Below, piece after piece: positions 1-64,000 of a stretch of DNA of 64,000 bases (the stretch's first letter is position 1; the number at the start of each line of letters is the position of its first letter). A model generated the notes under the pieces. The model made no database searches, was not told where the DNA came from, and saw nothing but the letters and a program-made list of their open reading frames with translations. Made by a program: the position numbers and the translations under genes. This DNA comes from Stutzerimonas stutzeri TS44 (GTDB lineage Bacteria; Pseudomonadota; Gammaproteobacteria; Pseudomonadales; Pseudomonadaceae), in the NCBI GenBank assembly GCA_000263395.1, contig AJXE01000003.1, forward strand, positions 62,001-126,000, read 5' to 3'.

Positions 1-121
1 AATCGCGACACGTCTTTCTGACCCACAAGTCAACTTGAGGCAGATCGCGTATACCCGTCACCCGCCCTCGGGAGCACTCAGGCTCTGGGTGACCGACAAC
101 AAGAACGATGAGGAACACCCA

Positions 122-1468
122 GTGGAAAACATCACGCAGGAACAGCGGGTCACCCCGGCGCAGCACCGGACGTCCGGCCGACTCGATCGCTTCTTCAGGC
201 TCAGCGAGCATCGCACCAGCGTGCGTACCGAGCTGCTCGCAGGCCTGACCACGTTCGTCACCATGGCCTACATCATCTTCGTCAACCCGAACATCATGGC
301 CGAAGCCGGCGTGGACCACGGTGCCGCCTTCGTTGCCACCTGCATCGGCGCGGCGCTGGGCTGTTTCCTCATGGGCTTGTATGCCAACTGGCCGGTGGGC
401 CTGGCGCCGGGCATGGGCCTGAACGCCTTCTTCACCTACACGGTGGTCGGCGAAATGGGCTACAGCTGGCAGATCGCGCTGGGTGCGGTGTTCCTCTCCG
501 GCATCCTGTTCACGCTCATGAGCCTGTCAAAGATCCGCGAGTGGCTGCTCAACAGCATTCCGATGAGCCTGCGCTTCGCCATGGGCGCCGGGGTCGGCCT
601 GTTCCTCGGACTGATCGGCCTGAAGACTGCCGGCATCGTGGTGGACAGCCCGGCCACGCTGCTGACACTGGGTTCGTTCGGCGAGCCTTCGGCGCTGCTG
701 GCGGGCATCTGCTTCCTGCTGATCGCCGTACTCAGCCATCGCAACGTGTTCGGCGCGATCCTGATCGCCATGCTGGCCGTTACCGCCATCGGTTGGGGCC
801 TCGGCCTGGTGGAATATCGCGGCCTGGTATCGATGCCGCCGAGCCTAGCGCCGACCTGGCTGGCGATGGATATCCTCGGTGCGCTGGACGTGGCGATGAT
901 CAGCGTGATTCTCGCCTTCCTCTTCGTGAACATGTTCGACACCGCCGGAACGCTGATGGGCGTCGCGCATCGCGCCAACCTGGTGGATGACGAGGGCCGC
1001 ATCAAGGACCTGTCGCGCGCACTGAAGGCCGACAGCACCTCCAGCGTGGTCGGCGCCTTCGTCGGCTGTCCGCCGGTGACCAGCTACGTGGAAAGCGCCT
1101 CGGGCGTCGCCGCCGGCGGCCGCACCGGCCTCACCGCGATCACCGTCGGCGTACTGTTTCTCGTCGCGATGTTTCTCTCCCCGCTGGCCGGCATGATCCC
1201 CGCCTATGCCACCGCCGGCGCGCTGATCTATGTCGCCATGCTGATGATGAGCGGCATGGCGCATATCGACTGGAAGGACCACACCGACACCATCCCGGCT
1301 ATCGTCACCGTGGTGATGATGCCGCTGACCTTCTCCATCGCCAACGGCATTGCCCTGGGCTTTCTCACCTATGCCACGCTGAAGCTGTTGACCGGCCAGC
1401 GCGACAAGGTGTCGATCAGCCTGTACGTGCTGTGCGTGATCTTCATCGCCAAATTCGCGTTCCTCTGA
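122..1468 (+). CDS. NCS2 family (AzgA/PbuG-like) purine permease
   Basis: Inner-membrane nucleobase:cation symporter, 448 aa, expected to import hypoxanthine, guanine, adenine or a related purine. Visible family features are the GLAPGMGLNAFF segment after the first helices, the FDTAGTLMGVA motif in the middle, and the TSYVESASGVAAGGRTG block typical of the AzgA-like branch. I chose GTG at 122 because AGGA lies 7 bases before it; an in-frame TTG at 35 would add 29 residues that do not look like the family and has no ribosome site. It precedes the urate genes, as the matching permease does in P. aeruginosa (from memory), which supports purine uptake. The exact substrate cannot be read from sequence. 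Confidence 0.9.
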   Translation: MENITQEQRVTPAQHRTSGRLDRFFRLSEHRTSVRTELLAGLTTFVTMAYIIFVNPNIMAEAGVDHGAAFVATCIGAALGCFLMGLYANWPVGLAPGMGLNAFFTYTVVGEMGYSWQIALGAVFLSGILFTLMSLSKIREWLLNSIPMSLRFAMGAGVGLFLGLIGLKTAGIVVDSPATLLTLGSFGEPSALLAGICFLLIAVLSHRNVFGAILIAMLAVTAIGWGLGLVEYRGLVSMPPSLAPTWLAMDILGALDVAMISVILAFLFVNMFDTAGTLMGVAHRANLVDDEGRIKDLSRALKADSTSSVVGAFVGCPPVTSYVESASGVAAGGRTGLTAITVGVLFLVAMFLSPLAGMIPAYATAGALIYVAMLMMSGMAHIDWKDHTDTIPAIVTVVMMPLTFSIANGIALGFLTYATLKLLTGQRDKVSISLYVLCVIFIAKFAFL

Positions 1469-1485
1469 ACGAGGTACGCATCATC

Positions 1486-1519
1486 GCCCCGTCGCATCGC
1501 GGCGGGGCTTTTGCTTTTG
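1486..1519 (+). terminator. Rho-independent terminator after the NCS2 permease
   Basis: Stem GCCCCG (1486-1491) pairs with CGGGGC (1503-1508) and is followed by TTTTGCTTTTG. It ends the permease transcript just before the ribosome site of the LysE gene. Confidence 0.65.
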
Positions 1520-1532
1520 TCAGGAGGAAGTG

Positions 1533-2159
1533 ATGAGTCTGGAAACCTGGTTGTTGTATGCGAGTGCGGCGCTGGTGGTGATTTTGATCCCCGGTCCGCT
1601 GTCGCTGCTGATGATCAGCAACAGCCTGAACTATGGGGTGCGCCGTTCGTGGCCGGCGTTTCTCGGCGGGGTCACGGCCTCGATCCTCCTGCTCAGCGCC
1701 TCGGCACTGGGACTCGGCGCCATCCTGCTGGCGTCGGAGCGACTGTTCAGCACGCTGAAGCTGATCGGCGCGCTGTACCTGTTCTATCTCGCCTGGCAGA
1801 GCTGGCAGGAGGCCCGTCAGGCTCCTGCCGCGCGGGCAATCGAAACCCCGGCGCTGGCGCCGCGCTTCGGCCGGCTGTTCGGACGGGCGTTCATGCTAGG
1901 CGGCAGCAACCCGAAGGACATTCTGTTCTTCGCCGCCTTCCTGCCGCAGTTTCTCAGCGCCGGGCAGCCGCTGCTGCCGCAGTTGCTGGTGATGATCGTG
2001 ACTTGGGCGGTGCTCGATCTGTGTTGCAAGCTGGCCTATGGGCTGGGGGCGCAGGGCGCGGCGCGGTACCTGCGCACCGGGCGTGGGCATGTGTGGTTCA
2101 ACCGCACCAGCGCGGCGCTGTTTGGGGGCGCGGGGGCGGCGTCGCTGATGAGTCGGTGA
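1533..2159 (+). CDS. LysE/RhtB family exporter
   Basis: A 208-aa hydrophobic inner-membrane protein with the LysE translocator pattern: an N-terminal helix, then IPGPLSLLMISNSLNYG, a GGVTAS segment, and the central GSNPKDILFFAAFLPQF motif. Members export amino acids or derivatives by proton antiport; the substrate is unknown here. The start is the ATG at 1533, 5 bases after a strong AGGAGG (1522-1527); a GTG directly before it is too close to that site. It stands alone between a terminator and a large repeat region, so it is probably its own unit and need not belong to the purine genes. Confidence 0.85.
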   Translation: MSLETWLLYASAALVVILIPGPLSLLMISNSLNYGVRRSWPAFLGGVTASILLLSASALGLGAILLASERLFSTLKLIGALYLFYLAWQSWQEARQAPAARAIETPALAPRFGRLFGRAFMLGGSNPKDILFFAAFLPQFLSAGQPLLPQLLVMIVTWAVLDLCCKLAYGLGAQGAARYLRTGRGHVWFNRTSAALFGGAGAASLMSR

Positions 2160-2176
2160 CTTGACGGCGCGGGCGC

Positions 2177-2224
2177 GCCAGCCCGGGCCGTGATGCAGGG
2201 CAAGGCCTCACGGCCCGGGCTGGC
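2177..2224. repeat. 17-bp stem hairpin downstream of the LysE gene
   Basis: GCCAGCCCGGGCCGTGA (2177-2193) is perfectly complementary to 2208-2224 with a 14-base loop. There is no following T run, so it is not a standard intrinsic terminator; it may protect the 3' end of the message or be a repeated element. Confidence 0.6.
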
Positions 2225-2234
2225 CAGTGGGCTC

Positions 2235-2977
2235 GCAGGGTGGAAAACCATGCAGCGTTTTCCGCCTTGGTGGGTTTCGGCGCGTGTCTCGGTGTGTATA
2301 ACGTCGCGCTTTCCTCGGCATGGGCTACAGGTTGCGCCTTGCACGGCGCCTCACTTTTCTTTGCACGCGCAAAGAAAAGTAAGCAAAAGAAAGCGCGCCC
2401 CTTCATCCGGGTCCGGGAGCGCAGCTCCCGGACTTCCCTCCTTCCGCCAGCACTCCGGGGACCGGCGTACAAGGGCCATCCCTGGCCTTTACGCCTCTCG
2501 CGGCATCCATGCCGCTCGCTCCCCTGCGTGCTGGCTTCACTCGGCCGTCTGCAAGGGGAAGAGTGGTGTTGCCTGTCGGGCCGTGCATGGAAAAGCGAAA
2601 GGCGAAGCAAAGCGAAGCCGGCTTTCGATCCTTCAGGCGACTCGGACTCCCTTCCCCTTCAGGAGGCCGAACGCAGGCGTTGCGCAGGGGGACGCGAGGC
2701 ATGGACGCCGAGCGAGTCACGAAGGGACAGGGACGTCCCTTCGTGACGTGCCCCTGGAGCAATGCCGGAGTGAGGGAAGTCTGGTCGCGCAGCGGCCAGA
2801 CCCGGATGCAGGGGGCGCCTTCTCTTTGGTTACTTTCTCTTGGCCAGACAAGAGAAAGTGACGCGCCGTGCAAGGCGCAACCTGTAGCCCGAGCCGAGGA
2901 AAGCGCCACGCCAGACACAAGCGTGCGTGCCGCCCTTGGAGCCAAACGCTGCGCGGCTTTCAACCCTATGGTTTTTC
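2235..2977. repeat. Diverged large palindrome made of nested hairpins
   Basis: This gene-free stretch of about 740 bp is an imperfect inverted repeat centred near 2610. A 28-bp block is identical in opposite orientation at 2322-2349 and 2863-2890, and similarity continues on both sides, covering roughly 300 bp or more per arm. Each arm also holds its own hairpins: a 12-bp stem at 2353-2380 (left) matched by 2832-2859 (right), and GTCCGGGAGC/GCTCCCGGAC at 2411-2433 matched near 2780-2801. Open frames here encode low-complexity peptides rich in K, R and P in all directions and are not believable genes. It resembles multi-copy intergenic repeats of pseudomonads; that is recollection, not a search result. 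Confidence 0.7.
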
Positions 2978-2995
2978 TCGGCGACATAACTCCCC

Positions 2996-3023
2996 CCATA
3001 AAAAACCCGCCACAAGGGCGGGT
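2996..3023 (-). terminator. Rho-independent terminator of uraH
   Basis: ACCCGCC (3005-3011) pairs with GGCGGGT (3017-3023) around a 5-base loop. On the minus strand the stem is followed by a run of T (plus-strand A at 2999-3005), downstream of the uraH stop codon. Confidence 0.8.
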
Positions 3024-3062
3024 AAAAGGGACTCAGAGAGAGTCATTGCACGGCAAGAGGAA

Positions 3063-3416
3063 TCAGCTACCCCGATAGGTGGAATAGCTATACGGCGAAA
3101 TCAGCAGCGGCACGTGATAGTGATCCTGCCCGGCATCGATGCCGAACCGGAGCACCACTTCATCGAGAAACGCCGGCGCGCCCAGCGTCACGCCGCGGCG
3201 CCGGTAGTAATCGCCCGCCTGGAAATGCAGCTGGTAGACGCCCGAGCGGTAATCGCCCCCTTCCAGCAAGGCGCTGTCGCAGCGGCCGTCGGCATTGGTT
3301 TCGCGGGTGGCGACCAGCTCCAGGCCCTGCCCCTCGACGCGAAACAGCGTCACCTTGATGCCGCTGCCCGGACAACCGTGCGCCGCATCCAGTACATGTG
3401 TGGTCAAACGTCCCAC
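3063..3416 (-). CDS. uraH: 5-hydroxyisourate hydrolase (transthyretin-like)
   Basis: Hydrolyses 5-hydroxyisourate to OHCU, the second step of urate breakdown; a soluble tetramer in the family. The 117-aa product starts VGRLTTHVLD and ends with the diagnostic C-terminal YRGS signature. His7 near the N terminus, the DGR arginine and the HYHVPLL histidine match known active-site positions. GTG at 3416 is chosen because GGAGG lies 5 bases upstream and it gives the usual family length; an in-frame extension to 3689 would add an atypical leader across the control region. It is transcribed away from puuE and shares that control region, which holds TTGTATACAC-type dyads. Confidence 0.95.
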   Translation of the reverse strand: MGRLTTHVLDAAHGCPGSGIKVTLFRVEGQGLELVATRETNADGRCDSALLEGGDYRSGVYQLHFQAGDYYRRRGVTLGAPAFLDEVVLRFGIDAGQDHYHVPLLISPYSYSTYRGS

Positions 3417-3493
3417 GAGCACCTCCGCTTGTTTGAAAGTGGGTTGAGGATAGCCAAGCCGGTGCAAAATATTCAAGACAATATTCGTATATT

Positions 3494-3503
3494 TTGTATA
3501 CAC
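3494..3503. promoter_or_regulatory. Putative operator TTGTATACAC upstream of uraH
   Basis: Nine of ten positions match the dyad TTGTATACAA seen perfectly at 3645 and 14835. It lies 78 bases before the uraH start in a very AT-rich patch (about 3470-3510) that stands out in this GC-rich DNA. Inference: a regulator of the urate genes binds here. Confidence 0.5.
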
Positions 3504-3624
3504 AAAAGACACACCACGCTTTCCACCCTCCTCCCCAGCACCCGCCGTACCCGCAACGCTTAAGCCGACGCTATATAGCAGACTGCCATAAGGCGGCAGG
3601 CGGCACGCTGGGCGATTTTTATGG

Positions 3625-3653
3625 TTTACATTGCGCAATCTATTTTGTATACA
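3625..3653 (+). promoter_or_regulatory. Putative sigma-70 promoter of puuE-uraD-alc
   Basis: TTTACA (3625-3630), a 17-base spacer, then TATACA (3648-3653). The -10 element lies inside the TTGTATACAA dyad, so a protein bound to the dyad would block RNA polymerase. Confidence 0.55.
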
Positions 3654-3654
3654 A
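3645..3654. promoter_or_regulatory. Putative operator, perfect dyad TTGTATACAA
   Basis: Perfect 10-bp palindrome 50 bases before the puuE start and overlapping its likely -10 box. The same sequence occurs at 14835-14844 before the binding-protein/TetR pair and a TTGTGCACAA version at 9875-9884 before the Tsx-type porin. Confidence 0.6.
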
Positions 3655-3704
3655 TCAAGCCATCCGGTCGCACTGCTGCGACCCGCCATACAGGACCCAT
3701 CGCC

Positions 3705-4637
3705 GTGAGCGCCGACTACCCCCGCGACCTAATCGGTTACGCCAGCAATCCGCCCCATCCCCAATGGCCAGGCGAGGCCCGCATCGCCCTGTCCTTCGTG
3801 CTCAATTACGAGGAAGGCGGCGAACGCTGCGTGCTGCATGGCGACAAGGAATCCGAGGCCTTCCTCTCCGAGATGGTCGCCGCGCAGCCGTTGCAGGGCG
3901 TGCGCCACATGAGCATGGAATCGCTCTATGAATACGGCAGCCGCGCCGGCGTGTGGCGTCTGCTCCGGCTGTTCAAGCGCCACGACATTCCGCTAACCAT
4001 CTTCGCCGTCGCGATGGCCGCCCAGCGTCATCCAGAGGTGATCAAGTCGATGGTCGCCGACGGCCACGAGATCTGCAGCCACGGCTACCGCTGGATCGAC
4101 TACCAGTACATGGACGAAGCCGAGGAGCGCGAGCACATGCTTGAGGCGATCCGCATCCTCACCGAACTGACCGGTGAACGCCCGCTGGGCTGGTACACCG
4201 GCCGCACCAGCCCCAACACCCGGCGCCTGGTACGCGAGGAAGGCGGCTTCCTCTATGACTCCGACACCTACGACGACGACCTGCCCTACTGGGACCCCGA
4301 TTCCGCGCCGGTCAAGCCGCATCTGGTGATCCCCTACACGCTGGACACCAACGACATGCGCTTCACCCAGGTGCAGGGCTTCAACAGCGGCGACGACTTC
4401 TTCAATTACCTGAAGGACGCCTTCGACGTGCTCTACGCCGAAGGCTGCGAAGGCGCGCCGAAGATGCTGACCATCGGCATGCACTGCCGCCTGCTCGGGC
4501 GCCCGGCGCGCATGGCCGCGCTGGCCCGCTTCATCGACTACGTGAAGGGCCATGAGAAGGTCTGGTTCGCCCGCCGCGTCGATATCGCCCGCCACTGGCA
4601 CGCCACTCACCCCATGACTGCGGAGCGCAACGCATGA
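3705..4637 (+). CDS. puuE: Allantoinase PuuE (polysaccharide-deacetylase fold)
   Basis: Converts allantoin to allantoate. It belongs to the PuuE type, related to NodB-like deacetylases rather than to the metal-dependent amidohydrolase allantoinases. The 310-aa product begins SADYPRDLIGY after a GTG start; AGGA is 9 bases upstream. LSFVLNYEEGGE (about 29-40) and HEICSHGYRW (121-130) match the NodB-domain motif regions of this family. Its stop overlaps the uraD start by ATGA, so the two are translationally coupled. A longer reading from 3621 would cross the promoter and operator and is unlikely. Confidence 0.95.
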   Translation: MSADYPRDLIGYASNPPHPQWPGEARIALSFVLNYEEGGERCVLHGDKESEAFLSEMVAAQPLQGVRHMSMESLYEYGSRAGVWRLLRLFKRHDIPLTIFAVAMAAQRHPEVIKSMVADGHEICSHGYRWIDYQYMDEAEEREHMLEAIRILTELTGERPLGWYTGRTSPNTRRLVREEGGFLYDSDTYDDDLPYWDPDSAPVKPHLVIPYTLDTNDMRFTQVQGFNSGDDFFNYLKDAFDVLYAEGCEGAPKMLTIGMHCRLLGRPARMAALARFIDYVKGHEKVWFARRVDIARHWHATHPMTAERNA

Positions 4638-5149
4638 GCGCGTTCAAGACCATCAAGCCTTCGACTCTCGACCGCGACGCCTTCGTCGCCACCTTTGCCG
4701 ATGTCTACGAGCACTCGCCGTGGGTCGCCGAAACCGTCTACGACGCCGGCGTCGACGCCACGCTGGACGACGTCGAGGTCATGCACCGCCGCCTGTCGCA
4801 GGTGATGCTCGCCGCCGACCACGCCACCCAACTGGCGCTGGTCAACGCTCACCCGGATCTCGCCGGCAAGGCCGCGATTCGCGGCGAGCTGACGGCCGCC
4901 AGCACCAGCGAGCAGGCCGGCGCCGGCATCCACGAATGCACCGCCGAGGAGTTCGCCCGCTTCACCGAACTCAACGATGCGTACAAGGCCAGGTTCGGCT
5001 TCCCCTTCATCATGGCGGTCAAGGGCAGCGACCGGCACCAAATCCTCGCCGCGTTCGAGGAGCGCATCCACAACAGCCCCGAGCAGGAATTCGCCCGGGC
5101 GCTGGCGGAGATCAACAAAATCGCCCGGTTCCGGCTGGAGGCGATGTAA
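4634..5149 (+). CDS. uraD: OHCU decarboxylase
   Basis: Decarboxylates 2-oxo-4-hydroxy-4-carboxy-5-ureidoimidazoline to S-allantoin, third step of urate breakdown. The 171-aa protein shows the family signatures HPDLAGK (73-79, containing the catalytic-type His), SEQ (92-94) and FGFPFI (121-126). It overlaps puuE by 4 bases and precedes alc by 64 bases, forming a catabolic operon puuE-uraD-alc. Confidence 0.95.
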
Positions 5150-5213
5150 CAGGCAACACCGCAACACAGGCAACAAAGGCAGAAACCGCTCAATTCCAAT
5201 CAGGGCAGATGAC

Positions 5214-6209
5214 ATGAAAGCTTACGCCGCACCCTTCGAAAAATACGTCAACCTGGCCGACGCCCGCCTGGGCACCCGTGCCATTTCCGTCACCGATGAC
5301 TGGTTCGCCGATGTCAACCGGATGTTCCAGCCCGGTCCGGCCGTATGGAAGGAGGGCGTGTTCGATGACAACGGCAAGTGGATGGACGGCTGGGAGTCGC
5401 GCCGCAAGCGCTTCGAGGGTTACGACCATGCGGTGATCCGCCTCGGTGTGCCGGGCTGGATCAAGGGCGTGGACATCGACACCAGTTTCTTCCGTGGCAA
5501 CGTGCCGCCGTCGGCCTCGCTGGAAGCCTGCTTCGTCGCCGAGGGTGATCCGAGCGATGACACGGTCTGGACGGAAATCCTCCCGGCGGTGGACCTCAAG
5601 GGCGACAGCCATCACTACCACGAGATCGCCTGCGAGCAGCCGGTCAGCCACCTGCGCTTCAACATCTACCCGGACGGCGGCGTGGCGCGCCTGCGCGTGC
5701 ACGGCATCCCCTATCGCGACTGGAGCAGCATCGGCGACAACGAGCAGGTCGACCTGGCTGCCGCGCTCAACGGCGGCCGCGCACTGGCCTGCTCCGACGA
5801 GCACTTCGGCCGCATGAGCAACATCCTCAACCCGAACCGCGGCGAGAACATGGGTGACGGCTGGGAAACCGCCCGCCGCCGCACGCCGGGCAATGACTGG
5901 GTGATCGTCGCCCTCGGCCATCCGGGCGAGATCGAGCGCATCGTCGTCGACACCCTGCACTTCAAGGGCAACTACCCGGACAGCTGCACCATCCAGGCGG
6001 CCTACGTGAAGGGCGGCACCGACAGCCAGATCGAGACGCAGAGCCTGTTCTGGCGCGAACTGCTGCCGAGCCAGAAGCTCTCCATGCATGCGGAGCACGA
6101 GTTCGTCGAGCAGATCGCCAAGCTCGGCCCGGTGACGCACGTGCGCCTGAACATCTTCCCGGACGGCGGCGTCAGCCGACTGCGCCTGTTCGGCAAGGTG
6201 GCGAAGTAA
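5214..6209 (+). CDS. alc: Allantoicase
   Basis: Hydrolyses allantoate to ureidoglycolate and urea. The 331-aa product has the two tandem allantoicase repeats, about residues 17-170 and 185-330; each carries the conserved pattern ending in a gDGWEsrRrR block ([10 protein letters not shown] in the first, [10 protein letters not shown] in the second) and an NIYPDGG/NIFPDGG segment. ATG at 5214 fits the known family N terminus ([18 protein letters not shown]). An upstream in-frame extension would read through uraD and is rejected. Urea released here would need a urease elsewhere. Confidence 0.95.
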
Positions 6210-6223
6210 GGGGGCTGTGGTGG

Positions 6224-6303
6224 GCCGTCATGGTGGGCTGAAGCCCACCATGACGGCTGCGGCGGAATCAGCTCAATTGTGTAGGGTGGGCTTCAGCCCA
6301 CCC
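6224..6303. repeat. Pair of REP-like hairpins in opposite orientation
   Basis: The first hairpin (6224-6257) is a 14-16 bp perfect stem with core GGTGGGCTGAAGCCCACC; the second (6284-6303) has the reverse-complement core GGTGGGCTTCAGCCCACC with a 9-bp stem. The two are 26 bases apart, like a BIME-type REP pair, in the gap between alc and allA. They may stabilise or attenuate the operon message. Confidence 0.75.
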
Positions 6304-6362
6304 GATGAACCAGGCCCGCAGCATGCGCGGCTACCCAGCACACTACTGACAACGAGAATGCC

Positions 6363-6866
6363 ATGCGTACGCTGACCATCGAACCTCTGACCAAGGAAGC
6401 CTTCGCCCCCTTCGGCGACGTCATCGAGACCGAGGGCAGCGACTATTTCATGATCAACAACGGCTCCACCCGCCGCTATCACAAGCTGGCGACGGTGGAG
6501 ACCGCACAGCCGGACGATCGCGCCATCATCAGCATCTTCGCCGCCGAAGCACTGGAGATGCCGCTGGTCATCCGCATGCTGGAGCGTCATCCGCTGGGCA
6601 GTCAGGCCTTCGTGCCGCTGCACGGCAACCCCTTTCTGGTCGTGGTCGCGCCACTTGGCGATGCACCTGTACCGGGTCACGTCCGCGCATTCGCCAGCAA
6701 TGGCAGGCAGGGCGTCAATTACCACCGCGGCGTCTGGCACCACCCGGTGCTGACGATCGAAAAGCGGGATGAATTCCTGGTGGTCGATCGCAGCGGTTCT
6801 GGCAACAACTGCGACGAGTACTTCTTTACAGAGGATCAGCAACTCCTCCTCGACCCCCAACCCTAA
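6363..6866 (+). CDS. allA: Ureidoglycolate lyase
   Basis: Splits ureidoglycolate to glyoxylate and urea, the last step of the ureide branch. The 167-aa cupin-like protein has the family pattern: TKEAFAPFGDVIE near the N terminus, FVPLHGNPFLVVVAP in the centre and YHRGVWHHPVL before the C-terminal third (histidines of the cupin fold). It is separated from alc by the REP pair and followed 48 bases later by puuD in the same direction. Confidence 0.93.
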   Translation: MRTLTIEPLTKEAFAPFGDVIETEGSDYFMINNGSTRRYHKLATVETAQPDDRAIISIFAAEALEMPLVIRMLERHPLGSQAFVPLHGNPFLVVVAPLGDAPVPGHVRAFASNGRQGVNYHRGVWHHPVLTIEKRDEFLVVDRSGSGNNCDEYFFTEDQQLLLDPQP

Positions 6867-6914
6867 TAAGAAAACCCGGCCGTCTCTGCGAAGGTCGGGA
6901 AGAGGTACGTAAAA

Positions 6915-8144
6915 ATGGATGCTCATCTGACCGAATGGCTAAACCTGGGAATCCGCTGGATTCACATGATCGTCGGCATCGCCTGGATCGGTGCTTCGTT
7001 CTATTTCGTCTGGCTGGAGAACAACCTCAACCGCAGCAACCCGCGCGAAGGACTATCGGGTGACCTCTGGGCCATCCACGGTGGCGGTATCTACCATCTG
7101 GAGAAATACAAGCTGGCACCACCGCAGATGCCGGAGAACCTGCACTGGTTCAAGTGGGAGGCCTACACCACCTGGCTGTCGGGCGTCGCCCTGCTGCTGG
7201 TGGTCTACTACCTCAACCCTAGCCTGTACCTGATCGCACCGGGCGTCGAGCTGTCCCCCGCCGCCGCGGTGGCGATCGGCTTCGGTTCGCTGATCGCCGG
7301 CTGGTTCATCTATGACCTGCTCTGCGATTCGCCGCTGGGCAAGACTCCGGCGCTGCTCGGCCTGGTGCTGTTCGTGCTGGTGATCGCCGCCTGCTGGGGC
7401 TACACGCAGATCTTCAGCGGCCGCGCGGCCTACATCCATACCGGCGCGCTGATGGGCACCATCATGGTCGGCAACGTGTTCCGCATCATCATGCCGGCCC
7501 AGCGCGCACTGGTCACCGCCATCGAGCAGAACCGCACGCCCGACCCGGTGCTGCCGGCCAAGGGCCTGCTGCGTTCGCGGCACAACAACTACTTCACCCT
7601 GCCGGTGCTGTTCATCATGATCAGCAACCACTTCCCGAGCACCTACGGCAGTCAGTACAACTGGCTGATCCTCGCCGGTCTGGCGGCGCTCTCGGTGCTG
7701 GTGCGGCACTTCTTCAATACCCGTCACGACAGCAACCGCTTCGCCTGGGCACTGCCGGCAGCTGCCGTCGGCATGATCTGCCTGGCCTTCGTCACCACGC
7801 CGAATCGCCAGCCAGCCGCGCCGACCCTCGCCGCCACGCCGGCCGAACGCGCCAGCGCAGCGGCCGCCGCCCATGCGCAGGGCTCGATGTTCGAGGAGGT
7901 CAACGAGGTGATCCACGAGCGCTGCACCGTCTGCCATTCGGCCCAGCCGAGCAGCCCGATGTTCAGCGCCGCGCCGGCCGGGGTGATGTTCGACACACCC
8001 GAGCAGATTCGCCTGCAGGCGGCGAAGATCCACGCGCAGACCGTCGCCAGCCAGATCATGCCGCTGGGTAACATCACCCAGATGACCCAGGATGAGCGCG
8101 ATCTGCTGGCCAGCTGGATCGCCGAGGGCGCCAGCATCGAGTGA
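6915..8144 (+). CDS. puuD: Membrane urate hydroxylase PuuD with C-terminal cytochrome c
   Basis: Oxidises urate to 5-hydroxyisourate, passing electrons to a respiratory chain rather than to oxygen as classic uricase does. The 409-aa protein starts with the PuuD motif around WIHMIVGIAWIGASFYFVWL, has about eight membrane helices over residues 1-300, and ends in a cytochrome c domain with the haem motif CTVCH at 337-341 and a likely axial Met near 382. No soluble uricase gene is in the window, so this protein supplies the first step and completes the route urate to glyoxylate plus two urea. A strong terminator follows. Confidence 0.93.
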   Translation: MDAHLTEWLNLGIRWIHMIVGIAWIGASFYFVWLENNLNRSNPREGLSGDLWAIHGGGIYHLEKYKLAPPQMPENLHWFKWEAYTTWLSGVALLLVVYYLNPSLYLIAPGVELSPAAAVAIGFGSLIAGWFIYDLLCDSPLGKTPALLGLVLFVLVIAACWGYTQIFSGRAAYIHTGALMGTIMVGNVFRIIMPAQRALVTAIEQNRTPDPVLPAKGLLRSRHNNYFTLPVLFIMISNHFPSTYGSQYNWLILAGLAALSVLVRHFFNTRHDSNRFAWALPAAAVGMICLAFVTTPNRQPAAPTLAATPAERASAAAAAHAQGSMFEEVNEVIHERCTVCHSAQPSSPMFSAAPAGVMFDTPEQIRLQAAKIHAQTVASQIMPLGNITQMTQDERDLLASWIAEGASIE

Positions 8145-8161
8145 CACCCCGCCTGTCGATC

Positions 8162-8194
8162 ACGCGGCCCGCCACTGGCGGGCCGCGTCATTTT
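8162..8194 (+). terminator. Rho-independent terminator after puuD
   Basis: A perfect 12-bp stem, ACGCGGCCCGCC (8162-8173) with GGCGGGCCGCGT (8177-8188), has a 3-base loop and is followed by CATTTT. It closes the allA-puuD unit. Confidence 0.8.
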
Positions 8195-8280
8195 CGCCCT
8201 GCCCCATTGCGTTCGATCATCCACGGGCACGCCAGCTTGGCTAAAATGCGCGCCCCGCCCCCCCCGTCGGACACCCCCCG

Positions 8281-9861
8281 ATGATTGAAGCCAGCTGGAT
8301 CGCCTTCGCCTTTACCCTGGGCCTGATTGCCCGAGCCATCAGCCTGCCGCCGCTGATCGGCTACCTGGGCGCCGGTTTCGCCCTGGCGGCGGTGGGCGAG
8401 CACGTCGGCGTCGGCAAGCAGGATGGCGTCATCCTCCAGCATCTGGCGCACCTGGGCGTGCTTCTGCTGCTGTTCACCGTGGGCCTCAAGCTCAAGCTGG
8501 GCAACCTGGTGCGCCGCGAGGTGATCGGCGGCAGCCTGCTGCACTTCGCCATTTCCAGCGTGCTGGTGCTGCCGGCGATCGCGCTGGTATTCGACGCCAG
8601 CTGGCGCGACAGCCTGCTGCTGGCCATCGCACTGTCGTTCTCCAGCACCGTGCTGGCGGCCAAGGTGCTGGAAGGCAAGCGCGAGCTGAAGGCCTTCCAC
8701 GGCCGGGTGGCGATCGGCGTGCTGATCATCCAGGACCTCATCGCGCTGGTGGTGATGAGCCTGGCGGCCGGCCAGGTACCGTCGCCCTGGGCGCTGCTGG
8801 TGTTCCTCCTGCCGCTGCTGCGCCCGGCGCTGTTCCGGCTGCTCGATCACAGCGGCCATGAGGAGCTGATGGTCCTGCTCGGCCTGATGCTGGCGCTGGT
8901 GGTCGGCGGCATGGGCTTCGAGGCGGTCGGGCTGAGTGCGGAACTCGGTGCGCTGGCCTTCGGCGCCATGCTCGCCAAGCACAAGCGCGCCACTGAGCTG
9001 TCCAACTCGCTGTGGGCGATCAAGGAAGTGTTCCTGGTCGGCTTCTTCCTGCAGATCGGCATCGGCGGCCTGCCGGATACCGACGCGATGATCTTCGCCA
9101 CCATCGTGGCGCTGCTGCTGCCGCTCAAGGGCGTGCTGTTCTTCTTCCTGTTCCTCGGCTTCCGCCTGCGCGCGCGCAGTGCCTTCCTCAGCGCCTCGAG
9201 CCTGACCAACTACAGCGAGTTCGGCCTGATCGTCGCCAGCGTGGTGCTGCCGCAATGGCTGACACCGCTGGCGATCAGCGTGGCGCTGTCGTTCGTGGTC
9301 TCCGCGCAGCTCAACCGCATCGTCCATCCGATGTACGAGCGCCTGGCCAAATGGCTGATTCCGCTGGAGCGCGACACCCGCCACCCCGATGAGCAGCCGG
9401 TGTCGCTGGGCGACGCGCAGATCCTGGTGATGGGCATGGGGCGGACCGGGCGCGCCGCCTACGATCACCTGCTGCGCAAGGGGTTTCGCCTGGCCAGCCT
9501 GGACTCCGACCCGGTGATGGTCGAGCGCAACGTCGCCGAAGGCCGCAACGTGTTCTTCGCCGACGCCGAGGACCAGATGTTCTGGCAGAACCTGCAGATG
9601 AACGACGTGCAGGCCGTGGTGCTGGCGATGAACGACGCCGAGGCCAAGATCATCTCCACCACCAAGCTGCGCGCCATCGGCTTCGAGGGGCTGATCGTGT
9701 CCCATGCGCTGTACGAGGACATCGCCCAGCGCATCCAGGCGGCCGGCGCGAACCACACCTACCTGACCATGACCGAAGCCGGCACCGGTCTCGCCGAGAA
9801 CGTCGCACGGGAACTGCTGCCCGACAGCCAGCGGCCCGCCATCGAACGGATAGCGGGATAG
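8281..9861 (+). CDS. CPA2 cation:proton antiporter with RCK domain (KefB/YbaL-like)
   Basis: A 526-aa inner-membrane protein that probably exchanges K+ or Na+ for H+. Residues 1 to about 370 form the Na+/H+ exchanger domain with helices such as LPPLIGYLGAGF and the IIQDLIALVV signature of CPA2 carriers. A Rossmann TrkA-N/RCK domain follows from about residue 379 (ILVMGMGRTGRAAYD), which would bind nucleotide and gate transport. ATG at 8281 follows a GC-rich segment without a clear ribosome site, but the N terminus fits the family. It sits inside the purine region without an evident purine role. Confidence 0.88.
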   Translation: MIEASWIAFAFTLGLIARAISLPPLIGYLGAGFALAAVGEHVGVGKQDGVILQHLAHLGVLLLLFTVGLKLKLGNLVRREVIGGSLLHFAISSVLVLPAIALVFDASWRDSLLLAIALSFSSTVLAAKVLEGKRELKAFHGRVAIGVLIIQDLIALVVMSLAAGQVPSPWALLVFLLPLLRPALFRLLDHSGHEELMVLLGLMLALVVGGMGFEAVGLSAELGALAFGAMLAKHKRATELSNSLWAIKEVFLVGFFLQIGIGGLPDTDAMIFATIVALLLPLKGVLFFFLFLGFRLRARSAFLSASSLTNYSEFGLIVASVVLPQWLTPLAISVALSFVVSAQLNRIVHPMYERLAKWLIPLERDTRHPDEQPVSLGDAQILVMGMGRTGRAAYDHLLRKGFRLASLDSDPVMVERNVAEGRNVFFADAEDQMFWQNLQMNDVQAVVLAMNDAEAKIISTTKLRAIGFEGLIVSHALYEDIAQRIQAAGANHTYLTMTEAGTGLAENVARELLPDSQRPAIERIAG

Positions 9862-9873
9862 CCGGCCGGAATA

Positions 9874-9885
9874 ATTGTGCACAAT
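9874..9885. promoter_or_regulatory. Putative operator, perfect dyad ATTGTGCACAAT
   Basis: A 12-bp perfect palindrome that fits TTGT-N2-ACAA, the form shared with the uraH/puuE and TetR control regions. A second, wider dyad TTGTTTAAACAA is at 9898-9909 and a weaker ATGTGCACAG at 9910-9919, all just before the likely extended -10 at 9922-9930. Confidence 0.55.
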
Positions 9886-9983
9886 ATTCACAAATTATTG
9901 TTTAAACAAATGTGCACAGGTTGCTATGATCGGCCCGTCCCGCGTTCCCTCTCGCTTTGCGGCGCGCGGGTGACGGAGGCGCC

Positions 9984-10016
9984 GTGAAGCCTCTCATGCC
10001 GAACAACAACAAATAA
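9984..10016 (+). CDS. Possible 10-residue leader peptide before the porin
   Basis: GTG at 9984 follows GGAGG (9975-9979) by 4 bases and encodes VKPLMPNNNK before TAA. It lies in the predicted leader between the operator cluster and the porin gene. An Asn-rich short frame with its own ribosome site could be an attenuator-type leader, but the reading is short enough to be chance. Confidence 0.25.
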   Translation: MKPLMPNNNK

Positions 10017-10236
10017 GGCAGGCTTGACCATGACCGCAAACCGCAGCGCCGCCGCTCGCCACCGCCGTGCCGAGCGAGCAGCCCAGCCCCACCCGCCCGT
10101 CCGCGCCTCATCGCCCGCAGCCGACACACTCGCCGTGCCAGCGCGTTCCGCTTTTGCGTCGCCTGGCGCATCGCCGATAATCCGCGCCGCTCACCGCCCG
10201 GCTTCACGCACGAAGATTTCCGCAGGAAACGCCACC

Positions 10237-11061
10237 ATGACCCGCAAGCTCGCCCCGCTCTGCCTCGCCCTCGCCGGCAGCCTTCTCGCCGCCCCCGCAA
10301 TGGCCGGCGATGCACTGCTCTGGCAGAACAACAGCCTGACCTACCTGTACGGCAAGAACTTCAAGATCGCCCCGGACACCCAGCAGACCGTCACCTTCGA
10401 GCACGCCAGCGGCTGGGCCTGGGGCGACATGTTCCTGTTCGTCGACAGCCTCTGGTTCAACGGACCCAACGGCAACGACGGCCACACCTACTACGGCGAA
10501 TTCAGCCCGCGCCTGTCGCTGGGCAAGATCAGCGGCCGCGACCTGTCGTTCGGCCCGATCAAGGATGTGCTGATCGCCGCCACCTACGAGCGCGGCGAAA
10601 GCCAGGACGATGGCACGCCGAACCAGAACTACCTGCTCGGCCCGGCCGTGGACCTCAACGTGCCCGGCTTCGACCGCCTGGCACTAAACCTCTACTACCG
10701 CAAGCCCGACGGCAGCACCGGCAAGCCCTCCGGCCAGTGGCAGCTGACCCCGACCTGGGCGATGACCTTCCCGGTGGGCAAGTCGGACATCCTCTTCGAC
10801 GGTTTCATCGACTGGGTGATCAACGACGCCGGCTCCGAACGCCGTGGCGACTTCATCTCGAAGAACCTGCACATCGTGCCGCAGATCAAGTACGACCTGG
10901 GCAAGGCGCTGAACTACACCCCCGGCCGGCTCTACGTCGGTATCGAGTACGACTACTGGTCGGACAAGTTCGGCATCGAGGACGGCGGCTACGTCAGCCG
11001 CAATTTCGTCGGCAAGACCGACCAGAACACCTTCAGCGCCATCGTCAAGGCGCATTTCTAA
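10237..11061 (+). CDS. Tsx/OmpK-type nucleoside channel, outer membrane
   Basis: A 274-aa outer-membrane beta-barrel expected to let nucleosides through, feeding the purine pathway. Residues 1-23 are a signal peptide ending AMA, cut before GDALLWQNN. The N-terminal NSLTYLYGKNFKI and GWAWGDMFLFVD segments are typical of the channel-forming Tsx family, and the protein ends in aromatic Phe as barrel proteins do. ATG at 10237 is chosen because AGGA precedes it and the signal peptide starts there; an in-frame ATG at 10030 would add a 69-residue low-complexity Arg/Ala leader and destroy the signal peptide. It follows dyads shared with the urate genes. Confidence 0.88.
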   Translation: MTRKLAPLCLALAGSLLAAPAMAGDALLWQNNSLTYLYGKNFKIAPDTQQTVTFEHASGWAWGDMFLFVDSLWFNGPNGNDGHTYYGEFSPRLSLGKISGRDLSFGPIKDVLIAATYERGESQDDGTPNQNYLLGPAVDLNVPGFDRLALNLYYRKPDGSTGKPSGQWQLTPTWAMTFPVGKSDILFDGFIDWVINDAGSERRGDFISKNLHIVPQIKYDLGKALNYTPGRLYVGIEYDYWSDKFGIEDGGYVSRNFVGKTDQNTFSAIVKAHF

Positions 11062-11090
11062 GGTCTGCTACGGGCCTGCTGCGACGAAGG

Positions 11091-11119
11091 AAAAGGGCGA
11101 CCTGCGGGTCGCCCTTTTT
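11091..11119 (+). terminator. Rho-independent terminator after the Tsx-type porin
   Basis: GGGCGACC (11095-11102) pairs with GGTCGCCC (11107-11114) and is followed by TTTTT, with AAAA before it. Confidence 0.85.
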
Positions 11120-11246
11120 CGTGGTTCAGCCAGTATTGTCGTAGAGACCGCGATTACCGAGCGCACTCGGCAATCAGCATGCTCTCCGAAGGCAGTCGCA
11201 ACACGCCGGCAGTCCGGCCCTTCCAGGCCGGTCCACAAGCAACCCC

Positions 11247-13178
11247 TTACAGCCGGAAACTCCCCATCTGCCGCCCGAGGTCCTCGGCCAGTTGCGAGAG
11301 CGCCTGGCAGTCGCTGCGGCAGGCCTGCACATCGCGCGCCGTGGCCTGGGCCAGGTCGGCGATCCCCTGCACGTTGCGGGTGATCTCCTCGGTGACGCTG
11401 CTCTGCTCCTCGGTCGCCGCGGCGACCTGGGTGTTCATGTCACTGATGGCCTCGACCTGCTCGGTGATCGCGCCCAGCGACTGACCGGTGCGCTGGCTGG
11501 CCTGCACCCCGGTGCCGGTGGCGGCCTGCCCGGCGTGCATCGAGGCAACGGCATTGTCGGCGCCGCTCTTGAGCCGCTGGATCATCTGCTGGATCTCGTC
11601 GGTCGAGCCCTGCGTGCGACTGGCCAGCGTGCGCACCTCGTCGGCGACCACGGCAAAGCCGCGGCCCATCTCGCCGGCCCGCGCCGCCTCGATGGCCGCG
11701 TTCAGCGCCAACAGGTTGGTCTGCTCGGAAATGCCACGGATGACCGCCAGCACCTGATCGATCGACGCCACCTGCTGCGCCAGCTCGGTCACCGAGCCGG
11801 CCGCCTCGCCGATCTCGCCGGACATCTTTTCGATATGCGCGATCGACTCGCCAACCACCCGGCGCGCCTGCACGGCCTCGTCACGCGCGCCCTGCGAAGC
11901 CTGCGCCGCGTTGCTGGCATTGCGCGCGATATCCTGCACGGTCAGCCCCATCTCGTGCACGGCGGTGGCCACCATGTCGGTCATCTCGTGCTGGCGGCCG
12001 GCACGTGTGGCGGTGTTGTCGACCACCTGCGCGACCTGGCCGACAGCGCCGCGCAACCGTTCGCTGGTGGTCAGAGCATCACCGATCAGCTCGCGCAGGC
12101 TGCCGAGGAAACGGTTGAAGCCGCGCGCCAGGTCGCCCAACTCGTCGGCGCGGCTTTCATCCAGACGCCGGGTCAGGTCACCACCGCCGCCGCCGATCTC
12201 CACCAGCGCCGCGGTCACCTGGCGGATCGGCCGTACCAGCCCGCGCGCCAGCAGCACGATCACGCCGAGAAACGCCAGGCCGACGGCCGCGCCGATCAGG
12301 GCAGTGGTCCACAGCGTGCGCCGGGCTTCGCCGAAGATTTCGGCTTCGGGCACCTCGCTGACCAGCCACCAGCCGAGTCCTTCCAGCCGCTGCGCCATCG
12401 CCAGGAATGCCTCGCCGTCGCGCTCGAAACGCACCACCTTATCGCCGCCGCTCTGGAGCTCGCCGGCTGCCGTCTCGCCGGTCAGCTCGGCCAGCGCCAC
12501 GTGGTCGTTGTTCTCGTTGCGCGGATGCACCTTGACCCGGCCGTCGGCACCGACCAGATACACCTCGCCACGCTCGCCGAAGCGGAAATTGGCCACCAGC
12601 TCGGACATGCTGCTCAGGCTGTAGCCCAGTCCGGCGACGCCGAGGGTGCGACCGTTGACGCTGATGCGCTGGTTGATGAACAGCGTCGGCTGGCGGCTGG
12701 CCTTGTCGATATCGATCTCGAAGCGTTTCTCCACGCTGCCGTCGATCAGGCTGTAGAACCAGGCGTCGCCCGCCGCTGCGCGCGACAAGGTGCGGCTCAG
12801 GCCGGTCTCGGAATAGTAGTTGCCGCTGTCGAGCACCGCGATCGAGGTCGTCAGCGCGTTCTGCTGCGCCTTCACGCCTTGCAGGTAGCGGCCGATGGCC
12901 TGCCCCTCGCCCGCGTCCTCGCCGGCCGTGAGCCAGTCATGCACCAGCGTATTGCCGGCGATGCCGGCCGTTGCGGTAACCGGCCCGCTGAGCGTGCGCT
13001 CGATGTCGTTGCGGATGGCGGTGATGCTGGCTGGCAGGGCTTCGCCGATCAGGTAGCGCTCGGCAAGTCGGTCGACAGCCGAGGCATAGACCAGGATCAC
13101 GATCAGCAGGCTGGTCAACAGGGCGGCGCCCATGCTGACCGCCAGTTGCCATTGAATACTGCGTTGCATGAAGCGCAT
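11247..13178 (-). CDS. Methyl-accepting chemotaxis protein, dCACHE sensor
   Basis: A 643-aa inner-membrane chemoreceptor. One membrane helix (about 14-35) leads to a periplasmic sensor of about 240 residues with the double-CACHE pattern ([40 protein letters not shown]). A second helix (about 290-312), a HAMP domain (to about 366) and a signalling hairpin follow, with the conserved tip [19 protein letters not shown] near 480-500. No C-terminal CheR/CheB tether is evident. ATG at 13178 has GGAG 7 bases upstream. It shares a TTGT-N2-ACAA-rich control region with the DMT gene and lies among purine genes, so a purine or nucleoside ligand, as for McpH of P. putida, is a reasonable inference. Confidence 0.9.
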
Positions 13179-13214
13179 GGCATGACTCCGTTTTTATAGG
13201 TATTAATGATTATT

Positions 13215-13236
13215 CTGTGGACAATCTTGTATACCG
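13215..13236. promoter_or_regulatory. Two imperfect TTGT-N2-ACAA sites before the chemoreceptor gene
   Basis: CTGTGGACAA (13215-13224) and TTGTATACCG (13227-13236) lie 12 bases apart, 37-58 bases before the chemoreceptor start. Each departs from the perfect dyad by one or two positions. Confidence 0.4.
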
Positions 13237-13434
13237 ATATCACGGTTCGGTAAGTCGCTATCGGCCCGCGCAGCCGTTACTTGAGACCGCTCATCCATTA
13301 CCGAACCCACGTGCGATCAGGGATTTACAGGCCTATCCGGTTTGCGCGCGCAGCACTTTCGGTGCGATGGCGCGCTCGTCACGACGCCATCTGCGAGCGC
13401 AATGCGAGATGAACGGAATCATTCAACGGCATGA

Positions 13435-13444
13435 ATGTATACAA
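13435..13444. promoter_or_regulatory. Imperfect dyad ATGTATACAA before the DMT gene
   Basis: Nine of ten positions match TTGTATACAA, 30 bases before the start of the DMT gene. With the pair at 13215-13236 it brackets the divergent control region. Confidence 0.45.
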
Positions 13445-13473
13445 TCTGCAAAAACTTGCCTGGAGAAACTCCG

Positions 13474-13923
13474 ATGCCGATGTTTGCCTGGTGGCTACTC
13501 GCCCTTCCCCTGATCGCAGGTGCGGTACTGCCGCTGCAGGCCGGGATGAATGGCGAGGTGGCCCGCCAGCTCACCAGCGTGATGAACGCCGCGCTGGTGT
13601 CGTTCGCGGTCGGCACGCTGGCGCTGCTGTGCATCGTGCTGTGGCAGCGCGACCCGCCCACGCTGCAGGGATTGCGCGGAATCACCTGGTGGCACTGGAG
13701 CAGCGGCCTGCTCGGGGTCTTTCTCATCGCCACGGCGGCCTTCGCCGCACCGCGCGTGGGCGCCTCGCTGTTCATGGGGCTGCTGCTGGCCGGGCAACTG
13801 CTGATGGCGTTGCTGCTCGACCAGTTCGGCTGGGCCGGCTATCGCCAGGCGCCGATCAGCCTGGGCAAGGCGGGCGGCGTGCTGCTGGTGTTCGCTGGCG
13901 TCTGGCTGATCCGACGTGGCTGA
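13474..13923 (+). CDS. Small DMT-superfamily transporter (YdcZ/DUF606-like)
   Basis: A 149-aa integral membrane protein with about five helices. PLQAGMNGEVARQLTSVMNA near the N terminus, the GVFLIATAAFAAPRVGASLF segment and a closing GGVLLVFAGVWLIRRG helix match the YdcZ family of single-domain drug/metabolite transporters, which probably act as dimers. The substrate is not known. ATG at 13474 follows GGAG by 8 bases; an in-frame ATG at 13435 would start inside the operator. It diverges from the chemoreceptor and shares its control region. Confidence 0.85.
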   Translation: MPMFAWWLLALPLIAGAVLPLQAGMNGEVARQLTSVMNAALVSFAVGTLALLCIVLWQRDPPTLQGLRGITWWHWSSGLLGVFLIATAAFAAPRVGASLFMGLLLAGQLLMALLLDQFGWAGYRQAPISLGKAGGVLLVFAGVWLIRRG

Positions 13924-13935
13924 CGGCACCGGCGC

Positions 13936-14750
13936 CTATCGCACCGCCGCTTCCTTCGCCTTCTGCCGTTCGAGGAAGTCGACCTTCCACTGCTCCATGC
14001 CGAGGTATTCCGAGTCGAGGCCGGCTTCCACCGCGTACTTGCGCTTCAACGCGGTGATCGTGCCGCGGTGCTCATCGAGAAAACGGTCGAACCGCTGGAT
14101 CAGCTCCCGGTGGCGCACGCTGGACAGGTGGTAAGTACCGCGACTGTGCGGCAGCTGCGCATCGAACACCAGCGCGCCGGACTTGGTGCGCACGTGGTTG
14201 AGGTAATGCATGGCGACGACGATGTTGTAGTAGGCGCCGTCGGTTTCCTTGAGCATGGCCTGGCGGATCATGCGCGGCAGATCCTGCCGATCAGCAGGAT
14301 CTGCCCGCCATCGACCTGCGTCTCGTAACCGCGCGGCGTCCAGCCATCGACCACCGCCAGCCGCTTGAGCTGCTCGACGTCCAGCCCCAGCCGTCGCGGC
14401 GCGACCATGACGCCATCGGCATAGGCCACCGTCGCCTGGCTGTAATGCAGCGTATGACCGGTCTTGTCCGTCGCGGACCAGACCGGGCTGTCCGGATACT
14501 TGAGATCGATGCTGCCGGCGAGCAAAGCCGGCAGCAGCTCGTCGGCCGGCAACGGCCGGTAGACCAGGCGTACCCCGCTCCGCGTGGCGAAGGCATCCAG
14601 CAGATCACGTGCGAACCCCCGGTAGTCACCGGTTTCGTCCACGCTGTAATGAGGCATAAAGTGCGCGTCTTCGACGCCGACGACATAGGTCGGCTCGGCA
14701 TGCGTCGTGGCAGAGAGGATGAGCATGGCGCTGGCAATGAGCGGCTTCAT
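13936..14750 (-). pseudogene. Frameshifted periplasmic solute-binding protein (SBP_bac_3 type)
   Basis: Two adjacent frames together make one amino-acid-type binding protein of about 270 residues. The first (14750 to 14268) encodes a signal peptide (MKPLIASAMLILSATTHA), then EPTYVVGVEDAHFMPHYS and further family sequence, and stops after GGQILLIGRICRA. The second frame, open from before 14271 to 13936, continues DLPRMIRQAMLKETDGAYYN to a normal end. One base seems to be missing. The break coincides with a perfect 12-bp inverted repeat at 14276-14305. Either the gene is broken or the read is wrong there. GGAG precedes the ATG at 14750. It diverges from the TetR gene and may have supplied a ligand or its sensing to the purine region. 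Confidence 0.75.
14276..14305. repeat. Perfect 12-bp inverted repeat at the frameshift
   Basis: GGCAGATCCTGC (14276-14287) and GCAGGATCTGCC (14294-14305) with a 6-base loop lie exactly where the reading frame of the binding-protein gene changes. Confidence 0.85.
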
Positions 14751-14834
14751 CAACTTCTCCGTGCAGATCGTTGTTGTTCTTGTTCGTCCGTGGTGCGCGC
14801 CGCCGCAGCGTGACGAAGGACTGGCGCCAGACAA

Positions 14835-14844
14835 TTGTATACAA
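14835..14844. promoter_or_regulatory. Putative operator, perfect dyad TTGTATACAA
   Basis: Identical to the site before puuE. It lies 85 bases before the binding-protein start and 145 bases before the TetR start, so it could serve either divergent gene. Confidence 0.55.
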
Positions 14845-14988
14845 CGATGCAGACAATCACTCCGGACGCGGCCTACCCTTGTTGTAACCGGCCCGCTGCC
14901 GCAGAATTTCCGCACTTTTGCCCAGCGCTCGTCATCGAGCAGTCCTGAGTCGGTCGCGACCGACCCCGCCGCGGAAATCGAACAACCC

Positions 14989-15615
14989 ATGTCCAGTATC
15001 CGAGAGCGCAACAAAGAACTGATCCTGCATGCCGCCAGCGAGGAATTTGCCGAGAAGGGCTTCGCCGCGACCAAGACCAGCGACATCGCCGCGCGCGCCG
15101 GGCTGCCCAAGCCCAACGTCTACTACTACTTCAAGTCCAAGGAAAATCTCTATCGCGAGGTGCTAGAGAGCATCGTCGAGCCGCTGCTGGAGGCCTCGGC
15201 GCCGTTCAACCAGCCCGGCCATCCGGCGGATGTGCTGCGCGCCTACATCCGCACCAAGATCCGCATCTCGCGCGACCACGCCTGTGCGTCGAAGGTCTTC
15301 GCCAGCGAGATCATGCATGGCGCGCCGCACTTGTCCCCGGAGCGCACCGCCCAGCTCAATGCGCAGGCGGCGCACAACATCGCCTGCATCCAGCGCTGGA
15401 TCGACCTGGGTCTGATGGCCAGGGTCGATCCTCATCACCTGATGTTCAGCATCTGGGCGGCGACGCAGACCTATGCCGATTTCGACTGGCAGATCAGCAC
15501 CGTCACCGGCAAGGCGCAGCTCGACGATGCCGACTACACCGCCGCCGCCGACACCATCATCCGCCTGGTGCTCAGGGGCTGCGAGATCGCCGAGCCAGCC
15601 GCACCGTCTGCGTGA
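14989..15615 (+). CDS. TetR/AcrR family transcriptional regulator
   Basis: A 208-aa DNA-binding repressor. The N-terminal helix-turn-helix is clear: ELILHAASEEFAEKGFAATK followed by SDIAARAGLPKPNVYYYFKS (residues 31-50) and ENLYREVLE. The larger C-terminal ligand and dimer domain (from about 80) has RutR-like character, for example IRISRDHACASKVFASEI and MFSIWAATQTYADFDWQ. RutR in E. coli senses uracil, so a nucleobase-type ligand is possible but unproven. ATG at 14989 gives the standard N terminus. It is a candidate for the protein that binds the TTGT-N2-ACAA sites, although that dyad also suits GntR-type proteins and a regulator could lie outside the window. Confidence 0.88.
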   Translation: MSSIRERNKELILHAASEEFAEKGFAATKTSDIAARAGLPKPNVYYYFKSKENLYREVLESIVEPLLEASAPFNQPGHPADVLRAYIRTKIRISRDHACASKVFASEIMHGAPHLSPERTAQLNAQAAHNIACIQRWIDLGLMARVDPHHLMFSIWAATQTYADFDWQISTVTGKAQLDDADYTAAADTIIRLVLRGCEIAEPAAPSA

Positions 15616-15639
15616 GGGCGACGGGCGCTGGCCGGTGGA

Positions 15640-17682
15640 TCAGAACGCCAGCCGCACGCCCACGGTCAGGTTGCGCCCCGTTAGCAGCACGTCGTCCTTG
15701 ATGAAGGAGGTGTGCTGGCGCGCCTTCTCGTCGAGCAGGTTGTTGGCCTTCAGATAGAGCAGGTAGTCGGTCTGGTTCAGCGCGCCGCTGTAACCGAGGC
15801 TGGCGCCCAGCATGTTGTAGCCGCCGGTTTCGGTCTCGTAGGCGGCCAGCTCGTCCTGACGCTGCACGCGGTAGAACTCCAGCTGGCCGTTGAGCGCCGG
15901 CGTGAAGCTCTGCTCGACTCGTACGCCCAGGCGGTCGGCCGGAATGCGCGGCAGGTCGCCGCCGCCGTCACGCAGCTTGCCGCGTACATGGTCGCCGAAC
16001 AGGGTGAAGGCGGTGGCATCGGTGGCCTGAAAACGCACCTCGCCTTCCGCGCCGGTAAGCACCGCATCCTGCTGGCGGTATTCGATCTCACGATAGCCGC
16101 CGCCGATATCGTGGCCGGTGTCGGCGGCATAGATGAAGTCATCCACCTGGTTGCGGAACAGGCTGAAGCTGAAGGTGGTGCGCCCGGCGAACTTGCGCAG
16201 CGTCAGCTCGGCGTTGTGCGAGGTTTCTTCCTCGAGATCGAGATTGCCCAGTTCGACGGTACGCGTGGCGGCATGCGGGCCGTTGGCGTACAGCTCCTCG
16301 GCGCTGGGCAGGCGCTGCGAGCGCGACAGCGAGAAGCCCAGCGAGTACTGCGGGGCGAACGTCCACACCGCGCCGGCGGACAGCGAGGTGCCGCTGTGAT
16401 CGGTATCCGAACGGCCGTCGGCGTCGATGTCCTGCCATTCGTGACGCAGGCCAAGCTCGTAGCGCCAGGCCCCGGCGGTGTATTCCTCGAGCAGGAACAG
16501 GCCGTGGTTGCGCGTCAGCGTCTGGGGTATGTAGGCCTCTTCGCCGAGGGCTTCGAAGTCGCGCCGCAGGGTCTGCGCGCCGAGCACACCGCGCCAGCCG
16601 AACAGCGGCTGGTGCGTGAGTTCCAGGCGCGCATCGGTGGCGTCGTTGTTGAAACGGGTACCGACTTCGCCGCCTTCGATTTCCTCGTGCTGGTAGTTGC
16701 TGTGGCCGACGCGCAGGCGCGCCAGTGCAAAACCCGGCAGCGGATCGCTCAGCTCGCCACGCAGGTCCCAGCGTTTCTGCTGCATGTCGACGTAGGGCAC
16801 CGCGCCTTCGTCCTCGTGCTCGTCGTGCTCGTCGTGCTCGTCGTGTTCGTCGTCCTCTTCATCCTCGTCGTGGCCGCCACAGTGCCAGGCGCTGCCATCG
16901 ATGTGGCAGTCGACGTGTTCGTGACCCAGCAGCCCGTAGCGGTTGTTCTGTTCGCCGTAGGCCACGCCCAGGTAGCCGCGCTCACCGATGTAGCTGACGC
17001 CGAGGGTAAAGCTGTCGGTGTCGTTGTAGGACCCGGCCTGCTTGTCCGGCGAACCCGGAATTTCGTACTCGTCAGCCTGGCGCTTGGTACCTTCGGCACG
17101 CACGGCGAAGTTGCCGCTGCCGGCGGTGATGCCGAACACGCCCGCGCCTTCGTTCGCCACGCTGTTGGCGCGCAGTTCCAGCTCGCCCTCGTAGCCTTTC
17201 TCCGGAATGTAGGTGGGAATCTTCCGGTCGATCACGTTGACCACACCGCCGATGGCGCCGCCGCCGTACAGCAATGCCGCCGGCCCCTTGAGCACCTCGA
17301 TGCGCTCGGCCAGCAGCGGTTCGCTGGTCACCGCATGGTCGGGACTGATGGTCGATGCATCGAGCAATTCCACGCCGTCGCTCAGTACCTTGACCCGCGC
17401 GCCGTCCAGTCCGCGAATCACCGGCCGGCCCGCACCGGCGCCAAAGCTGCTGGAGCGCACTCCGGGCAGGCTTTCCAGGGTTTCGCCGAGGGTCGCCTCG
17501 CGGCGCAGCAGCAGTTCGTCACCCTCCATGACCGCGGCCGGCGTGGTCATCTCGTGACTCTGCCTGTCCAGTCCGCTGGCGCTCACCACCACCGGTTGCA
17601 ATTCGAGCGGATCGGCACCCCAGACGGACGCCGGCAGCGTAAGACCGATGGCCCAGGCCAGGGGGTGAAGCTTCAGTTTCAT
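15640..17682 (-). CDS. znuD: TonB-dependent zinc receptor, ZnuD type
   Basis: A 680-aa outer-membrane receptor. Residues 1-23 are a signal peptide ending VWGA; the plug domain follows (LGETLESLPGVRSSSFG, RPVIRGLDGARVKVLSDG, VLKGPAALLYGGGAIGGVVNVID), then the barrel, ending in aromatic Phe. A loop near residues 270-295 is packed with His, Asp and Glu (EEDDEHDEHDEHDEHEDE) next to two Cys, as expected for zinc capture in ZnuD proteins. GGAG precedes ATG at 17682. A Zur-like palindrome about 100 bases upstream supports zinc control. It reads towards the TetR gene (convergent). Confidence 0.88.
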   Translation of the reverse strand: MKLKLHPLAWAIGLTLPASVWGADPLELQPVVVSASGLDRQSHEMTTPAAVMEGDELLLRREATLGETLESLPGVRSSSFGAGAGRPVIRGLDGARVKVLSDGVELLDASTISPDHAVTSEPLLAERIEVLKGPAALLYGGGAIGGVVNVIDRKIPTYIPEKGYEGELELRANSVANEGAGVFGITAGSGNFAVRAEGTKRQADEYEIPGSPDKQAGSYNDTDSFTLGVSYIGERGYLGVAYGEQNNRYGLLGHEHVDCHIDGSAWHCGGHDEDEEDDEHDEHDEHDEHEDEGAVPYVDMQQKRWDLRGELSDPLPGFALARLRVGHSNYQHEEIEGGEVGTRFNNDATDARLELTHQPLFGWRGVLGAQTLRRDFEALGEEAYIPQTLTRNHGLFLLEEYTAGAWRYELGLRHEWQDIDADGRSDTDHSGTSLSAGAVWTFAPQYSLGFSLSRSQRLPSAEELYANGPHAATRTVELGNLDLEEETSHNAELTLRKFAGRTTFSFSLFRNQVDDFIYAADTGHDIGGGYREIEYRQQDAVLTGAEGEVRFQATDATAFTLFGDHVRGKLRDGGGDLPRIPADRLGVRVEQSFTPALNGQLEFYRVQRQDELAAYETETGGYNMLGASLGYSGALNQTDYLLYLKANNLLDEKARQHTSFIKDDVLLTGRNLTVGVRLAF
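16816..16851. repeat. Four 9-bp tandem repeats coding for DEH in znuD
   Basis: The unit GTGCTCGTC occurs three times and GTGTTCGTC once, head to tail. On the coding strand it reads Asp-Glu-His four times in the metal-binding loop. Such a run can change length by slippage without frame loss. Confidence 0.85.
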
Positions 17683-17783
17683 GTGACTCTCCAGACTGTG
17701 ACGGTTGCTTGCAGAACCGCGAAAAGACAGCGCACCAGCCCTTCCAAAGGCGGGCCTGGTGGCGCGGGCGGGAGAATCTATCA

Positions 17784-17798
17784 TGTTATATCGTAACA
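17784..17798. promoter_or_regulatory. Zur-like box
   Basis: TGTTATATCGTAACA is a near-perfect inverted repeat (TGTTA/TAACA) resembling the GTTATA-N2-TAAC core of gammaproteobacterial Zur sites (from memory). It lies 102 bases before znuD and 108 before the divergent small gene. Confidence 0.65.
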
Positions 17799-17905
17799 AC
17801 TAAGTCTCTTTTTCCCCGATGCGCACAACCTCGCGCCGCTATCGGTGGTCCGAAGAGAAATGCCCAGGAATCGATGCGCGTCAGCGGCCGCGCGAGGAGA
17901 CAGAC

Positions 17906-18130
17906 ATGAGCGTACAGATCGACACCACCAGCGGCACCTGCACCGCCGTCATCGCCGGCCGCACGCACCGCTGCGCCATCACCGATGCCCGTATCAGCAC
18001 CGACCCGCAGGCGCGCATGTCGGTCCTGCACATCGACGGCGCCAGCATCCATGTGCCTGAAGAACAGGCCGAACACCTGATCGCGGCAGGCGCCAAGGAC
18101 GAGCGCGCCAATCTGATCGCCGACGACTGA
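17906..18130 (+). CDS. Small conserved protein, DUF3203-like
   Basis: A 74-aa protein (MSVQIDTTSGTCTAV...) that I recognise as like the Pseudomonas DUF3203 family; function unknown. It has no signal peptide or membrane helix, is acidic at the C terminus and contains ARMSVLHIDGASIHV. GAGGAG lies just before the ATG. It diverges from znuD across the Zur-like box, so zinc limitation may control it too; that is inference. Confidence 0.75.
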   Translation: MSVQIDTTSGTCTAVIAGRTHRCAITDARISTDPQARMSVLHIDGASIHVPEEQAEHLIAAGAKDERANLIADD

Positions 18131-18205
18131 CCCGGCACCGTCGGGGCTTGGGGCGACGCCGGCAGGACGGCTATCCTTGGCACTCCCTTGCAACCGGTGC
18201 CGCCC

Positions 18206-18607
18206 ATGTCCTTCCTCCGCCGCGCGTTCGTTCCCGCCGCCGTGCTGCTGCTCAGCGCCTGCGCGCAGCAGGCACCCAGCACCTTGACCCTGGAGAACCA
18301 TCCAGACCACTGCCAGCCACTGCGGCTGAGCGCCGGCCAGGAGTTCAACCTGCGCCTGCCGAGCAACCCCACCACCGGTTTTCGCTGGACCCTGCGTGCC
18401 GACGGCGCACCACAGCTGAAACTACTCGGCCCCGAGGTCTACACCGTGCCCGAGGAAGCGGGCCTGGTCGGCAGCGCCGGCGTATCGACCTGGCGCTTTC
18501 GTGCGGTGACGTCCGGCGAGGCGCTGCTCGCCCTCGATTACGCCCGGCCGTGGGAGATCGGCGTCGCTCCGGCCCGAACGCTGGATTGCCGCATTCGCGT
18601 CGACTAA
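18206..18607 (+). CDS. Lipoprotein, chagasin-type protease inhibitor (I42)
   Basis: A 133-aa probable lipoprotein: lipobox LSAC at 16-19 after a hydrophobic signal. The mature part carries the chagasin motifs NPTTGF (54-59), a Gly-rich loop GSAG (89-92) and RPWE (114-117), which form the three loops that enter papain-like protease active sites. It would protect the periplasm or act on an endogenous cysteine protease; the target is unknown. ATG at 18206 is preferred over the in-frame TTG at 18188 because the signal peptide begins there. Confidence 0.8.
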   Translation: MSFLRRAFVPAAVLLLSACAQQAPSTLTLENHPDHCQPLRLSAGQEFNLRLPSNPTTGFRWTLRADGAPQLKLLGPEVYTVPEEAGLVGSAGVSTWRFRAVTSGEALLALDYARPWEIGVAPARTLDCRIRVD

Positions 18608-18749
18608 CGGTCGATGCGGGCGCCAAAACTGCCTGACTGAACGGACCAAACAGACCACTGGCAACCACGCTCGCCGCCTCCGCCCGGCAGAAACCCGAAA
18701 AATCGCCTATACCAAACACAGGGATCGTCAGCTGTCGGGGGAAAGCGAC

Positions 18750-19319
18750 ATGGACGGCTTCAGAGCGTACCCACTGTGCTGCGCATTGGCCCTGCTGGCC
18801 GGATGCGGCAACCTGCTACCCAGCGAACGTGCGGAAGTCAGCTCGTCGTTCCGCGATTATCTGGATGCCGAAACCAGCTTCGCGCGCGCCATTCCCGGGC
18901 GCACCACGCGCAGCGAACTGTTCACCCTCGGCTTCGATCCGCAGCAAGGCGGCAATGGCCGTATTCTCTCGTTCCTCGACGTGCGCATGCTGTTCGTGCA
19001 GCCGAACATTCCCATCGACTATCTGCCGGACAGCCTGGTCCGCTGCCTGGAAGCCAAGGAACGCTGCAACGGCTACGCCTTCGAGTTCACCCAGACCGAC
19101 AGCCAGCGCGTCGGCAGCTTCTGGGCGGACGTGCTGAACTTCCGCAAGAATCGCCAGGTGCAGGGCTGGAACCTGCGCGCAATCTTCGTCATGGTGGACG
19201 ACGTGCTGGTCCACAAGGTGAGCAACGGCGAGCCGCAGATCCGCCGCTACCAGGTCCAGCGCAACCCGTTGGGACCGCTGCAGGGCGCCGGCGAATTTCT
19301 TTCCGATCAGCTGAAATGA
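18750..19319 (+). CDS. Hypothetical lipoprotein
   Basis: A 189-aa protein that I do not recognise. It has a type II signal with lipobox LAGC (16-19). The mature part is mixed in charge without repeats; [18 protein letters not shown] resembles the Thr/Leu-Gly segment of SmpA/BamE-like small lipoproteins, but length and remainder do not settle it. GGGGGAAAG precedes the ATG. It has its own short intergenic region from the upstream lipoprotein and stops 62 bases before cmoA. Confidence 0.7.
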
Positions 19320-19381
19320 GCGAACGGACGCTGCACTTGGGCTAAAATGCGCGCCTTTTTTGCTTCGCCCGGAATGCAGCC

Positions 19382-20125
19382 GTGACGCAACTCCCCGACC
19401 GCATCTACGCCACCCCTCAGGCGCGGGTCGCCGATTTCGTGTTCAACGAGGATGTGGTGCGCGTCTTCCCCGACATGATCAAGCGCTCGGTACCTGGCTA
19501 TCCGGCGATCGTCGAGAACATCGGCGTGATCGCCGCGCAGTTCGCCCAGCCAAACACCTGCCTGTACGACCTGGGCTGTTCGCTGGGCGCGGTGACCCAG
19601 GCACTGCGCCGCCATGTGAAGGCCGACAACTGCCGGGTGCTGGCCGTGGACAACTCCGCGGCGATGGTCGAGCGCTGCCGCGAGTACCTGCATGCACAGG
19701 ATTCGATGTTCCAGGAGCTGCTGCCGGTCGAGGTGATCGAGCGCGACATCCTCGCGCTGGAATTTCAGCCGAGCTCGCTGGTTGCGCTGAACTTCACCCT
19801 GCAGTTCATCGCTCCCGAGCAGCGGCCGGCACTGCTCGGCGCCATTCGCCGGGCTCTGATGCCGGGCGGGGCGCTGATTCTCTCGGAAAAACTGCATTTC
19901 GCCGATGCCGGCGAACAGCAGTTGCTCACCGACCTGCACATCGCCTTCAAACGCGCCAACGGCTACAGCGAGCTGGAAATCTCCCAGAAGCGCAGTGCCA
20001 TCGAGAACGTGATGAAGCCCGACAGCCTGGAAGTCCACCGCCAGCGTCTGCTGGATGCCGGTTTCTCCAAGGTTGTGCCCTGGTTCCAGTGCCTGAACTT
20101 CGCCTCACTGATCGCCCTGCCATGA
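19382..20125 (+). CDS. cmoA: Carboxy-S-adenosyl-L-methionine synthase
   Basis: Makes carboxy-SAM from SAM and prephenate for wobble uridine (cmo5U34) modification of tRNA. The 247-aa methyltransferase-fold protein has the SAM motif [15 protein letters not shown] and [15 protein letters not shown]. The start is GTG at 19382; an ATG seven bases earlier is out of frame. Its stop overlaps the cmoB start (ATGA), so both products come from one message. Confidence 0.94.
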
Positions 20126-21084
20126 ATCTCGACCTGACTCCCCTCGCCTGGCACCTGGCCGGCACACCGTTGGCCGCCTGGGCCAATGGCGTGCAGCAGC
20201 AGCTGGACGCCAAGCTGGAAATCGGCCACGGCGACCTGCCGCGCTGGCGCCGCGCCGTCGACGCCCTGCCCGCGCTGACGTCCGTGACCGTCGAACTGCG
20301 TGACGGCTTTCGCCTGCAGGCCAGTTGCGACGATGCCACCCGTCAGACGACCCGCGAAGCCCTGATGGGACTCTCGCCCTGGCGCAAGGGGCCGTTCGAG
20401 GTGTTCGATGTGCATGTGGACACCGAATGGCGCTCGGACTGGAAGTGGCAGCGCGTCGCGCCGCACCTGGAGCTCACCGGCAAGCGCATCCTCGACGTCG
20501 GCTGCGGCAACGGCTACTACATGTGGCGCATGCTCGGCGCCGGCGCCGACAGCGTGGTCGGCGTCGACCCGAACTGGCTGTTCTTCTGCCAGTTCCATGC
20601 GATGAAGCGCTATCTGCCGCAGCTGCCGGTCTGGCATCTGCCCTTCGCGCTGGAGGAGTTGCCGGCGAAGCTCGAAGGCTTCGACACGGTCTTCTCGATG
20701 GGCGTGCTCTACCACCGCCGCTCGCCCATCGATCATCTGCTCGACCTCAAGGACTGCCTGGTGCGTGGCGGCGAGCTGGTGCTGGAGACGCTGGTGGTCG
20801 ACGGCGACGAGAACACCGCGCTGGTGCCCGAGGACCGTTACGCACAGATGCGCAACGTCTGGTTCCTGCCGTCGGTACCGGCGCTGGAACTCTGGCTGCG
20901 CCGGGCCGGCTTCGTCGACGTGCGCTGCGTGGATGTCAGCGTGACCCGCGTCGAAGAACAGCGCAGCACCGAATGGATGCGCTACCAGTCGCTGCCCGAC
21001 TTCCTCGATCCGCAGGACCATAGCAGGACCGTGGAGGGCCTGCCGGCGCCGATGCGCGCCGTGCTGCTGGCGCGCAAGCCCTGA
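20122..21084 (+). CDS. cmoB: tRNA U34 carboxymethyltransferase
   Basis: Transfers the carboxymethyl group from carboxy-SAM to 5-hydroxyuridine at tRNA position 34. The 320-aa protein has the Rossmann SAM-binding motif [15 protein letters not shown] and the family segments [13 protein letters not shown] and [19 protein letters not shown] at 20122 overlaps the end of cmoA. It converges on pdxJ. Confidence 0.94.
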
Positions 21085-21099
21085 CAGACGGCCGCCGAC

Positions 21100-21846
21100 T
21101 CAGCTGCGGACGGCGGCACCGAGAATCAGCTGCTTCATTTCCGCCACCGCCTGCTTGAATCCGACAAACAGCGCATGCGCGACGATGGCGTGGCCGATGT
21201 TCAGCTCGTTGATGCCGCGGATCGCGGCGATCGCCTCGGTGTTGTGGTAATGCAGCCCGTGGCCGGCATTGACGATCAGCCCTTGGCCCAGCCCGGCCTC
21301 GACCGCCTCGCGGATGCGCTCCAGCTCGCCGGCGCGCTCGGCCACGCCGTGCGCATCGGCATAGCGGCCGGTGTGCAACTCGATGGCCGGCGCGCCGATG
21401 CGTGCCGCCGCCTCGATCTGTCGCGGGTCGGCATCGATGAACAGCGAAACCTCCGCACCGCAGGCCTGCAGGCGCTCGACCGCGGCACGGATGCGCGCTT
21501 CCTGGCCGGCGACATCCAGGCCGCCCTCGGTCGTCAGTTCCTGGCGAGTCTCCGGCACCAGGCAGACATGCTCCGGACGCAACTGCTCGGCGAAGGCGAG
21601 CATCGCCTCGGTGACGCCCATCTCGAAGTTCATCCGCGTCTGCAGGGCGTCCTTCATCAGCAGCACGTCACGTTCCTGGATATGCCGGCGATCCTCGCGC
21701 AGATGCACGGTGATACCGTCCGCCCCGGCCTCCTCGGCATCCAGCGCGGCCTTGACCGGGTCCGGGTAACGCGTGCCACGCGCCTGGCGCAGGGTGGCAA
21801 CATGATCGACGTTGACGCCGAGCAGAATTCGATTGGCTTCAGTCAC
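21100..21846 (-). CDS. pdxJ: Pyridoxine 5'-phosphate synthase
   Basis: Joins 1-deoxy-xylulose 5-phosphate with 3-amino-2-oxopropyl phosphate to give pyridoxine 5'-phosphate. The 248-aa TIM-barrel protein starts at GTG and shows [29 protein letters not shown] and the closing [14 protein letters not shown]. It overlaps recO by 8 bases, last gene of the lepA-to-pdxJ operon. Confidence 0.95.
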
Positions 21847-22540
21847 GCGGGGCCTCCTTCAGGCTCATGAACAGTTCGCGGCTGACCAGCGGTCGGCCAC
21901 CCAGATGTGGTGCCAGCGCCTGGCGCATCAGTCGCTTGGCGGCGGCGAGCGCGCCGGGCACCTGCCAATCGGCTTCGGCCATCGCCAACAGCTCGGCTCC
22001 GTTGAACAGCCCAGGCTGGAACGACTCGACCGGCTCCAGCCCGGCGTCAGGCAGCAGACGATAGAGGCGCTGCGGCTCGATCGGCCGGCCGCCGATATCG
22101 CTCTGGAGGGCGAAACCATAGCCCAGTTCATCGAGCAGGCGCCATTCGAACGCCCGCAGCAGCGGTTCCAGCGGCCGGTGCGCCGCCAGCGCCGGCAACG
22201 TAGCCAGGTAATGCTCGAACAGTGCCGGATGGGCGTCCTCGGCCGGCAGCAGGCGGATCAGTAATTCGTTGAGATACAGTCCGCCGAACAGCGCCTGACC
22301 ATCGAGCCAGTGCGCCGGCCCCGCGCCTTCGAGGCGGGCAATGGTCTTGAGATCGGATTTGCCGCGCAGCTCCACTTCCAGCGAGACGAAGGGGCGAATC
22401 AGGCTGCCGGCTTTCCCGCGCGCCGCACGCATGACCGCACGCAGCCTTCCCTGCGGCGTGAGCAGATCGACCAGCGCGCTGCTTTCCTTGTAGGGACGGC
22501 TGTGCAGAACGAAGGCGGGCTGGGGAGAGATGAAATCCAT
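21839..22540 (-). CDS. recO: DNA repair protein RecO
   Basis: Recombination mediator that anneals single strands and loads RecA with RecR. The 233-aa protein has the N-terminal OB-fold pattern ([35 protein letters not shown]) and the helical C-terminal domain without an evident Zn-cysteine cluster. It follows era after a short gap and overlaps pdxJ. Confidence 0.93.
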
Positions 22541-22609
22541 CGATCGGTCACGCTCGCATCAAGCCGGCAGTGAGCGCGCCTGCCGCCAGTGGGGCTGGTC
22601 GCTACGGGA

Positions 22610-23521
22610 TCAGTTGTAACCCAGCGAATGCAGCGCGCGCTCGTCGTCGGACCAGCCGCCCTTCACCTTGACCCACAGGTTGAGCATGACCTTGGAGTCG
22701 AACAGCACTTCCATGTCCTTGCGCGCTTCCTGGCCGATGCGTTTGATGCGCTCGCCCTTGTCGCCGATGATGATTTTCTTCTGCCCATCGCGCTCAACCA
22801 GGATCAGCGCATGGATGTGCAACACATGGCCTTCCTGCTTGAAGTCCTCGATCTCCACGGTGATCTGGTACGGCACCTCGGCGCCGAGCTGGCGCATGAT
22901 CTTCTCGCGCACCAGCTCGGCGGCGAGGAAACGGCTGCTGCGATCGGTGATCTGGTCTTCGGGAAAGAAGTGTTCACCTTCCGGCAGACGCTCGGCCACC
23001 AGTTGCTCCAGCGTTTCGAGATTCTGTCCGTGCTGCGCGGAGATCGGCACGATCTCCGCATTTGGCAGCTGCTCGGCGAGCCAGCGCAGGTGCGGCAGCA
23101 GCTCGGCCTTGTCCTCGATGCGGTCGGTCTTGTTGACCGCGACGATCAGCGGCCCGGTGACATATTGCACCCGCTCGAGCACGGCCTGGTCCTCGTCGGT
23201 CCAGCGCGTGCGGTCGACGACGAAGATCACCACGTCGACGTCCTTCAGCGCCGAGGCGGCGGTGCGGTTCATGTAGCGGTTGAGCGCCGTTTCGCCGTTC
23301 TTGTGCAGACCGGGGGTGTCGACGTAGACCGCCTGCACGGCGCCCTCGGTCTTGATTCCGAGCATGTTGTGGCGAGTGGTCTGCGGTTTGCGCGAGGTAA
23401 TCGCCAGCTTCTGCCCGAGGATGTGATTCAGCAGCGTCGACTTACCGACGTTCGGCCGCCCGACGATGGCGACATAGCCGCAGCGGCTGATGTCTTCTGG
23501 CTGTGCGTGCTCGTCAGTCAT
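22610..23521 (-). CDS. era: GTPase Era
   Basis: Assists 16S rRNA maturation and 30S assembly. The 303-aa protein has G1 GRPNVGKS (21-28), G3 DTPG, G4 NKTD and a C-terminal KH RNA-binding domain ([17 protein letters not shown]). Its start overlaps the rnc stop by 8 bases, the classical rnc-era coupling. Confidence 0.97.
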
Positions 23522-24203
23522 GTCCGTTCTCCACGCCGAGGGCGATCAGTGCGGCTGCCGCGGCAACCTGTTCAGCAATGCGACGGCTGGCGCCCTGCCC
23601 GTGCGTCTTGTCCACCAGCAGCGCCACCTGGCATTCCACGTAGAACGTCCGGCAGTGCGGCTCGCCCTGGATATCCACCACCTCGTAACGCGGCAGCTCG
23701 CAGGCGCGCGACTGCAAAAACTCCTGCAGTCGCGTTTTCGGATCCTTGTTGGTATCGACCAGGGTCAGGCCCTGCAGCTCGTTGGCCAGCCAGGCGAGGA
23801 CGCGCTCGCGCGCGGTTTCCATGCCGGCATCCAGGTAGATGGCGCCAATCAGCGCTTCAAGGGTATCGGCAAGAATGGATTCACGGCGAAAACCACCGCT
23901 CTTGAGCTCGCCCGAGCCCAGCCGGAGGTAATCGCCAAGCTCGAAGCCGCGCGCCAGCACCGCCAGGGTCTCGCCTTTCACCAGGCGCGACCGCAGGCGC
24001 GACAGCTGGCCTTCCCGCGCCTGGGTGAAGTGATGGAACAGCGCTTCACCAGCGATGAAGTTGAGGATCGCATCGCCGAGAAACTCCAGGCGCTCGTTGT
24101 TGCGCCCGGCGTAGCTGCGATGGGTCAGGGCCAGGAGCATCAGCTCCTGATCCTTGAATTGGTAGCCGAGCTTGCGCTCGAGGCGGGCTAGCGAAGTGCT
24201 CAC
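23514..24203 (-). CDS. rnc: Ribonuclease III
   Basis: Cleaves double-stranded RNA in rRNA and mRNA processing. The 229-aa protein has the catalytic signature [12 protein letters not shown] near residues 35-46 and a C-terminal dsRNA-binding domain ([19 protein letters not shown]). GTG start at 24203, 4-base overlap with the preceding DUF4845 gene. Confidence 0.97.
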
Positions 24204-24577
24204 GGCATCCTTAGGCGATATTGTTTGTCGAAGTTGGCCAGCAGATCGAGGTTATGGATCAGCGGCTCGCGTTTTTCGTATTTCAGGTGCACCCGGAATT
24301 CGTTCTCCTGAATCTCGACCTTGAGCGCTTTCTTCAGATCGATATCCTGAATCCCGTTGACCTGCATGCCCCGGCTGACGTGAGTATAGAACTCGCCCAC
24401 GCTGCGGACTTCCGCTGCCGTATCGGTTTCCACGGACTGGATGATCTTGTCCATGGACATGTAGTCAAAGTAGTGAGGAAGCATCTTGAATGCCGTGCTG
24501 GCCAGAAACGCCACCAGCGCCAGCACCACGATCCAGCTCAGCATGGACAGCCCTTTTTGCGAATGCGCAAAACTCAT
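24200..24577 (-). CDS. DUF4845 single-pass membrane protein
   Basis: A 125-aa protein with a short N terminus and one membrane helix (about 10-32, [18 protein letters not shown]) and a periplasmic tail. It always sits between lepB and rnc in pseudomonads; function unknown. ATG at 24577 follows GAGG; a longer reading would enter the lepB-DUF4845 gap. Its stop overlaps rnc. Confidence 0.88.
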
Positions 24578-24670
24578 GTCGACCTCTATTATGTCGTTGC
24601 GATACCCACCGATCGGGGCAGCGCAACTATAAACAGACCGGCTGCTGGCGCGGAGGCCATAATTCACAGC

Positions 24671-25525
24671 TTAGTGAATCAGCCCCACGCGGGAGAAATG
24701 CGGCAAATTGCTGAACTTCGGATCGGGCCAGCTCATCCACACGGCGAATGCCTTGCCGACAATATTGTGATCCGGAACCATCCCGGCCAGTCCGGCGGGA
24801 ATGGCATCGTCCTGCCAATAGCGACTGTCATTCGAATTGTCGCGATTGTCGCCCATCATGAAGTAATGCCCCTGCGGCACGGCCCATTGACGGCTGGGTT
24901 CCACCCGGTAACGGCCCATCTCCTTGCGGATCAGGTGCTCCACCTCGCCCAGTTTCTCGCGATACAACCGTGCACTGCCCAGGCTGCCCGGCTCGTCGCC
25001 GACCAGCGTCTCGGCCACCAGCCGGTCGTTGACATACAGGCGGCGTTCGCTGCTGTAGCGAATCACGTCGCCCGGCAGGCCGACCACCCGCTTGATGTAG
25101 TTGACGTTCGGATCGCTCGGATAGCGGAACACCATGACGTCACCACGTTGCGGATCGCTCACCTCGACGACTTTGGTATCGATCACCGGCAGGCGGATGC
25201 CGTAGGCAAACTTGTTGACCAGAATGAAATCGCCCACTTCCAGCGTCGGCTTCATCGACCCCGAGGGAATCTGGAACGGCTCGACGAGAAAGGAGCGCAG
25301 TACCAGCACGATCGCCAGCACCGGGAAGAACGACTTGCCGTACTCGATCAGTACCGGCTCGCGGCTGAGCGCTTCGAGCGTTGCCGAATCGATCGCACCG
25401 TTGCGCCCCTCATAGCTGGCGATGGCGGCACGGCGCCGGGGCGCGAAGAACAGCAGATCACTCAGCGCCAGCAGCCCACAGACAATGACCGCGAGGACCA
25501 GCACCAGCGGGAAATTGATCGACAT
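24671..25525 (-). CDS. lepB: Signal peptidase I
   Basis: Cuts Sec and Tat signal peptides at the inner-membrane surface. The 284-aa protein has two N-terminal membrane helices, the catalytic Ser90 in IPSGSMKPTL and the general base Lys145 in NYIKRVVGLPGD, plus the later GDNRDNSNDSR box. It begins right after the lepA stop with one base between. Confidence 0.97.
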   Translation of the reverse strand: MSINFPLVLVLAVIVCGLLALSDLLFFAPRRRAAIASYEGRNGAIDSATLEALSREPVLIEYGKSFFPVLAIVLVLRSFLVEPFQIPSGSMKPTLEVGDFILVNKFAYGIRLPVIDTKVVEVSDPQRGDVMVFRYPSDPNVNYIKRVVGLPGDVIRYSSERRLYVNDRLVAETLVGDEPGSLGSARLYREKLGEVEHLIRKEMGRYRVEPSRQWAVPQGHYFMMGDNRDNSNDSRYWQDDAIPAGLAGMVPDHNIVGKAFAVWMSWPDPKFSNLPHFSRVGLIH

Positions 25526-25526
25526 A

Positions 25527-27326
25527 TCAGCTATCTACCTTCAATACCGCGAGGAACGCCTCTTGCGGAATCTCTACGCTACCGACCTGTTTCATGCGTT
25601 TCTTGCCCGCCTTCTGCTTCTCCAGCAGCTTGCGCTTGCGGCTCACGTCGCCGCCATAGCACTTGGCCAGCACGTTCTTCCTGAGCGCCTTGACCGTCGA
25701 TCGGGCGATCACCTGGCCGCCGATGGCCGCCTGGATCGCCACGTCGAACATCTGCCGCGGGATCAGCTCCTTCATCTTTTCCACCAGCTGGCGGCCCTTG
25801 TAGGCCGCGTTGTCGCGGTGGACGATCAACGCCAGGGCATCGACCCGCTCGCCGTTGATCAGCACGTCCAGACGCACCAGGTTGGCCGGCTGGAAGCGGT
25901 CGAAACCGTAGTCCAGTGAGGCATAGCCGCGGCTGGCCGACTTCAGGCGGTCGAAGAAGTCCATCACCACCTCGTTCATCGGCAGGTCGTAGCTGACCTG
26001 CACCTGGCTGCCGAGGAAGTGCATGTCGCGCTGCACGCCGCGCTTTTCGATACACAGGGTGATCACGCTGCCCAGGTGGTCCTGAGGCACCAGGATGTTG
26101 GCGTGACAGATCGGCTCGCGCATCTCGGCGATCGAGGCCAGATCAGGCAGCTTGGACGGGTTGTCGACGTAGACGGTATCGCCGTTCTTCAGCACCACTT
26201 CGAACACCACGGTCGGAGCGGTGGTGATCAGGTCCAGGTCGTATTCGCGTTCCAGGCGCTCCTGGATGATCTCCATGTGCAGCATGCCGAGGAAGCCGAT
26301 GCGGAAGCCGAAGCCCAGCGCATCGGAACTCTCCGGCTCGTACTGCAGCGCGGCGTCGTTGAGGGTCAGTTTCTCCAGCGCATCGCGGAAGTCCTCGAAA
26401 TCGTCCGAGCTGACCGGGAAAAGGCCGGCGTAGACCTGCGGCTTGACCCGCTTGAAACCCGGCAGCATCTCGACATCGGGTGTCGCGGAGAGGGTCAGAG
26501 TGTCGCCCACCGGGGCGCCCTGGATGTCCTTGATGCCGGCGATGATGAAGCCCACCTCACCGGCCTTGAGGTCGGCGGTGGCGGTGTGCTTGGGCGTGAA
26601 CACGCCGACGCTGTCGACCTGATGAATCTTGCCGGTCGACTTGACCAAGATCTTGTCGCCCTTCTTCACCCGGCCGTGGCGCACCCGCACCAGCGAGACC
26701 ACGCCCAGGTAGTTGTCGAACCAGGAGTCGATAATCAGCGCCTGCAGCGGCGCCTCGATCTCGCCTTCCGGTGGCGGGATGACCTCGACCAGGCGCTCGA
26801 GCACATCCTCCACGCCCATGCCGCTCTTGGCACTGCAGGCCACGGCGTCGGTCGCGTCGATGCCGATGACGTGCTCGATTTCTTCCTTGACCCGCTCCGG
26901 CTCGGCCTGGGGCAGGTCCATCTTGTTCAGCACCGGCATCACCTCGAGGCCCTGCTCGATGGCGGTGTAGCAGTTGGCCACCGACTGCGCCTCGACACCC
27001 TGCCCTGCATCCACCACCAGCAGCGCGCCCTCGCAGGCGGCCAGCGAGCGGCTGACCTCATAGGTGAAGTCGACGTGGCCGGGGGTGTCGATGAAGTTCA
27101 GCTGGTAGGTCTTGCCGTTCTGCGCCTTGTAGTGCAGGGTCACGCTGTGTGCCTTGATGGTGATGCCGCGCTCGCGCTCGAGATCCATGGAATCGAGGAC
27201 CTGAGCCTCCATCTCGCGCTCGGACAGGCCGCCGCAGATCTGGATGAACCGATCGGCCAGGGTCGACTTGCCGTGGTCGATATGGGCGATGATGGAGAAG
27301 TTGCGGATATGACTCAGGTCACTCAC
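25527..27326 (-). CDS. lepA: Elongation factor 4 (LepA)
   Basis: Ribosome-bound GTPase that back-translocates stalled ribosomes. The 599-aa product has the G1 [12 protein letters not shown], the DTPGHVDF and NKMDLP motifs and the LepA-specific C-terminal domain. GTG at 27326 gives the standard length; the reading that begins at 27443 adds a non-family leader. Confidence 0.97.
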
Positions 27327-27465
27327 AGCTGAACACTCGAAAAATGCCGCAGGCCGATTGCCCGCCGAAAATAGCCGCGAAGTGTAACCGATCGACCATG
27401 CGAGCGCCACGCGCCTCGCCCATTCGCCCGAGCGCTCTGGCACTCAATCGCATAGTCCCGCGGCA

Positions 27466-27492
27466 AGAAAAAGGGCGGTCATAACCGCCCTT
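27466..27492 (-). terminator. Rho-independent terminator between mucD and lepA
   Basis: AAGGGCGGT (27471-27479) pairs with ACCGCCCTT (27484-27492) around a 4-base loop; on the minus strand it is followed by TTTTTCTTG. It separates the algU-mucD unit from the lepA operon. Confidence 0.85.
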
Positions 27493-27514
27493 CCCCGATA
27501 TTGCCGCCAGCGTG

Positions 27515-28924
27515 TTATTCCGCCAGTTTGAAGGTGATGAAGCTCGCGCGCCCCTGACGCAGCACCCGCATCGATACTGAACGATTCTTCGGCAACTGGG
27601 CCGCGACCCGACCGAAGGTCTTGGCCGAATCGATGGCCTGGTTGTTCAGGTGCGTAATCACATCGCCCGGACGCAGGCCGATCATCGCGGCCGGACCATT
27701 GAGAATTTCGGTGATGACTACCCCGCCCTGCAGATCCAGGCTGGCCCGCTGCTCGGCGGTCAGCTCGGAAACCTTGACGCCCAGGCGGTTGTCGCTCTGC
27801 TCCGGCCCGGCGCCCGCTGCGGCGATTTCGTCGCCTTCTTCGGGCAGCGCACCGATCTGCACATCGATGTTGCGCCGCTCGCCTTCGCGCACGACCTCCA
27901 TTCGCGCGGTACTTCCCGGCTTGAGCGCACCGACGAGATGCGGCAGATCGGCAGACATGATGATGGGCTTGCCGTTCATGCTCAGGATCACGTCACCCAC
28001 GCGCAGCCCACCCCGGGCAGCCGGCCCACCGTCCATGACCTGTGCCACCAGCGCACCCGCCGGACGCTCGAGGCCGAACGACTCGGCCAGATCCTTGTTC
28101 ACTTCCTGGATGACCACGCCCAGCCAGCCGCGACTGACCTTGCCGTCGGTACGCAACTGATTGGCGACATCCATCGCCACGTCGATCGGGATGGCGAAGG
28201 ACAACCCCATGAAGCCACCGGAGCGAGTGAAGATTTGCGAGTTGATCCCGACGACTTCGCCCTCGAGATTGAACAGCGGACCGCCCGAGTTGCCCGGATT
28301 GATCGCGACATCGGTCTGGATGAACGGCACATAGCTTTCATTCGGCAGGCTGCGGCCCGTTGCACTGACGATGCCGGCGGTCACGGTGTGATCGAAACCG
28401 AACGGCGAGCCGATCGCCAGGACCCACTCGCCTACCTTGAGCGCACTGGAATCACCCAGCTTGACGGTCGGCAGCCCCTTGCCCTCGACCTTCAGCACGG
28501 CGACATCGGTACGCGGATCGGCACCGACCAGCTTGGCTTCCAGCTCGCTGCGATCGGGCAGACGCACGATGATCTCGTCGGCATCGGCAACCACATGATT
28601 GTTGGTCAGCACGTAGCCGTCAGCCGAGATGATGAAACCCGAACCCAGCGACTGCGCCTCGCGCTGCTGACCACGACCGTCGGGCATCTGGGGAATACCG
28701 CGCTCGAAGAACTCCCGAAAAATCGGCGGCAGGCCTTCCAGATCGGGAATCTGCACCGACGCACCACGAGCCGGCAATTTCTGCTTGGTACTGATGTTGA
28801 CGACTGCCGGGGATGCACTCTCCACCAACGGGGTGAAATCCGGCAGCGCCGCTTGTGCAACAACCGCCTGCCCCAGCAACGCCAGCCCCGCCAAAAAGGC
28901 GAGGCAGCTGTTTCGATTGAACAT
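27515..28924 (-). CDS. mucD: Periplasmic serine protease MucD (DegP/HtrA type)
   Basis: Degrades misfolded envelope proteins and limits AlgU activation. The 469-aa protein has a signal peptide (cut near residue 26), a trypsin-like domain with His110 (LTNNHVV), Asp140 (RTDVAVLKV) and Ser213 (NPGNSGGPLF), and two PDZ domains (about 255-350 and 370-460). Last gene of the algU operon. Confidence 0.95.
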   Translation of the reverse strand: MFNRNSCLAFLAGLALLGQAVVAQAALPDFTPLVESASPAVVNISTKQKLPARGASVQIPDLEGLPPIFREFFERGIPQMPDGRGQQREAQSLGSGFIISADGYVLTNNHVVADADEIIVRLPDRSELEAKLVGADPRTDVAVLKVEGKGLPTVKLGDSSALKVGEWVLAIGSPFGFDHTVTAGIVSATGRSLPNESYVPFIQTDVAINPGNSGGPLFNLEGEVVGINSQIFTRSGGFMGLSFAIPIDVAMDVANQLRTDGKVSRGWLGVVIQEVNKDLAESFGLERPAGALVAQVMDGGPAARGGLRVGDVILSMNGKPIIMSADLPHLVGALKPGSTARMEVVREGERRNIDVQIGALPEEGDEIAAAGAGPEQSDNRLGVKVSELTAEQRASLDLQGGVVITEILNGPAAMIGLRPGDVITHLNNQAIDSAKTFGRVAAQLPKNRSVSMRVLRQGRASFITFKLAE

Positions 28925-28957
28925 GAACTAGCCCCCACTGACGAACTAAAGAAAAAC

Positions 28958-29413
28958 TCACTGCATGCCGGGCGACCCGGCGAGCATCGCCCGCAACACC
29001 ACGGGCTGCAGGCTCGGATCATTCGCCACGCGCTGACTGCGCAGGCGCACGACTGCCCAGGCGACGGCAAATCCGCTCAGCCCTGCCGCGATGATCCAGG
29101 GCTCGCTGGCCGACCACTGAGCCGCCAATGTGGCGGCAATCAGCAGCATGAGCAGGGGGAAAAGATAGACAAGGAGCGCCCCGCGCAGCAACACGCGCTC
29201 CTCAATGCCCAGCACGACGGCGTCACCGACTTGCAGCTTAAGCTCCGACACCGCGCGAACCAGCCCACGTTGTTCGCGCACGTCCAGACGCTCCATCAGG
29301 CCCTGCCCGCAGCCATTTTTCGCAACACAGCCCGAACAGGTACTGCGGCGCTGCGTCTGCACCCAGACGGCACCGGGCTCCACAGCGACAACGCGGCCCT
29401 GCTCTTCGATCAT
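28958..29413 (-). CDS. mucC: MucC / SoxR-reducing RseC family protein
   Basis: A 151-aa inner-membrane protein with a Cys cluster (CSGCVAKNGCGQG, about 26-38) that may bind iron-sulfur or metal, then two membrane helices (about 78-115). The family fine-tunes AlgU signalling or reduces SoxR; its role in pseudomonads is modest. It overlaps the end of mucB by 4 bases. Confidence 0.9.
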   Translation of the reverse strand: MIEEQGRVVAVEPGAVWVQTQRRSTCSGCVAKNGCGQGLMERLDVREQRGLVRAVSELKLQVGDAVVLGIEERVLLRGALLVYLFPLLMLLIAATLAAQWSASEPWIIAAGLSGFAVAWAVVRLRSQRVANDPSLQPVVLRAMLAGSPGMQ

Positions 29414-30342
29414 TGCGACACCGCACGCATCGAAAGCGCCACGCGCTCGGCAGTCCCGAGCGGGATCTCACCCACGACGGTCACCATCACGTCGCCTTCC
29501 GGCGTGCTGATGCGCTTGGCTACCGACGCCGTCGGCCCCATCTGGCTGCGGGCATCGCTCACTGTCGCGTCGCCGAGCGGCTCGAGAAACACGGAGAAGC
29601 TCGCCAGTCCGTCGCCATACGAAAGCCAGGAAACCGACTCACGGGAAATCGGACTCGGCCGCACGTCCGCGCCCTGCAGAACGAAACCCGGCGGCAGCCA
29701 ATCGGAACGCCACACTATCTCAGCCTCATCGGCTGCGGCTTTGAGCGAGACGCTTTCGCACGCCGCGCTCTGACGCACCGACTGCGCATCGGCCGCATCC
29801 GGCTCGAAATGGGTGAACTGAAACCGCTCGAGCAACTGGCCCTTATCGCTGAGCATGAGTGACTTGAGCGGCAGCGCAGTCTCGCGGTCGAGATGCAGCT
29901 CGAAGCTGTAACGGTGCTGATCCTTGGCCATCACGCCCAGTGCGACCGCGGGACGGCCGGCAACGCGGGACTCGCCCATCAGACGAAACTCGTACCACTC
30001 CGAAAGCGCCTTCACGTCGAGACGCCGATCATTCCAGACACCCTGCCGTTCGATCTGCGTCGTCAGCCCGTCGCTGGCGCATTGCACCTGACCGTCGCGA
30101 CGGACGACCTCGATGGCCGGCCCATCGAGCTGCAGCATGCGCTCCTGGAGATGCCCTTCCTCGACTCGGCGCCAGATCGCATGACTGGAAAAGCTGCCAT
30201 TGCGCTCGTAGACGAACGTGCCTGCATAGTTTTGAGTCCGTTCCGCCTGGACGAGCTCGCTCATCCACGTTCCGGCATCAACGGCGAAGGCCGGCATCGA
30301 TAGCCAGCCTCCGAACATCACACACAGCGGTAAGACGCGCAT
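29410..30342 (-). CDS. mucB: Periplasmic negative regulator MucB (RseB)
   Basis: Binds the periplasmic tail of MucA and shields it from AlgW cleavage; displaced by lipopolysaccharide stress signals. The 310-aa protein has a signal peptide (cut after AFA near 20) and the two-domain RseB fold, with ERTQNYAGTFVYER near the N terminus and WRSDWLPPGFVLQ in the second domain. Confidence 0.94.
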   Translation of the reverse strand: MRVLPLCVMFGGWLSMPAFAVDAGTWMSELVQAERTQNYAGTFVYERNGSFSSHAIWRRVEEGHLQERMLQLDGPAIEVVRRDGQVQCASDGLTTQIERQGVWNDRRLDVKALSEWYEFRLMGESRVAGRPAVALGVMAKDQHRYSFELHLDRETALPLKSLMLSDKGQLLERFQFTHFEPDAADAQSVRQSAACESVSLKAAADEAEIVWRSDWLPPGFVLQGADVRPSPISRESVSWLSYGDGLASFSVFLEPLGDATVSDARSQMGPTASVAKRISTPEGDVMVTVVGEIPLGTAERVALSMRAVSQ

Positions 30343-30356
30343 GCTTCTCCCTAACG

Positions 30357-30950
30357 TTAACGTTCTTCCATACTCGCAGCCCGCGCATACGGCAGCGCAC
30401 CCTCGGAGCCACCACCAAATGCCGCCTGCTGTGCGTGCTGGCGCACATAGGAGGGCAGCCGCTCTTCGTGCCAGCGCTCCACCGGTGCTGTCTGGGCAGC
30501 CGTCTGCGCCGGCGCCTCGACCTGTCCTTCGCTGTAGCCGGCCAGAACCGCCGGTCCCTGACCGGCCTGCGGCACGGCAAGTGCCGGCTGAGCGGCCTGC
30601 TGCGCCATCTGCGGACCGGCAACCTCGCTCTGGTTGTACAGGCGAACACCCGCCAGAACGGCGACGGTAACCGAGGCCGCCACGGCCAGGCGCCCCAGAG
30701 CACGCCAGGACGAACCTTGCGACTTGACCGGCGCGGCTTCGTCGGCCAGCGCTGCGGAAACGGCCGCGGCTATATCCAGGCGCGGCTCGAGCAATTCCTT
30801 GTGCATGGCGGCGCGGGCAACCTGGTAGCGCGACCAGGTCGAGCGCATCTGGCCGTCATCGCCCGCGGCGAGTACACGACGTAATTCCAACTCATCCGCT
30901 TCGTTATCCATCACCGCGGACAGCGATTCATGCAGGGCTTCACGACTCAT
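30357..30950 (-). CDS. mucA: Anti-sigma factor MucA
   Basis: Membrane anti-sigma factor that holds AlgU. The 197-aa product has the cytoplasmic AlgU-binding part (SREALHESLSAVMDNEADEL at the start), one membrane helix (about 84-103) and a periplasmic tail. It is full-length, with no sign of the C-terminal truncations that cause mucoidy. AGGAA precedes the ATG at 30950; the reading to 30992 is a shadow. Confidence 0.94.
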   Translation of the reverse strand: MSREALHESLSAVMDNEADELELRRVLAAGDDGQMRSTWSRYQVARAAMHKELLEPRLDIAAAVSAALADEAAPVKSQGSSWRALGRLAVAASVTVAVLAGVRLYNQSEVAGPQMAQQAAQPALAVPQAGQGPAVLAGYSEGQVEAPAQTAAQTAPVERWHEERLPSYVRQHAQQAAFGGGSEGALPYARAASMEER

Positions 30951-30981
30951 GGCGGTTCCTCTCTTGGCTGTCGCCGCTGTC

Positions 30982-31563
30982 TCAGGACTCATGCAACAAG
31001 GGTTGCAACGCTTTATCTATGGCTTCGCGCGCCCGGAAGATCCGTGAACGCACCGTTCCTACGGGACACTGCATCACGCTCGCAATGTCCTCGTAACTAA
31101 GACCATCAAATTCGCGCAGCGTTAGAGCGGTGCGCAAATCTTCGGGAAGCAATTGAATGGTCCGATGTACCGTGTCTTCGATCTCATCCCGAAGCAGCGC
31201 GCGTTCAGGGGACTCGATATCCTTGAGGGCATGATCGCCTTCGTAAAACTCGGCATCTTCGGAACTCACATCGCTGTCCGGCGGACGCCTGCCACGCGCC
31301 ACCAGATGGTTCTTCGCCGTGTTGATGGCGATGCGGTACAGCCACGTATAGAACGCGCTGTCACCGCGGAAATTCGCGAGTGCGCGATAGGCCTTGATGA
31401 AAGCCTCCTGCGCGACATCCTGGGCCTCATGAGAGTCATGAACGAAACGTACGATCAGACCAAGAATCTTGTGCTGGTACTTCAGCACAAGGAGATCGAA
31501 CGCCCGCTTGTCGCCTCGCTGTACTCGCTCAACCAGCTGCTGGTCCTGTTCCTGGGTCAGCAT
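30982..31563 (-). CDS. algU: Extracytoplasmic-function sigma factor AlgU (AlgT, RpoE)
   Basis: Directs envelope-stress and exopolysaccharide genes. The 193-aa protein has region 2 (DVAQEAFIKAYRALANFRG, YTWLYRIAINTAKN) and region 4 (FDGLSYEDIASVMQCPVGTV), and its length matches P. aeruginosa AlgU. Two AlgU-type promoters upstream (31649 and 31821) imply autoregulation. Confidence 0.97.
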   Translation of the reverse strand: MLTQEQDQQLVERVQRGDKRAFDLLVLKYQHKILGLIVRFVHDSHEAQDVAQEAFIKAYRALANFRGDSAFYTWLYRIAINTAKNHLVARGRRPPDSDVSSEDAEFYEGDHALKDIESPERALLRDEIEDTVHRTIQLLPEDLRTALTLREFDGLSYEDIASVMQCPVGTVRSRIFRAREAIDKALQPLLHES

Positions 31564-31622
31564 GGGTACGCCTCCATCCCGCCGAAGGAGTACCGCTCAC
31601 ACCAGCAAATCGACCTGCCAGA

Positions 31623-31649
31623 ATAGACACGGGCTCTACGCAAAAGTTC
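31623..31649 (-). promoter_or_regulatory. AlgU-type promoter, proximal (P3-like)
   Basis: On the minus strand GAACTT (31649-31644), 16 bases, then TCTAT (31627-31623). This matches the GAACTT-N16-TC core of AlgU/sigma-E promoters and lies 60 bases before algU. Confidence 0.75.
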
Positions 31650-31794
31650 TCCCCCTACTAGCAAGCTATCCTGCAATACCTGACGGCGATTGCACCGTAG
31701 TGTCGCAATCGAATTCGCGGTCTGTGCCGCCCTGGTGTCCTTGGCAAACCGAACTGTTGCGCACCAAGAGTCCGACCTGCATACACAACTATTC

Positions 31795-31821
31795 ATTGAG
31801 CGCACCAGGGCAGAAAAGTTC
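31795..31821 (-). promoter_or_regulatory. AlgU-type promoter, distal (P1-like)
   Basis: On the minus strand GAACTT (31821-31816), 16 bases, then TCAAT (31799-31795). With the proximal copy it mirrors the double AlgU-dependent promoters known for algT in P. aeruginosa (from memory). Confidence 0.65.
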
Positions 31822-31910
31822 CATTGGCTCAGCAACATATAATCCCGGCCACTGTCTCGCCACTCGCCTCGCTCTATATACTACGAAACGATTTCTCCGC
31901 GGAACTCGCC

Positions 31911-33527
31911 ATGAGCCACCATCATCGCTACGACGTATTAGTCATCGGCAGCGGGGCCGCCGGCCTGACGCTGGCGCTGAACCTGCCAAGCCATCTGCGC
32001 ATCGCCGTGCTCAGCAAGGGCGACCTCGCCAACGGCTCGACCTACCGGGCGCAGGGCGGTGTCGCCGCCGTACTGGACGACACCGACACGGTGGAATCCC
32101 ACGTCGCCGATACCCTGGTGGCCGGCGGCGGTCTGTGTCGCGAAGAGGCCGTGCGCTTCACCGTCGAGCACAGCCGCGACGCCATCAAGTGGCTCATCGA
32201 ACAGGGTGTACCCTTTACCCGCGACGACGCGCCAGACCGCGAGGATGGCGGCTTCGAATTCCATCTGACGCGCGAGGGCGGCCACAGCCACCGGCGCATC
32301 ATCCACGCGGCCGATGCCACCGGCGCCGCCATCTTCAATACCCTGCTGGCACGCGCCCGGGCCCGAAGCAACATCGAACTGCTGCAGCAGCGCGTCGCCG
32401 TGGACCTGATCACCGAGCGCAAGCTGGGCCTTGCCGGCAAGCGCTGTCTCGGCGCCTACGTACTGAACCGCAACAGTGGCGAAGTGGAAACCTTCCAGGC
32501 GCGCTTCGTCGCGCTGGCCACGGGCGGTGCCGCCAAGGTGTACCTGTACACCAGCAATCCCGACAGCGCCTGCGGCGACGGCATCGCAATGGCCTGGCGC
32601 GCCGGCTGCCGGGTGGGCAACCTGGAGTTCAACCAGTTCCACCCGACCTGCCTGTACCACCCCCAGGCCAAGAGCTTCCTGGTCACCGAGGCGCTGCGCG
32701 GCGAGGGAGCGCTGCTCAAGCTGCCCAATGGCGAGCGCTTCATGCCGCGCTTCGACCCGCGCGAGGAACTCGCGCCGCGCGATATCGTGGCCCGCGCGAT
32801 AGACCACGAGATGAAGCGCTTGGGCATCGACTGCGTCTACCTGGACATCAGCCACAAGCCGGCCGACTTCATCCGCGGCCATTTCCCGACGGTCTACGAG
32901 CGCTGCCTGGCGTTCGGCATCGACATCACGCGCCAGGCCATCCCGGTGGTCCCCGCCGCGCATTACACCTGCGGCGGCGTGGTGGTCGACCAGCATGGCC
33001 GCACCGACATTCCGGGCCTGTATGCGATAGGCGAAACCAGCTTCACCGGCCTGCACGGGGCCAATCGCATGGCCAGCAACTCGCTGCTCGAATGCTTCGT
33101 CTACGGACGCGCGGCCGCCGAGGACATGCTCCGCCAGTTGCCGGACATAGAGCTGGCGGGCGACCTGCCGGGCTGGGATGCCAGCCAGGTCACCGACTCC
33201 GACGAAGACGTGATCATCGCGCACAACTGGGACGAATTGCGGCGTTTCATGTGGGACTACGTCGGCATCGTGCGCACCAACAAGCGCCTGATGCGCGCGC
33301 AGCATCGGGTCAAGCTGCTGCTGGATGAGATCGACGAGTTCTATTCCAACTACAAGGTCAGCCGCGATCTGCTGGAGCTGCGCAACCTCGCACTGGTGGC
33401 CGACCTGATGATCCGTTCGGCCATGCAGCGCAAGGAAAGCCGCGGCCTGCACTTCACCCTGGACTACCCCGAGCAGCTGCCGGTGGCGGTCGACACTATT
33501 CTGCAGCCGCCCACCTATTGCGACTGA
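31911..33527 (+). CDS. nadB: L-aspartate oxidase
   Basis: First step of NAD biosynthesis, oxidising L-aspartate to iminoaspartate with FAD. The 538-aa flavoprotein starts after ATG at 31911 with [16 protein letters not shown] (dinucleotide fold), has the [10 protein letters not shown] block, and the catalytic-region [13 protein letters not shown] and [10 protein letters not shown] segments. It diverges from algU; its 3' end overlaps ygfX on the other strand by 32 bases. Confidence 0.95.
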
Positions 33528-33951
33528 ACTTCAGCCGCACGCGCAAACGCCGGTGCTCCCCCGCCGGCAGCGCATCGCGCGGGATGCAGATACCGCGGGT
33601 CACTCGCTGGCCCGCCAGGCGAAAACGCAATACCACGGCCAGCGGCAGCACCAGGCTGTCGGGGCGCAGCTGGATCGGCTGCCAGCCGGCGCGCTGCGAC
33701 CACAGGCTCCAGCCGCCATCGTCATGGCGCAGACCGCACCAGGCCGCCGGACTGCGCAACAGGATGAAGCACGGCAGGACCCAGGCCGCATGCGCAATGC
33801 AGAATGTCCACAACAGGATCTTGAGCGACAGCGGCGCCGCGGACAGCCCGATGCCGATCAGCGCCAGCCCCTGCACCGACAGATAGAGCCCCAGCAGCAG
33901 GCGCGACGCCTGCCAGTGGCACTCGAACGGCGGATTACTGCGGCTGGACAC
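33496..33951 (-). CDS. ygfX: YgfX family membrane protein
   Basis: A 151-aa protein with two adjacent helices (about 17-60) and a basic C-terminal part. In enterobacteria YgfX is encoded with SdhE and was linked to cell-shape toxicity and membrane function. It starts at GTG and overlaps the sdhE end by 17 bases, and its 3' end overlaps nadB on the other strand. Confidence 0.85.
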
Positions 33952-34189
33952 GATCGAGGATCATGCGAACCATGCGGCGCAGATCCTCGTCTTCGGGTTC
34001 GCCGCGCTGCATGAACCAGCCGAACAGGTCCTGATCCTCGCAGCTCAGCAGCTTGCGATAGCGCTGCTGATCCGCCTCATCCAGCCCCGGATAGACTTCC
34101 TTGACGAACGGCACCAGTAGCACGTCCAGCTCCAGCATGCCGCGGCGGCTCTGCCAGAACAGGCGGTTGAGTTCAGATTGATCGACCAT
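33935..34189 (-). CDS. sdhE: FAD assembly factor SdhE
   Basis: Helps attach FAD to succinate dehydrogenase and fumarate reductase flavoproteins. The 84-aa protein has the signature RGMLELD at 16-22 and the [15 protein letters not shown]-terminal segment. AGGAG precedes ATG at 34189. It forms a pair with ygfX. Confidence 0.95.
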
Positions 34190-34346
34190 GCGACGGCTCC
34201 TTCGAAGGGGGCCGGCATTATAGCGGCAGCCGCCGGCAAGCGGCACGCCGACGACGGTCTATTCGTACATCGCGACCTGTGCAGGCGGCTGCCTTTTCGT
34301 GACCGCCTGCTATGATGGCCGCCCGGATTTTTCACGGCGACCGATC

Positions 34347-35294
34347 ATGACCGACGCAGCCTATTTTTGCCTTCTGTCGCATGAAGGCGTCCTTGCCGTA
34401 CGCGGCCCGGACGCCAGCAAGTTTTTGCAGGGTCAGCTGACCTGCAACCTCAACTACCTCGATCACGACACCTCCAGCCTCGGCGCCCGCTGCACCCCCA
34501 AGGGTCGGATGCAGTCGAGCTTTCGCATTCTGACCGAGGGTGACGGCCTGCTGCTGGCGATGGCCAGCGAGCTGCTGCAGCCGCAGCTCGCCGACCTCGG
34601 CAAGTACGCGGTGTTTTCCAAGTCGCGACTGAGCGATGAAAGCGCGCTCTGGTGTCGCTTCGGCCTGCGCCAGGGGGACGGCGCGCTGGTCAGCCTGGGG
34701 CTAGAACTGCCGCAGGACGCCGATCAGGTGGTACGCGGCAACGATCTGATCGCACTGCGTCTGGCCGATGGACGCGCCGAACTGTGGTGCAAGGCGCAGG
34801 ATGCCGAGCAGGTCCGCCTGCGCCTGGGCGCACAACTGGGCGAAGCCCCGCTCGGGCGCTGGCTGCTCGACCAGATTCGCGCCGGCGTCGGCCAGGTCTT
34901 CGGCAGCACACGCGAGCTGTTCATTCCGCAGATGATCAATCTGCAGGCGCTGGGCGGCGTCAGCTTCAAGAAGGGTTGCTACGCCGGGCAGGAAATCGTC
35001 GCGCGCATGCAGTACCTCGGCAAGCTCAAGCGCAGGCTGTACCACCTCGCTGCCGAAGGTGCGCCGAGCGAACTGCCGGCCGCCGGCGTCGAACTGTTCT
35101 CGCCGGTGCACGGCTCGAGCGTGGGTGAAGTCGTGCTGGCGGCAGCCAGCGAGAGCGGCATGGAACTGCTGGCCGTGGTCCAGGAGGACGCGATAGCCGA
35201 TGGCCGCCTCTTCCTCGGCTCGCCCGATGGCATGCCGCTGAGCCAGCTCGAGCTTCCCTATACCCTGAACGCCGACCAGGAAATCCAGCGCTGA
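34347..35294 (+). CDS. ygfZ: Folate-binding protein YgfZ
   Basis: GcvT-like tetrahydrofolate protein that supports iron-sulfur cluster enzymes such as MiaB. The 315-aa product shows the signature KGCYAGQE near residues 208-215 (usual form KGCYTGQE) and GPDASKFLQGQLTCNL near the start. ATG at 34347 follows a short leader; it diverges from sdhE, its functional relative in cofactor assembly. Confidence 0.93.
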   Translation: MTDAAYFCLLSHEGVLAVRGPDASKFLQGQLTCNLNYLDHDTSSLGARCTPKGRMQSSFRILTEGDGLLLAMASELLQPQLADLGKYAVFSKSRLSDESALWCRFGLRQGDGALVSLGLELPQDADQVVRGNDLIALRLADGRAELWCKAQDAEQVRLRLGAQLGEAPLGRWLLDQIRAGVGQVFGSTRELFIPQMINLQALGGVSFKKGCYAGQEIVARMQYLGKLKRRLYHLAAEGAPSELPAAGVELFSPVHGSSVGEVVLAAASESGMELLAVVQEDAIADGRLFLGSPDGMPLSQLELPYTLNADQEIQR

Positions 35295-35375
35295 AGCCCA
35301 TATGAACGGCGGTCACACGGCCGGCAGCGCAGCGTCGCCGGCCATGACGCAGCACTCCACCACTGAAGGAATCGC

Positions 35376-36212
35376 ATGAGCACCCTCGCCGACAAGGTTC
35401 AACACGAACTGACCCGCGCCATCGAGAACGACGAACTGATTCTTCCGACGCTGCCGGAGGTGGCGCTGCAGGTGCGCGAAGCCGCGGAAGACCCGGACGT
35501 CAGCATCCTCGCGCTGAGCAAGGTGATCGGCAACGACGCCGCGCTGACCGCGCGCATCATCAAGGTGGTCAACAGCCCGCTGCTGCGCACCAATCGCGAG
35601 ATCACCGACCTGCAGATGGCGATCAGCCGTCTGGGCATCAATTACACCTGCAACCTCGCCACAGGCCTGGCGATGGAGCAGATGTTCCAGGCCACGACCG
35701 ATGTGGTCGACCGCAAGATGCGCGAAGTCTGGAACAAGAGCACCGAAGTGGCGGCGATCAGCCATGTGCTGTGCCGGCACTACACGCGCCTGCCGCCCGA
35801 CCAGGCGACGCTGGCGGGTCTGGTGCACCAGATCGGCATCCTGCCCATCCTCACCTACGCCGAGGAACACGGCGAACTGATGGCCGATTCCATCAGCCTC
35901 AATCACGTGATCGACCGGATCCACCCGCTGCTGGGCGAAAAGATCCTGCGCGCCTGGGACTTCCGCGAGCCGATTGCGATCGTGCCCGGCCAGTACACCG
36001 ACTTCACCCGAAATTCGCCGACAGTCGATTATGTCGACATCGTGCAGGTCGCCACGCTGCAAAGCCACCTGGGCAGCAACCATCCCTATACACAGCTGGA
36101 CTGGAACCGGATTCCGGCATTCGCCAAGCTCGGCCTGGACCCAAGCACCCTGCTCCAGGAGGACGAGGATCTCTCGGCCGCTATGGACGCGGCAATGAGC
36201 ATGCTCCAGTAA
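35376..36212 (+). CDS. HDOD domain signalling protein
   Basis: A 278-aa cytoplasmic protein. The HDOD domain covers about residues 15-215, with LPTLPEVALQVREAAEDPDV, ALTARIIKVVNSPLLR and the degenerate HD motif region VHQIGILPILTYAEE. HDOD proteins link to cyclic-di-GMP, motility and stress signalling but lack the phosphodiesterase residues. The partner is unknown; its nearest downstream feature is the MITE-like element. Confidence 0.85.
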   Translation: MSTLADKVQHELTRAIENDELILPTLPEVALQVREAAEDPDVSILALSKVIGNDAALTARIIKVVNSPLLRTNREITDLQMAISRLGINYTCNLATGLAMEQMFQATTDVVDRKMREVWNKSTEVAAISHVLCRHYTRLPPDQATLAGLVHQIGILPILTYAEEHGELMADSISLNHVIDRIHPLLGEKILRAWDFREPIAIVPGQYTDFTRNSPTVDYVDIVQVATLQSHLGSNHPYTQLDWNRIPAFAKLGLDPSTLLQEDEDLSAAMDAAMSMLQ

Positions 36213-36235
36213 GCGGAACCGACCTGCCCGCGCGA

Positions 36236-36377
36236 GCAGGTTGTTGAAAAACGTAGGCGAGGCAGCCAGTGCAAGGAAAAAACAGGCGAAAAAGCGCAGT
36301 TTACGAGCTGTAAAGGAGCATTTTGAGCCTGTTTTTGACGCCGCAATGGCCACGCAGATAGTTTTTCAACAGCCTGC
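36236..36377. repeat. 142-bp MITE-like element with terminal inverted repeats
   Basis: Left end GCAGGTTGTTGAAAAAC (36236-36252) and right end GTTTTTCAACAGCCTGC (36361-36377) are inverted copies with one mismatch. The inside has no gene and includes the words AAAGCGCAGTTTACG and GAGCATTTTGAGCC. I recall similar short elements dispersed in P. stutzeri-group genomes. Its right end overlaps the first base of the ung stop codon on the minus strand. Confidence 0.75.
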
Positions 36378-37072
36378 TAGACCTGCGCGGGCAGTTGCCA
36401 GTCGATCGGCTGCATACCGTGCTGCCGGAGAAACTGGTTGGTGCGGCTGAAATGGCCGTTGCCCAGAAAGCCGCGGTGCGCGGAGAGCGGCGAAGGGTGC
36501 GGCGACTTGAGGATCAGGTGGCGGGTCGGGTCGATCAGCCGCGCCTTGCTCTGCGCATGCGCGCCCCAGAGCAGGAATACCAGATGCGGCCGCCGCTCGC
36601 TCACCACCTCGATGATCCGGTCGGTGAAGCGCTGCCAGCCTGCCCCGGCATGCGAACCGGCGTTACCCTGCTCCACCGTCAGCGAGGTGTTGAGCATCAG
36701 CACGCCCTGCTCTGCCCAGTGCTGCAGATAGCCGTGCCCCGGCGGATCGATGTTCAGATCACGCTTGAGCTCCTTGAAAATGTTCTGCAGCGACGGTGGT
36801 GGCGCAACGCCCGGCTGCACCGAGAAGCACAGCCCGTGGGCCTGGCCGGGGCCGTGATAGGGGTCCTGCCCGAGGATGACCACCTCGACTCGCTCCAGCG
36901 GCGTCGAATTCAGCGCATTGAAGATCAGCGGCCCGGGCGGATAGATGGTCTTGCCGGCCGCCTTCTCGCGGCGCAGGAAGGCCGACAGCTCGTGCATGTA
37001 AGGCTGATCGAACTCCTCACGCAACGCATCCTTCCAGCTCGGCTCGAGCTTGATTCGATCATCCTGGGTCAT
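36377..37072 (-). CDS. ung: Uracil-DNA glycosylase
   Basis: Removes uracil from DNA. The 231-aa protein has the water-activating motif [13 protein letters not shown] with Asp70 and the [13 protein letters not shown] loop near the C terminus. Length and order match family 1 UDG. The stop codon lies on the end of the MITE-like element. Confidence 0.97.
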
Positions 37073-37328
37073 CGGTTCACCTTTGCATGCGACGGGGCCG
37101 GCGCACCCTAGAAAAGCCGCGGCGCGCTGTCAACGCGAACGCCGACACCACCCCCCCCCAGCCGATGCCTTGCCCCGGGTCAACAAGGCGAAAGTCGAAA
37201 CGCCATCAAAATGCCGCCGCAGTCACATTGGCAGCCGCGGAGCTTCCCGGAGTAATGACGCCCGTTCGGCGTCGGGGTAAAACGCCGCAATTGCCAATAA
37301 CCATAACAAGCAAGCAAGGAACTCGCGT

Positions 37329-38573
37329 ATGAAACGGATAACCCTCCTGGCGCTCATGCTGGGCTGCTGCGCCGTGGCCCAGGCCGCCGACTCCATCAAA
37401 CTGGGCATGAACTATCCCCGCACCGGCAGCTACAAGGAAGAGGGCCTCGCCCAGATGCGCGGCGCGCTGCTGGCCATCGACGAAATCAATGCCCGCGGCG
37501 GTGTGCTTGGCCGGCCGCTGGAGCTGGTCAGCCGCAACAGCGCCTCGCGTCCGGAAAAGGCCGTCGCCAACGTCGACAAGATGGCCGACGAAGGCGCCGC
37601 GATGCTCTTCGGCGGCGCGTCCAGCGCTGTCGCCATCGCCGCCAGCAAGCGCGCCAGGGAACGCGGCCTGCTGTACTTCGGCACCCTGACCTACTCCAAC
37701 GACACGACCGGCAAGGACGGCCATCGCTACATGTTCCGCGAGTGCAACAACGCCTGGATGAGCGCCCAGGTGCTGGGGCAATACCTCAACCAGAACCTGC
37801 CGGGCAAACGCTACTTCTACGTCACCTCCGACTACACCTGGGGCCACACCAGCGAAAGCTCGCTGCGCCAGGCCACCGGCACCACCGACCAGAACCGGCA
37901 TCCTGGCGTGAAGACCGCCTTCCCCGGCGCCCGCCTGGCCGACTATCGCAAGGCCCTGCAGCAGGCGGCCGGCAGCGACACCGAAGTGCTGGTGCTCGTG
38001 CTGTTCGGCGAGGACCTGGTGCGCGCCATGCGCATCGCCGATGAACTCGGCCTGAACACCAAGATGCAGATCGCCGTGCCCAACCTGACCCAGAGCATGG
38101 TCGAGCTTGCCGGCCCGGACATCATGCGCGGCGTTCTCGGCACCGAGCCCTGGACCTGGCGCGTGCCCGAACTGGAGGGCTCCGAACGCGGGCAGGCCTT
38201 CGTGCGCAATTTCGACGAGCGCTACCAGACCCATCCGTCCAGCTCCGCCGCCTCGGCCTACAGCATCGTGCACCAATGGGCCGACGCCGCCACGCGCGCG
38301 CGCAGCATCGCCAGCGAATCGGTGATCGCCGCCCTGGAAAACCATCGCTACACGCTGCTCAAGGACGAGCAGCACTGGCGCAGCTTCGATCACCAGAACG
38401 TGCAGACGGTCTATGCCGTTCGCGTCAAGCCGCGCGAGGAAGTGCTCAAGGACCGCTTCAAGCAGGACTACTTCGAAATCGTCCATCGCCTCGCCGGCGA
38501 CCAGGCAGCGCCTACACTTGCCCAATGGCAGGAAGAGCGGCGCGGCACCGGACAGGCCATCGCCCTGCAGTAA
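37329..38573 (+). CDS. Periplasmic branched-chain-type ligand-binding protein
   Basis: A 414-aa type I periplasmic binding protein (Peripla_BP_6). Signal peptide about 1-19 (ending AQA), then IKLGMNYPRTGSYKEEGLAQ and AIDEINARGGVLGRPLEL, the usual LivJ/AmiC-like opening. No ABC permease or ATPase follows; the next gene is a crotonase. So it may serve a distant transporter or a sensor such as a receptor kinase. AAGGAA lies before ATG at 37329. The 256 bases upstream hold no gene-like signal that I can support. Confidence 0.85.
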   Translation: MKRITLLALMLGCCAVAQAADSIKLGMNYPRTGSYKEEGLAQMRGALLAIDEINARGGVLGRPLELVSRNSASRPEKAVANVDKMADEGAAMLFGGASSAVAIAASKRARERGLLYFGTLTYSNDTTGKDGHRYMFRECNNAWMSAQVLGQYLNQNLPGKRYFYVTSDYTWGHTSESSLRQATGTTDQNRHPGVKTAFPGARLADYRKALQQAAGSDTEVLVLVLFGEDLVRAMRIADELGLNTKMQIAVPNLTQSMVELAGPDIMRGVLGTEPWTWRVPELEGSERGQAFVRNFDERYQTHPSSSAASAYSIVHQWADAATRARSIASESVIAALENHRYTLLKDEQHWRSFDHQNVQTVYAVRVKPREEVLKDRFKQDYFEIVHRLAGDQAAPTLAQWQEERRGTGQAIALQ

Positions 38574-38683
38574 GCACCCCGCGGGGATGGGGCGATCCCC
38601 GACCGCAGCACGCACCTCGCTGCCTTGATAGAGAGACAGATGCGCCCGCCGCACCCGCGGCGGGCCTCGCCGAGGACGCCCAC

Positions 38684-39502
38684 ATGAGCACCGCACTCGA
38701 ACCGTATCAGTCCGGGGTCTTCGACCTGACCCACAAGCTGACCGTGGAAAAGCACGGTCATACCGCCCTCATCACCATCAACCATCCGCCAGCCAATACC
38801 TGGGATCGCGAGTCGCTGATCGGCCTCAAGCTGCTGGTCGAGCACCTCGACCACGACGACGACATCTATGCGCTGGTGATCACCGGCCAGGGCGCCGAGT
38901 TCTTCAGCGCCGGCGCCGACCTGCAGCTGTTCGCCGACGGCGACCGCCTGCGCGCGCGGGAAATGGCGCGTCGCTTCGGCGAGGCCTTCGAGGCGCTGCG
39001 CGACTTTCGCGGCGTCACCCTCGCCGCAATCAACGGCTTCGCGCTCGGCGCCGGCCTGGAATGTGCGCTGGCCTGCGATCTGCGCATCGCCGAACAACAT
39101 GCGCAGCTCGGCCTGCCGGATGCGGCGGTCGGCCTGCTGCCCTGCGCCGGCGGCACCCAGGCCCTGGCCTGGGTGGTCGGCGAAGGCTGGGCCAAGCGGA
39201 TGATCCTCTGCGGCGAACGCATCACCGCCGAGACGGCGCTGCGCATCGGCCTGGTCGAACAGCTCGCCGAGCCCGGCGAGTCATGCGGGCATGCCCTGCT
39301 GCTGGCGGCACGCATCGCCCGCCAGAGCCCGGTGGCGATCCGCGCGATCAAGCCGCTGATCAACGGCGCCCGCCGCCGTCTGCCCGAGACCTTCGCGGCC
39401 GCCGAGCGCGAAGCCTTCGTCGAACTGTTCGAGGCCGAGGATACGCTGGAGGGCATCAACGCATTCCTCGAAGAACGCGAGCCGCGCTGGCGCAATCGCT
39501 GA
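38684..39502 (+). CDS. Enoyl-CoA hydratase/isomerase family protein
   Basis: A 272-aa crotonase-fold protein with the oxyanion-hole segments FFSAGADLQ and FALGAGLECALACDLR and the LGLPDAAVGLLPCAGGTQ segment. It probably hydrates or isomerises an acyl-CoA; the substrate is open. A 9-bp hairpin (38644-38665) lies just before ATG at 38684 and could affect translation. Confidence 0.85.
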   Translation: MSTALEPYQSGVFDLTHKLTVEKHGHTALITINHPPANTWDRESLIGLKLLVEHLDHDDDIYALVITGQGAEFFSAGADLQLFADGDRLRAREMARRFGEAFEALRDFRGVTLAAINGFALGAGLECALACDLRIAEQHAQLGLPDAAVGLLPCAGGTQALAWVVGEGWAKRMILCGERITAETALRIGLVEQLAEPGESCGHALLLAARIARQSPVAIRAIKPLINGARRRLPETFAAAEREAFVELFEAEDTLEGINAFLEEREPRWRNR

Positions 39503-39524
39503 CGACAGGATCGACGCGATGCGC

Positions 39525-39884
39525 TCAATGGCGCTCGTAGCGCTGGCGGTAGTCGTACCGGCGCTGCTGCAGCGAGCGATAGTCGCGTATCAGCGGCGGG
39601 CGCGGCTGGTAATGCCGATCCTGCCAGTAGGGCGGCCGCCCCGTGTCCCAGTGCCGCTGGTAGTAGCGCGGCGGCAACTGCCCCTGATAACGCGGGGGCA
39701 GGTTGGGCTGATAACGCGGGTAATACGGATACGGGTTGCGCGGGTTGTAGCGATACGGCAGCACCTCGCCGCGATGCACCGGCGCATCCGCCGGGTAGAC
39801 CCATACGCGATTGCCGCGATCGGCCTGCGCCGGCGCCGCCAGCCAGGCCAGACCGCACAGGAGCAACACGACACGACTGTTCAT
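39525..39884 (-). CDS. Small secreted Tyr/Pro/Arg-rich protein
   Basis: A 119-aa protein with a signal peptide (about 1-21, ending AQA) and a mature chain made of Tyr, Pro, Arg and Asn runs such as NPRNPYPYYPRYQPNLPPRY. I do not recognise the family. Strong GGAGG stands 7 bases before ATG at 39884. It is convergent with the crotonase gene. The basic, aromatic composition suggests binding to polyanions or cell wall; that is inference. Confidence 0.7.
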   Translation of the reverse strand: MNSRVVLLLCGLAWLAAPAQADRGNRVWVYPADAPVHRGEVLPYRYNPRNPYPYYPRYQPNLPPRYQGQLPPRYYQRHWDTGRPPYWQDRHYQPRPPLIRDYRSLQQRRYDYRQRYERH

Positions 39885-40087
39885 CTGCCACCTCCGAAGC
39901 ACAAGGCATTCGTTCACCGAACTGGCCGCCGCCATCGCCAGCGACATCCGCATCCGGACAGGCAATACGCTGCAATTGACCTTCTGCGTCGCCGCGACTG
40001 CCAACCGCAGCTTGTTTGCCGGCGGTGGCTTTCCGATAATAGCGGCCCTTCAGCCTCATGGCTCCGCAGCGCGCGACGGAATTCCTG

Positions 40088-40672
40088 ATGACCGAACTCG
40101 CCCTGATCATGGTTAGCGCCATCCTGGTCAACAACTTCGTACTGGTACAGTTCCTCGGCCTGTGCCCGTTCATGGGCGTCTCGAAAAAGATCGAGACCGC
40201 CATCGGCCTGTCCCTGGCCACCACCTTCGTGCTCACGCTGGCGGCGATGTGCAGCTACCTCGTGCAGCAGTATGTACTCAAGCCGCTGGACCTGGAGTTC
40301 CTGCGCACCATCAGTTTCATTCTGGTGATCGCGGTGGTGGTGCAGTTCACCGAGATGGTGGTGAACAAGACCAGCCCGCTGCTCTATCGCGTGCTGGGGA
40401 TCTTCCTGCCGCTGATCACCACCAACTGCATCGTGCTCGGCGTCGCCCTGCTCAACGCCAACAAGAGTGAGTTCACCTTCCTGACCGCGACCGCCAACGG
40501 GTTCGCCGCCGGGCTCGGCTTCTCGCTGGTGCTGGTGCTGTTCGCCGCCATGCGCGAGCGCATCGCCATCGCCGACGTGCCCCGCTCGTTTCAGGGTGCC
40601 TCCATCGGCCTGATCACCGCCGGGCTGATGTCGCTGGCGTTCATGGGCTTCACCGGGCTGATCAAGCTATGA
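40088..40672 (+). CDS. rnfA: Rnf complex subunit RnfA
   Basis: Inner-membrane subunit of the Rnf ferredoxin:NAD oxidoreductase, which couples electron flow to ion movement. The 194-aa protein has six helices starting [20 protein letters not shown] and the central [16 protein letters not shown] motif, mirrored in RnfE. ATG at 40088 gives the family N terminus. Overlaps rnfB by ATGA. Confidence 0.96.
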
Positions 40673-41244
40673 GCCTGGTGCTCGTGGCGGTGCTCGCCCT
40701 GCTGGCGCTCTGCCTGGCGTGCGGTGCGATTCTCGGCTTCGCCGCGGTGCGCTTTCGCGTCGAGGGCGACCCGATCGCCGAACAGATCAACGCCCTGCTG
40801 CCGCAGACCCAGTGCGGCCAGTGTGGCTATCCGGGCTGCAAGCCCTACGCCGAGGCGATTGCCGCCGGCGACAAGATCAACAAGTGCCCGCCCGGCGGCG
40901 AGGCGACCATCCAGGCGCTGGCTGACCTGCTGGACGTTGAAGCCGAGCCGTTGGATGCCGAAGGCGGCGAGAAGCCGCAGATGGTTGCCTACATCCGCGA
41001 GGCCGAATGCATCGGCTGCACCAAGTGCATCCAGGCCTGCCCGGTGGACGCCATCGTCGGCGCGGCGCGGCAGATGCATACGGTGATCGTCAGCGAATGC
41101 ACCGGCTGCGACCTGTGCGTCGAGCCCTGCCCGGTGGACTGCATCGACATGATCGAACTGGGCAGCAACCTGCGAAGCTGGAAATGGGATCAACCGCTGG
41201 CGCCCGGCCAGCTGATCGGCACGGATCGGGAGCAGGCCGCATGA
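40669..41244 (+). CDS. rnfB: Rnf complex subunit RnfB
   Basis: Ferredoxin-like entry subunit, 191 aa. An N-terminal membrane helix is followed by the Fe-S domain [16 protein letters not shown] and two 4Fe-4S motifs, [12 protein letters not shown] and [12 protein letters not shown]. It takes electrons from reduced ferredoxin and passes them inwards to RnfC. 4-base overlaps on both sides show tight coupling. Confidence 0.96.
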
Positions 41245-43700
41245 CTTCATTAAAGGTCTGGGACATTCCCGGCGGCATCCACCCGGCCGAGCGCAAGACG
41301 CTGTCCAACCGCACGCCGATCCAACCGGCGCCGCTGCCCAAACGGCTGATCGTGCCGCTGGCGCAACACCTGGGCGCGCCGGCCGAGGCGTGCGTACAGC
41401 CCGGCGAGCACGTGCTCAAGGGGCAGAAGATCGCCGATGCCGCGGGGCTGATCAGTGCACCGGTGCATGCACCGACCTCGGGCGTGGTCAGTTTCGTCGG
41501 CCCGCAGCCCTATCCGCATGTATCCGGCCTGCTCGATACCGCGATCGTCATCGACAGCGATGGTCTGGAGCAGTGGACCGCGCTACATCCGCAGCCGCAC
41601 TACCACTCGGTCGAGCCCGCCGCGCTGCTCGAACTCATCCGCCAGGCCGGCATCAGCGGCCTTGGCGGCGCGGGTTTTCCCGCCGCGGCCAAGCTGGGCG
41701 CACGCACCACGCAGAAGATTCACACGCTGATCATCAACGGCACCGAATGCGAGCCGTACATCACCGCCGACGACCTGCTGATGCGCGAGCAGGCCGCACA
41801 ACTGGTGGCCGGCATCGAGATTCTCGCCTACCTGATCGAGCCCGAGACGATCCTCATCGGCATCGAGGACAACAAGCCCGAGGCCATCGCCGCCGTGCGC
41901 GCGGCGGTCGGCGAGCGGCCGTTCACCATCAAGGTGTTCCCGACCAAGTACCCGTCGGGCGGCGAGAAGCAGCTGATCCAGATTCTCACCGGCGAGGAGG
42001 TACCCAGCGGCAGCCTGCCGGCGGACATCGGCATGCTCTGCCAGAACGTCGGCACCTGCGTGGCCATCCACGATGCGGTGCTGCTCGGCCAGCCGCTGAT
42101 TTCGCGCATCACCACGCTCACCGGCGCAGCCCTGGCACGCCCGATGAACGTCGAGGCGCTGATCGGCACGCCGGTGCGCGAACTGCTGGAATTCGCCGGG
42201 CTCGATCCGGCCCGCCTCGATCGCCTGCTCATGGGCGGGCCGATGATGGGTTTTACCCTGCCCAGCCTCGACGTGCCGCTGATCAAGACCACCAACTGCC
42301 TGCTGGCCGTCACCGCCGCCGAACTGCCGCCGCCCCCGCCGGCGCTGCCGTGCATTCGCTGCGGCGAGTGTGCCGAAGCCTGTCCGGCCAGCCTGCTGCC
42401 GCAGCAGCTGCACTTCTTCGCGCTCGGCCACGAGCATGCGCAGCTGCGCGCGCACAACCTGTTCGACTGCATCGAATGCGGCGCCTGCGCCTACGTCTGC
42501 CCCTCGAGCATTCCCCTGGTGCAGTACTACCGGGCGGCGAAGGCAGAAATCCGCGAGCTGGAGCTCAAGCAACAGAAGGCCGAACACTCCAAGCAGCGCT
42601 TCGAGCTGCGCCAGGAGCGCCTGCGCCGCGCCGAGGAGCACAAGGAAGCCGAGCGCAAGGCCCGCGCCGAGAAAGCCGCACGCGCCAAGGCAGCGCAGGC
42701 GTCGTCCGCCGAAGCGCCGGCACAGGACGATGCCGCCGCCGGCAAGAGCAGCCCGTTGAGCGACGAGCAGAAGCGCCTGAAGATCGAGGCCAGTCTGGCC
42801 CAGGTCGCGCTGAAGAAGGCCGAGAAACAGCTGGCGACCCACGCCACTGCGGAACTGCAGGCGCAGGTCGCTGAACTGCGGCAAGCCGCCGAAGCCGCGC
42901 AGCGGGCGCTGGCCGCCGCTGTGCCGCCGGCTACGCCCCAGCCCGCGGGGGACGAAGCGCTGAAGAAAGCCAAGATCGAAGCCGCGATGCTCCGCGCGCA
43001 GATCCGCAAGCTGGAAAAAATCGAAGCCCCGGACGACGACCAGCAGGCCGAACTCGCCCGCCTGCGTCAGCAGCTGCACGCAGCCGAGACGGCCCTGGCC
43101 GCAGCTGAAAGCGCCACGCCCAGCGCACCCGCCAAACCCGCGGGCGGCGAGGCGCTGAAAAAAGCCAAGATCGAAGCCGCGATGCTCCGCGCGCAGATCC
43201 GCAAGCTGGAGAAAGTCGAAACTCCGGACGACGACCAGCAGGCCGAACTCGCCCGCCTGCGCCAGCAGCTGCACGCAGCCGAGACGGCGCTGGCCGCAGC
43301 TGAAAGCGCCACGCCCAGCGCACCCGCCAAACCCGCGGGCGACGAGGCGCTGAAGAAAGCCAAGATCGAACTGGCGCTCAAGCGCGCCGAACTGAAGAAG
43401 GCCGAACAGGCAGGCCGCGAGGAAGTCGAACTGGGCCGGTTACGCGACGCCCTGGCTGCCGCCGAGCAGGCATTGCATGCCGCCGAGGAAGACTCCGGAA
43501 AACCGGCGCCGGCCCTGCTGCGCACCAGCAAGCCGGGGGTCGACGAACGCCTGCGCGAACTGAAGACCGACGTGGCGTTTGCCCGCGCCGACCTGCGCAA
43601 GCTCGAACGCGAGCCGGCCAGCACCGCGGCCAGCCTCGAAGCGGCACGCACACGCCTGCTGGCCGCCGAGCAACGCCTGGCCGAGCACAAGGACGGCTGA
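41241..43700 (+). CDS. rnfC: Rnf complex subunit RnfC with long repeated tail
   Basis: NADH/FMN-binding subunit of Rnf. The 819-aa protein has the N-terminal RnfC and SLBB parts ([29 protein letters not shown]), two 4Fe-4S motifs near 371 ([12 protein letters not shown]) and 410 ([12 protein letters not shown]), and then a charged Ala/Lys/Glu tail of about 390 residues. The tail holds exact 65-residue tandem repeats beginning [16 protein letters not shown]. Standard RnfC is much shorter, so the tail is an addition, probably helical. ATG at 41241 follows GGAG-type context and overlaps rnfB. Confidence 0.95.
42951..43340. repeat. Two 195-bp tandem repeats (plus a partial third) in rnfC
   Basis: Copies 42951-43145 and 43146-43340 are nearly identical, differing at a few bases; a third copy begins at 43341 and diverges after about 10 codons. 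The unit encodes 65 residues with heptad-like Lys/Glu/Ala spacing. The third start keeps the frame and the EALKKAKIE opening. Confidence 0.9.
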
Positions 43701-43776
43701 CGCAGCCGCCCCTAACACACCCTCATGTGTCGCGCCGGTATCTGCGCGACCGCAAGACACAGGAACCACAACGCCA

Positions 43777-44805
43777 ATGGCCCTGCCCCGCATCACATCG
43801 CCCCATGCCCAGGGCGGCAACCGCACCCAGCGCGTCATGCTGCTGGTGCTCGCCGCGACGCTGCCCGGTGTGGTGGCTCTGACCTGGCTGTACGGCGCCG
43901 GCACGCTGATCAACCTGTGCTGGGCCAGCGGCGTGGCGCTGGCCTGCGAGGCGGCCATCCTCCGGCTGCGCGGCCGCCCAGTGCGCTTCTTTCTGCGCGA
44001 TGGCAGCGCACTGGTTACCGCCGTGCTGCTGGCGCTGGCGCTACCGCCCTACTCCCCCTGGTGGCTGACGCTGATCGCCACCGGTGTCGCCATCGTCTTC
44101 GGCAAGCAGCTGTATGGCGGGCTGGGGCAGAACCCGTTCAACCCGGCGATGGTCGGTTATGTAGTCGTGCTGATCTCCTTCCCGGTGCAGATGACCACCT
44201 GGCCGGTGCCCCACGGCGTCGGTCTTCTGGACGGACTGCGGCAGATTCTCGGCGTCGGCTCACTGCCCGACGGCTGGAGCCAGGCCACCGCGCTGGACGT
44301 GCTCAAGCTCAACAACCGGCTGACCATCGAGGAGCTGTGGCGTAACCCCGCCTTCGGGCATTTCGGCGGCATCGGCTCGGAGGTGGTCAACCTGGCCTTC
44401 CTCGCCGGCGGCCTGTTTCTCCTGCATCGGCGGCTGTTCAGCTGGCACGCGCCGGCCGGCATGCTCGGCGCGCTGGCACTGATGAGCCTACTGTTCTGGA
44501 ACGGCGCCGGCTCGGACAGCAACGGCTCGCCGCTGTTCCACCTGCTCAGCGGCGCGACCATGCTCGGCGCCTTCTTCATCGTCACCGACCCGGTGAGCGG
44601 CGCCACCAGCACCCGCGGCCGCCTGATCTTCGGTGCCGGCGTCGGCATCCTGGTGTATGTGATCCGCGCCTGGGGCGGCTATCCGGATGGCGTCGCCTTC
44701 GCCGTGCTGCTGATGAACCTCGCGGCACCGACGATCGACTACTACACGCGCCCGCGCACCTACGGCCATCGCAAGGCCGAGCGCGGCTTCAAGCTGGGCG
44801 AATGA
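43777..44805 (+). CDS. rnfD: Rnf complex subunit RnfD
   Basis: Inner-membrane flavoprotein subunit, 342 aa, related to NqrB. Helices begin [20 protein letters not shown]; the motif [18 protein letters not shown] holds Thr261, the likely site of covalent FMN. AGGAA precedes ATG at 43777. A longer reading that begins at 43579 would overlap rnfC and is rejected. Confidence 0.95.
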
Positions 44806-44806
44806 C

Positions 44807-45565
44807 ATGATGCTTCCGGAAATCAGCCGCTCGATGCTGAAGAACGCCGCCGTACTCGGCCTGTTCGCCATCGCCACCGTGGGCAGTGTCACGTTGCTGC
44901 AGCAGGGCACGGCCGAACGCATTCAGGCCGCCGAGCGCGAGGCGCAGGTTCGCGCGCTCGGCGAGATCCTGCCCCCCGGCAGCTACGACAATCATCTGCT
45001 CGACAACACCGTCGAAGTGCATGATCGACTGCTGGGCAACCGCAAGCCGCTACCCACCTACATCGCCCACAAGGATGGCCAGCCGGTTGCGGTCATCCTC
45101 CAGGCCACCGCGCCGGACGGCTACAGCGGCGCCATCCGCCTGCTGGTCGGGGTGCTCGCCGATGGCCGCCTGGCCGGCGTACGCGTCCTCAGCCACCGGG
45201 AAACCCCGGGCCTGGGCGACAAGATCGAGCTGGCGAAAAGCGACTGGATCCATGCCTTTGCCGGCAAGTCGCTGAGCGATCCCGACGAAGCGGGCTGGGC
45301 GGTGAAGAAGGACCGGGGCGACTTCGACCAGTTCGCCGGGGCCACCATTACCCCGCGCGCCGTGGTCGGCGCGGTGCATCGCGCGCTGCAGTACTTCGAT
45401 GCGCACAAGGGCGAGCTGCTGCAGGGCGCCGAAGCCACCGCGGACGGCGCGGCCAGCCGTGCCGACGAGCCCACCGCCACCATCCACTCACGCGCCGGCA
45501 CGGCGACCAGCGACGAGCTGCGCGTCCGCGAGCCGGCCGTCGCGCCGCAAGGGAGCACGCCATGA
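44807..45565 (+). CDS. rnfG: Rnf complex subunit RnfG
   Basis: Periplasmic-facing flavoprotein subunit, 252 aa, with one N-terminal helix (about 8-27). The motif [17 protein letters not shown] contains Thr180, the expected FMN attachment site for the ApbE flavin transferase. The C-terminal 40 residues are Ala-rich and may be disordered. The start lies one base after the rnfD stop. Confidence 0.95.
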
Positions 45566-46275
45566 GCACACCCAGCTACCGCGAACTGACCCTCAACGGA
45601 CTGTGGAAAAACAACCCCGGCCTGGTACAGCTGCTGGGCTTGTGTCCACTGCTGGGCGTGAGCAACTCGGCCGTCAACGCGCTGGGCCTGGGGCTGGCGA
45701 CCATGCTCGTGCTGGCCTGCTCGAACATTGCCGTATCGCTGGTGCGCAGCGTGGTGAATACCGCCGTGCGCCTGCCGGCATTCGTGATGATCATCGCCGC
45801 GCTGACCACCTGCATCGAACTGCTGATGCAGGCCTTCACCTACGAGCTGTACCAGATTCTGGGTATCTTCATTCCGCTGATCACCACCAACTGCGTGATC
45901 CTCGGCCGTGCCGACGGCTTCGCCGCCAAGCACAAGCCGCTGGTGGCCGGCTACGACGGACTGGTGATGGGCCTGGGCTTCTGCCTGGTGCTGGTGGTGC
46001 TCGGCGGCATCCGCGAACTGCTCGGCACCGGCGCGCTGTTCGCCAACATGCAACTGCTGCTCGGCCCGCTGGCCGCCAACTGGCAGATCACGCTGATCGA
46101 CGACTACCAGGGCTTCCTGCTGGCAATCCTGCCGCCCGGCGCCTTCATCGTGCTGGGTCTGCTGATCGCGCTGAAGAACCGCATCGACGAACAGCTTGCC
46201 GCCCGCGTCGCGGCGCGCGAGCCGAAGGTCGCCGCGACGAGCCGGCGGGTGCGTGTCACCGGGGTCATCGAATGA
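45562..46275 (+). CDS. rnfE: Rnf complex subunit RnfE
   Basis: Inner-membrane subunit, 237 aa, homologous to RnfA with opposite topology. Shows [20 protein letters not shown] and the [16 protein letters not shown] motif. It overlaps rnfG by ATGA and ends 10 bases before nth, so nth is co-transcribed. Confidence 0.95.
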
Positions 46276-46285
46276 AGCTGCCTGA

Positions 46286-46924
46286 ATGAATGCCACGAAA
46301 CGCCGGGAGATCTTCCGTCGCCTGCACGAAGACAACCCCGAACCCAAGACCGAGCTGGCGTACAGCTCGCCGTTCGAGCTGCTGATCGCCGTGATTCTTT
46401 CCGCGCAGGCGACCGATGTCGGGGTGAACAAGGTCACCGCCCGGCTGTTTCCGGTAGCCAATACCCCGGAAGCGATCTACGCCCTCGGCTATGACGGGCT
46501 CTGCGAGTACATCAAGACCATCGGCCTGTACCCGAGCAAGGCGAAGAATGTCATCGAGACCTGTCGGATTCTGGTGGAAAAGCACGGCAGCCAGGTGCCG
46601 GACAATCGCGAAGACCTCGAGGCGCTGCCGGGCGTCGGCCGCAAGACCGCCAACGTGGTGCTCAACACGGCCTTTCGTCAGTTCACGATGGCGGTTGATA
46701 CGCACATCTTTCGCGTCAGCAACCGCACCGGCATCGCTCCCGGCAAGAACGTGCTGGAGGTCGAGCGCAAGCTGATCAAGTTTGTGCCCAAGGAGTATTT
46801 GCTCGACGCCCACCATTGGCTGATCCTGCATGGCCGCTATGTCTGCAAGGCACGCAAACCGCAGTGTGGCAGCTGTCGTATCGAGGATCTGTGCGAATAC
46901 AAGCACAAGACCTCAGACGATTGA
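46286..46924 (+). CDS. nth: Endonuclease III
   Basis: DNA glycosylase/lyase for oxidised pyrimidines, 212 aa. Helix-hairpin-helix LPGVGRKTANVV with the catalytic Lys and, further on, the catalytic Asp in MAVDTHIFRV; the 4Fe-4S cluster is bound by Cys187, Cys194, Cys197 and Cys203 (spacing 6-2-5). Position after rnfE is the usual one in gammaproteobacteria. Confidence 0.97.
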   Translation: MNATKRREIFRRLHEDNPEPKTELAYSSPFELLIAVILSAQATDVGVNKVTARLFPVANTPEAIYALGYDGLCEYIKTIGLYPSKAKNVIETCRILVEKHGSQVPDNREDLEALPGVGRKTANVVLNTAFRQFTMAVDTHIFRVSNRTGIAPGKNVLEVERKLIKFVPKEYLLDAHHWLILHGRYVCKARKPQCGSCRIEDLCEYKHKTSDD

Positions 46925-46966
46925 GCTCACTCGACAAATCCCTCTCTCACGATTGAAAAAATCTTT

Positions 46967-46995
46967 TTTACCGAGCCCGGGTTTGCCGCTATAAG
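46967..46995 (+). promoter_or_regulatory. Putative sigma-70 promoter of the PA3496-family gene
   Basis: TTTACC (46967-46972), 17 bases, then TATAAG (46990-46995), about 30 bases before the start of the small gene. Confidence 0.55.
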
Positions 46996-47031
46996 GTGCG
47001 CCAAAGCGCCCAGTAGCCTTGGAGTGAACAC

Positions 47032-47211
47032 GTGGCCGAGAAAGAAGATATCCAGATCGAAGACGATTTCATCGCCGAAGACGACGACGAAACCACCGAT
47101 GCCCCCGCCGAAGTCGCCAAGACCAACCTGACCAAGCGCCGCATCATCGACAACCTGCTCGAAGAGCGACGCCTGCAGAAGCAGCTCAACGACTTCGATT
47201 TCGACCTGTAA
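47032..47211 (+). CDS. PA3496-family small acidic protein
   Basis: A 59-aa protein too short for many gene lists. GTG at 47032 follows GGAG by 8 bases. The N-terminal half is strongly acidic (EDIQIEDDFIAEDDDE) and the C-terminal half is helical and charged (TNLTKRRIIDNLLEERR). I recognise it as like PA3496 of P. aeruginosa, which also follows nth and is linked by annotation to envelope integrity; the mechanism is unknown. A strong bidirectional terminator follows. Confidence 0.85.
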   Translation: MAEKEDIQIEDDFIAEDDDETTDAPAEVAKTNLTKRRIIDNLLEERRLQKQLNDFDFDL

Positions 47212-47212
47212 T

Positions 47213-47238
47213 AAAAAAGCCCCTTTCGGGGCTTTTTT
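47213..47238. terminator. Bidirectional terminator between the PA3496-family gene and gloA
   Basis: AAAAAAGCCCC (47213-47223) and GGGGCTTTTTT (47228-47238) form an 11-bp stem with loop TTTC, so both converging genes can use it. Confidence 0.92.
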
Positions 47239-47243
47239 ATGGG

Positions 47244-47636
47244 TCAGTCGCGACGCTGTGGCGAGAGCAGCTCGATCTTGTAGCCGTCCGGATCCTCGAT
47301 GAACGCCAGGATGCTCGAGCCATGCTTCATCGGCCCCGGCTCGCGGGTGACCTTGCCGCCACGGGCGCGGATGTCCTCGCAGGCCTTGTAGACATCCTCC
47401 ACCTCCAGGGCGATATGGCCGTAGCCGTCGCCCAGCGCGTAATGCTCCACGCCCCAGTTCTGGGTCAGCTCGATCACGCTGTTGTGCGCCTCGTCGCCAT
47501 AGCCGACGAACGCCAGGGTGAACTGGCCATCCGGGTAATCCTTGCGGCGCAGCAGGGTCATGCCTAGCACTTCGGTATAGAAGGCGATGGATTTGTCCAT
47601 GTCGCCAACGCGCAGCATGGTATGCAGCAGTCTCAT
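47244..47636 (-). CDS. gloA: Lactoylglutathione lyase (glyoxalase I)
   Basis: Converts the methylglyoxal-glutathione adduct to S-lactoylglutathione. The 130-aa protein has the four metal ligands His5, Glu56, His74 and Glu122, all in the expected segments ([43 protein letters not shown]). ATG at 47636 follows GGAG. It is of the Ni-type, short form. Confidence 0.95.
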
Positions 47637-47669
47637 GGGTTGGTTCTCCTCGCAGATACGGTGCATAAA

Positions 47670-47696
47670 GCAAGACCCCGGCGCAGGGCCGGGGTC
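47670..47696 (-). terminator. Probable terminator after argG
   Basis: GACCCCGGC (47674-47682) pairs with GCCGGGGTC (47688-47696). The T tract on the minus strand is poor (TTGCTTTATG), so it may be weak. Confidence 0.55.
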
Positions 47697-47722
47697 GGGT
47701 CAGGCTCGATCCGCGCAGCTTA

Positions 47723-48943
<1,221 letters not shown>

Positions 48944-48977
48944 GCCATCAGCTCCACGGTTGTACGGAAAACCGTGG

Positions 48978-49006
48978 ATTCTACCGATCACGGGGCTGTA
49001 TTTACA
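48978..49006 (-). promoter_or_regulatory. Candidate promoter of argG
   Basis: Minus strand TGTAAA (49006-49001), 17 bases, TAGAAT (48983-48978). The -35 matches poorly, so this is tentative. Confidence 0.35.
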
Positions 49007-49018
49007 GGGGCGCGCGCC

Positions 49019-49912
49019 TCAGCTGGCCGGCGTGGCTGGCGCCGTCGCCGCGGTCTCGGTGACCGCCTCGCGCTCCAGGCGCAGCGTCACGCGGCGATTC
49101 TTCGCCCGCGCCGCGGCGCTGTCGTTGCGTACCAGCGGATAGCGCTCGCCATGAAAGCGCAGGGTAATCTGCGCCTCCGGTACGCCGTTAGCCTGCAGGT
49201 ATTCCTGCACCGCCACCGCCCTTCTGCGCGACAGGTCACGATTGGTCAGGCGGTTGCCGCTGTTGTCCGAATGCCCGTCGAGCACGATGCGATTGACGCT
49301 GGGATCGGCCTTGAGGAACTGCAGGATGATGTCCAGCTTGGCCCGCCCAACATCATCCAGCACCACATCGCCGGACGGGAAGCCGATCTGCGACTGGCGC
49401 ACCTGGTCGTAGTTGACCGGCAGCAGCTTGGCCGCGCAGGCGCGATAGTCCTCGTAGGCCTTGGCGAATCGCGCCGGCAGCAGGCGCACCTCCAGCGTTT
49501 CTCCGCCGTGCAGGGTGCGGTGACGCACGACCGGGCTACGGCCTTCGAGCAGCCCGCTGAGCAGGCGGCCAGCCTGCAGATGCGAGCTGTTAAACGGAAT
49601 TTCGCCGCCACCGACCGATACCACGCCCAGGTTGATATCACCTCGCGCCGGCTGCCAGGGCGCCGCAGCCGCGTAAAGCGTGGCCGCCCCTGCACCCAGC
49701 CAGCGCTGCGGGGACTGCAGGCGGAAGATCGCCTCCTCGCCGGCGCGCCGGACGAACTGCCCACTGCCGAATCCGGCGATCGGCTGGCTCAGGCGGCACT
49801 CGAACTGGTCCCCCTCGACATGCCACTGCACCCGCTCCAGACGGGTCTGGAAGGTGATGGCATCGGCCGGGGAGGCCAACAGGCAGCACAGCACGAGCGG
49901 ACGCAGGCGCAC
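49019..49912 (-). CDS. motY: Flagellar T-ring protein MotY (OmpA-like)
   Basis: Stator-support protein of the flagellar motor. The 297-aa protein has a signal peptide ending ADA (about 18), a MotY N-terminal domain (about 20-150), and a C-terminal OmpA-like peptidoglycan-binding domain from about 165 (LDGHSDNSGNRLTNRDLSRR). The order argG-motY-pyrC-rnt matches P. aeruginosa (from memory). No other flagellar gene is in the window. Confidence 0.88.
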   Translation of the reverse strand: MRLRPLVLCCLLASPADAITFQTRLERVQWHVEGDQFECRLSQPIAGFGSGQFVRRAGEEAIFRLQSPQRWLGAGAATLYAAAAPWQPARGDINLGVVSVGGGEIPFNSSHLQAGRLLSGLLEGRSPVVRHRTLHGGETLEVRLLPARFAKAYEDYRACAAKLLPVNYDQVRQSQIGFPSGDVVLDDVGRAKLDIILQFLKADPSVNRIVLDGHSDNSGNRLTNRDLSRRRAVAVQEYLQANGVPEAQITLRFHGERYPLVRNDSAAARAKNRRVTLRLEREAVTETAATAPATPAS

Positions 49913-50073
49913 AGGAAACTCCGGAGAGAACGCATTCCTAGGGGGTATCGGAGCGGCGCCACAAAACTTGAGCCATCCCCGCCCACGCTAGCTCCGGCTG
50001 CGGGGAGCGACACGTGCCGCCGGCAGGCTTTTCCGGTAGCATTCGCGCACGTTTCACCCGCCAGGAAACCCGC

Positions 50074-51117
50074 ATGTCCGACCGAATCACCCTGCTGCGC
50101 CCCGACGACTGGCATATCCACCTGCGCGACGGCGCGGTGCTATCGCACACCGTGGCCGACGCCGCGCGCCAGTTCGCCCGCGCGATCATCATGCCCAACC
50201 TGGTGCCGCCAGTACGCAACGCCGATGAAGCTGCCGCCTATCGCCAGCGCATCCTCGCCGTCCGCCCGAACGGTAGTCGCTTCGAGCCGCTGATGGTGCT
50301 CTACCTCACCGACAGCACCAGCGTCGAAGACGTGCGCGCCGCCAAGGCCAGCGGCTTCGTGCACGCAGCCAAGCTCTACCCTGCCGGCGCCACGACCAAC
50401 TCGGCATCGGGCGTGACGCGGATCGACAACATCTTCCCGGTCCTGGAAACGATGGCCGAGGTCGGCCTACCCCTGCTGGTGCACGGCGAGGTAACGCGCA
50501 GCGAAATCGACATCTTCGACCGCGAGAAGCATTTCATCGACGAGCAGCTGAGCCGTGTGACCGAGCGCTTCCCGCAGCTGAAGGTGGTTTTCGAGCACAT
50601 CACCACGCGCGATGCCGTGCAGTTCGTCGAGGCGGCCGGCGCCAATGTCGGCGCCACCATCACCGCCCACCATCTGCTGTACAACCGCAACCACATGTTG
50701 GTCGGCGGCATTCGCCCGCACTTCTTCTGCCTGCCCATTCTCAAGCGCAACGTGCATCAGGAAGCGCTGCTGGATGCTGCCACCAGCGGCAATCCGAAGT
50801 TCTTCCTCGGCACCGATTCGGCGCCGCATGCCCAGCACGCCAAGGAGTCCGCCTGCGGCTGCGCCGGCTGTTACACCGCGCATGCGGCCATCGAGCTGTA
50901 TGCCGAGGCTTTCGAACAGCGCAACGCGCTGGACCGGCTGGAAGCCTTCGCCAGCCACTTCGGCGCCGACTTCTACGGCCTGCCGCGCAACACCGAGCAG
51001 ATCACCCTGGTGCGCGACGCCTGGGAAATGCCGGCCAGCCTGCCGTTCGGCGGGCAGCAGCTGATTCCGCTGCGTGCCGGGGAAATCCTGCGCTGGCGCC
51101 TGGAGGCAAGCCGATGA
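50074..51117 (+). CDS. pyrC: Dihydroorotase
   Basis: Closes carbamoyl aspartate to dihydroorotate in pyrimidine synthesis. The 347-aa amidohydrolase has the metal motif WHIHLRDG (His14, His16), a probable carbamylated Lys in [13 protein letters not shown], and [14 protein letters not shown] near the C terminus. ATG at 50074; its end overlaps rnt by ATGA. Confidence 0.96.
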
Positions 51118-51788
51118 GCGACGAGTATTTCGACGACGAGCTGGACACCAGCCAACCGGGCCGCCCACGTTCGCCGATGGCGCGTCGCTTCCGCGGCTTC
51201 CTGCCGGTCGTCATCGATGTCGAGTGCGGCGGCTTCAACTGCGCCACCGACGCCTTGCTGGAAATCGCCGCGGTGACCATCGGCATGGATGAGCAGGGCC
51301 TGCTCTATCCGCAGGAGACGCAGTTCTTTCGCGTCGAACCCTTCGCCGGCGCCAACATCGAGCCGGCGGCGCTGGAGTTCACCGGCATCAAGCTCGATCA
51401 CCCGCTGCGCATGGCGGTCAGTGAAGACCACGCGCTGCACGAGATCTTCCGCAACGTGCGCAAGGCGGTGAAGTCCAGTGGCTGCAAACGGGCGATCCTG
51501 GTCGGTCACAACAGCAGCTTCGACCTAGGCTTCCTCAACGCGGCGATTGCCCGCTGCGATATCAAGCGCAACCCGTTCCATCCATTCTCCAGCTTCGACA
51601 CCGCCACGCTCGCCGGCCTTGCCTACGGCCAGACCGTGCTGGCCAAAGCCTGCCAAGCGGCCGGAATCGATTTCGACGGCCGCGAGGCACACTCGGCACG
51701 CTACGACACCGAGAAGACCGCCGAGCTGTTCTGCGGGATCGTCAATCGCTGGCGGGAAATGGGTGGCTGGGAAGAGTTCGACGAATAA
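51114..51788 (+). CDS. rnt: Ribonuclease T
   Basis: 3' exonuclease that matures tRNA and other RNA ends. The 224-aa DEDD-family protein has IDVECGGFN with Asp35 and Glu37, the [10 protein letters not shown] motif and the [10 protein letters not shown] box. Coupled to pyrC. Confidence 0.96.
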
Positions 51789-51840
51789 CGCTGCAGCGAC
51801 ATCCGCCACAGCGGCAGCGCGTCTGAAACGCTCCCGCCAG

Positions 51841-51878
51841 AATGCAAAAGGCCAGTCTCACGACTGGCCTTTTGCATT
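51841..51878. terminator. Bidirectional terminator between rnt and thrC
   Basis: A perfect 17-bp stem, AATGCAAAAGGCCAGTC (51841-51857) against 51862-51878, with loop TCAC. The A/T-rich ends serve as tails on both strands for the two converging genes. Confidence 0.9.
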
Positions 51879-51890
51879 GCAGCGCTCCGC

Positions 51891-53315
51891 TTACAGCGGT
51901 TTGCCGCGATTGCCATGCTGGCTGACGAAGGTCTGGACCGCCTTCAGCTCATTGGCCAGCACCGTGCAGCGCTCGGGGCGCTCGAACAGGTCGGCCAGGT
52001 GCGCCGGCAGCTCGAGCGCCTTGCCCACTCCAGCCTTTTGCACCGCCTCGGGGAATTTCACCGGATGCGCCGTGCCGAGCGTCACCATCGGCACGCTCAG
52101 GCTGCGCCGGCATTCACGCGCGGCGCGCACGCCGATGGCGGTGTGCGGATCGAGCAGCTCGCCGGTTTCGCGGAACACCTCGGCGATGGTCGCGCAGGTC
52201 TGCGCATCATCCACCGCGAGCGAATCGAACAGCTTGCGCGCCTCGGTCCAGCGGTCTTCCTCGACCGACAGCTTGCCGCTGGCCCTGAACGCATCCAGCA
52301 GCTCGGCCACCACCTTGCCGTTGCGCCCGTGCAAATCGAACAGCAGGCGCTCGAAGTTGGACGACACCATGATGTCCATCGACGGCGACAGCGACGGGTG
52401 CAGGGTGTCCTTGTCGTAGTGGTTGCCGGACATGAAGCGATGCAGGATGTCGTTGCGGTTGGTGGCAACGATCAGCTGGCTGACCGGCAGGCCCATGTTG
52501 CGCGCGAGATAACCGGCAAAGATGTCGCCGAAGTTGCCGGTCGGCACCGAGAACGCCACTGAACGCGCCGGACCGCCGAGCTGCAGCGCCGCATGGAAGT
52601 AGTAAACGATCTGGGCCATGATCCGCGCCCAGTTGATCGAGTTGACCGCCACCAGCCGGGTGCCCTTGAGGAAGCCCTGGTCGGCGAAGCTGGCCTTGAC
52701 CATCTCCTGGCAGTCGTCGAAGTTGCCTTCGATGGCGATGTTGTGGATGTTCTCGCCCGCAATGGTGGTCATCTGCCGGCGCTGCACGTCCGACACACGG
52801 TTATGCGGATGCAGGATGAAGATGTCGACATTCTCGCAGCGACGGCAGCCCTCGATGGCAGCCGAGCCGGTATCGCCGGAAGTCGCGCCCATGATCACCA
52901 CGCGCTCGCCGCGCTTGGCCAGCACATAGTCGAGCAGGCGGCCGAGCAGCTGCAGGGCAAAATCCTTGAACGCCAGTGTCGGGCCGTGGAACAGCTCCAG
53001 TACCCACTCGTTGCCGTTCAGTTGGCGCAGCGGCGCCACCGCAGCGTGGGCGAATACGCCGTCTTCGCCGCTGGCGTAGGTCTGCTCGAGAATCTGCTTG
53101 AAATCGGCATCCGGGATGCTGCCGCTGACGAACGGCCGCATGACCCGAAAGGCCAGCTCGTGGTACGGCAACCCCGCCCAGGAGGCGATCTCCTCGACGC
53201 TGAAGCGCGGCAGGTTTTCCGGCACGTAGAGGCCGCCGTCGCTGGCCAGGCCGGCCAGCAGCACATCTTCGAAATTCAGGGCCGGAGCCTGGCCGCGGGT
53301 ACTGATGTAACGCAT
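51891..53315 (-). CDS. thrC: Threonine synthase
   Basis: PLP enzyme making threonine from O-phosphohomoserine. The 474-aa protein has Lys117 in LAFKDFALQ as the likely PLP lysine, MGATSGDTGSAAIEG for phosphate binding, and the MRYISTRGQAPALNFEDVLL start. ATG at 53315; it follows hom in the same direction. Confidence 0.96.
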   Translation of the reverse strand: MRYISTRGQAPALNFEDVLLAGLASDGGLYVPENLPRFSVEEIASWAGLPYHELAFRVMRPFVSGSIPDADFKQILEQTYASGEDGVFAHAAVAPLRQLNGNEWVLELFHGPTLAFKDFALQLLGRLLDYVLAKRGERVVIMGATSGDTGSAAIEGCRRCENVDIFILHPHNRVSDVQRRQMTTIAGENIHNIAIEGNFDDCQEMVKASFADQGFLKGTRLVAVNSINWARIMAQIVYYFHAALQLGGPARSVAFSVPTGNFGDIFAGYLARNMGLPVSQLIVATNRNDILHRFMSGNHYDKDTLHPSLSPSMDIMVSSNFERLLFDLHGRNGKVVAELLDAFRASGKLSVEEDRWTEARKLFDSLAVDDAQTCATIAEVFRETGELLDPHTAIGVRAARECRRSLSVPMVTLGTAHPVKFPEAVQKAGVGKALELPAHLADLFERPERCTVLANELKAVQTFVSQHGNRGKPL

Positions 53316-53320
53316 TGGAT

Positions 53321-53337
53321 TCAAACCTTTGGTTTGA
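53321..53337. repeat. Short hairpin upstream of thrC
   Basis: TCAAACC (53321-53327) and GGTTTGA (53331-53337) form a 7-bp stem only 5 bases before the thrC start. The following 53338-53485 has short GCGGCAAGC-type direct repeats but no gene. It could hide the ribosome site; no attenuator peptide was found. Confidence 0.4.
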
Positions 53338-53485
53338 GCGGCAAGCCACACGTTTCAAGCGGCAAGCAAAAGCACAACCGCCTCCGCCTACCGCATATCA
53401 CCGTACCTTGCCGCCATGTTCAAGTTCAGCGCATCAAGCGATGCAGCGAGCCTCTGACGCTCTTTCCTGCAGCCTGCAGCTGCCC

Positions 53486-54790
53486 TCAGTTCAGTTGTTC
53501 GACGCGAATCCGCACGACCTTGTCCGCCACGTCGTCGAGCGCCTCGAGCGCGGCAATCGCGTCATCGATGCGCTGCTCGACGACCCGATGGGTGACCAGG
53601 ATCACCGGCACCAGGCCATCGTGTTCCTCGACTTCCTTCTGCATGATCGACTCGATGTTGATCCCGCGCTCGGAGAGGATGGTGGCGACCTGCGCCAGCA
53701 CGCCCGGATGATCCTTGGCCTGGATGCGCAGATAGTAGGCGCTCTCGCAGGCGGCGATCGGCAGGATCGGGTGATCGGACAGCGAATCCGGCTGGAATGC
53801 CAGGTGCGGCACGCGGTTGTGCGGGTCGGTGGTCAGCGCGCGGGCAACATCGACGAGATCGGCCACTACCGCCGAAGCGGTCGGCTCCATGCCGGCCCCG
53901 GCGCCGTAGTAAAGCGTGCTGCCCACGGCATCGCCATTGACCATCACTGCGTTCATCACACCGTTGACGTTGGCGATCAGGCGATCGGCGGGAATCAGCG
54001 TCGGATGCACGCGCAACTCGATGCCGGCCTCGGTGCGGCGGGCCATGCCCAGGTGCTTGATGCGATAGCCCAGCGCCTCGGCGTAGTTGACGTCGGCAGT
54101 GGTCAGCTGGCCGATGCCCTCGGTGTAGGCCTTGTCGAACTGCAGCGGGATGCCGAAGGCGATGGAAGCGAGGATGGTCAGCTTGTGCGCGGCGTCGATG
54201 CCCTCGACATCGAAGGTCGGATCGGCCTCGGCGTAGCCCAACGCCTGGGCTTCCTTGAGCACATCCTCGAAGGCCCGGCCCTTATCGCGCATCTCGGTGA
54301 GGATGAAGTTGCCGGTGCCGTTGATGATCCCGGCCACCCAGTTGATGCGATTGCCGGCCAGTCCTTCGCGAATCGCCTTGATCACCGGAATGCCGCCGGC
54401 CACCGAGGCCTCGAACGCGACGATCACGCCCTTCGCGCGGGCCTTGGCGAACAGTTCGTTGCCGTGGACGGCGATCAGAGCCTTGTTGGCGGTGACCACA
54501 TGCTTGCCGTTATCGATGGCCTTGAGCACCAGCTCGCGCGCCAGCGTATAACCGCCGATCAGCTCGACGACGATATCGATCTCGGGATTGTTGACGACAT
54601 CGAACACATCGTCGGTTACCGGCGTGCCGGCGGTGTCGCACTTGGGGTTCGGCTGGCGGGTGGCGATCTGCACGACCTCGATGCCACGGCCGGCGCGGCG
54701 GGCAATCTCCTCGGCGTTGCGCTTGAGCACATTGAAGGTACCGCCACCGACGGTTCCCAGCCCACAAATGCCAACTTTCACCGATTTCAA
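53486..54790 (-). CDS. hom: Homoserine dehydrogenase
   Basis: NAD(P)-dependent reduction of aspartate semialdehyde to homoserine. The 434-aa protein has GICGLGTVGGGTF (8-20), NKALIAVHG, the GIINGTGNFIL motif and a C-terminal ACT domain (HPGVLAQVATILSERGINIES) for feedback by threonine. The start is a TTG at 54790 preceded by GGGGAG; no better ATG or GTG exists. Confidence 0.95.
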   Translation of the reverse strand: MKSVKVGICGLGTVGGGTFNVLKRNAEEIARRAGRGIEVVQIATRQPNPKCDTAGTPVTDDVFDVVNNPEIDIVVELIGGYTLARELVLKAIDNGKHVVTANKALIAVHGNELFAKARAKGVIVAFEASVAGGIPVIKAIREGLAGNRINWVAGIINGTGNFILTEMRDKGRAFEDVLKEAQALGYAEADPTFDVEGIDAAHKLTILASIAFGIPLQFDKAYTEGIGQLTTADVNYAEALGYRIKHLGMARRTEAGIELRVHPTLIPADRLIANVNGVMNAVMVNGDAVGSTLYYGAGAGMEPTASAVVADLVDVARALTTDPHNRVPHLAFQPDSLSDHPILPIAACESAYYLRIQAKDHPGVLAQVATILSERGINIESIMQKEVEEHDGLVPVILVTHRVVEQRIDDAIAALEALDDVADKVVRIRVEQLN

Positions 54791-54996
54791 GCTGCACTCC
54801 CCTATTCACGGCGATCGACCGGGGGTACCGGCCGAACAAAAAGAGTCGAACATTACGAAGGGCGTCGCCGTTAGTCAATCGGCCATCGCGGCGTCATCGG
54901 CACCACCCGGTTCGCCCGCGGCCCCATCATCGGGTGCGTGCGTTGCGCGGAACCGGCAATGACGTCTCGATCGCCGAGGCGCCGCCCGAATCCTCG

Positions 54997-55722
54997 TCAG
55001 TTGGCCTGCAGCGCCAGTTCCGCCAGCTGCGGCGCCGGCTGATAGCCGGGAATCATCTGACCGTCCGCGAGGATGATGGCAGGCGTGCCCTGCACGCCAA
55101 TCAGTCGGCCAAGGGCGTACTGCCTGGCAATCGGGTTGTCGCAGCTGGCCTGCGGCACATCCTGGCGTGCCTTGGCCAGGTTCATCGCGGCCTGGCGATC
55201 CTTGGCGCACCAGACGCTGGCCAGCGTGTTGGCACCGTGGCTACCCATGCCCTGACGCGGGAAGGCGACATACCGCACCTCGACGCCCAGGCGGTTCAGC
55301 TCGGCAACCTCGCTGTGCAGCTTCTGGCAGTAGCCGCAATCGGTGTCGGTAAAGACGGTGATGTGGGTCTTGGGGCTCTTTGGCGCGAATATCACCATCT
55401 CGCTCGGCGGAATCGCACCGATCTCCCGCGCAACCGACTGATTCTGCGCCTGCTCGGTCAGATTGACTGCACGGCCATCCTGAAAGCGGTAGAGAAAGCC
55501 CTGCAGGACGAACTGGCCGTCGGCGCTGGCATAAAGCTGGCGGCCGCCCTTGAGCTGCACCTGATAGAGTCCCGGCATCGGACTTTCGGCAATGGCCTCG
55601 ATCGGCAGGTCCGGCTGAGCCGCTTGCAGGGTCTGACGAATCACCTGGTCAGGGTCGGCAGCGAAGGCAAGGGTGCTGGCCAGACCGGCGGTCACGGCAG
55701 CGAACAAACGAAACACGCCCAT
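54997..55722 (-). CDS. dsbC: Thiol:disulfide interchange protein DsbC
   Basis: Periplasmic disulfide isomerase. The 241-aa protein has a signal peptide (cut near residue 22), an N-terminal dimer domain and a thioredoxin fold with active site CGYC at 129-132. It follows xerD in the usual order. The 206 bases between it and hom hold no gene signal. Confidence 0.95.
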   Translation of the reverse strand: MGVFRLFAAVTAGLASTLAFAADPDQVIRQTLQAAQPDLPIEAIAESPMPGLYQVQLKGGRQLYASADGQFVLQGFLYRFQDGRAVNLTEQAQNQSVAREIGAIPPSEMVIFAPKSPKTHITVFTDTDCGYCQKLHSEVAELNRLGVEVRYVAFPRQGMGSHGANTLASVWCAKDRQAAMNLAKARQDVPQASCDNPIARQYALGRLIGVQGTPAIILADGQMIPGYQPAPQLAELALQAN

Positions 55723-55832
55723 GAAAACTCCTGCAGCGGCGGTTCAAGGAAAGGCGCCCAGCCTATCACAGCTACCACCTACAAACCGCCGCCGCCCCGT
55801 CGACAGGTGCACACGCCAGTGTGCCTGTGCGG

Positions 55833-55963
55833 TTAGCTGGTCAACTCAAGTGCGGATGTTCAGGGACCCGAGACAAGGCGCCGCGACGAGTCATGGCAGG
55901 GCTATGGCGAGAAGTGGCAACACCGTATCGGAGCCTTGGACGCCGAAGTTGATTAGCTGAATG
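55833..55963. repeat. Candidate MITE-like remnant between dsbC and xerD
   Basis: TTAGCTGGTCAACTC near 55833 and the inverted AGTTGATTAGCTGA near 55948-55961 match at about 11 of 14 bases. The inside is not coding. This is weaker than the element at 36236. Confidence 0.3.
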
Positions 55964-55966
55964 CCA

Positions 55967-56863
55967 CTAGCCCCGCGGGTGGTGCTCGGCATGCAGCGCC
56001 TGCAGGCGCGCGCGCGCGATGTGCGTATAGATCTGGGTGGTCGACAGATCGCTGTGACCAAGCAGCATCTGCACGGTGCGCAGATCGGCGCCATGATTGA
56101 GCAGATGCGTCGCGAAGGCATGCCGCAGGGTATGCGGCGAGATGGCGGCGGATATCCCGGCCTGCCTTGCATGCAGCTTGATTCGATACCAGAAGGTCTG
56201 GCGCGTCATCGGATCGCCGCGGCGACTCGGAAACTCGATATCGCTCAGCTTGTCGCCAAGCAACAGCCCCCGCGCCTCATGCCGATAGCGCTCCAGCCAG
56301 TGCATGGCTTCATCGCCCAGCGGCACCAGGCGCTCCTTGTTGCCCTTGCCGAAGGTGCGCAGGACGCCCTGGCGCAGGCTGATCTGCTCCTGGCGCAAAC
56401 CGACCAGCTCGCTGACGCGCAGGCCGCAGGCGTACAGCACCTCGAGCATCGCGCGGTCGCGCAGACCGAGCGCGTCGCCGATATCCGGCGCAGCCAGCAA
56501 CGCGTCGACATCGGCCTCGGACAGAGCCTTGGGCAGCGGACTGCCCAGCCGCGGCAGATCGACCCTCAGCGTCGGATCGACCTCCACCAGCCCCTCGCGC
56601 AGCAGATAGCGATAGAAGCCGCGCAAGCCGGAGAGAAAGCGCGCGGTCGAACGCGCCTTGTAGCCATTGGCCAGGCGCCAGGCCAGGTGATCGAGAATGG
56701 CGTCGCGGCCTGCACCGACCAGGCAAGCCCCACGCTCGGCGAGCCAGCCGTTGAACAGGGCAAGATCGCTGCAATAGGCGTCACGCGTGTTGTCCGCCAG
56801 GCCCTTTTCCAGCCACAGCGCATCCAGAAAACGGTCGATGATCGGATCGTGTAACGCCGGCAT
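55967..56863 (-). CDS. xerD: Site-specific tyrosine recombinase XerD
   Basis: Resolves chromosome dimers at dif with XerC. The 298-aa protein has the SAM-like N-terminal domain and the catalytic set Arg149, Lys173, His244, Arg247, His270 and Tyr279. ATG at 56863 follows GGGAG and gives exact family length, so it is the host housekeeping recombinase and not an integrase of a mobile element. Confidence 0.95.
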   Translation of the reverse strand: MPALHDPIIDRFLDALWLEKGLADNTRDAYCSDLALFNGWLAERGACLVGAGRDAILDHLAWRLANGYKARSTARFLSGLRGFYRYLLREGLVEVDPTLRVDLPRLGSPLPKALSEADVDALLAAPDIGDALGLRDRAMLEVLYACGLRVSELVGLRQEQISLRQGVLRTFGKGNKERLVPLGDEAMHWLERYRHEARGLLLGDKLSDIEFPSRRGDPMTRQTFWYRIKLHARQAGISAAISPHTLRHAFATHLLNHGADLRTVQMLLGHSDLSTTQIYTHIARARLQALHAEHHPRG

Positions 56864-56947
56864 CTCGAGACTCCCGTCAATTGCTCGCGAATCTGCCACT
56901 CCGCACAGCGCGTGCCTCACCTGCCATCAACGCTGGTATTGGGGCAT

Positions 56948-56976
56948 AAAAAAAGCAGCCCGCAGGCTGCTTTTTT
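56948..56976. terminator. Terminator after rplS
   Basis: GCAGCC (56955-56960) pairs with GGCTGC (56965-56970), flanked by A run (56948-56954) and T run (56971-56976). It ends the ribosomal operon on the minus strand. Confidence 0.88.
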
Positions 56977-56995
56977 CGTGCATCGAAATCCGTCC

Positions 56996-57346
56996 TCAGG
57001 ACAGCTTTTCCTTGATGCGGGCGGCCTTGCCGGACAGGTCGCGCAGATAGTACAGCTTGGCCTTGCGCACGTCGCCGCGGCGCTTGACGCTCAGGCTGTC
57101 GACGACCGGGCTGTAGGTCTGGAAGGTACGCTCGACGCCCACGCCGTTGGAGATCTTGCGCACGGTGAAGGCACTGTTCAGGCCGCGGTTGCGCTTGCCG
57201 ATCACCACGCCTTCGAAGGCTTGGAGGCGCTGACGATCGCCTTCCTTCACCTTCACCTGGACGATCACGGTGTCGCCCGGGGCGAACGCCGGGATTTCTT
57301 TGTTCATCTGCTCGGCTTCGAGCTGCTGGATGATCTTGTTGGTCAT
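56996..57346 (-). CDS. rplS: 50S ribosomal protein L19
   Basis: A 116-aa 50S subunit protein at the 30S-50S interface. Starts [18 protein letters not shown], includes [16 protein letters not shown] and [13 protein letters not shown]. Last gene of rpsP-rimM-trmD-rplS. Confidence 0.98.
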
Positions 57347-57394
57347 GCTGTGCTCCTAAGACAAGTCCTTACGGCCTGCCATCGATACGTTGCG

Positions 57395-58147
57395 TTAACT
57401 ATCGTCCCGCTGGCGGATGTATTCCTCCAGCAGCTTCTGTTCTTCTCCAGAAAGCGAGCGGCTATCCAGAAGATCGGCACGGCGCTCCCAGGTTCTCCCG
57501 AGGGACTGCTGCAAGCGCCAGCGCCGGATGTGTTCATGGTTGCCGCTGAGCAGCACCTCAGGAACACGTTTGTCCGCATACACCTCCGGTCGCGTGTAAT
57601 GCGGGCAGTCGAGCAGGCCGTCGGTAAACGAATCCTCCTCGGCGGAATCAGCATGGCCCAACGCTCCGGGGAGCAGACGGGTCACTGCGTCGATCAGCAC
57701 CATCGCCGGCAGCTCGCCACCGGACAGCACATAGTCGCCGATCGACCATTCCTCATCGACGTGCGCCTCGATGAAGCGTTCGTCAATGCCTTCATAGCGG
57801 CCAGCGATGAGGATCAATGCCTCCTCGTTCGCCAACTGCCGGACGTCCGCCTGTTTCAGCTGACGCCCCTGCGGCGAAAGGTAGATCACCTTCGCCGCGT
57901 CCCCTGCCGCATGACGCGCATCCGTCAGGGCACGCTCCAGCGGCTGGATCTTCATCACCATCCCGGGGCCGCCACCGAATGGCCGGTCATCCACGGTCTG
58001 GTGACGATCCTCGGTGTAGCTCCGCGGATTCCAGCAGCGCAGCTGCAGCAACCCCTGCTTGACCGCGCGACTGGTTATTCCGTAGTCGCGGATCGCAGCG
58101 AACATCTCCGGGAACAGGCTGATGACTTCAACGCGCAAACCAGGCAT
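57395..58147 (-). CDS. trmD: tRNA (guanine-N1)-methyltransferase
   Basis: Methylates G37 in several tRNAs and prevents frameshifting. The 250-aa SPOUT (knotted) protein has [39 protein letters not shown] and [18 protein letters not shown] at 58147 is the first good start after rimM, 5 bases from its stop. Confidence 0.97.
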
Positions 58148-58152
58148 GAGGC

Positions 58153-58689
58153 TCAGAAGTCCGCATCCCAGTCGACCCGCATCTCGCCCAGTTCCAGATC
58201 GACGCGCTGTACGCACTGATCGGTATAGGGCAGCAGTCGTTCCCGATCGTCCAGGCTGCCGGCACAAGGCTTGACCACCAGAACGTCATTGGCGCCGGTC
58301 TCGAGCAGATGATCGACAACGCCGAGCAGTTGCTCGAGCTGGTTGATGACCTTCAGGCCCTGGAGCTGGTACCAGTAGTACTCATCGCTGGCCAGCGCGG
58401 GCAGTTCCGCGCGCGGGATGCAGATTTCGAAATCCGCGTAGGAACGCGCGACCTCTCGATCATTCAGCCCTTTCAGCGACGCCACCAGGATCTTGCCCTG
58501 AAGGCGACCGCGGACCAGCTCGACCTGTTTGACCTCGTCACCTCGCCGCAGCGTCCAGTGACGGTAGTCGAGCAGGTTGTCGATCGGATCTGTAAAGGAG
58601 TAGACCTTCACGTCACCGCGCACGCCATGCACCGAAACGATCTTGCCGATGACGATCAGGTCCTCGGCCGGAGCAGACGTTGCGCTCAT
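58153..58689 (-). CDS. rimM: Ribosome maturation factor RimM
   Basis: Assists 30S head assembly with S19. The 178-aa protein has the N-terminal barrel ([20 protein letters not shown]) and the PRC-barrel C-terminal domain ([12 protein letters not shown]). It lies 5 bases after rpsP. Confidence 0.96.
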
Positions 58690-58694
58690 GCGAT

Positions 58695-58946
58695 TCAGGC
58701 AGCAGCCTTGGCAGCTTCCTTCAGCAGCTGAGCAACACGCTCAGACGGCTGGGCGCCCTGGCTCAGCCAGTACGCGGCGCGTTCCTGGTTCACCGAAAGC
58801 TTCACTTCCGCACCGCTGGCGATCGGATTGAAGAAACCGATGCGCTCGACGAAGCGACCATCACGCGCACTGCGGCTGTTGGTCACGGTCAGGTGGTAGA
58901 AAGGGCGCTTCTTGGAGCCGCCACGGGCGAGACGAATAGTTACCAT
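58695..58946 (-). CDS. rpsP: 30S ribosomal protein S16
   Basis: An 83-aa protein starting [20 protein letters not shown], first gene of its operon. The 177 bases between it and ffh hold a short hairpin (59068-59083) but no clear T run. Confidence 0.98.
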
Positions 58947-59123
58947 GTGAACATCGTTCCTGTAGTCGGTGCTAACTTAAGGCACACACTTAAAATGGGC
59001 CTAGGCCCGAAAGGCCGCGCATTTTACGAGTAAAAGCGACAACCTTCAAGCCGCCAGCCACAAGTAATCCCGGCGAGCCGGGAGTACCTTCTGACGAGCT
59101 GTCGTTCAAAGCGCGGCGCCGGC

Positions 59124-60500
<1,377 letters not shown>

Positions 60501-60663
60501 GAGGCGTTCCACGTTGGATGTGGTGAAGGCGGCGATTATAGAGACTCGGGGCGGCAGGCCGGTACCCCGACAATGATGCTTTTCATGTAAGCGACCTCCC
60601 GCCGCTTTTGCACCTTGGGGGTTTGTGCCACACTCACGGCCTTTCGAGTCGCTACCAGAACCT

Positions 60664-61464
60664 ATGCACCCTCTGCTGCCCAGCCTCACTGCCGCTCTTC
60701 TCTACGCTGGCGTCACGGGCTATCAAAGTTTGCGTCTGGCACAACGTTCCGTCCCGGACAAACGCCTGCTGCTCGTGCTCGGCGCGCTGGCGCTGCTGGC
60801 ACACGGGGCCAGCCTGTTCATGCAGCTGCTTTCGCCGAGCGGGCTGCACCTGGACTTCTTCAATGCCTCCAGCCTGATCGCCGCCGCCGTGATCCTGCTG
60901 ATCCTCCTGGCCCTGCAACGGATGCCGGTGGAGAACCTGCTGGTGCTGCTGTTTCCGCTCGGCGGTCTGACGGTTCTGTTCGCCCAGTTCGCGCCGACCG
61001 GCACTGCGCCGGCGATCGCCGAAGAAGCCGGCATCCTGGCGCACATCCTGTTGTCGATCCTGGCCTACGGCATGCTCACCATCGCGGTGTTCCAGGCGCT
61101 GTTGCTGCTGCTGCAGGATCATCACCTGAAGAACAAGCACCCATCCGGTCTGATCCGCAACTTCCCACCGCTGCAAACCATGGAAAGCCTGCTGTTCGGC
61201 TTCCTCTGGGCCGGCTGGCTGCTGCTGTCGGCTTCGCTGCTGTCCGGCTGGCTGTTCCTCGACGACCTGTTCGCCCAGCACCTGGTGCACAAGACCCTGC
61301 TATCGGTAGTCGCCTGGGTGGTCTTCGGTCTGCTGCTGTGGGGCCGCCACCAACTCGGCTGGCGTGGCTACAAGGCCATTCGCTGGACCCTGGTCGGCTT
61401 CTGCCTGCTGATGCTGGCGTACTTCGGCAGCAAGCTCGTTCGCGAATTCATCCTGCACATCTAG
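60664..61464 (+). CDS. CcsA-like cytochrome c assembly family membrane protein
   Basis: A 266-aa protein with about eight membrane helices, similar to YpjD/CcsA-type proteins that handle haem (ILAHILLSILAYGMLTIAV and HLVHKTLLSVVAWVVFGLLL with histidines typical of haem-handling helices). The function in pseudomonads next to ffh is not established. ATG at 60664 lacks a strong ribosome site. It diverges from ffh. Confidence 0.82.
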   Translation: MHPLLPSLTAALLYAGVTGYQSLRLAQRSVPDKRLLLVLGALALLAHGASLFMQLLSPSGLHLDFFNASSLIAAAVILLILLALQRMPVENLLVLLFPLGGLTVLFAQFAPTGTAPAIAEEAGILAHILLSILAYGMLTIAVFQALLLLLQDHHLKNKHPSGLIRNFPPLQTMESLLFGFLWAGWLLLSASLLSGWLFLDDLFAQHLVHKTLLSVVAWVVFGLLLWGRHQLGWRGYKAIRWTLVGFCLLMLAYFGSKLVREFILHI

Positions 61465-61481
61465 CTACTCAGGACAGCCAC

Positions 61482-62753
61482 GTGGAACATCTACATCCCG
61501 GCCTGGTGGTCGGACTGCTGGTTTTCCTGATCCTGTGCTCCGCATTCTTTTCCGGCTCCGAAACCGGAATGCTCAGCCTCAACCGCTACCGTCTGCGGCA
61601 TCGTGCCAGAGAAGGCCATCGTGCAGCCCGTCGCACCATCGACCTGCTGGCGCGGCCGGATCGACTGCTGGGTACCATTCTGGTCGGCAACAATTTCGTC
61701 AACATCCTTGTCTCCTCGATCGCAACAGCGACTGCCGTGCAGCTGTGGGGCGAGGTCGGCATCGCCATCGCCACCCTCGGCGTGACGATCCTGCTGCTGA
61801 TCTTCGGTGAAATCGCGCCCAAGACCTTTGCCGCACAGCGCCCCGAGGTGGTGGCCTATCCGGTCAGCCTGCCGCTGGCCGTGCTGCAGAAGGTGCTATT
61901 CCCGGTGGTCGCCCTGCTCGGCTGGATCAGCAACGGCCTGCTCAGGCTGCTCGGCGCCGATCCGACCGCCAAGAGCAGCGACAGCCTGTCCAGCGAGGAA
62001 TTGCGCAGCGTAGTGCGTGAATCCGGCAGCGATCTGCCGCTGAATCGCCAGAGCATGCTGCTCGGCATCCTCGATCTGGAGCGGGTGACGGTCGACGACA
62101 TCATGATCCCGCGCAACGAGGTCAACGGCATCGATCTCGAAGAAGATCTGGAAACCATCATCGGCCAGTTGCGCACGACCTCGCACACCCGCCTGCCGGT
62201 GTTCCGCAAGGACATCAACCAGGTCGAAGGCATCGTCCACATGCGGCACATCGCCCGCCTGCTCAGCCATGACCAGCTGACCCGCGACAGCCTGCTCGAG
62301 GCCTGCAGCCCGCCCTACTTCGTGCCGGAGAACACCCCGCTCTCCACCCAGTTGCTGAACTTCCAGAAACACAAACGCCGCATCGGCATCGTCGTCGACG
62401 AGTACGGCGATGTGCTGGGCATCGTCACCCTGGAGGACATCCTCGAGGAGATCGTCGGCGAATTCAGCAACCAGGACGCCCTGCGCAGCCCGGACATCCA
62501 CCCTCAGGAGGACGGCACGCAGGTGATCGATGGCGCCGCCTACCTGCGCGAGATCAATCGCGCGCTCGGCTGGCAGTTGCCCTGCGACGGCCCGAGAACC
62601 CTCAATGGCCTGATTACCGAAGCCCTCGAACACATTCCTGACAGCGGCATCTGCCTGCAGATCGGCCACTATCGGCTGGAAATCCTGCAGGCTGCGGACA
62701 ACCGGGTGAAAAGCGTCCGCGCCTGGGCCATCGAGCCTCCTCGAGACGAGTAA
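61482..62753 (+). CDS. CNNM/CorC family transporter-associated protein (DUF21, CBS)
   Basis: A 423-aa protein with an N-terminal DUF21 membrane domain (FLILCSAFFSGSETGMLSLN), two CBS domains in the middle (VDDIMIPRNEVNGID and GIVVDEYGDVLGIVTLEDIL) and a C-terminal CorC_HlyC domain. Members export Mg2+ or respond to divalent cations. GTG at 61482 follows AGGA by 8 bases; a longer frame would run across the CcsA-like gene. The downstream gene is purT, convergent. Confidence 0.9.
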   Translation: MEHLHPGLVVGLLVFLILCSAFFSGSETGMLSLNRYRLRHRAREGHRAARRTIDLLARPDRLLGTILVGNNFVNILVSSIATATAVQLWGEVGIAIATLGVTILLLIFGEIAPKTFAAQRPEVVAYPVSLPLAVLQKVLFPVVALLGWISNGLLRLLGADPTAKSSDSLSSEELRSVVRESGSDLPLNRQSMLLGILDLERVTVDDIMIPRNEVNGIDLEEDLETIIGQLRTTSHTRLPVFRKDINQVEGIVHMRHIARLLSHDQLTRDSLLEACSPPYFVPENTPLSTQLLNFQKHKRRIGIVVDEYGDVLGIVTLEDILEEIVGEFSNQDALRSPDIHPQEDGTQVIDGAAYLREINRALGWQLPCDGPRTLNGLITEALEHIPDSGICLQIGHYRLEILQAADNRVKSVRAWAIEPPRDE

Positions 62754-62777
62754 GCAACACTCGGCTCGAATGCCTGC

Positions 62778-63959
62778 CTAGAGCTGAATCCTGACCGCCG
62801 CAGCGGCGCGTTGCGCCTTTGTCCGCGCCGCATCGAGCGACACGTCGCGCGCCAGCGCCACACCCATGCGCCGTTGACCGCTGACACCCGGCTTGCCGAA
62901 CAGCCGCAGCGACGTGTCCGGCTCACACAGCGCGCCTTCCAGATTGCCGAAGCAGACCTCGGTCGACTCGCCCTCCGCCAGGATGACGGCCGAGGCGCAG
63001 GGGCCGAACTGGCGAATCGCCGGAATCGGCAAGCCGAGAATCGCCCGCGCATGCAAGGCGAATTCCGAGAGATCCTGCGATACCAGCGTCACCAGGCCGG
63101 TGTCGTGCGGGCGCGGCGAAATCTCGCAGAACCAGACCTGCTCACCCTTGATGAACAGCTCCACACCGAACACGCCACGGCCACCCAGCGCGTCGGTCAC
63201 CGCCAGCGCGATGCGCTCGGCCTCGGCAAGCGCCGCAGCGCAAACCGGTTGTGGCTGCCAGGACTCCTGGTAATCGCCCTTTTCCTGGCGATGGCCGACC
63301 GGTTGGCAGAACGTGCTGCCACCGGCATGCCGCACGGTGAGCAGGGTGATCTCGTAATCGAAATCGACGAATCCCTCGACGATGACCCGCCCGCGCCCGG
63401 CACGCCCGCCGGCCTGGGCGTATTCCCAGGCGGCGTCGACGTCCGCTTCGCTGAGCAGCAGTGTCTGGCCTTTGCCGGAGGAGCTCATCACCGGCTTGAT
63501 CAGGCAGGGAAAGCCCAGCGCAAGTGCCGCCGCACGGCACTCGGCCAGCGAGCCGGCGAACCGGTAGGGCGACGTCGGCAGCCCCAGCTCCTCCGCCGCC
63601 AGGCGGCGAATGCCCTCGCGGTTCATGGTCAGCTGGGCCGCACGCGCAGTCGGGATCACGGTAAAGCCTTCGGCCTCCAGCTCGACCAGCGTTGCGGTGG
63701 CAATGGCCTCGATCTCCGGGACGATGTAGTGCGGCTGCTCCTGTTCGATCACCACGCGCAACGCCGCGCCATCGAGCATGTCGACCACGTGGGAGCGGTG
63801 CGCCACCTGCATGGCCGGCGCGTTGGCATAGCGATCCACCGCGATCACCTCTACGCCCAGACGCTGCAGCTCGATCACCAGTTCCTTGCCGAGTTCGCCG
63901 GAACCACACAGCAGGACGCGCGTGGCGCTGGCAGTCAGCGGGGTGCCAATTCGGGGCAT
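62778..63959 (-). CDS. purT: Formate-dependent phosphoribosylglycinamide formyltransferase
   Basis: Formyl transfer to GAR with formate and ATP in purine synthesis. The 393-aa ATP-grasp protein has [18 protein letters not shown] near the N terminus, [10 protein letters not shown] in the ATP-grasp, and [14 protein letters not shown] at the catalytic end. ATG at 63959 is chosen because GAGGA lies a few bases before; an ATG 15 bases earlier has none. The window ends shortly after. Confidence 0.95.
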
Positions 63960-64000
63960 GGAAATCCTCGTCATTCGTGAATCGGTAGCGCGCAGGACGC

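Follow-up and report, generated by a model that had tools for sequence, protein, structure and literature searches.

A conserved TTGTRYACAA dyad as predicted operator of a probable UgmR orthologue at urate catabolic, purine uptake and chemoreceptor genes in Stutzerimonas

Gene content and palindromic sites of the locus

The window, i.e., the whole 64-kb stretch of DNA that was analysed, contains an NCS2 purine permease gene, a set of urate catabolic genes, and genes for a Tsx-type porin, an McpH-type chemoreceptor, a YdcZ-type transporter, a solute-binding protein and a RutR-like TetR protein (Table 1). The gene just beyond its left edge encodes a protein that matched the Pfam GntR HTH (61.1 bits, cut-off 27) and FCD (83.4 bits, cut-off 24.3) models. 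Relatives also carry the two pieces of the solute-binding-protein gene side by side. An Rfam scan of window positions 1-20000 gave no match above the gathering score.

The ligand-binding domain of the chemoreceptor can be aligned with that of McpH from P. putida (PDB 8BMV). Residues Y121, R129, W140 and F167 are identical, whereas D169 of McpH is N169 here. The protein thus carries the dCache_1PU purine-receptor signature (Y121, R129, W140, F167, D169, with N often seen at the last position) in its N169 form. According to the available text of PMC11245519, N is frequent at position 169 of dCache_1PU, and D169N in McpH lowers adenine affinity 80-fold.

Table 1. Genes and predicted regulatory sites at the locus. 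Plain numbers are window positions; bits after dyads are matrix scores.
Feature	Position	Strand	Remarks
FCD/GntR protein gene	G000:C3:60944-61696		start ~300 bp left of window edge; divergent from NCS2 permease
Predicted permease operator TTGTATACAC	G000:C3:61985-61994		7-16 bp left of window; within -35/-10 spacer
NCS2 purine permease	122..1468	+	PF00860
uraH, hydroxyisourate hydrolase	3063..3416	-	PF00576, TIGR02962
Predicted uraH operator TTGTATACAC	3494..3503		one mismatch
Predicted operator TTGTATACAA of puuE-uraD-alc-allA-puuD	3645..3654		perfect
puuE, allantoinase	3705..4637	+	TIGR03212
uraD, OHCU decarboxylase	4634..5149	+	PF09349
alc, allantoicase	5214..6209	+	TIGR02961
allA, ureidoglycolate lyase	6363..6866	+	PF04115, 207 bits
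puuD-type urate oxidase	6915..8144	+	PF06181
Predicted distal operator TTGTGCACAA of Tsx promoter	9875..9884		perfect
Proximal degenerate dyad ATGTGCACAG	9910..9919		two mismatches; 3.1 bits
Tsx-type nucleoside porin	10237..11061	+	PF03502; likely start = signal peptide, open frame begins upstream
McpH-type purine chemoreceptor	11247..13178	-	best solved match 8BMV McpH, E 7.4e-68
Degenerate dyad upstream of chemoreceptor gene	13215..13224		one mismatch; 7.5 bits
Second degenerate dyad, 12 bp off	13227..13236		two mismatches; 5.7 bits
Sigma-28-like promoter TCAAGTAA-N11-GCCGATAG of chemoreceptor gene	13258..13284	-	13/16 consensus match
Predicted operator ATGTATACAA of YdcZ gene	13435..13444		one mismatch
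YdcZ-type DMT transporter	13474..13923	+	PF04657
Family-3 solute-binding-protein gene	13936..14750	-	two ORFs in this genome; PF00497 on first piece
Predicted operator TTGTATACAA of solute-binding-protein gene	14835..14844		perfect
RutR-like TetR gene	14989..15615	+	PF08362
gcl	C19:68967

A sequence-only reading of the window had listed recurrences of a dyad, TTGTNNACAA, in these control regions, and we found every site at its coordinate. It had put a perfect dyad at well under one per 64 kb; 0.20 are expected and three are present, a number reached in 0 of 100 shuffles. Dyads with at most one mismatch number 21 in the window, versus 6.5 expected. We scored sites with a matrix trained on 57 distinct exact sites of other species, taken from gntR-upstream and puuE-uraH regions. 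The five highest scores of the 64 kb (17.2-25.6 bits) belong to the sites at 3645, 9875, 14835, 13435 and 3494, followed in sixth place by a site at 46782 with 8.7 bits, and the dyads at 13215, 13227 and 9910 are weak when taken alone. The dyad motif is real and non-random.

In the 4.28 Mb genome, the exact motif occurs 17 times versus 26 times for the reversed control, and it is therefore not over-represented by count. A random spread over the genome had been named as a sign against a shared regulator; four of the 17 copies lie inside 15 kb (C3:61796-76844; Poisson P ~5e-7 for a stretch picked post hoc). One of these four is a perfect site just left of the window (C3:61796), where a one-mismatch site is also found (C3:61985). 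Allowing up to one mismatch, TTGTRYACAA was counted 97 times in the whole genome versus 82 for the control; the listing of one-mismatch sites covers contigs through C8. As this enrichment is slight, lone single-mismatch sites are weak evidence unless they are conserved. Eight exact copies have a centre other than RY, all within predicted ORFs (mechanical calls), and were treated as chance occurrences. The RY sites on C17, C23 and C28 had no blastn counterpart among the extra sites of three relatives, and may be due to chance. Three close relatives contain 7, 6 and 8 exact copies of TTGTRYACAA per genome. Five copies in each lie, by position, at the gntR pair, puuE, Tsx and a second permease, and one to three lie elsewhere.

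Conservation of the dyad and its candidate binding protein

A comparison of orthologous promoters, proposed by the sequence-only reading, revealed that the site is kept. Upstream of gntR, TTGTNNACAA is present at all 80 orthologue loci compared (the best 80 of at least 539 relatives, with at least 597 stretches matched), and it also occurs in the puuE-uraH intergenic region of all 26 loci that hold both genes, where 27 copies of TTGTATACAA and 11 of TTGTGTACAA were found. The 1.54 Mb of relatives' loci contain 159 exact copies, versus 11 of the reversed pattern, and in both Stutzerimonas and Pseudomonas the flanks of the site drift while the dyad stays conserved. In our matrix scans of the genus, a site was called at more than 8 bits within 500 bp. 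All 30 gntR loci scanned (of 54 places) have such a site, although this result is not independent because gntR-upstream sites were used to train the matrix. The dyads also lie close to promoter-like sequences: the one at 3645 overlaps the likely -10 of puuE (TATACA, by eye), and the permease operator sits in a conserved TTG...ATAATC frame. Among 23 distinct permease promoters of relatives with a site, the dyad is exact in 22 and reads CTGTATACAA in the remaining one.

The dyad fits the general GntR operator, given as NyGTNxACNy in the available text of PMC4494728. Like the FadR/FCD subfamily, the protein encoded left of the window combines a GntR HTH with an FCD domain, and the dyad is a palindrome of the GT-N2-AC form; unlike in that subfamily, the targets here would be purine entry, sensing and urate breakdown. 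Compared with the strict FadR operator (GTM-N0-1-KAC), GTATAC centres fit, whereas GTGCAC and GTGTAC centres (77 of 103 gntR-upstream sites) deviate and fit in part.

In P. aeruginosa, UgmR (PA1520) represses urate catabolism, with PA1513-PA1518 and gcl as reported targets, and is relieved by uric acid and not by allantoin, according to the available text of PMC12694930. Gene order and annotation around the GntR gene agree with those of UgmR. In both cases a GntR-family regulator, here of the FCD type, adjoins an NCS2 permease and urate catabolic genes, and sites lie upstream of the latter (here at 3494 and 3645, and in the intergenic regions of relatives described above). Gene order, annotation and the literature make the GntR protein a probable orthologue of UgmR. 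The sequence-only reading had suggested that a GntR-type protein outside the window might bind the dyad, and the gene just left of the edge, with its own conserved site, is the best candidate. We are highly confident that the dyad is the predicted operator of this repressor. The orthologue is expected to bind these sites and to respond to urate.

The other binder that had been suggested was the TetR protein at 14989, and we regard control of the cluster by this RutR-like protein as very improbable. In its favour, the gene occurs in 53 of 56 genomes of the genus, G009 and G025 lack both TetR and GntR, and the nearby RutR-type TetR PA1504 was proposed as a possible allantoin-responsive regulator (available text of PMC12694930). 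The TetR protein has the TetR_C_3 domain and RutR as its best solved match, but its score of 171.9 bits is below the RutR family cut-off of 368. Moreover, the site tracks the divergent neighbour and not tetR. In 30 TetR loci (of 54 places), it is present where the nearest upstream gene is a divergent binding-protein (7/7) or chemoreceptor (6/6) gene, and absent where it is any other gene (0/17), whereas it is found at all 80 gntR loci. With its short GT-N2-AC form the dyad belongs to the GntR type, and the E. coli RutR site is longer and unlike it. The TetR protein is thus not a likely binder of the dyad. The commonest palindrome ahead of tetR is of the GGGGC type (12/30) and resembles a terminator of the upstream gene.

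A GntR paralogue encoded elsewhere in the genome is a marginally weaker candidate still. GT/AC half-sites are common to GntR proteins (PMC4494728, available text), and another such protein, PA0120, was reported with a site at gcl (PMC12694930, available text); however, it is the cluster-adjacent gntR that bears the conserved site in all of the best 80 loci, and close relatives have only one to three exact copies beyond the regulon loci. That AT-rich promoter regions gave rise to the perfect dyads as palindromes by chance can practically be dismissed: the genome total is not above the reversed control, but the dyad persists amid drifting flanks in two genera and no shuffle reached three copies in the window.

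Sites at chemoreceptor, porin and transporter genes

Sigma-28 promoters have the consensus TAAAGTTT or TCAAGTTT, N10-12, GCCGATAA. A sigma-28-like promoter scoring at least 12/16 lies in 43 of 49 McpH upstream regions (shuffles 1.7%). These comprise 30 of 36 places in the genus and a second set of 19 of 65 places, the best-scoring among those unused earlier, of which 18 are from other genera. A site above 8 bits within 500 bp is present in 26/30 loci of the genus set (shuffles 4.0%) and in 19/19 of the second set (shuffles 1.1%), both outside matrix training. At 41 of the 49 loci (23/30 and 18/19) it lies at -25 to -70, adjoining the sigma-28-like promoter; in the second set, one site is at -199 and the rest are at -38 to -65. 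In the six genus McpH loci found to hold ydcZ (L147-149, L171, L172, L174), the chemoreceptor start is preceded at -257 to -270 by a site, and the window's locus and two near relatives (L147-L149) exceed 8 bits only through this ydcZ-facing site. Dyad pairs 11-13 bp apart occur upstream of McpH in 2/30 genus and 6/19 second-set loci.

At the Tsx promoter, the likely -10 (TATGAT, 9925-9930) closely follows the 9910 dyad, whose place is taken by ATGTTCACAG or CTGTCTACAG in the five relatives shown. The counterpart of this promoter drives a permease gene in relatives. A site lies directly upstream of Tsx in 5 of 30 loci (30 places chosen from over 100 matches that include paralogues). All 19 orthologues of the second NCS2 permease at 80% identity or more (paralogues at 44-49% excluded) have a site above 8 bits within 500 bp (shuffles 3.7%; not in matrix training). 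It seems that a permease gene was deleted and that its promoter now serves the adjacent gene.

A predicted regulon for purine sensing, entry and breakdown

Since the sites are found at permeases, chemoreceptors and urate genes, a UgmR-type regulon is predicted to extend to purine sensing and entry. The idea that one regulator ties sensing, entry and breakdown of purines is supported, with the GntR protein as the best candidate; TetR as the binder, or its gene as the owner of the site, is not. A search for sites before xdh and guanine deaminase had also been proposed; in C19:38001-58000 of this genome there is none with at most one mismatch, and the top matrix score is 5.0 bits.

We propose that a GntR dimer would bind TTGTRYACAA and block RNA polymerase: in the -35/-10 spacer of the permease promoter, over the likely -10 of puuE, and just downstream of the sigma-28-like promoter of the chemoreceptor gene. 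Uric acid, imported or produced by xanthine dehydrogenase, would release the repressor, leading to joint synthesis of the proteins for uptake (purine permeases, Tsx-type outer-membrane channel), sensing (McpH-type chemoreceptor) and conversion of urate to ureidoglycolate. The repressor gene would be autoregulated. It is also fairly likely that Pseudomonadaceae mcpH combines a flagellar sigma-28 promoter with a UgmR operator just past the start site, which would confine the receptor to motile cells that contain urate, and that in the lineage of the window deletion of an NCS2 permease left a UgmR-controlled promoter driving Tsx.

The P. putida mcpH transcript is reported to rise with purines (PMC6363813, available text, citing earlier work). 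If correct, the motility/urate gate would explain this rise and give it a direct reason: a nutrient receptor made on demand. A link between the repressor and chemoreceptor or purine uptake genes appears to be absent from the literature searched: the one available UgmR paper does not mention chemotaxis, chemoreceptor, McpH, PctP, porin or transporter, and the available main text of the HT-SELEX atlas does not mention PA1520. The dyad offers a concrete candidate operator for a repressor whose described targets are urate and glyoxylate genes. The likely reach of this repressor is widened to chemotaxis and uptake.

The regulon also appears to shift between relatives. P. aeruginosa UgmR is reported to target gcl, whereas gcl here is without a site (top matrix score -1.2 bits in C19:58001-76000); unlike the reported UgmR targets, the genes for the chemoreceptor, Tsx, the second permease, YdcZ and the binding protein carry sites, so that the dyad is present at transporters.

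Dyads of the window and a probable GntR regulator

The three perfect TTGT-N2-ACAA dyads and the mismatch forms of the sequence-only reading were all found at their positions. The window would be expected to hold 0.2 perfect dyads, against the three observed, a count that no shuffle out of 100 reached. Across the genome (4.28 Mb), the exact pattern is rarer than its reversed control (17 versus 26 occurrences); the total says little by itself and it is placement that carries the signal. A 15 kb stretch around the purine genes, picked post hoc, holds 4 of the 17 exact dyads (Poisson P ~5e-7), and another lies immediately upstream of a second NCS2-type permease gene on contig C2. By contrast with this stretch, C19:38001-76000, which covers xdh, guanine deaminase and gcl on contig C19, has no site at any of the three.

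The reading had also named a GntR-type protein outside the window as a candidate regulator, and its gene was found off the left edge. In a scan of named Stutzerimonas and Pseudomonas genomes, from which the best 80 of at least 539 relatives were taken, an exact dyad lies upstream of gntR in all 80 orthologue loci. The puuE-uraH intergenic region carries one in 26/26 loci having both genes, and the flanking sequence varies between species. The dyad is conserved at these orthologous promoters. In 23 distinct site-bearing relatives (one dyad with a mismatch), the NCS2 permease promoter has a conserved TTG...ATAATC frame with the dyad at its centre, where repressor sites usually lie.

The gene arrangement is the same as that around UgmR (PA1520) of P. 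aeruginosa, and the GntR protein is therefore a probable UgmR orthologue. Passages of PMC12694930 describe repression by UgmR that is relieved by urate. Sites, conservation, promoter geometry and gene identities form the established part of the mechanism; this GntR would bind these dyads, with urate as its putative ligand.

Coordinates of the regulator gene, dyads and promoter (C, contigs of the source genome G000; L, extracted loci)
Feature	Position	Strand	Remarks
GntR regulator	G000:C3:60944-61696		251 residues, GntR helix-turn-helix and FCD domain; gene divergent to that of the NCS2 permease in the window
Dyad TTGTGCACAA	C3:61796		between gntR and NCS2 permease genes
Dyad TTGTATACAC	C3:61985		between gntR and NCS2 permease genes
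Sigma-28-like promoter of window chemoreceptor	13258-13284	minus	scored against the sigma-28 consensus
Dyads TTGTATACAA and TTGTCTACAG	G000:C2:270310 (L017:6001-6010 and 6034-6043)		C2 permease; spacing 33 bp
Dyad TTGTATACAA	G000:C18:30245 (L024:5001-5010)		13 bp upstream of MATE transporter ORF
Dyad TTGTATACAA	G000:C23:42663 (L025:5001-5010)		between SBP_bac_11 binding protein and LysR-type ORF

Sites at other permease, chemoreceptor and transporter genes

A matrix trained on 57 gntR-upstream and puuE-uraH sites was applied to genes outside this set. The C2 permease has a matrix site at -73 to -95 in all 19 orthologues with at least 80% identity (44–49% paralogues left out), against 3.7% of shuffles. 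Chemoreceptor genes have one within 500 bp upstream in 26 of 30 loci of the genus (shuffles 4.0%) and in 19/19 further loci (shuffles 1.1%), 18 of them from other genera of the family; 23/30 and 18/19 have it between -25 and -70. The window's own locus is among those passing solely via the ydcZ-facing site; the two dyads nearer to its chemoreceptor gene score 7.5 and 5.7 bits.

Scored against the sigma-28 consensus, a sigma-28-like promoter common to the chemoreceptor upstream regions reaches at least 12 of 16 in 43/49, versus 1.7% of 980 shuffles. In the window, dyads 13227 and 13215 lie ~15–37 nt downstream of the start predicted from this promoter; pairs with 11–13 bp spacing occur in two of the 30 genus loci and six of the 19 others. 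The window chemoreceptor is a relative of McpH, with the published purine-binding positions present and N at 169. Purines are reported to increase the mcpH transcript in P. putida (PMC6363813, citing earlier work); the relevant passages of that paper and of PMC11245519 give no mechanism, and no UgmR-McpH link was found in the open-access literature covered, to which the original UgmR study does not belong. The chemoreceptor may be gated jointly by FliA and the GntR repressor.

Three close relatives have 7, 6 and 8 exact TTGTRYACAA sites per genome. Five in each correspond by position to the sites at the gntR pair, at puuE, at Tsx and at the C2 permease, and one more lies upstream of a MATE transporter, as in the source genome; this transporter is a possible further regulon member. 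Its TTGTATACAA is kept in all three, one with just 81% DNA identity. The C23 site, beside a binding protein that possibly binds molybdate, has no counterpart among their extra exact sites. In many relatives the second C2 permease dyad is TTGTCTACAT, at 34 bp spacing; the Tsx pair is spaced 35 bp.

The Tsx porin and a permease probably lost

Among 30 Tsx loci drawn from more than 100 matches, paralogues included, the dyad is directly upstream of Tsx in five, all without an upstream permease gene. In 22 of the remaining 25, an NCS2-type permease (PF00860, 78–100% identity to the copy in locus L038) ends 72–162 nt upstream of Tsx; in one more the match is partial, at 47%, and in two there is no match. 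Exact TTGTGCACAA precedes the Tsx-linked permease in the eight loci long enough to show it, with the start codon 142–143 nt downstream in seven and the eighth stopping short. The window's Tsx leader (9875-10236) is alignable to this permease promoter and the first permease codons, with divergence beyond. The simplest reading is that the permease was lost by deletion in the window lineage, leaving its promoter on Tsx, which would account for the ~300-nt leader. An A-rich AACAACAACAA stretch (10001-10016) lies upstream of the relict permease start, and in many relatives ACAAGAACAACA precedes that of the C2 permease; these stretches resemble Hfq/Crc target sites.

The TetR gene and its neighbours

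The TetR protein, the other proposed binder of the dyad, does not fit the distribution of the site, which tracks the divergent neighbour gene. Of 30 TetR loci, all those whose nearest upstream gene is the divergent binding-protein gene (7/7) or chemoreceptor gene (6/6) carry the site, against 0/17 of the rest. With respect to the dyad, the TetR gene is a bystander. Its protein is RutR-like, yet scores far under the RutR cut-off; a RutR-type TetR, PA1504, is suggested in passages of PMC12694930 as a possible allantoin-responsive regulator.

The family-3 binding-protein gene (13936-14750) is two ORFs here, both parts being adjacent in relatives and the operator intact; the split is a frameshift, or else an assembly error. 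A ZnuD-like TonB-dependent receptor (15640-17799; 622 bits versus a cut-off of 950) adjoins the TetR gene. Elsewhere in the window, a large imperfect inverted repeat (2293-2919; 198-nt arms, 72% complementary) gives TwoAYGGAY RNA matches below threshold on both strands.
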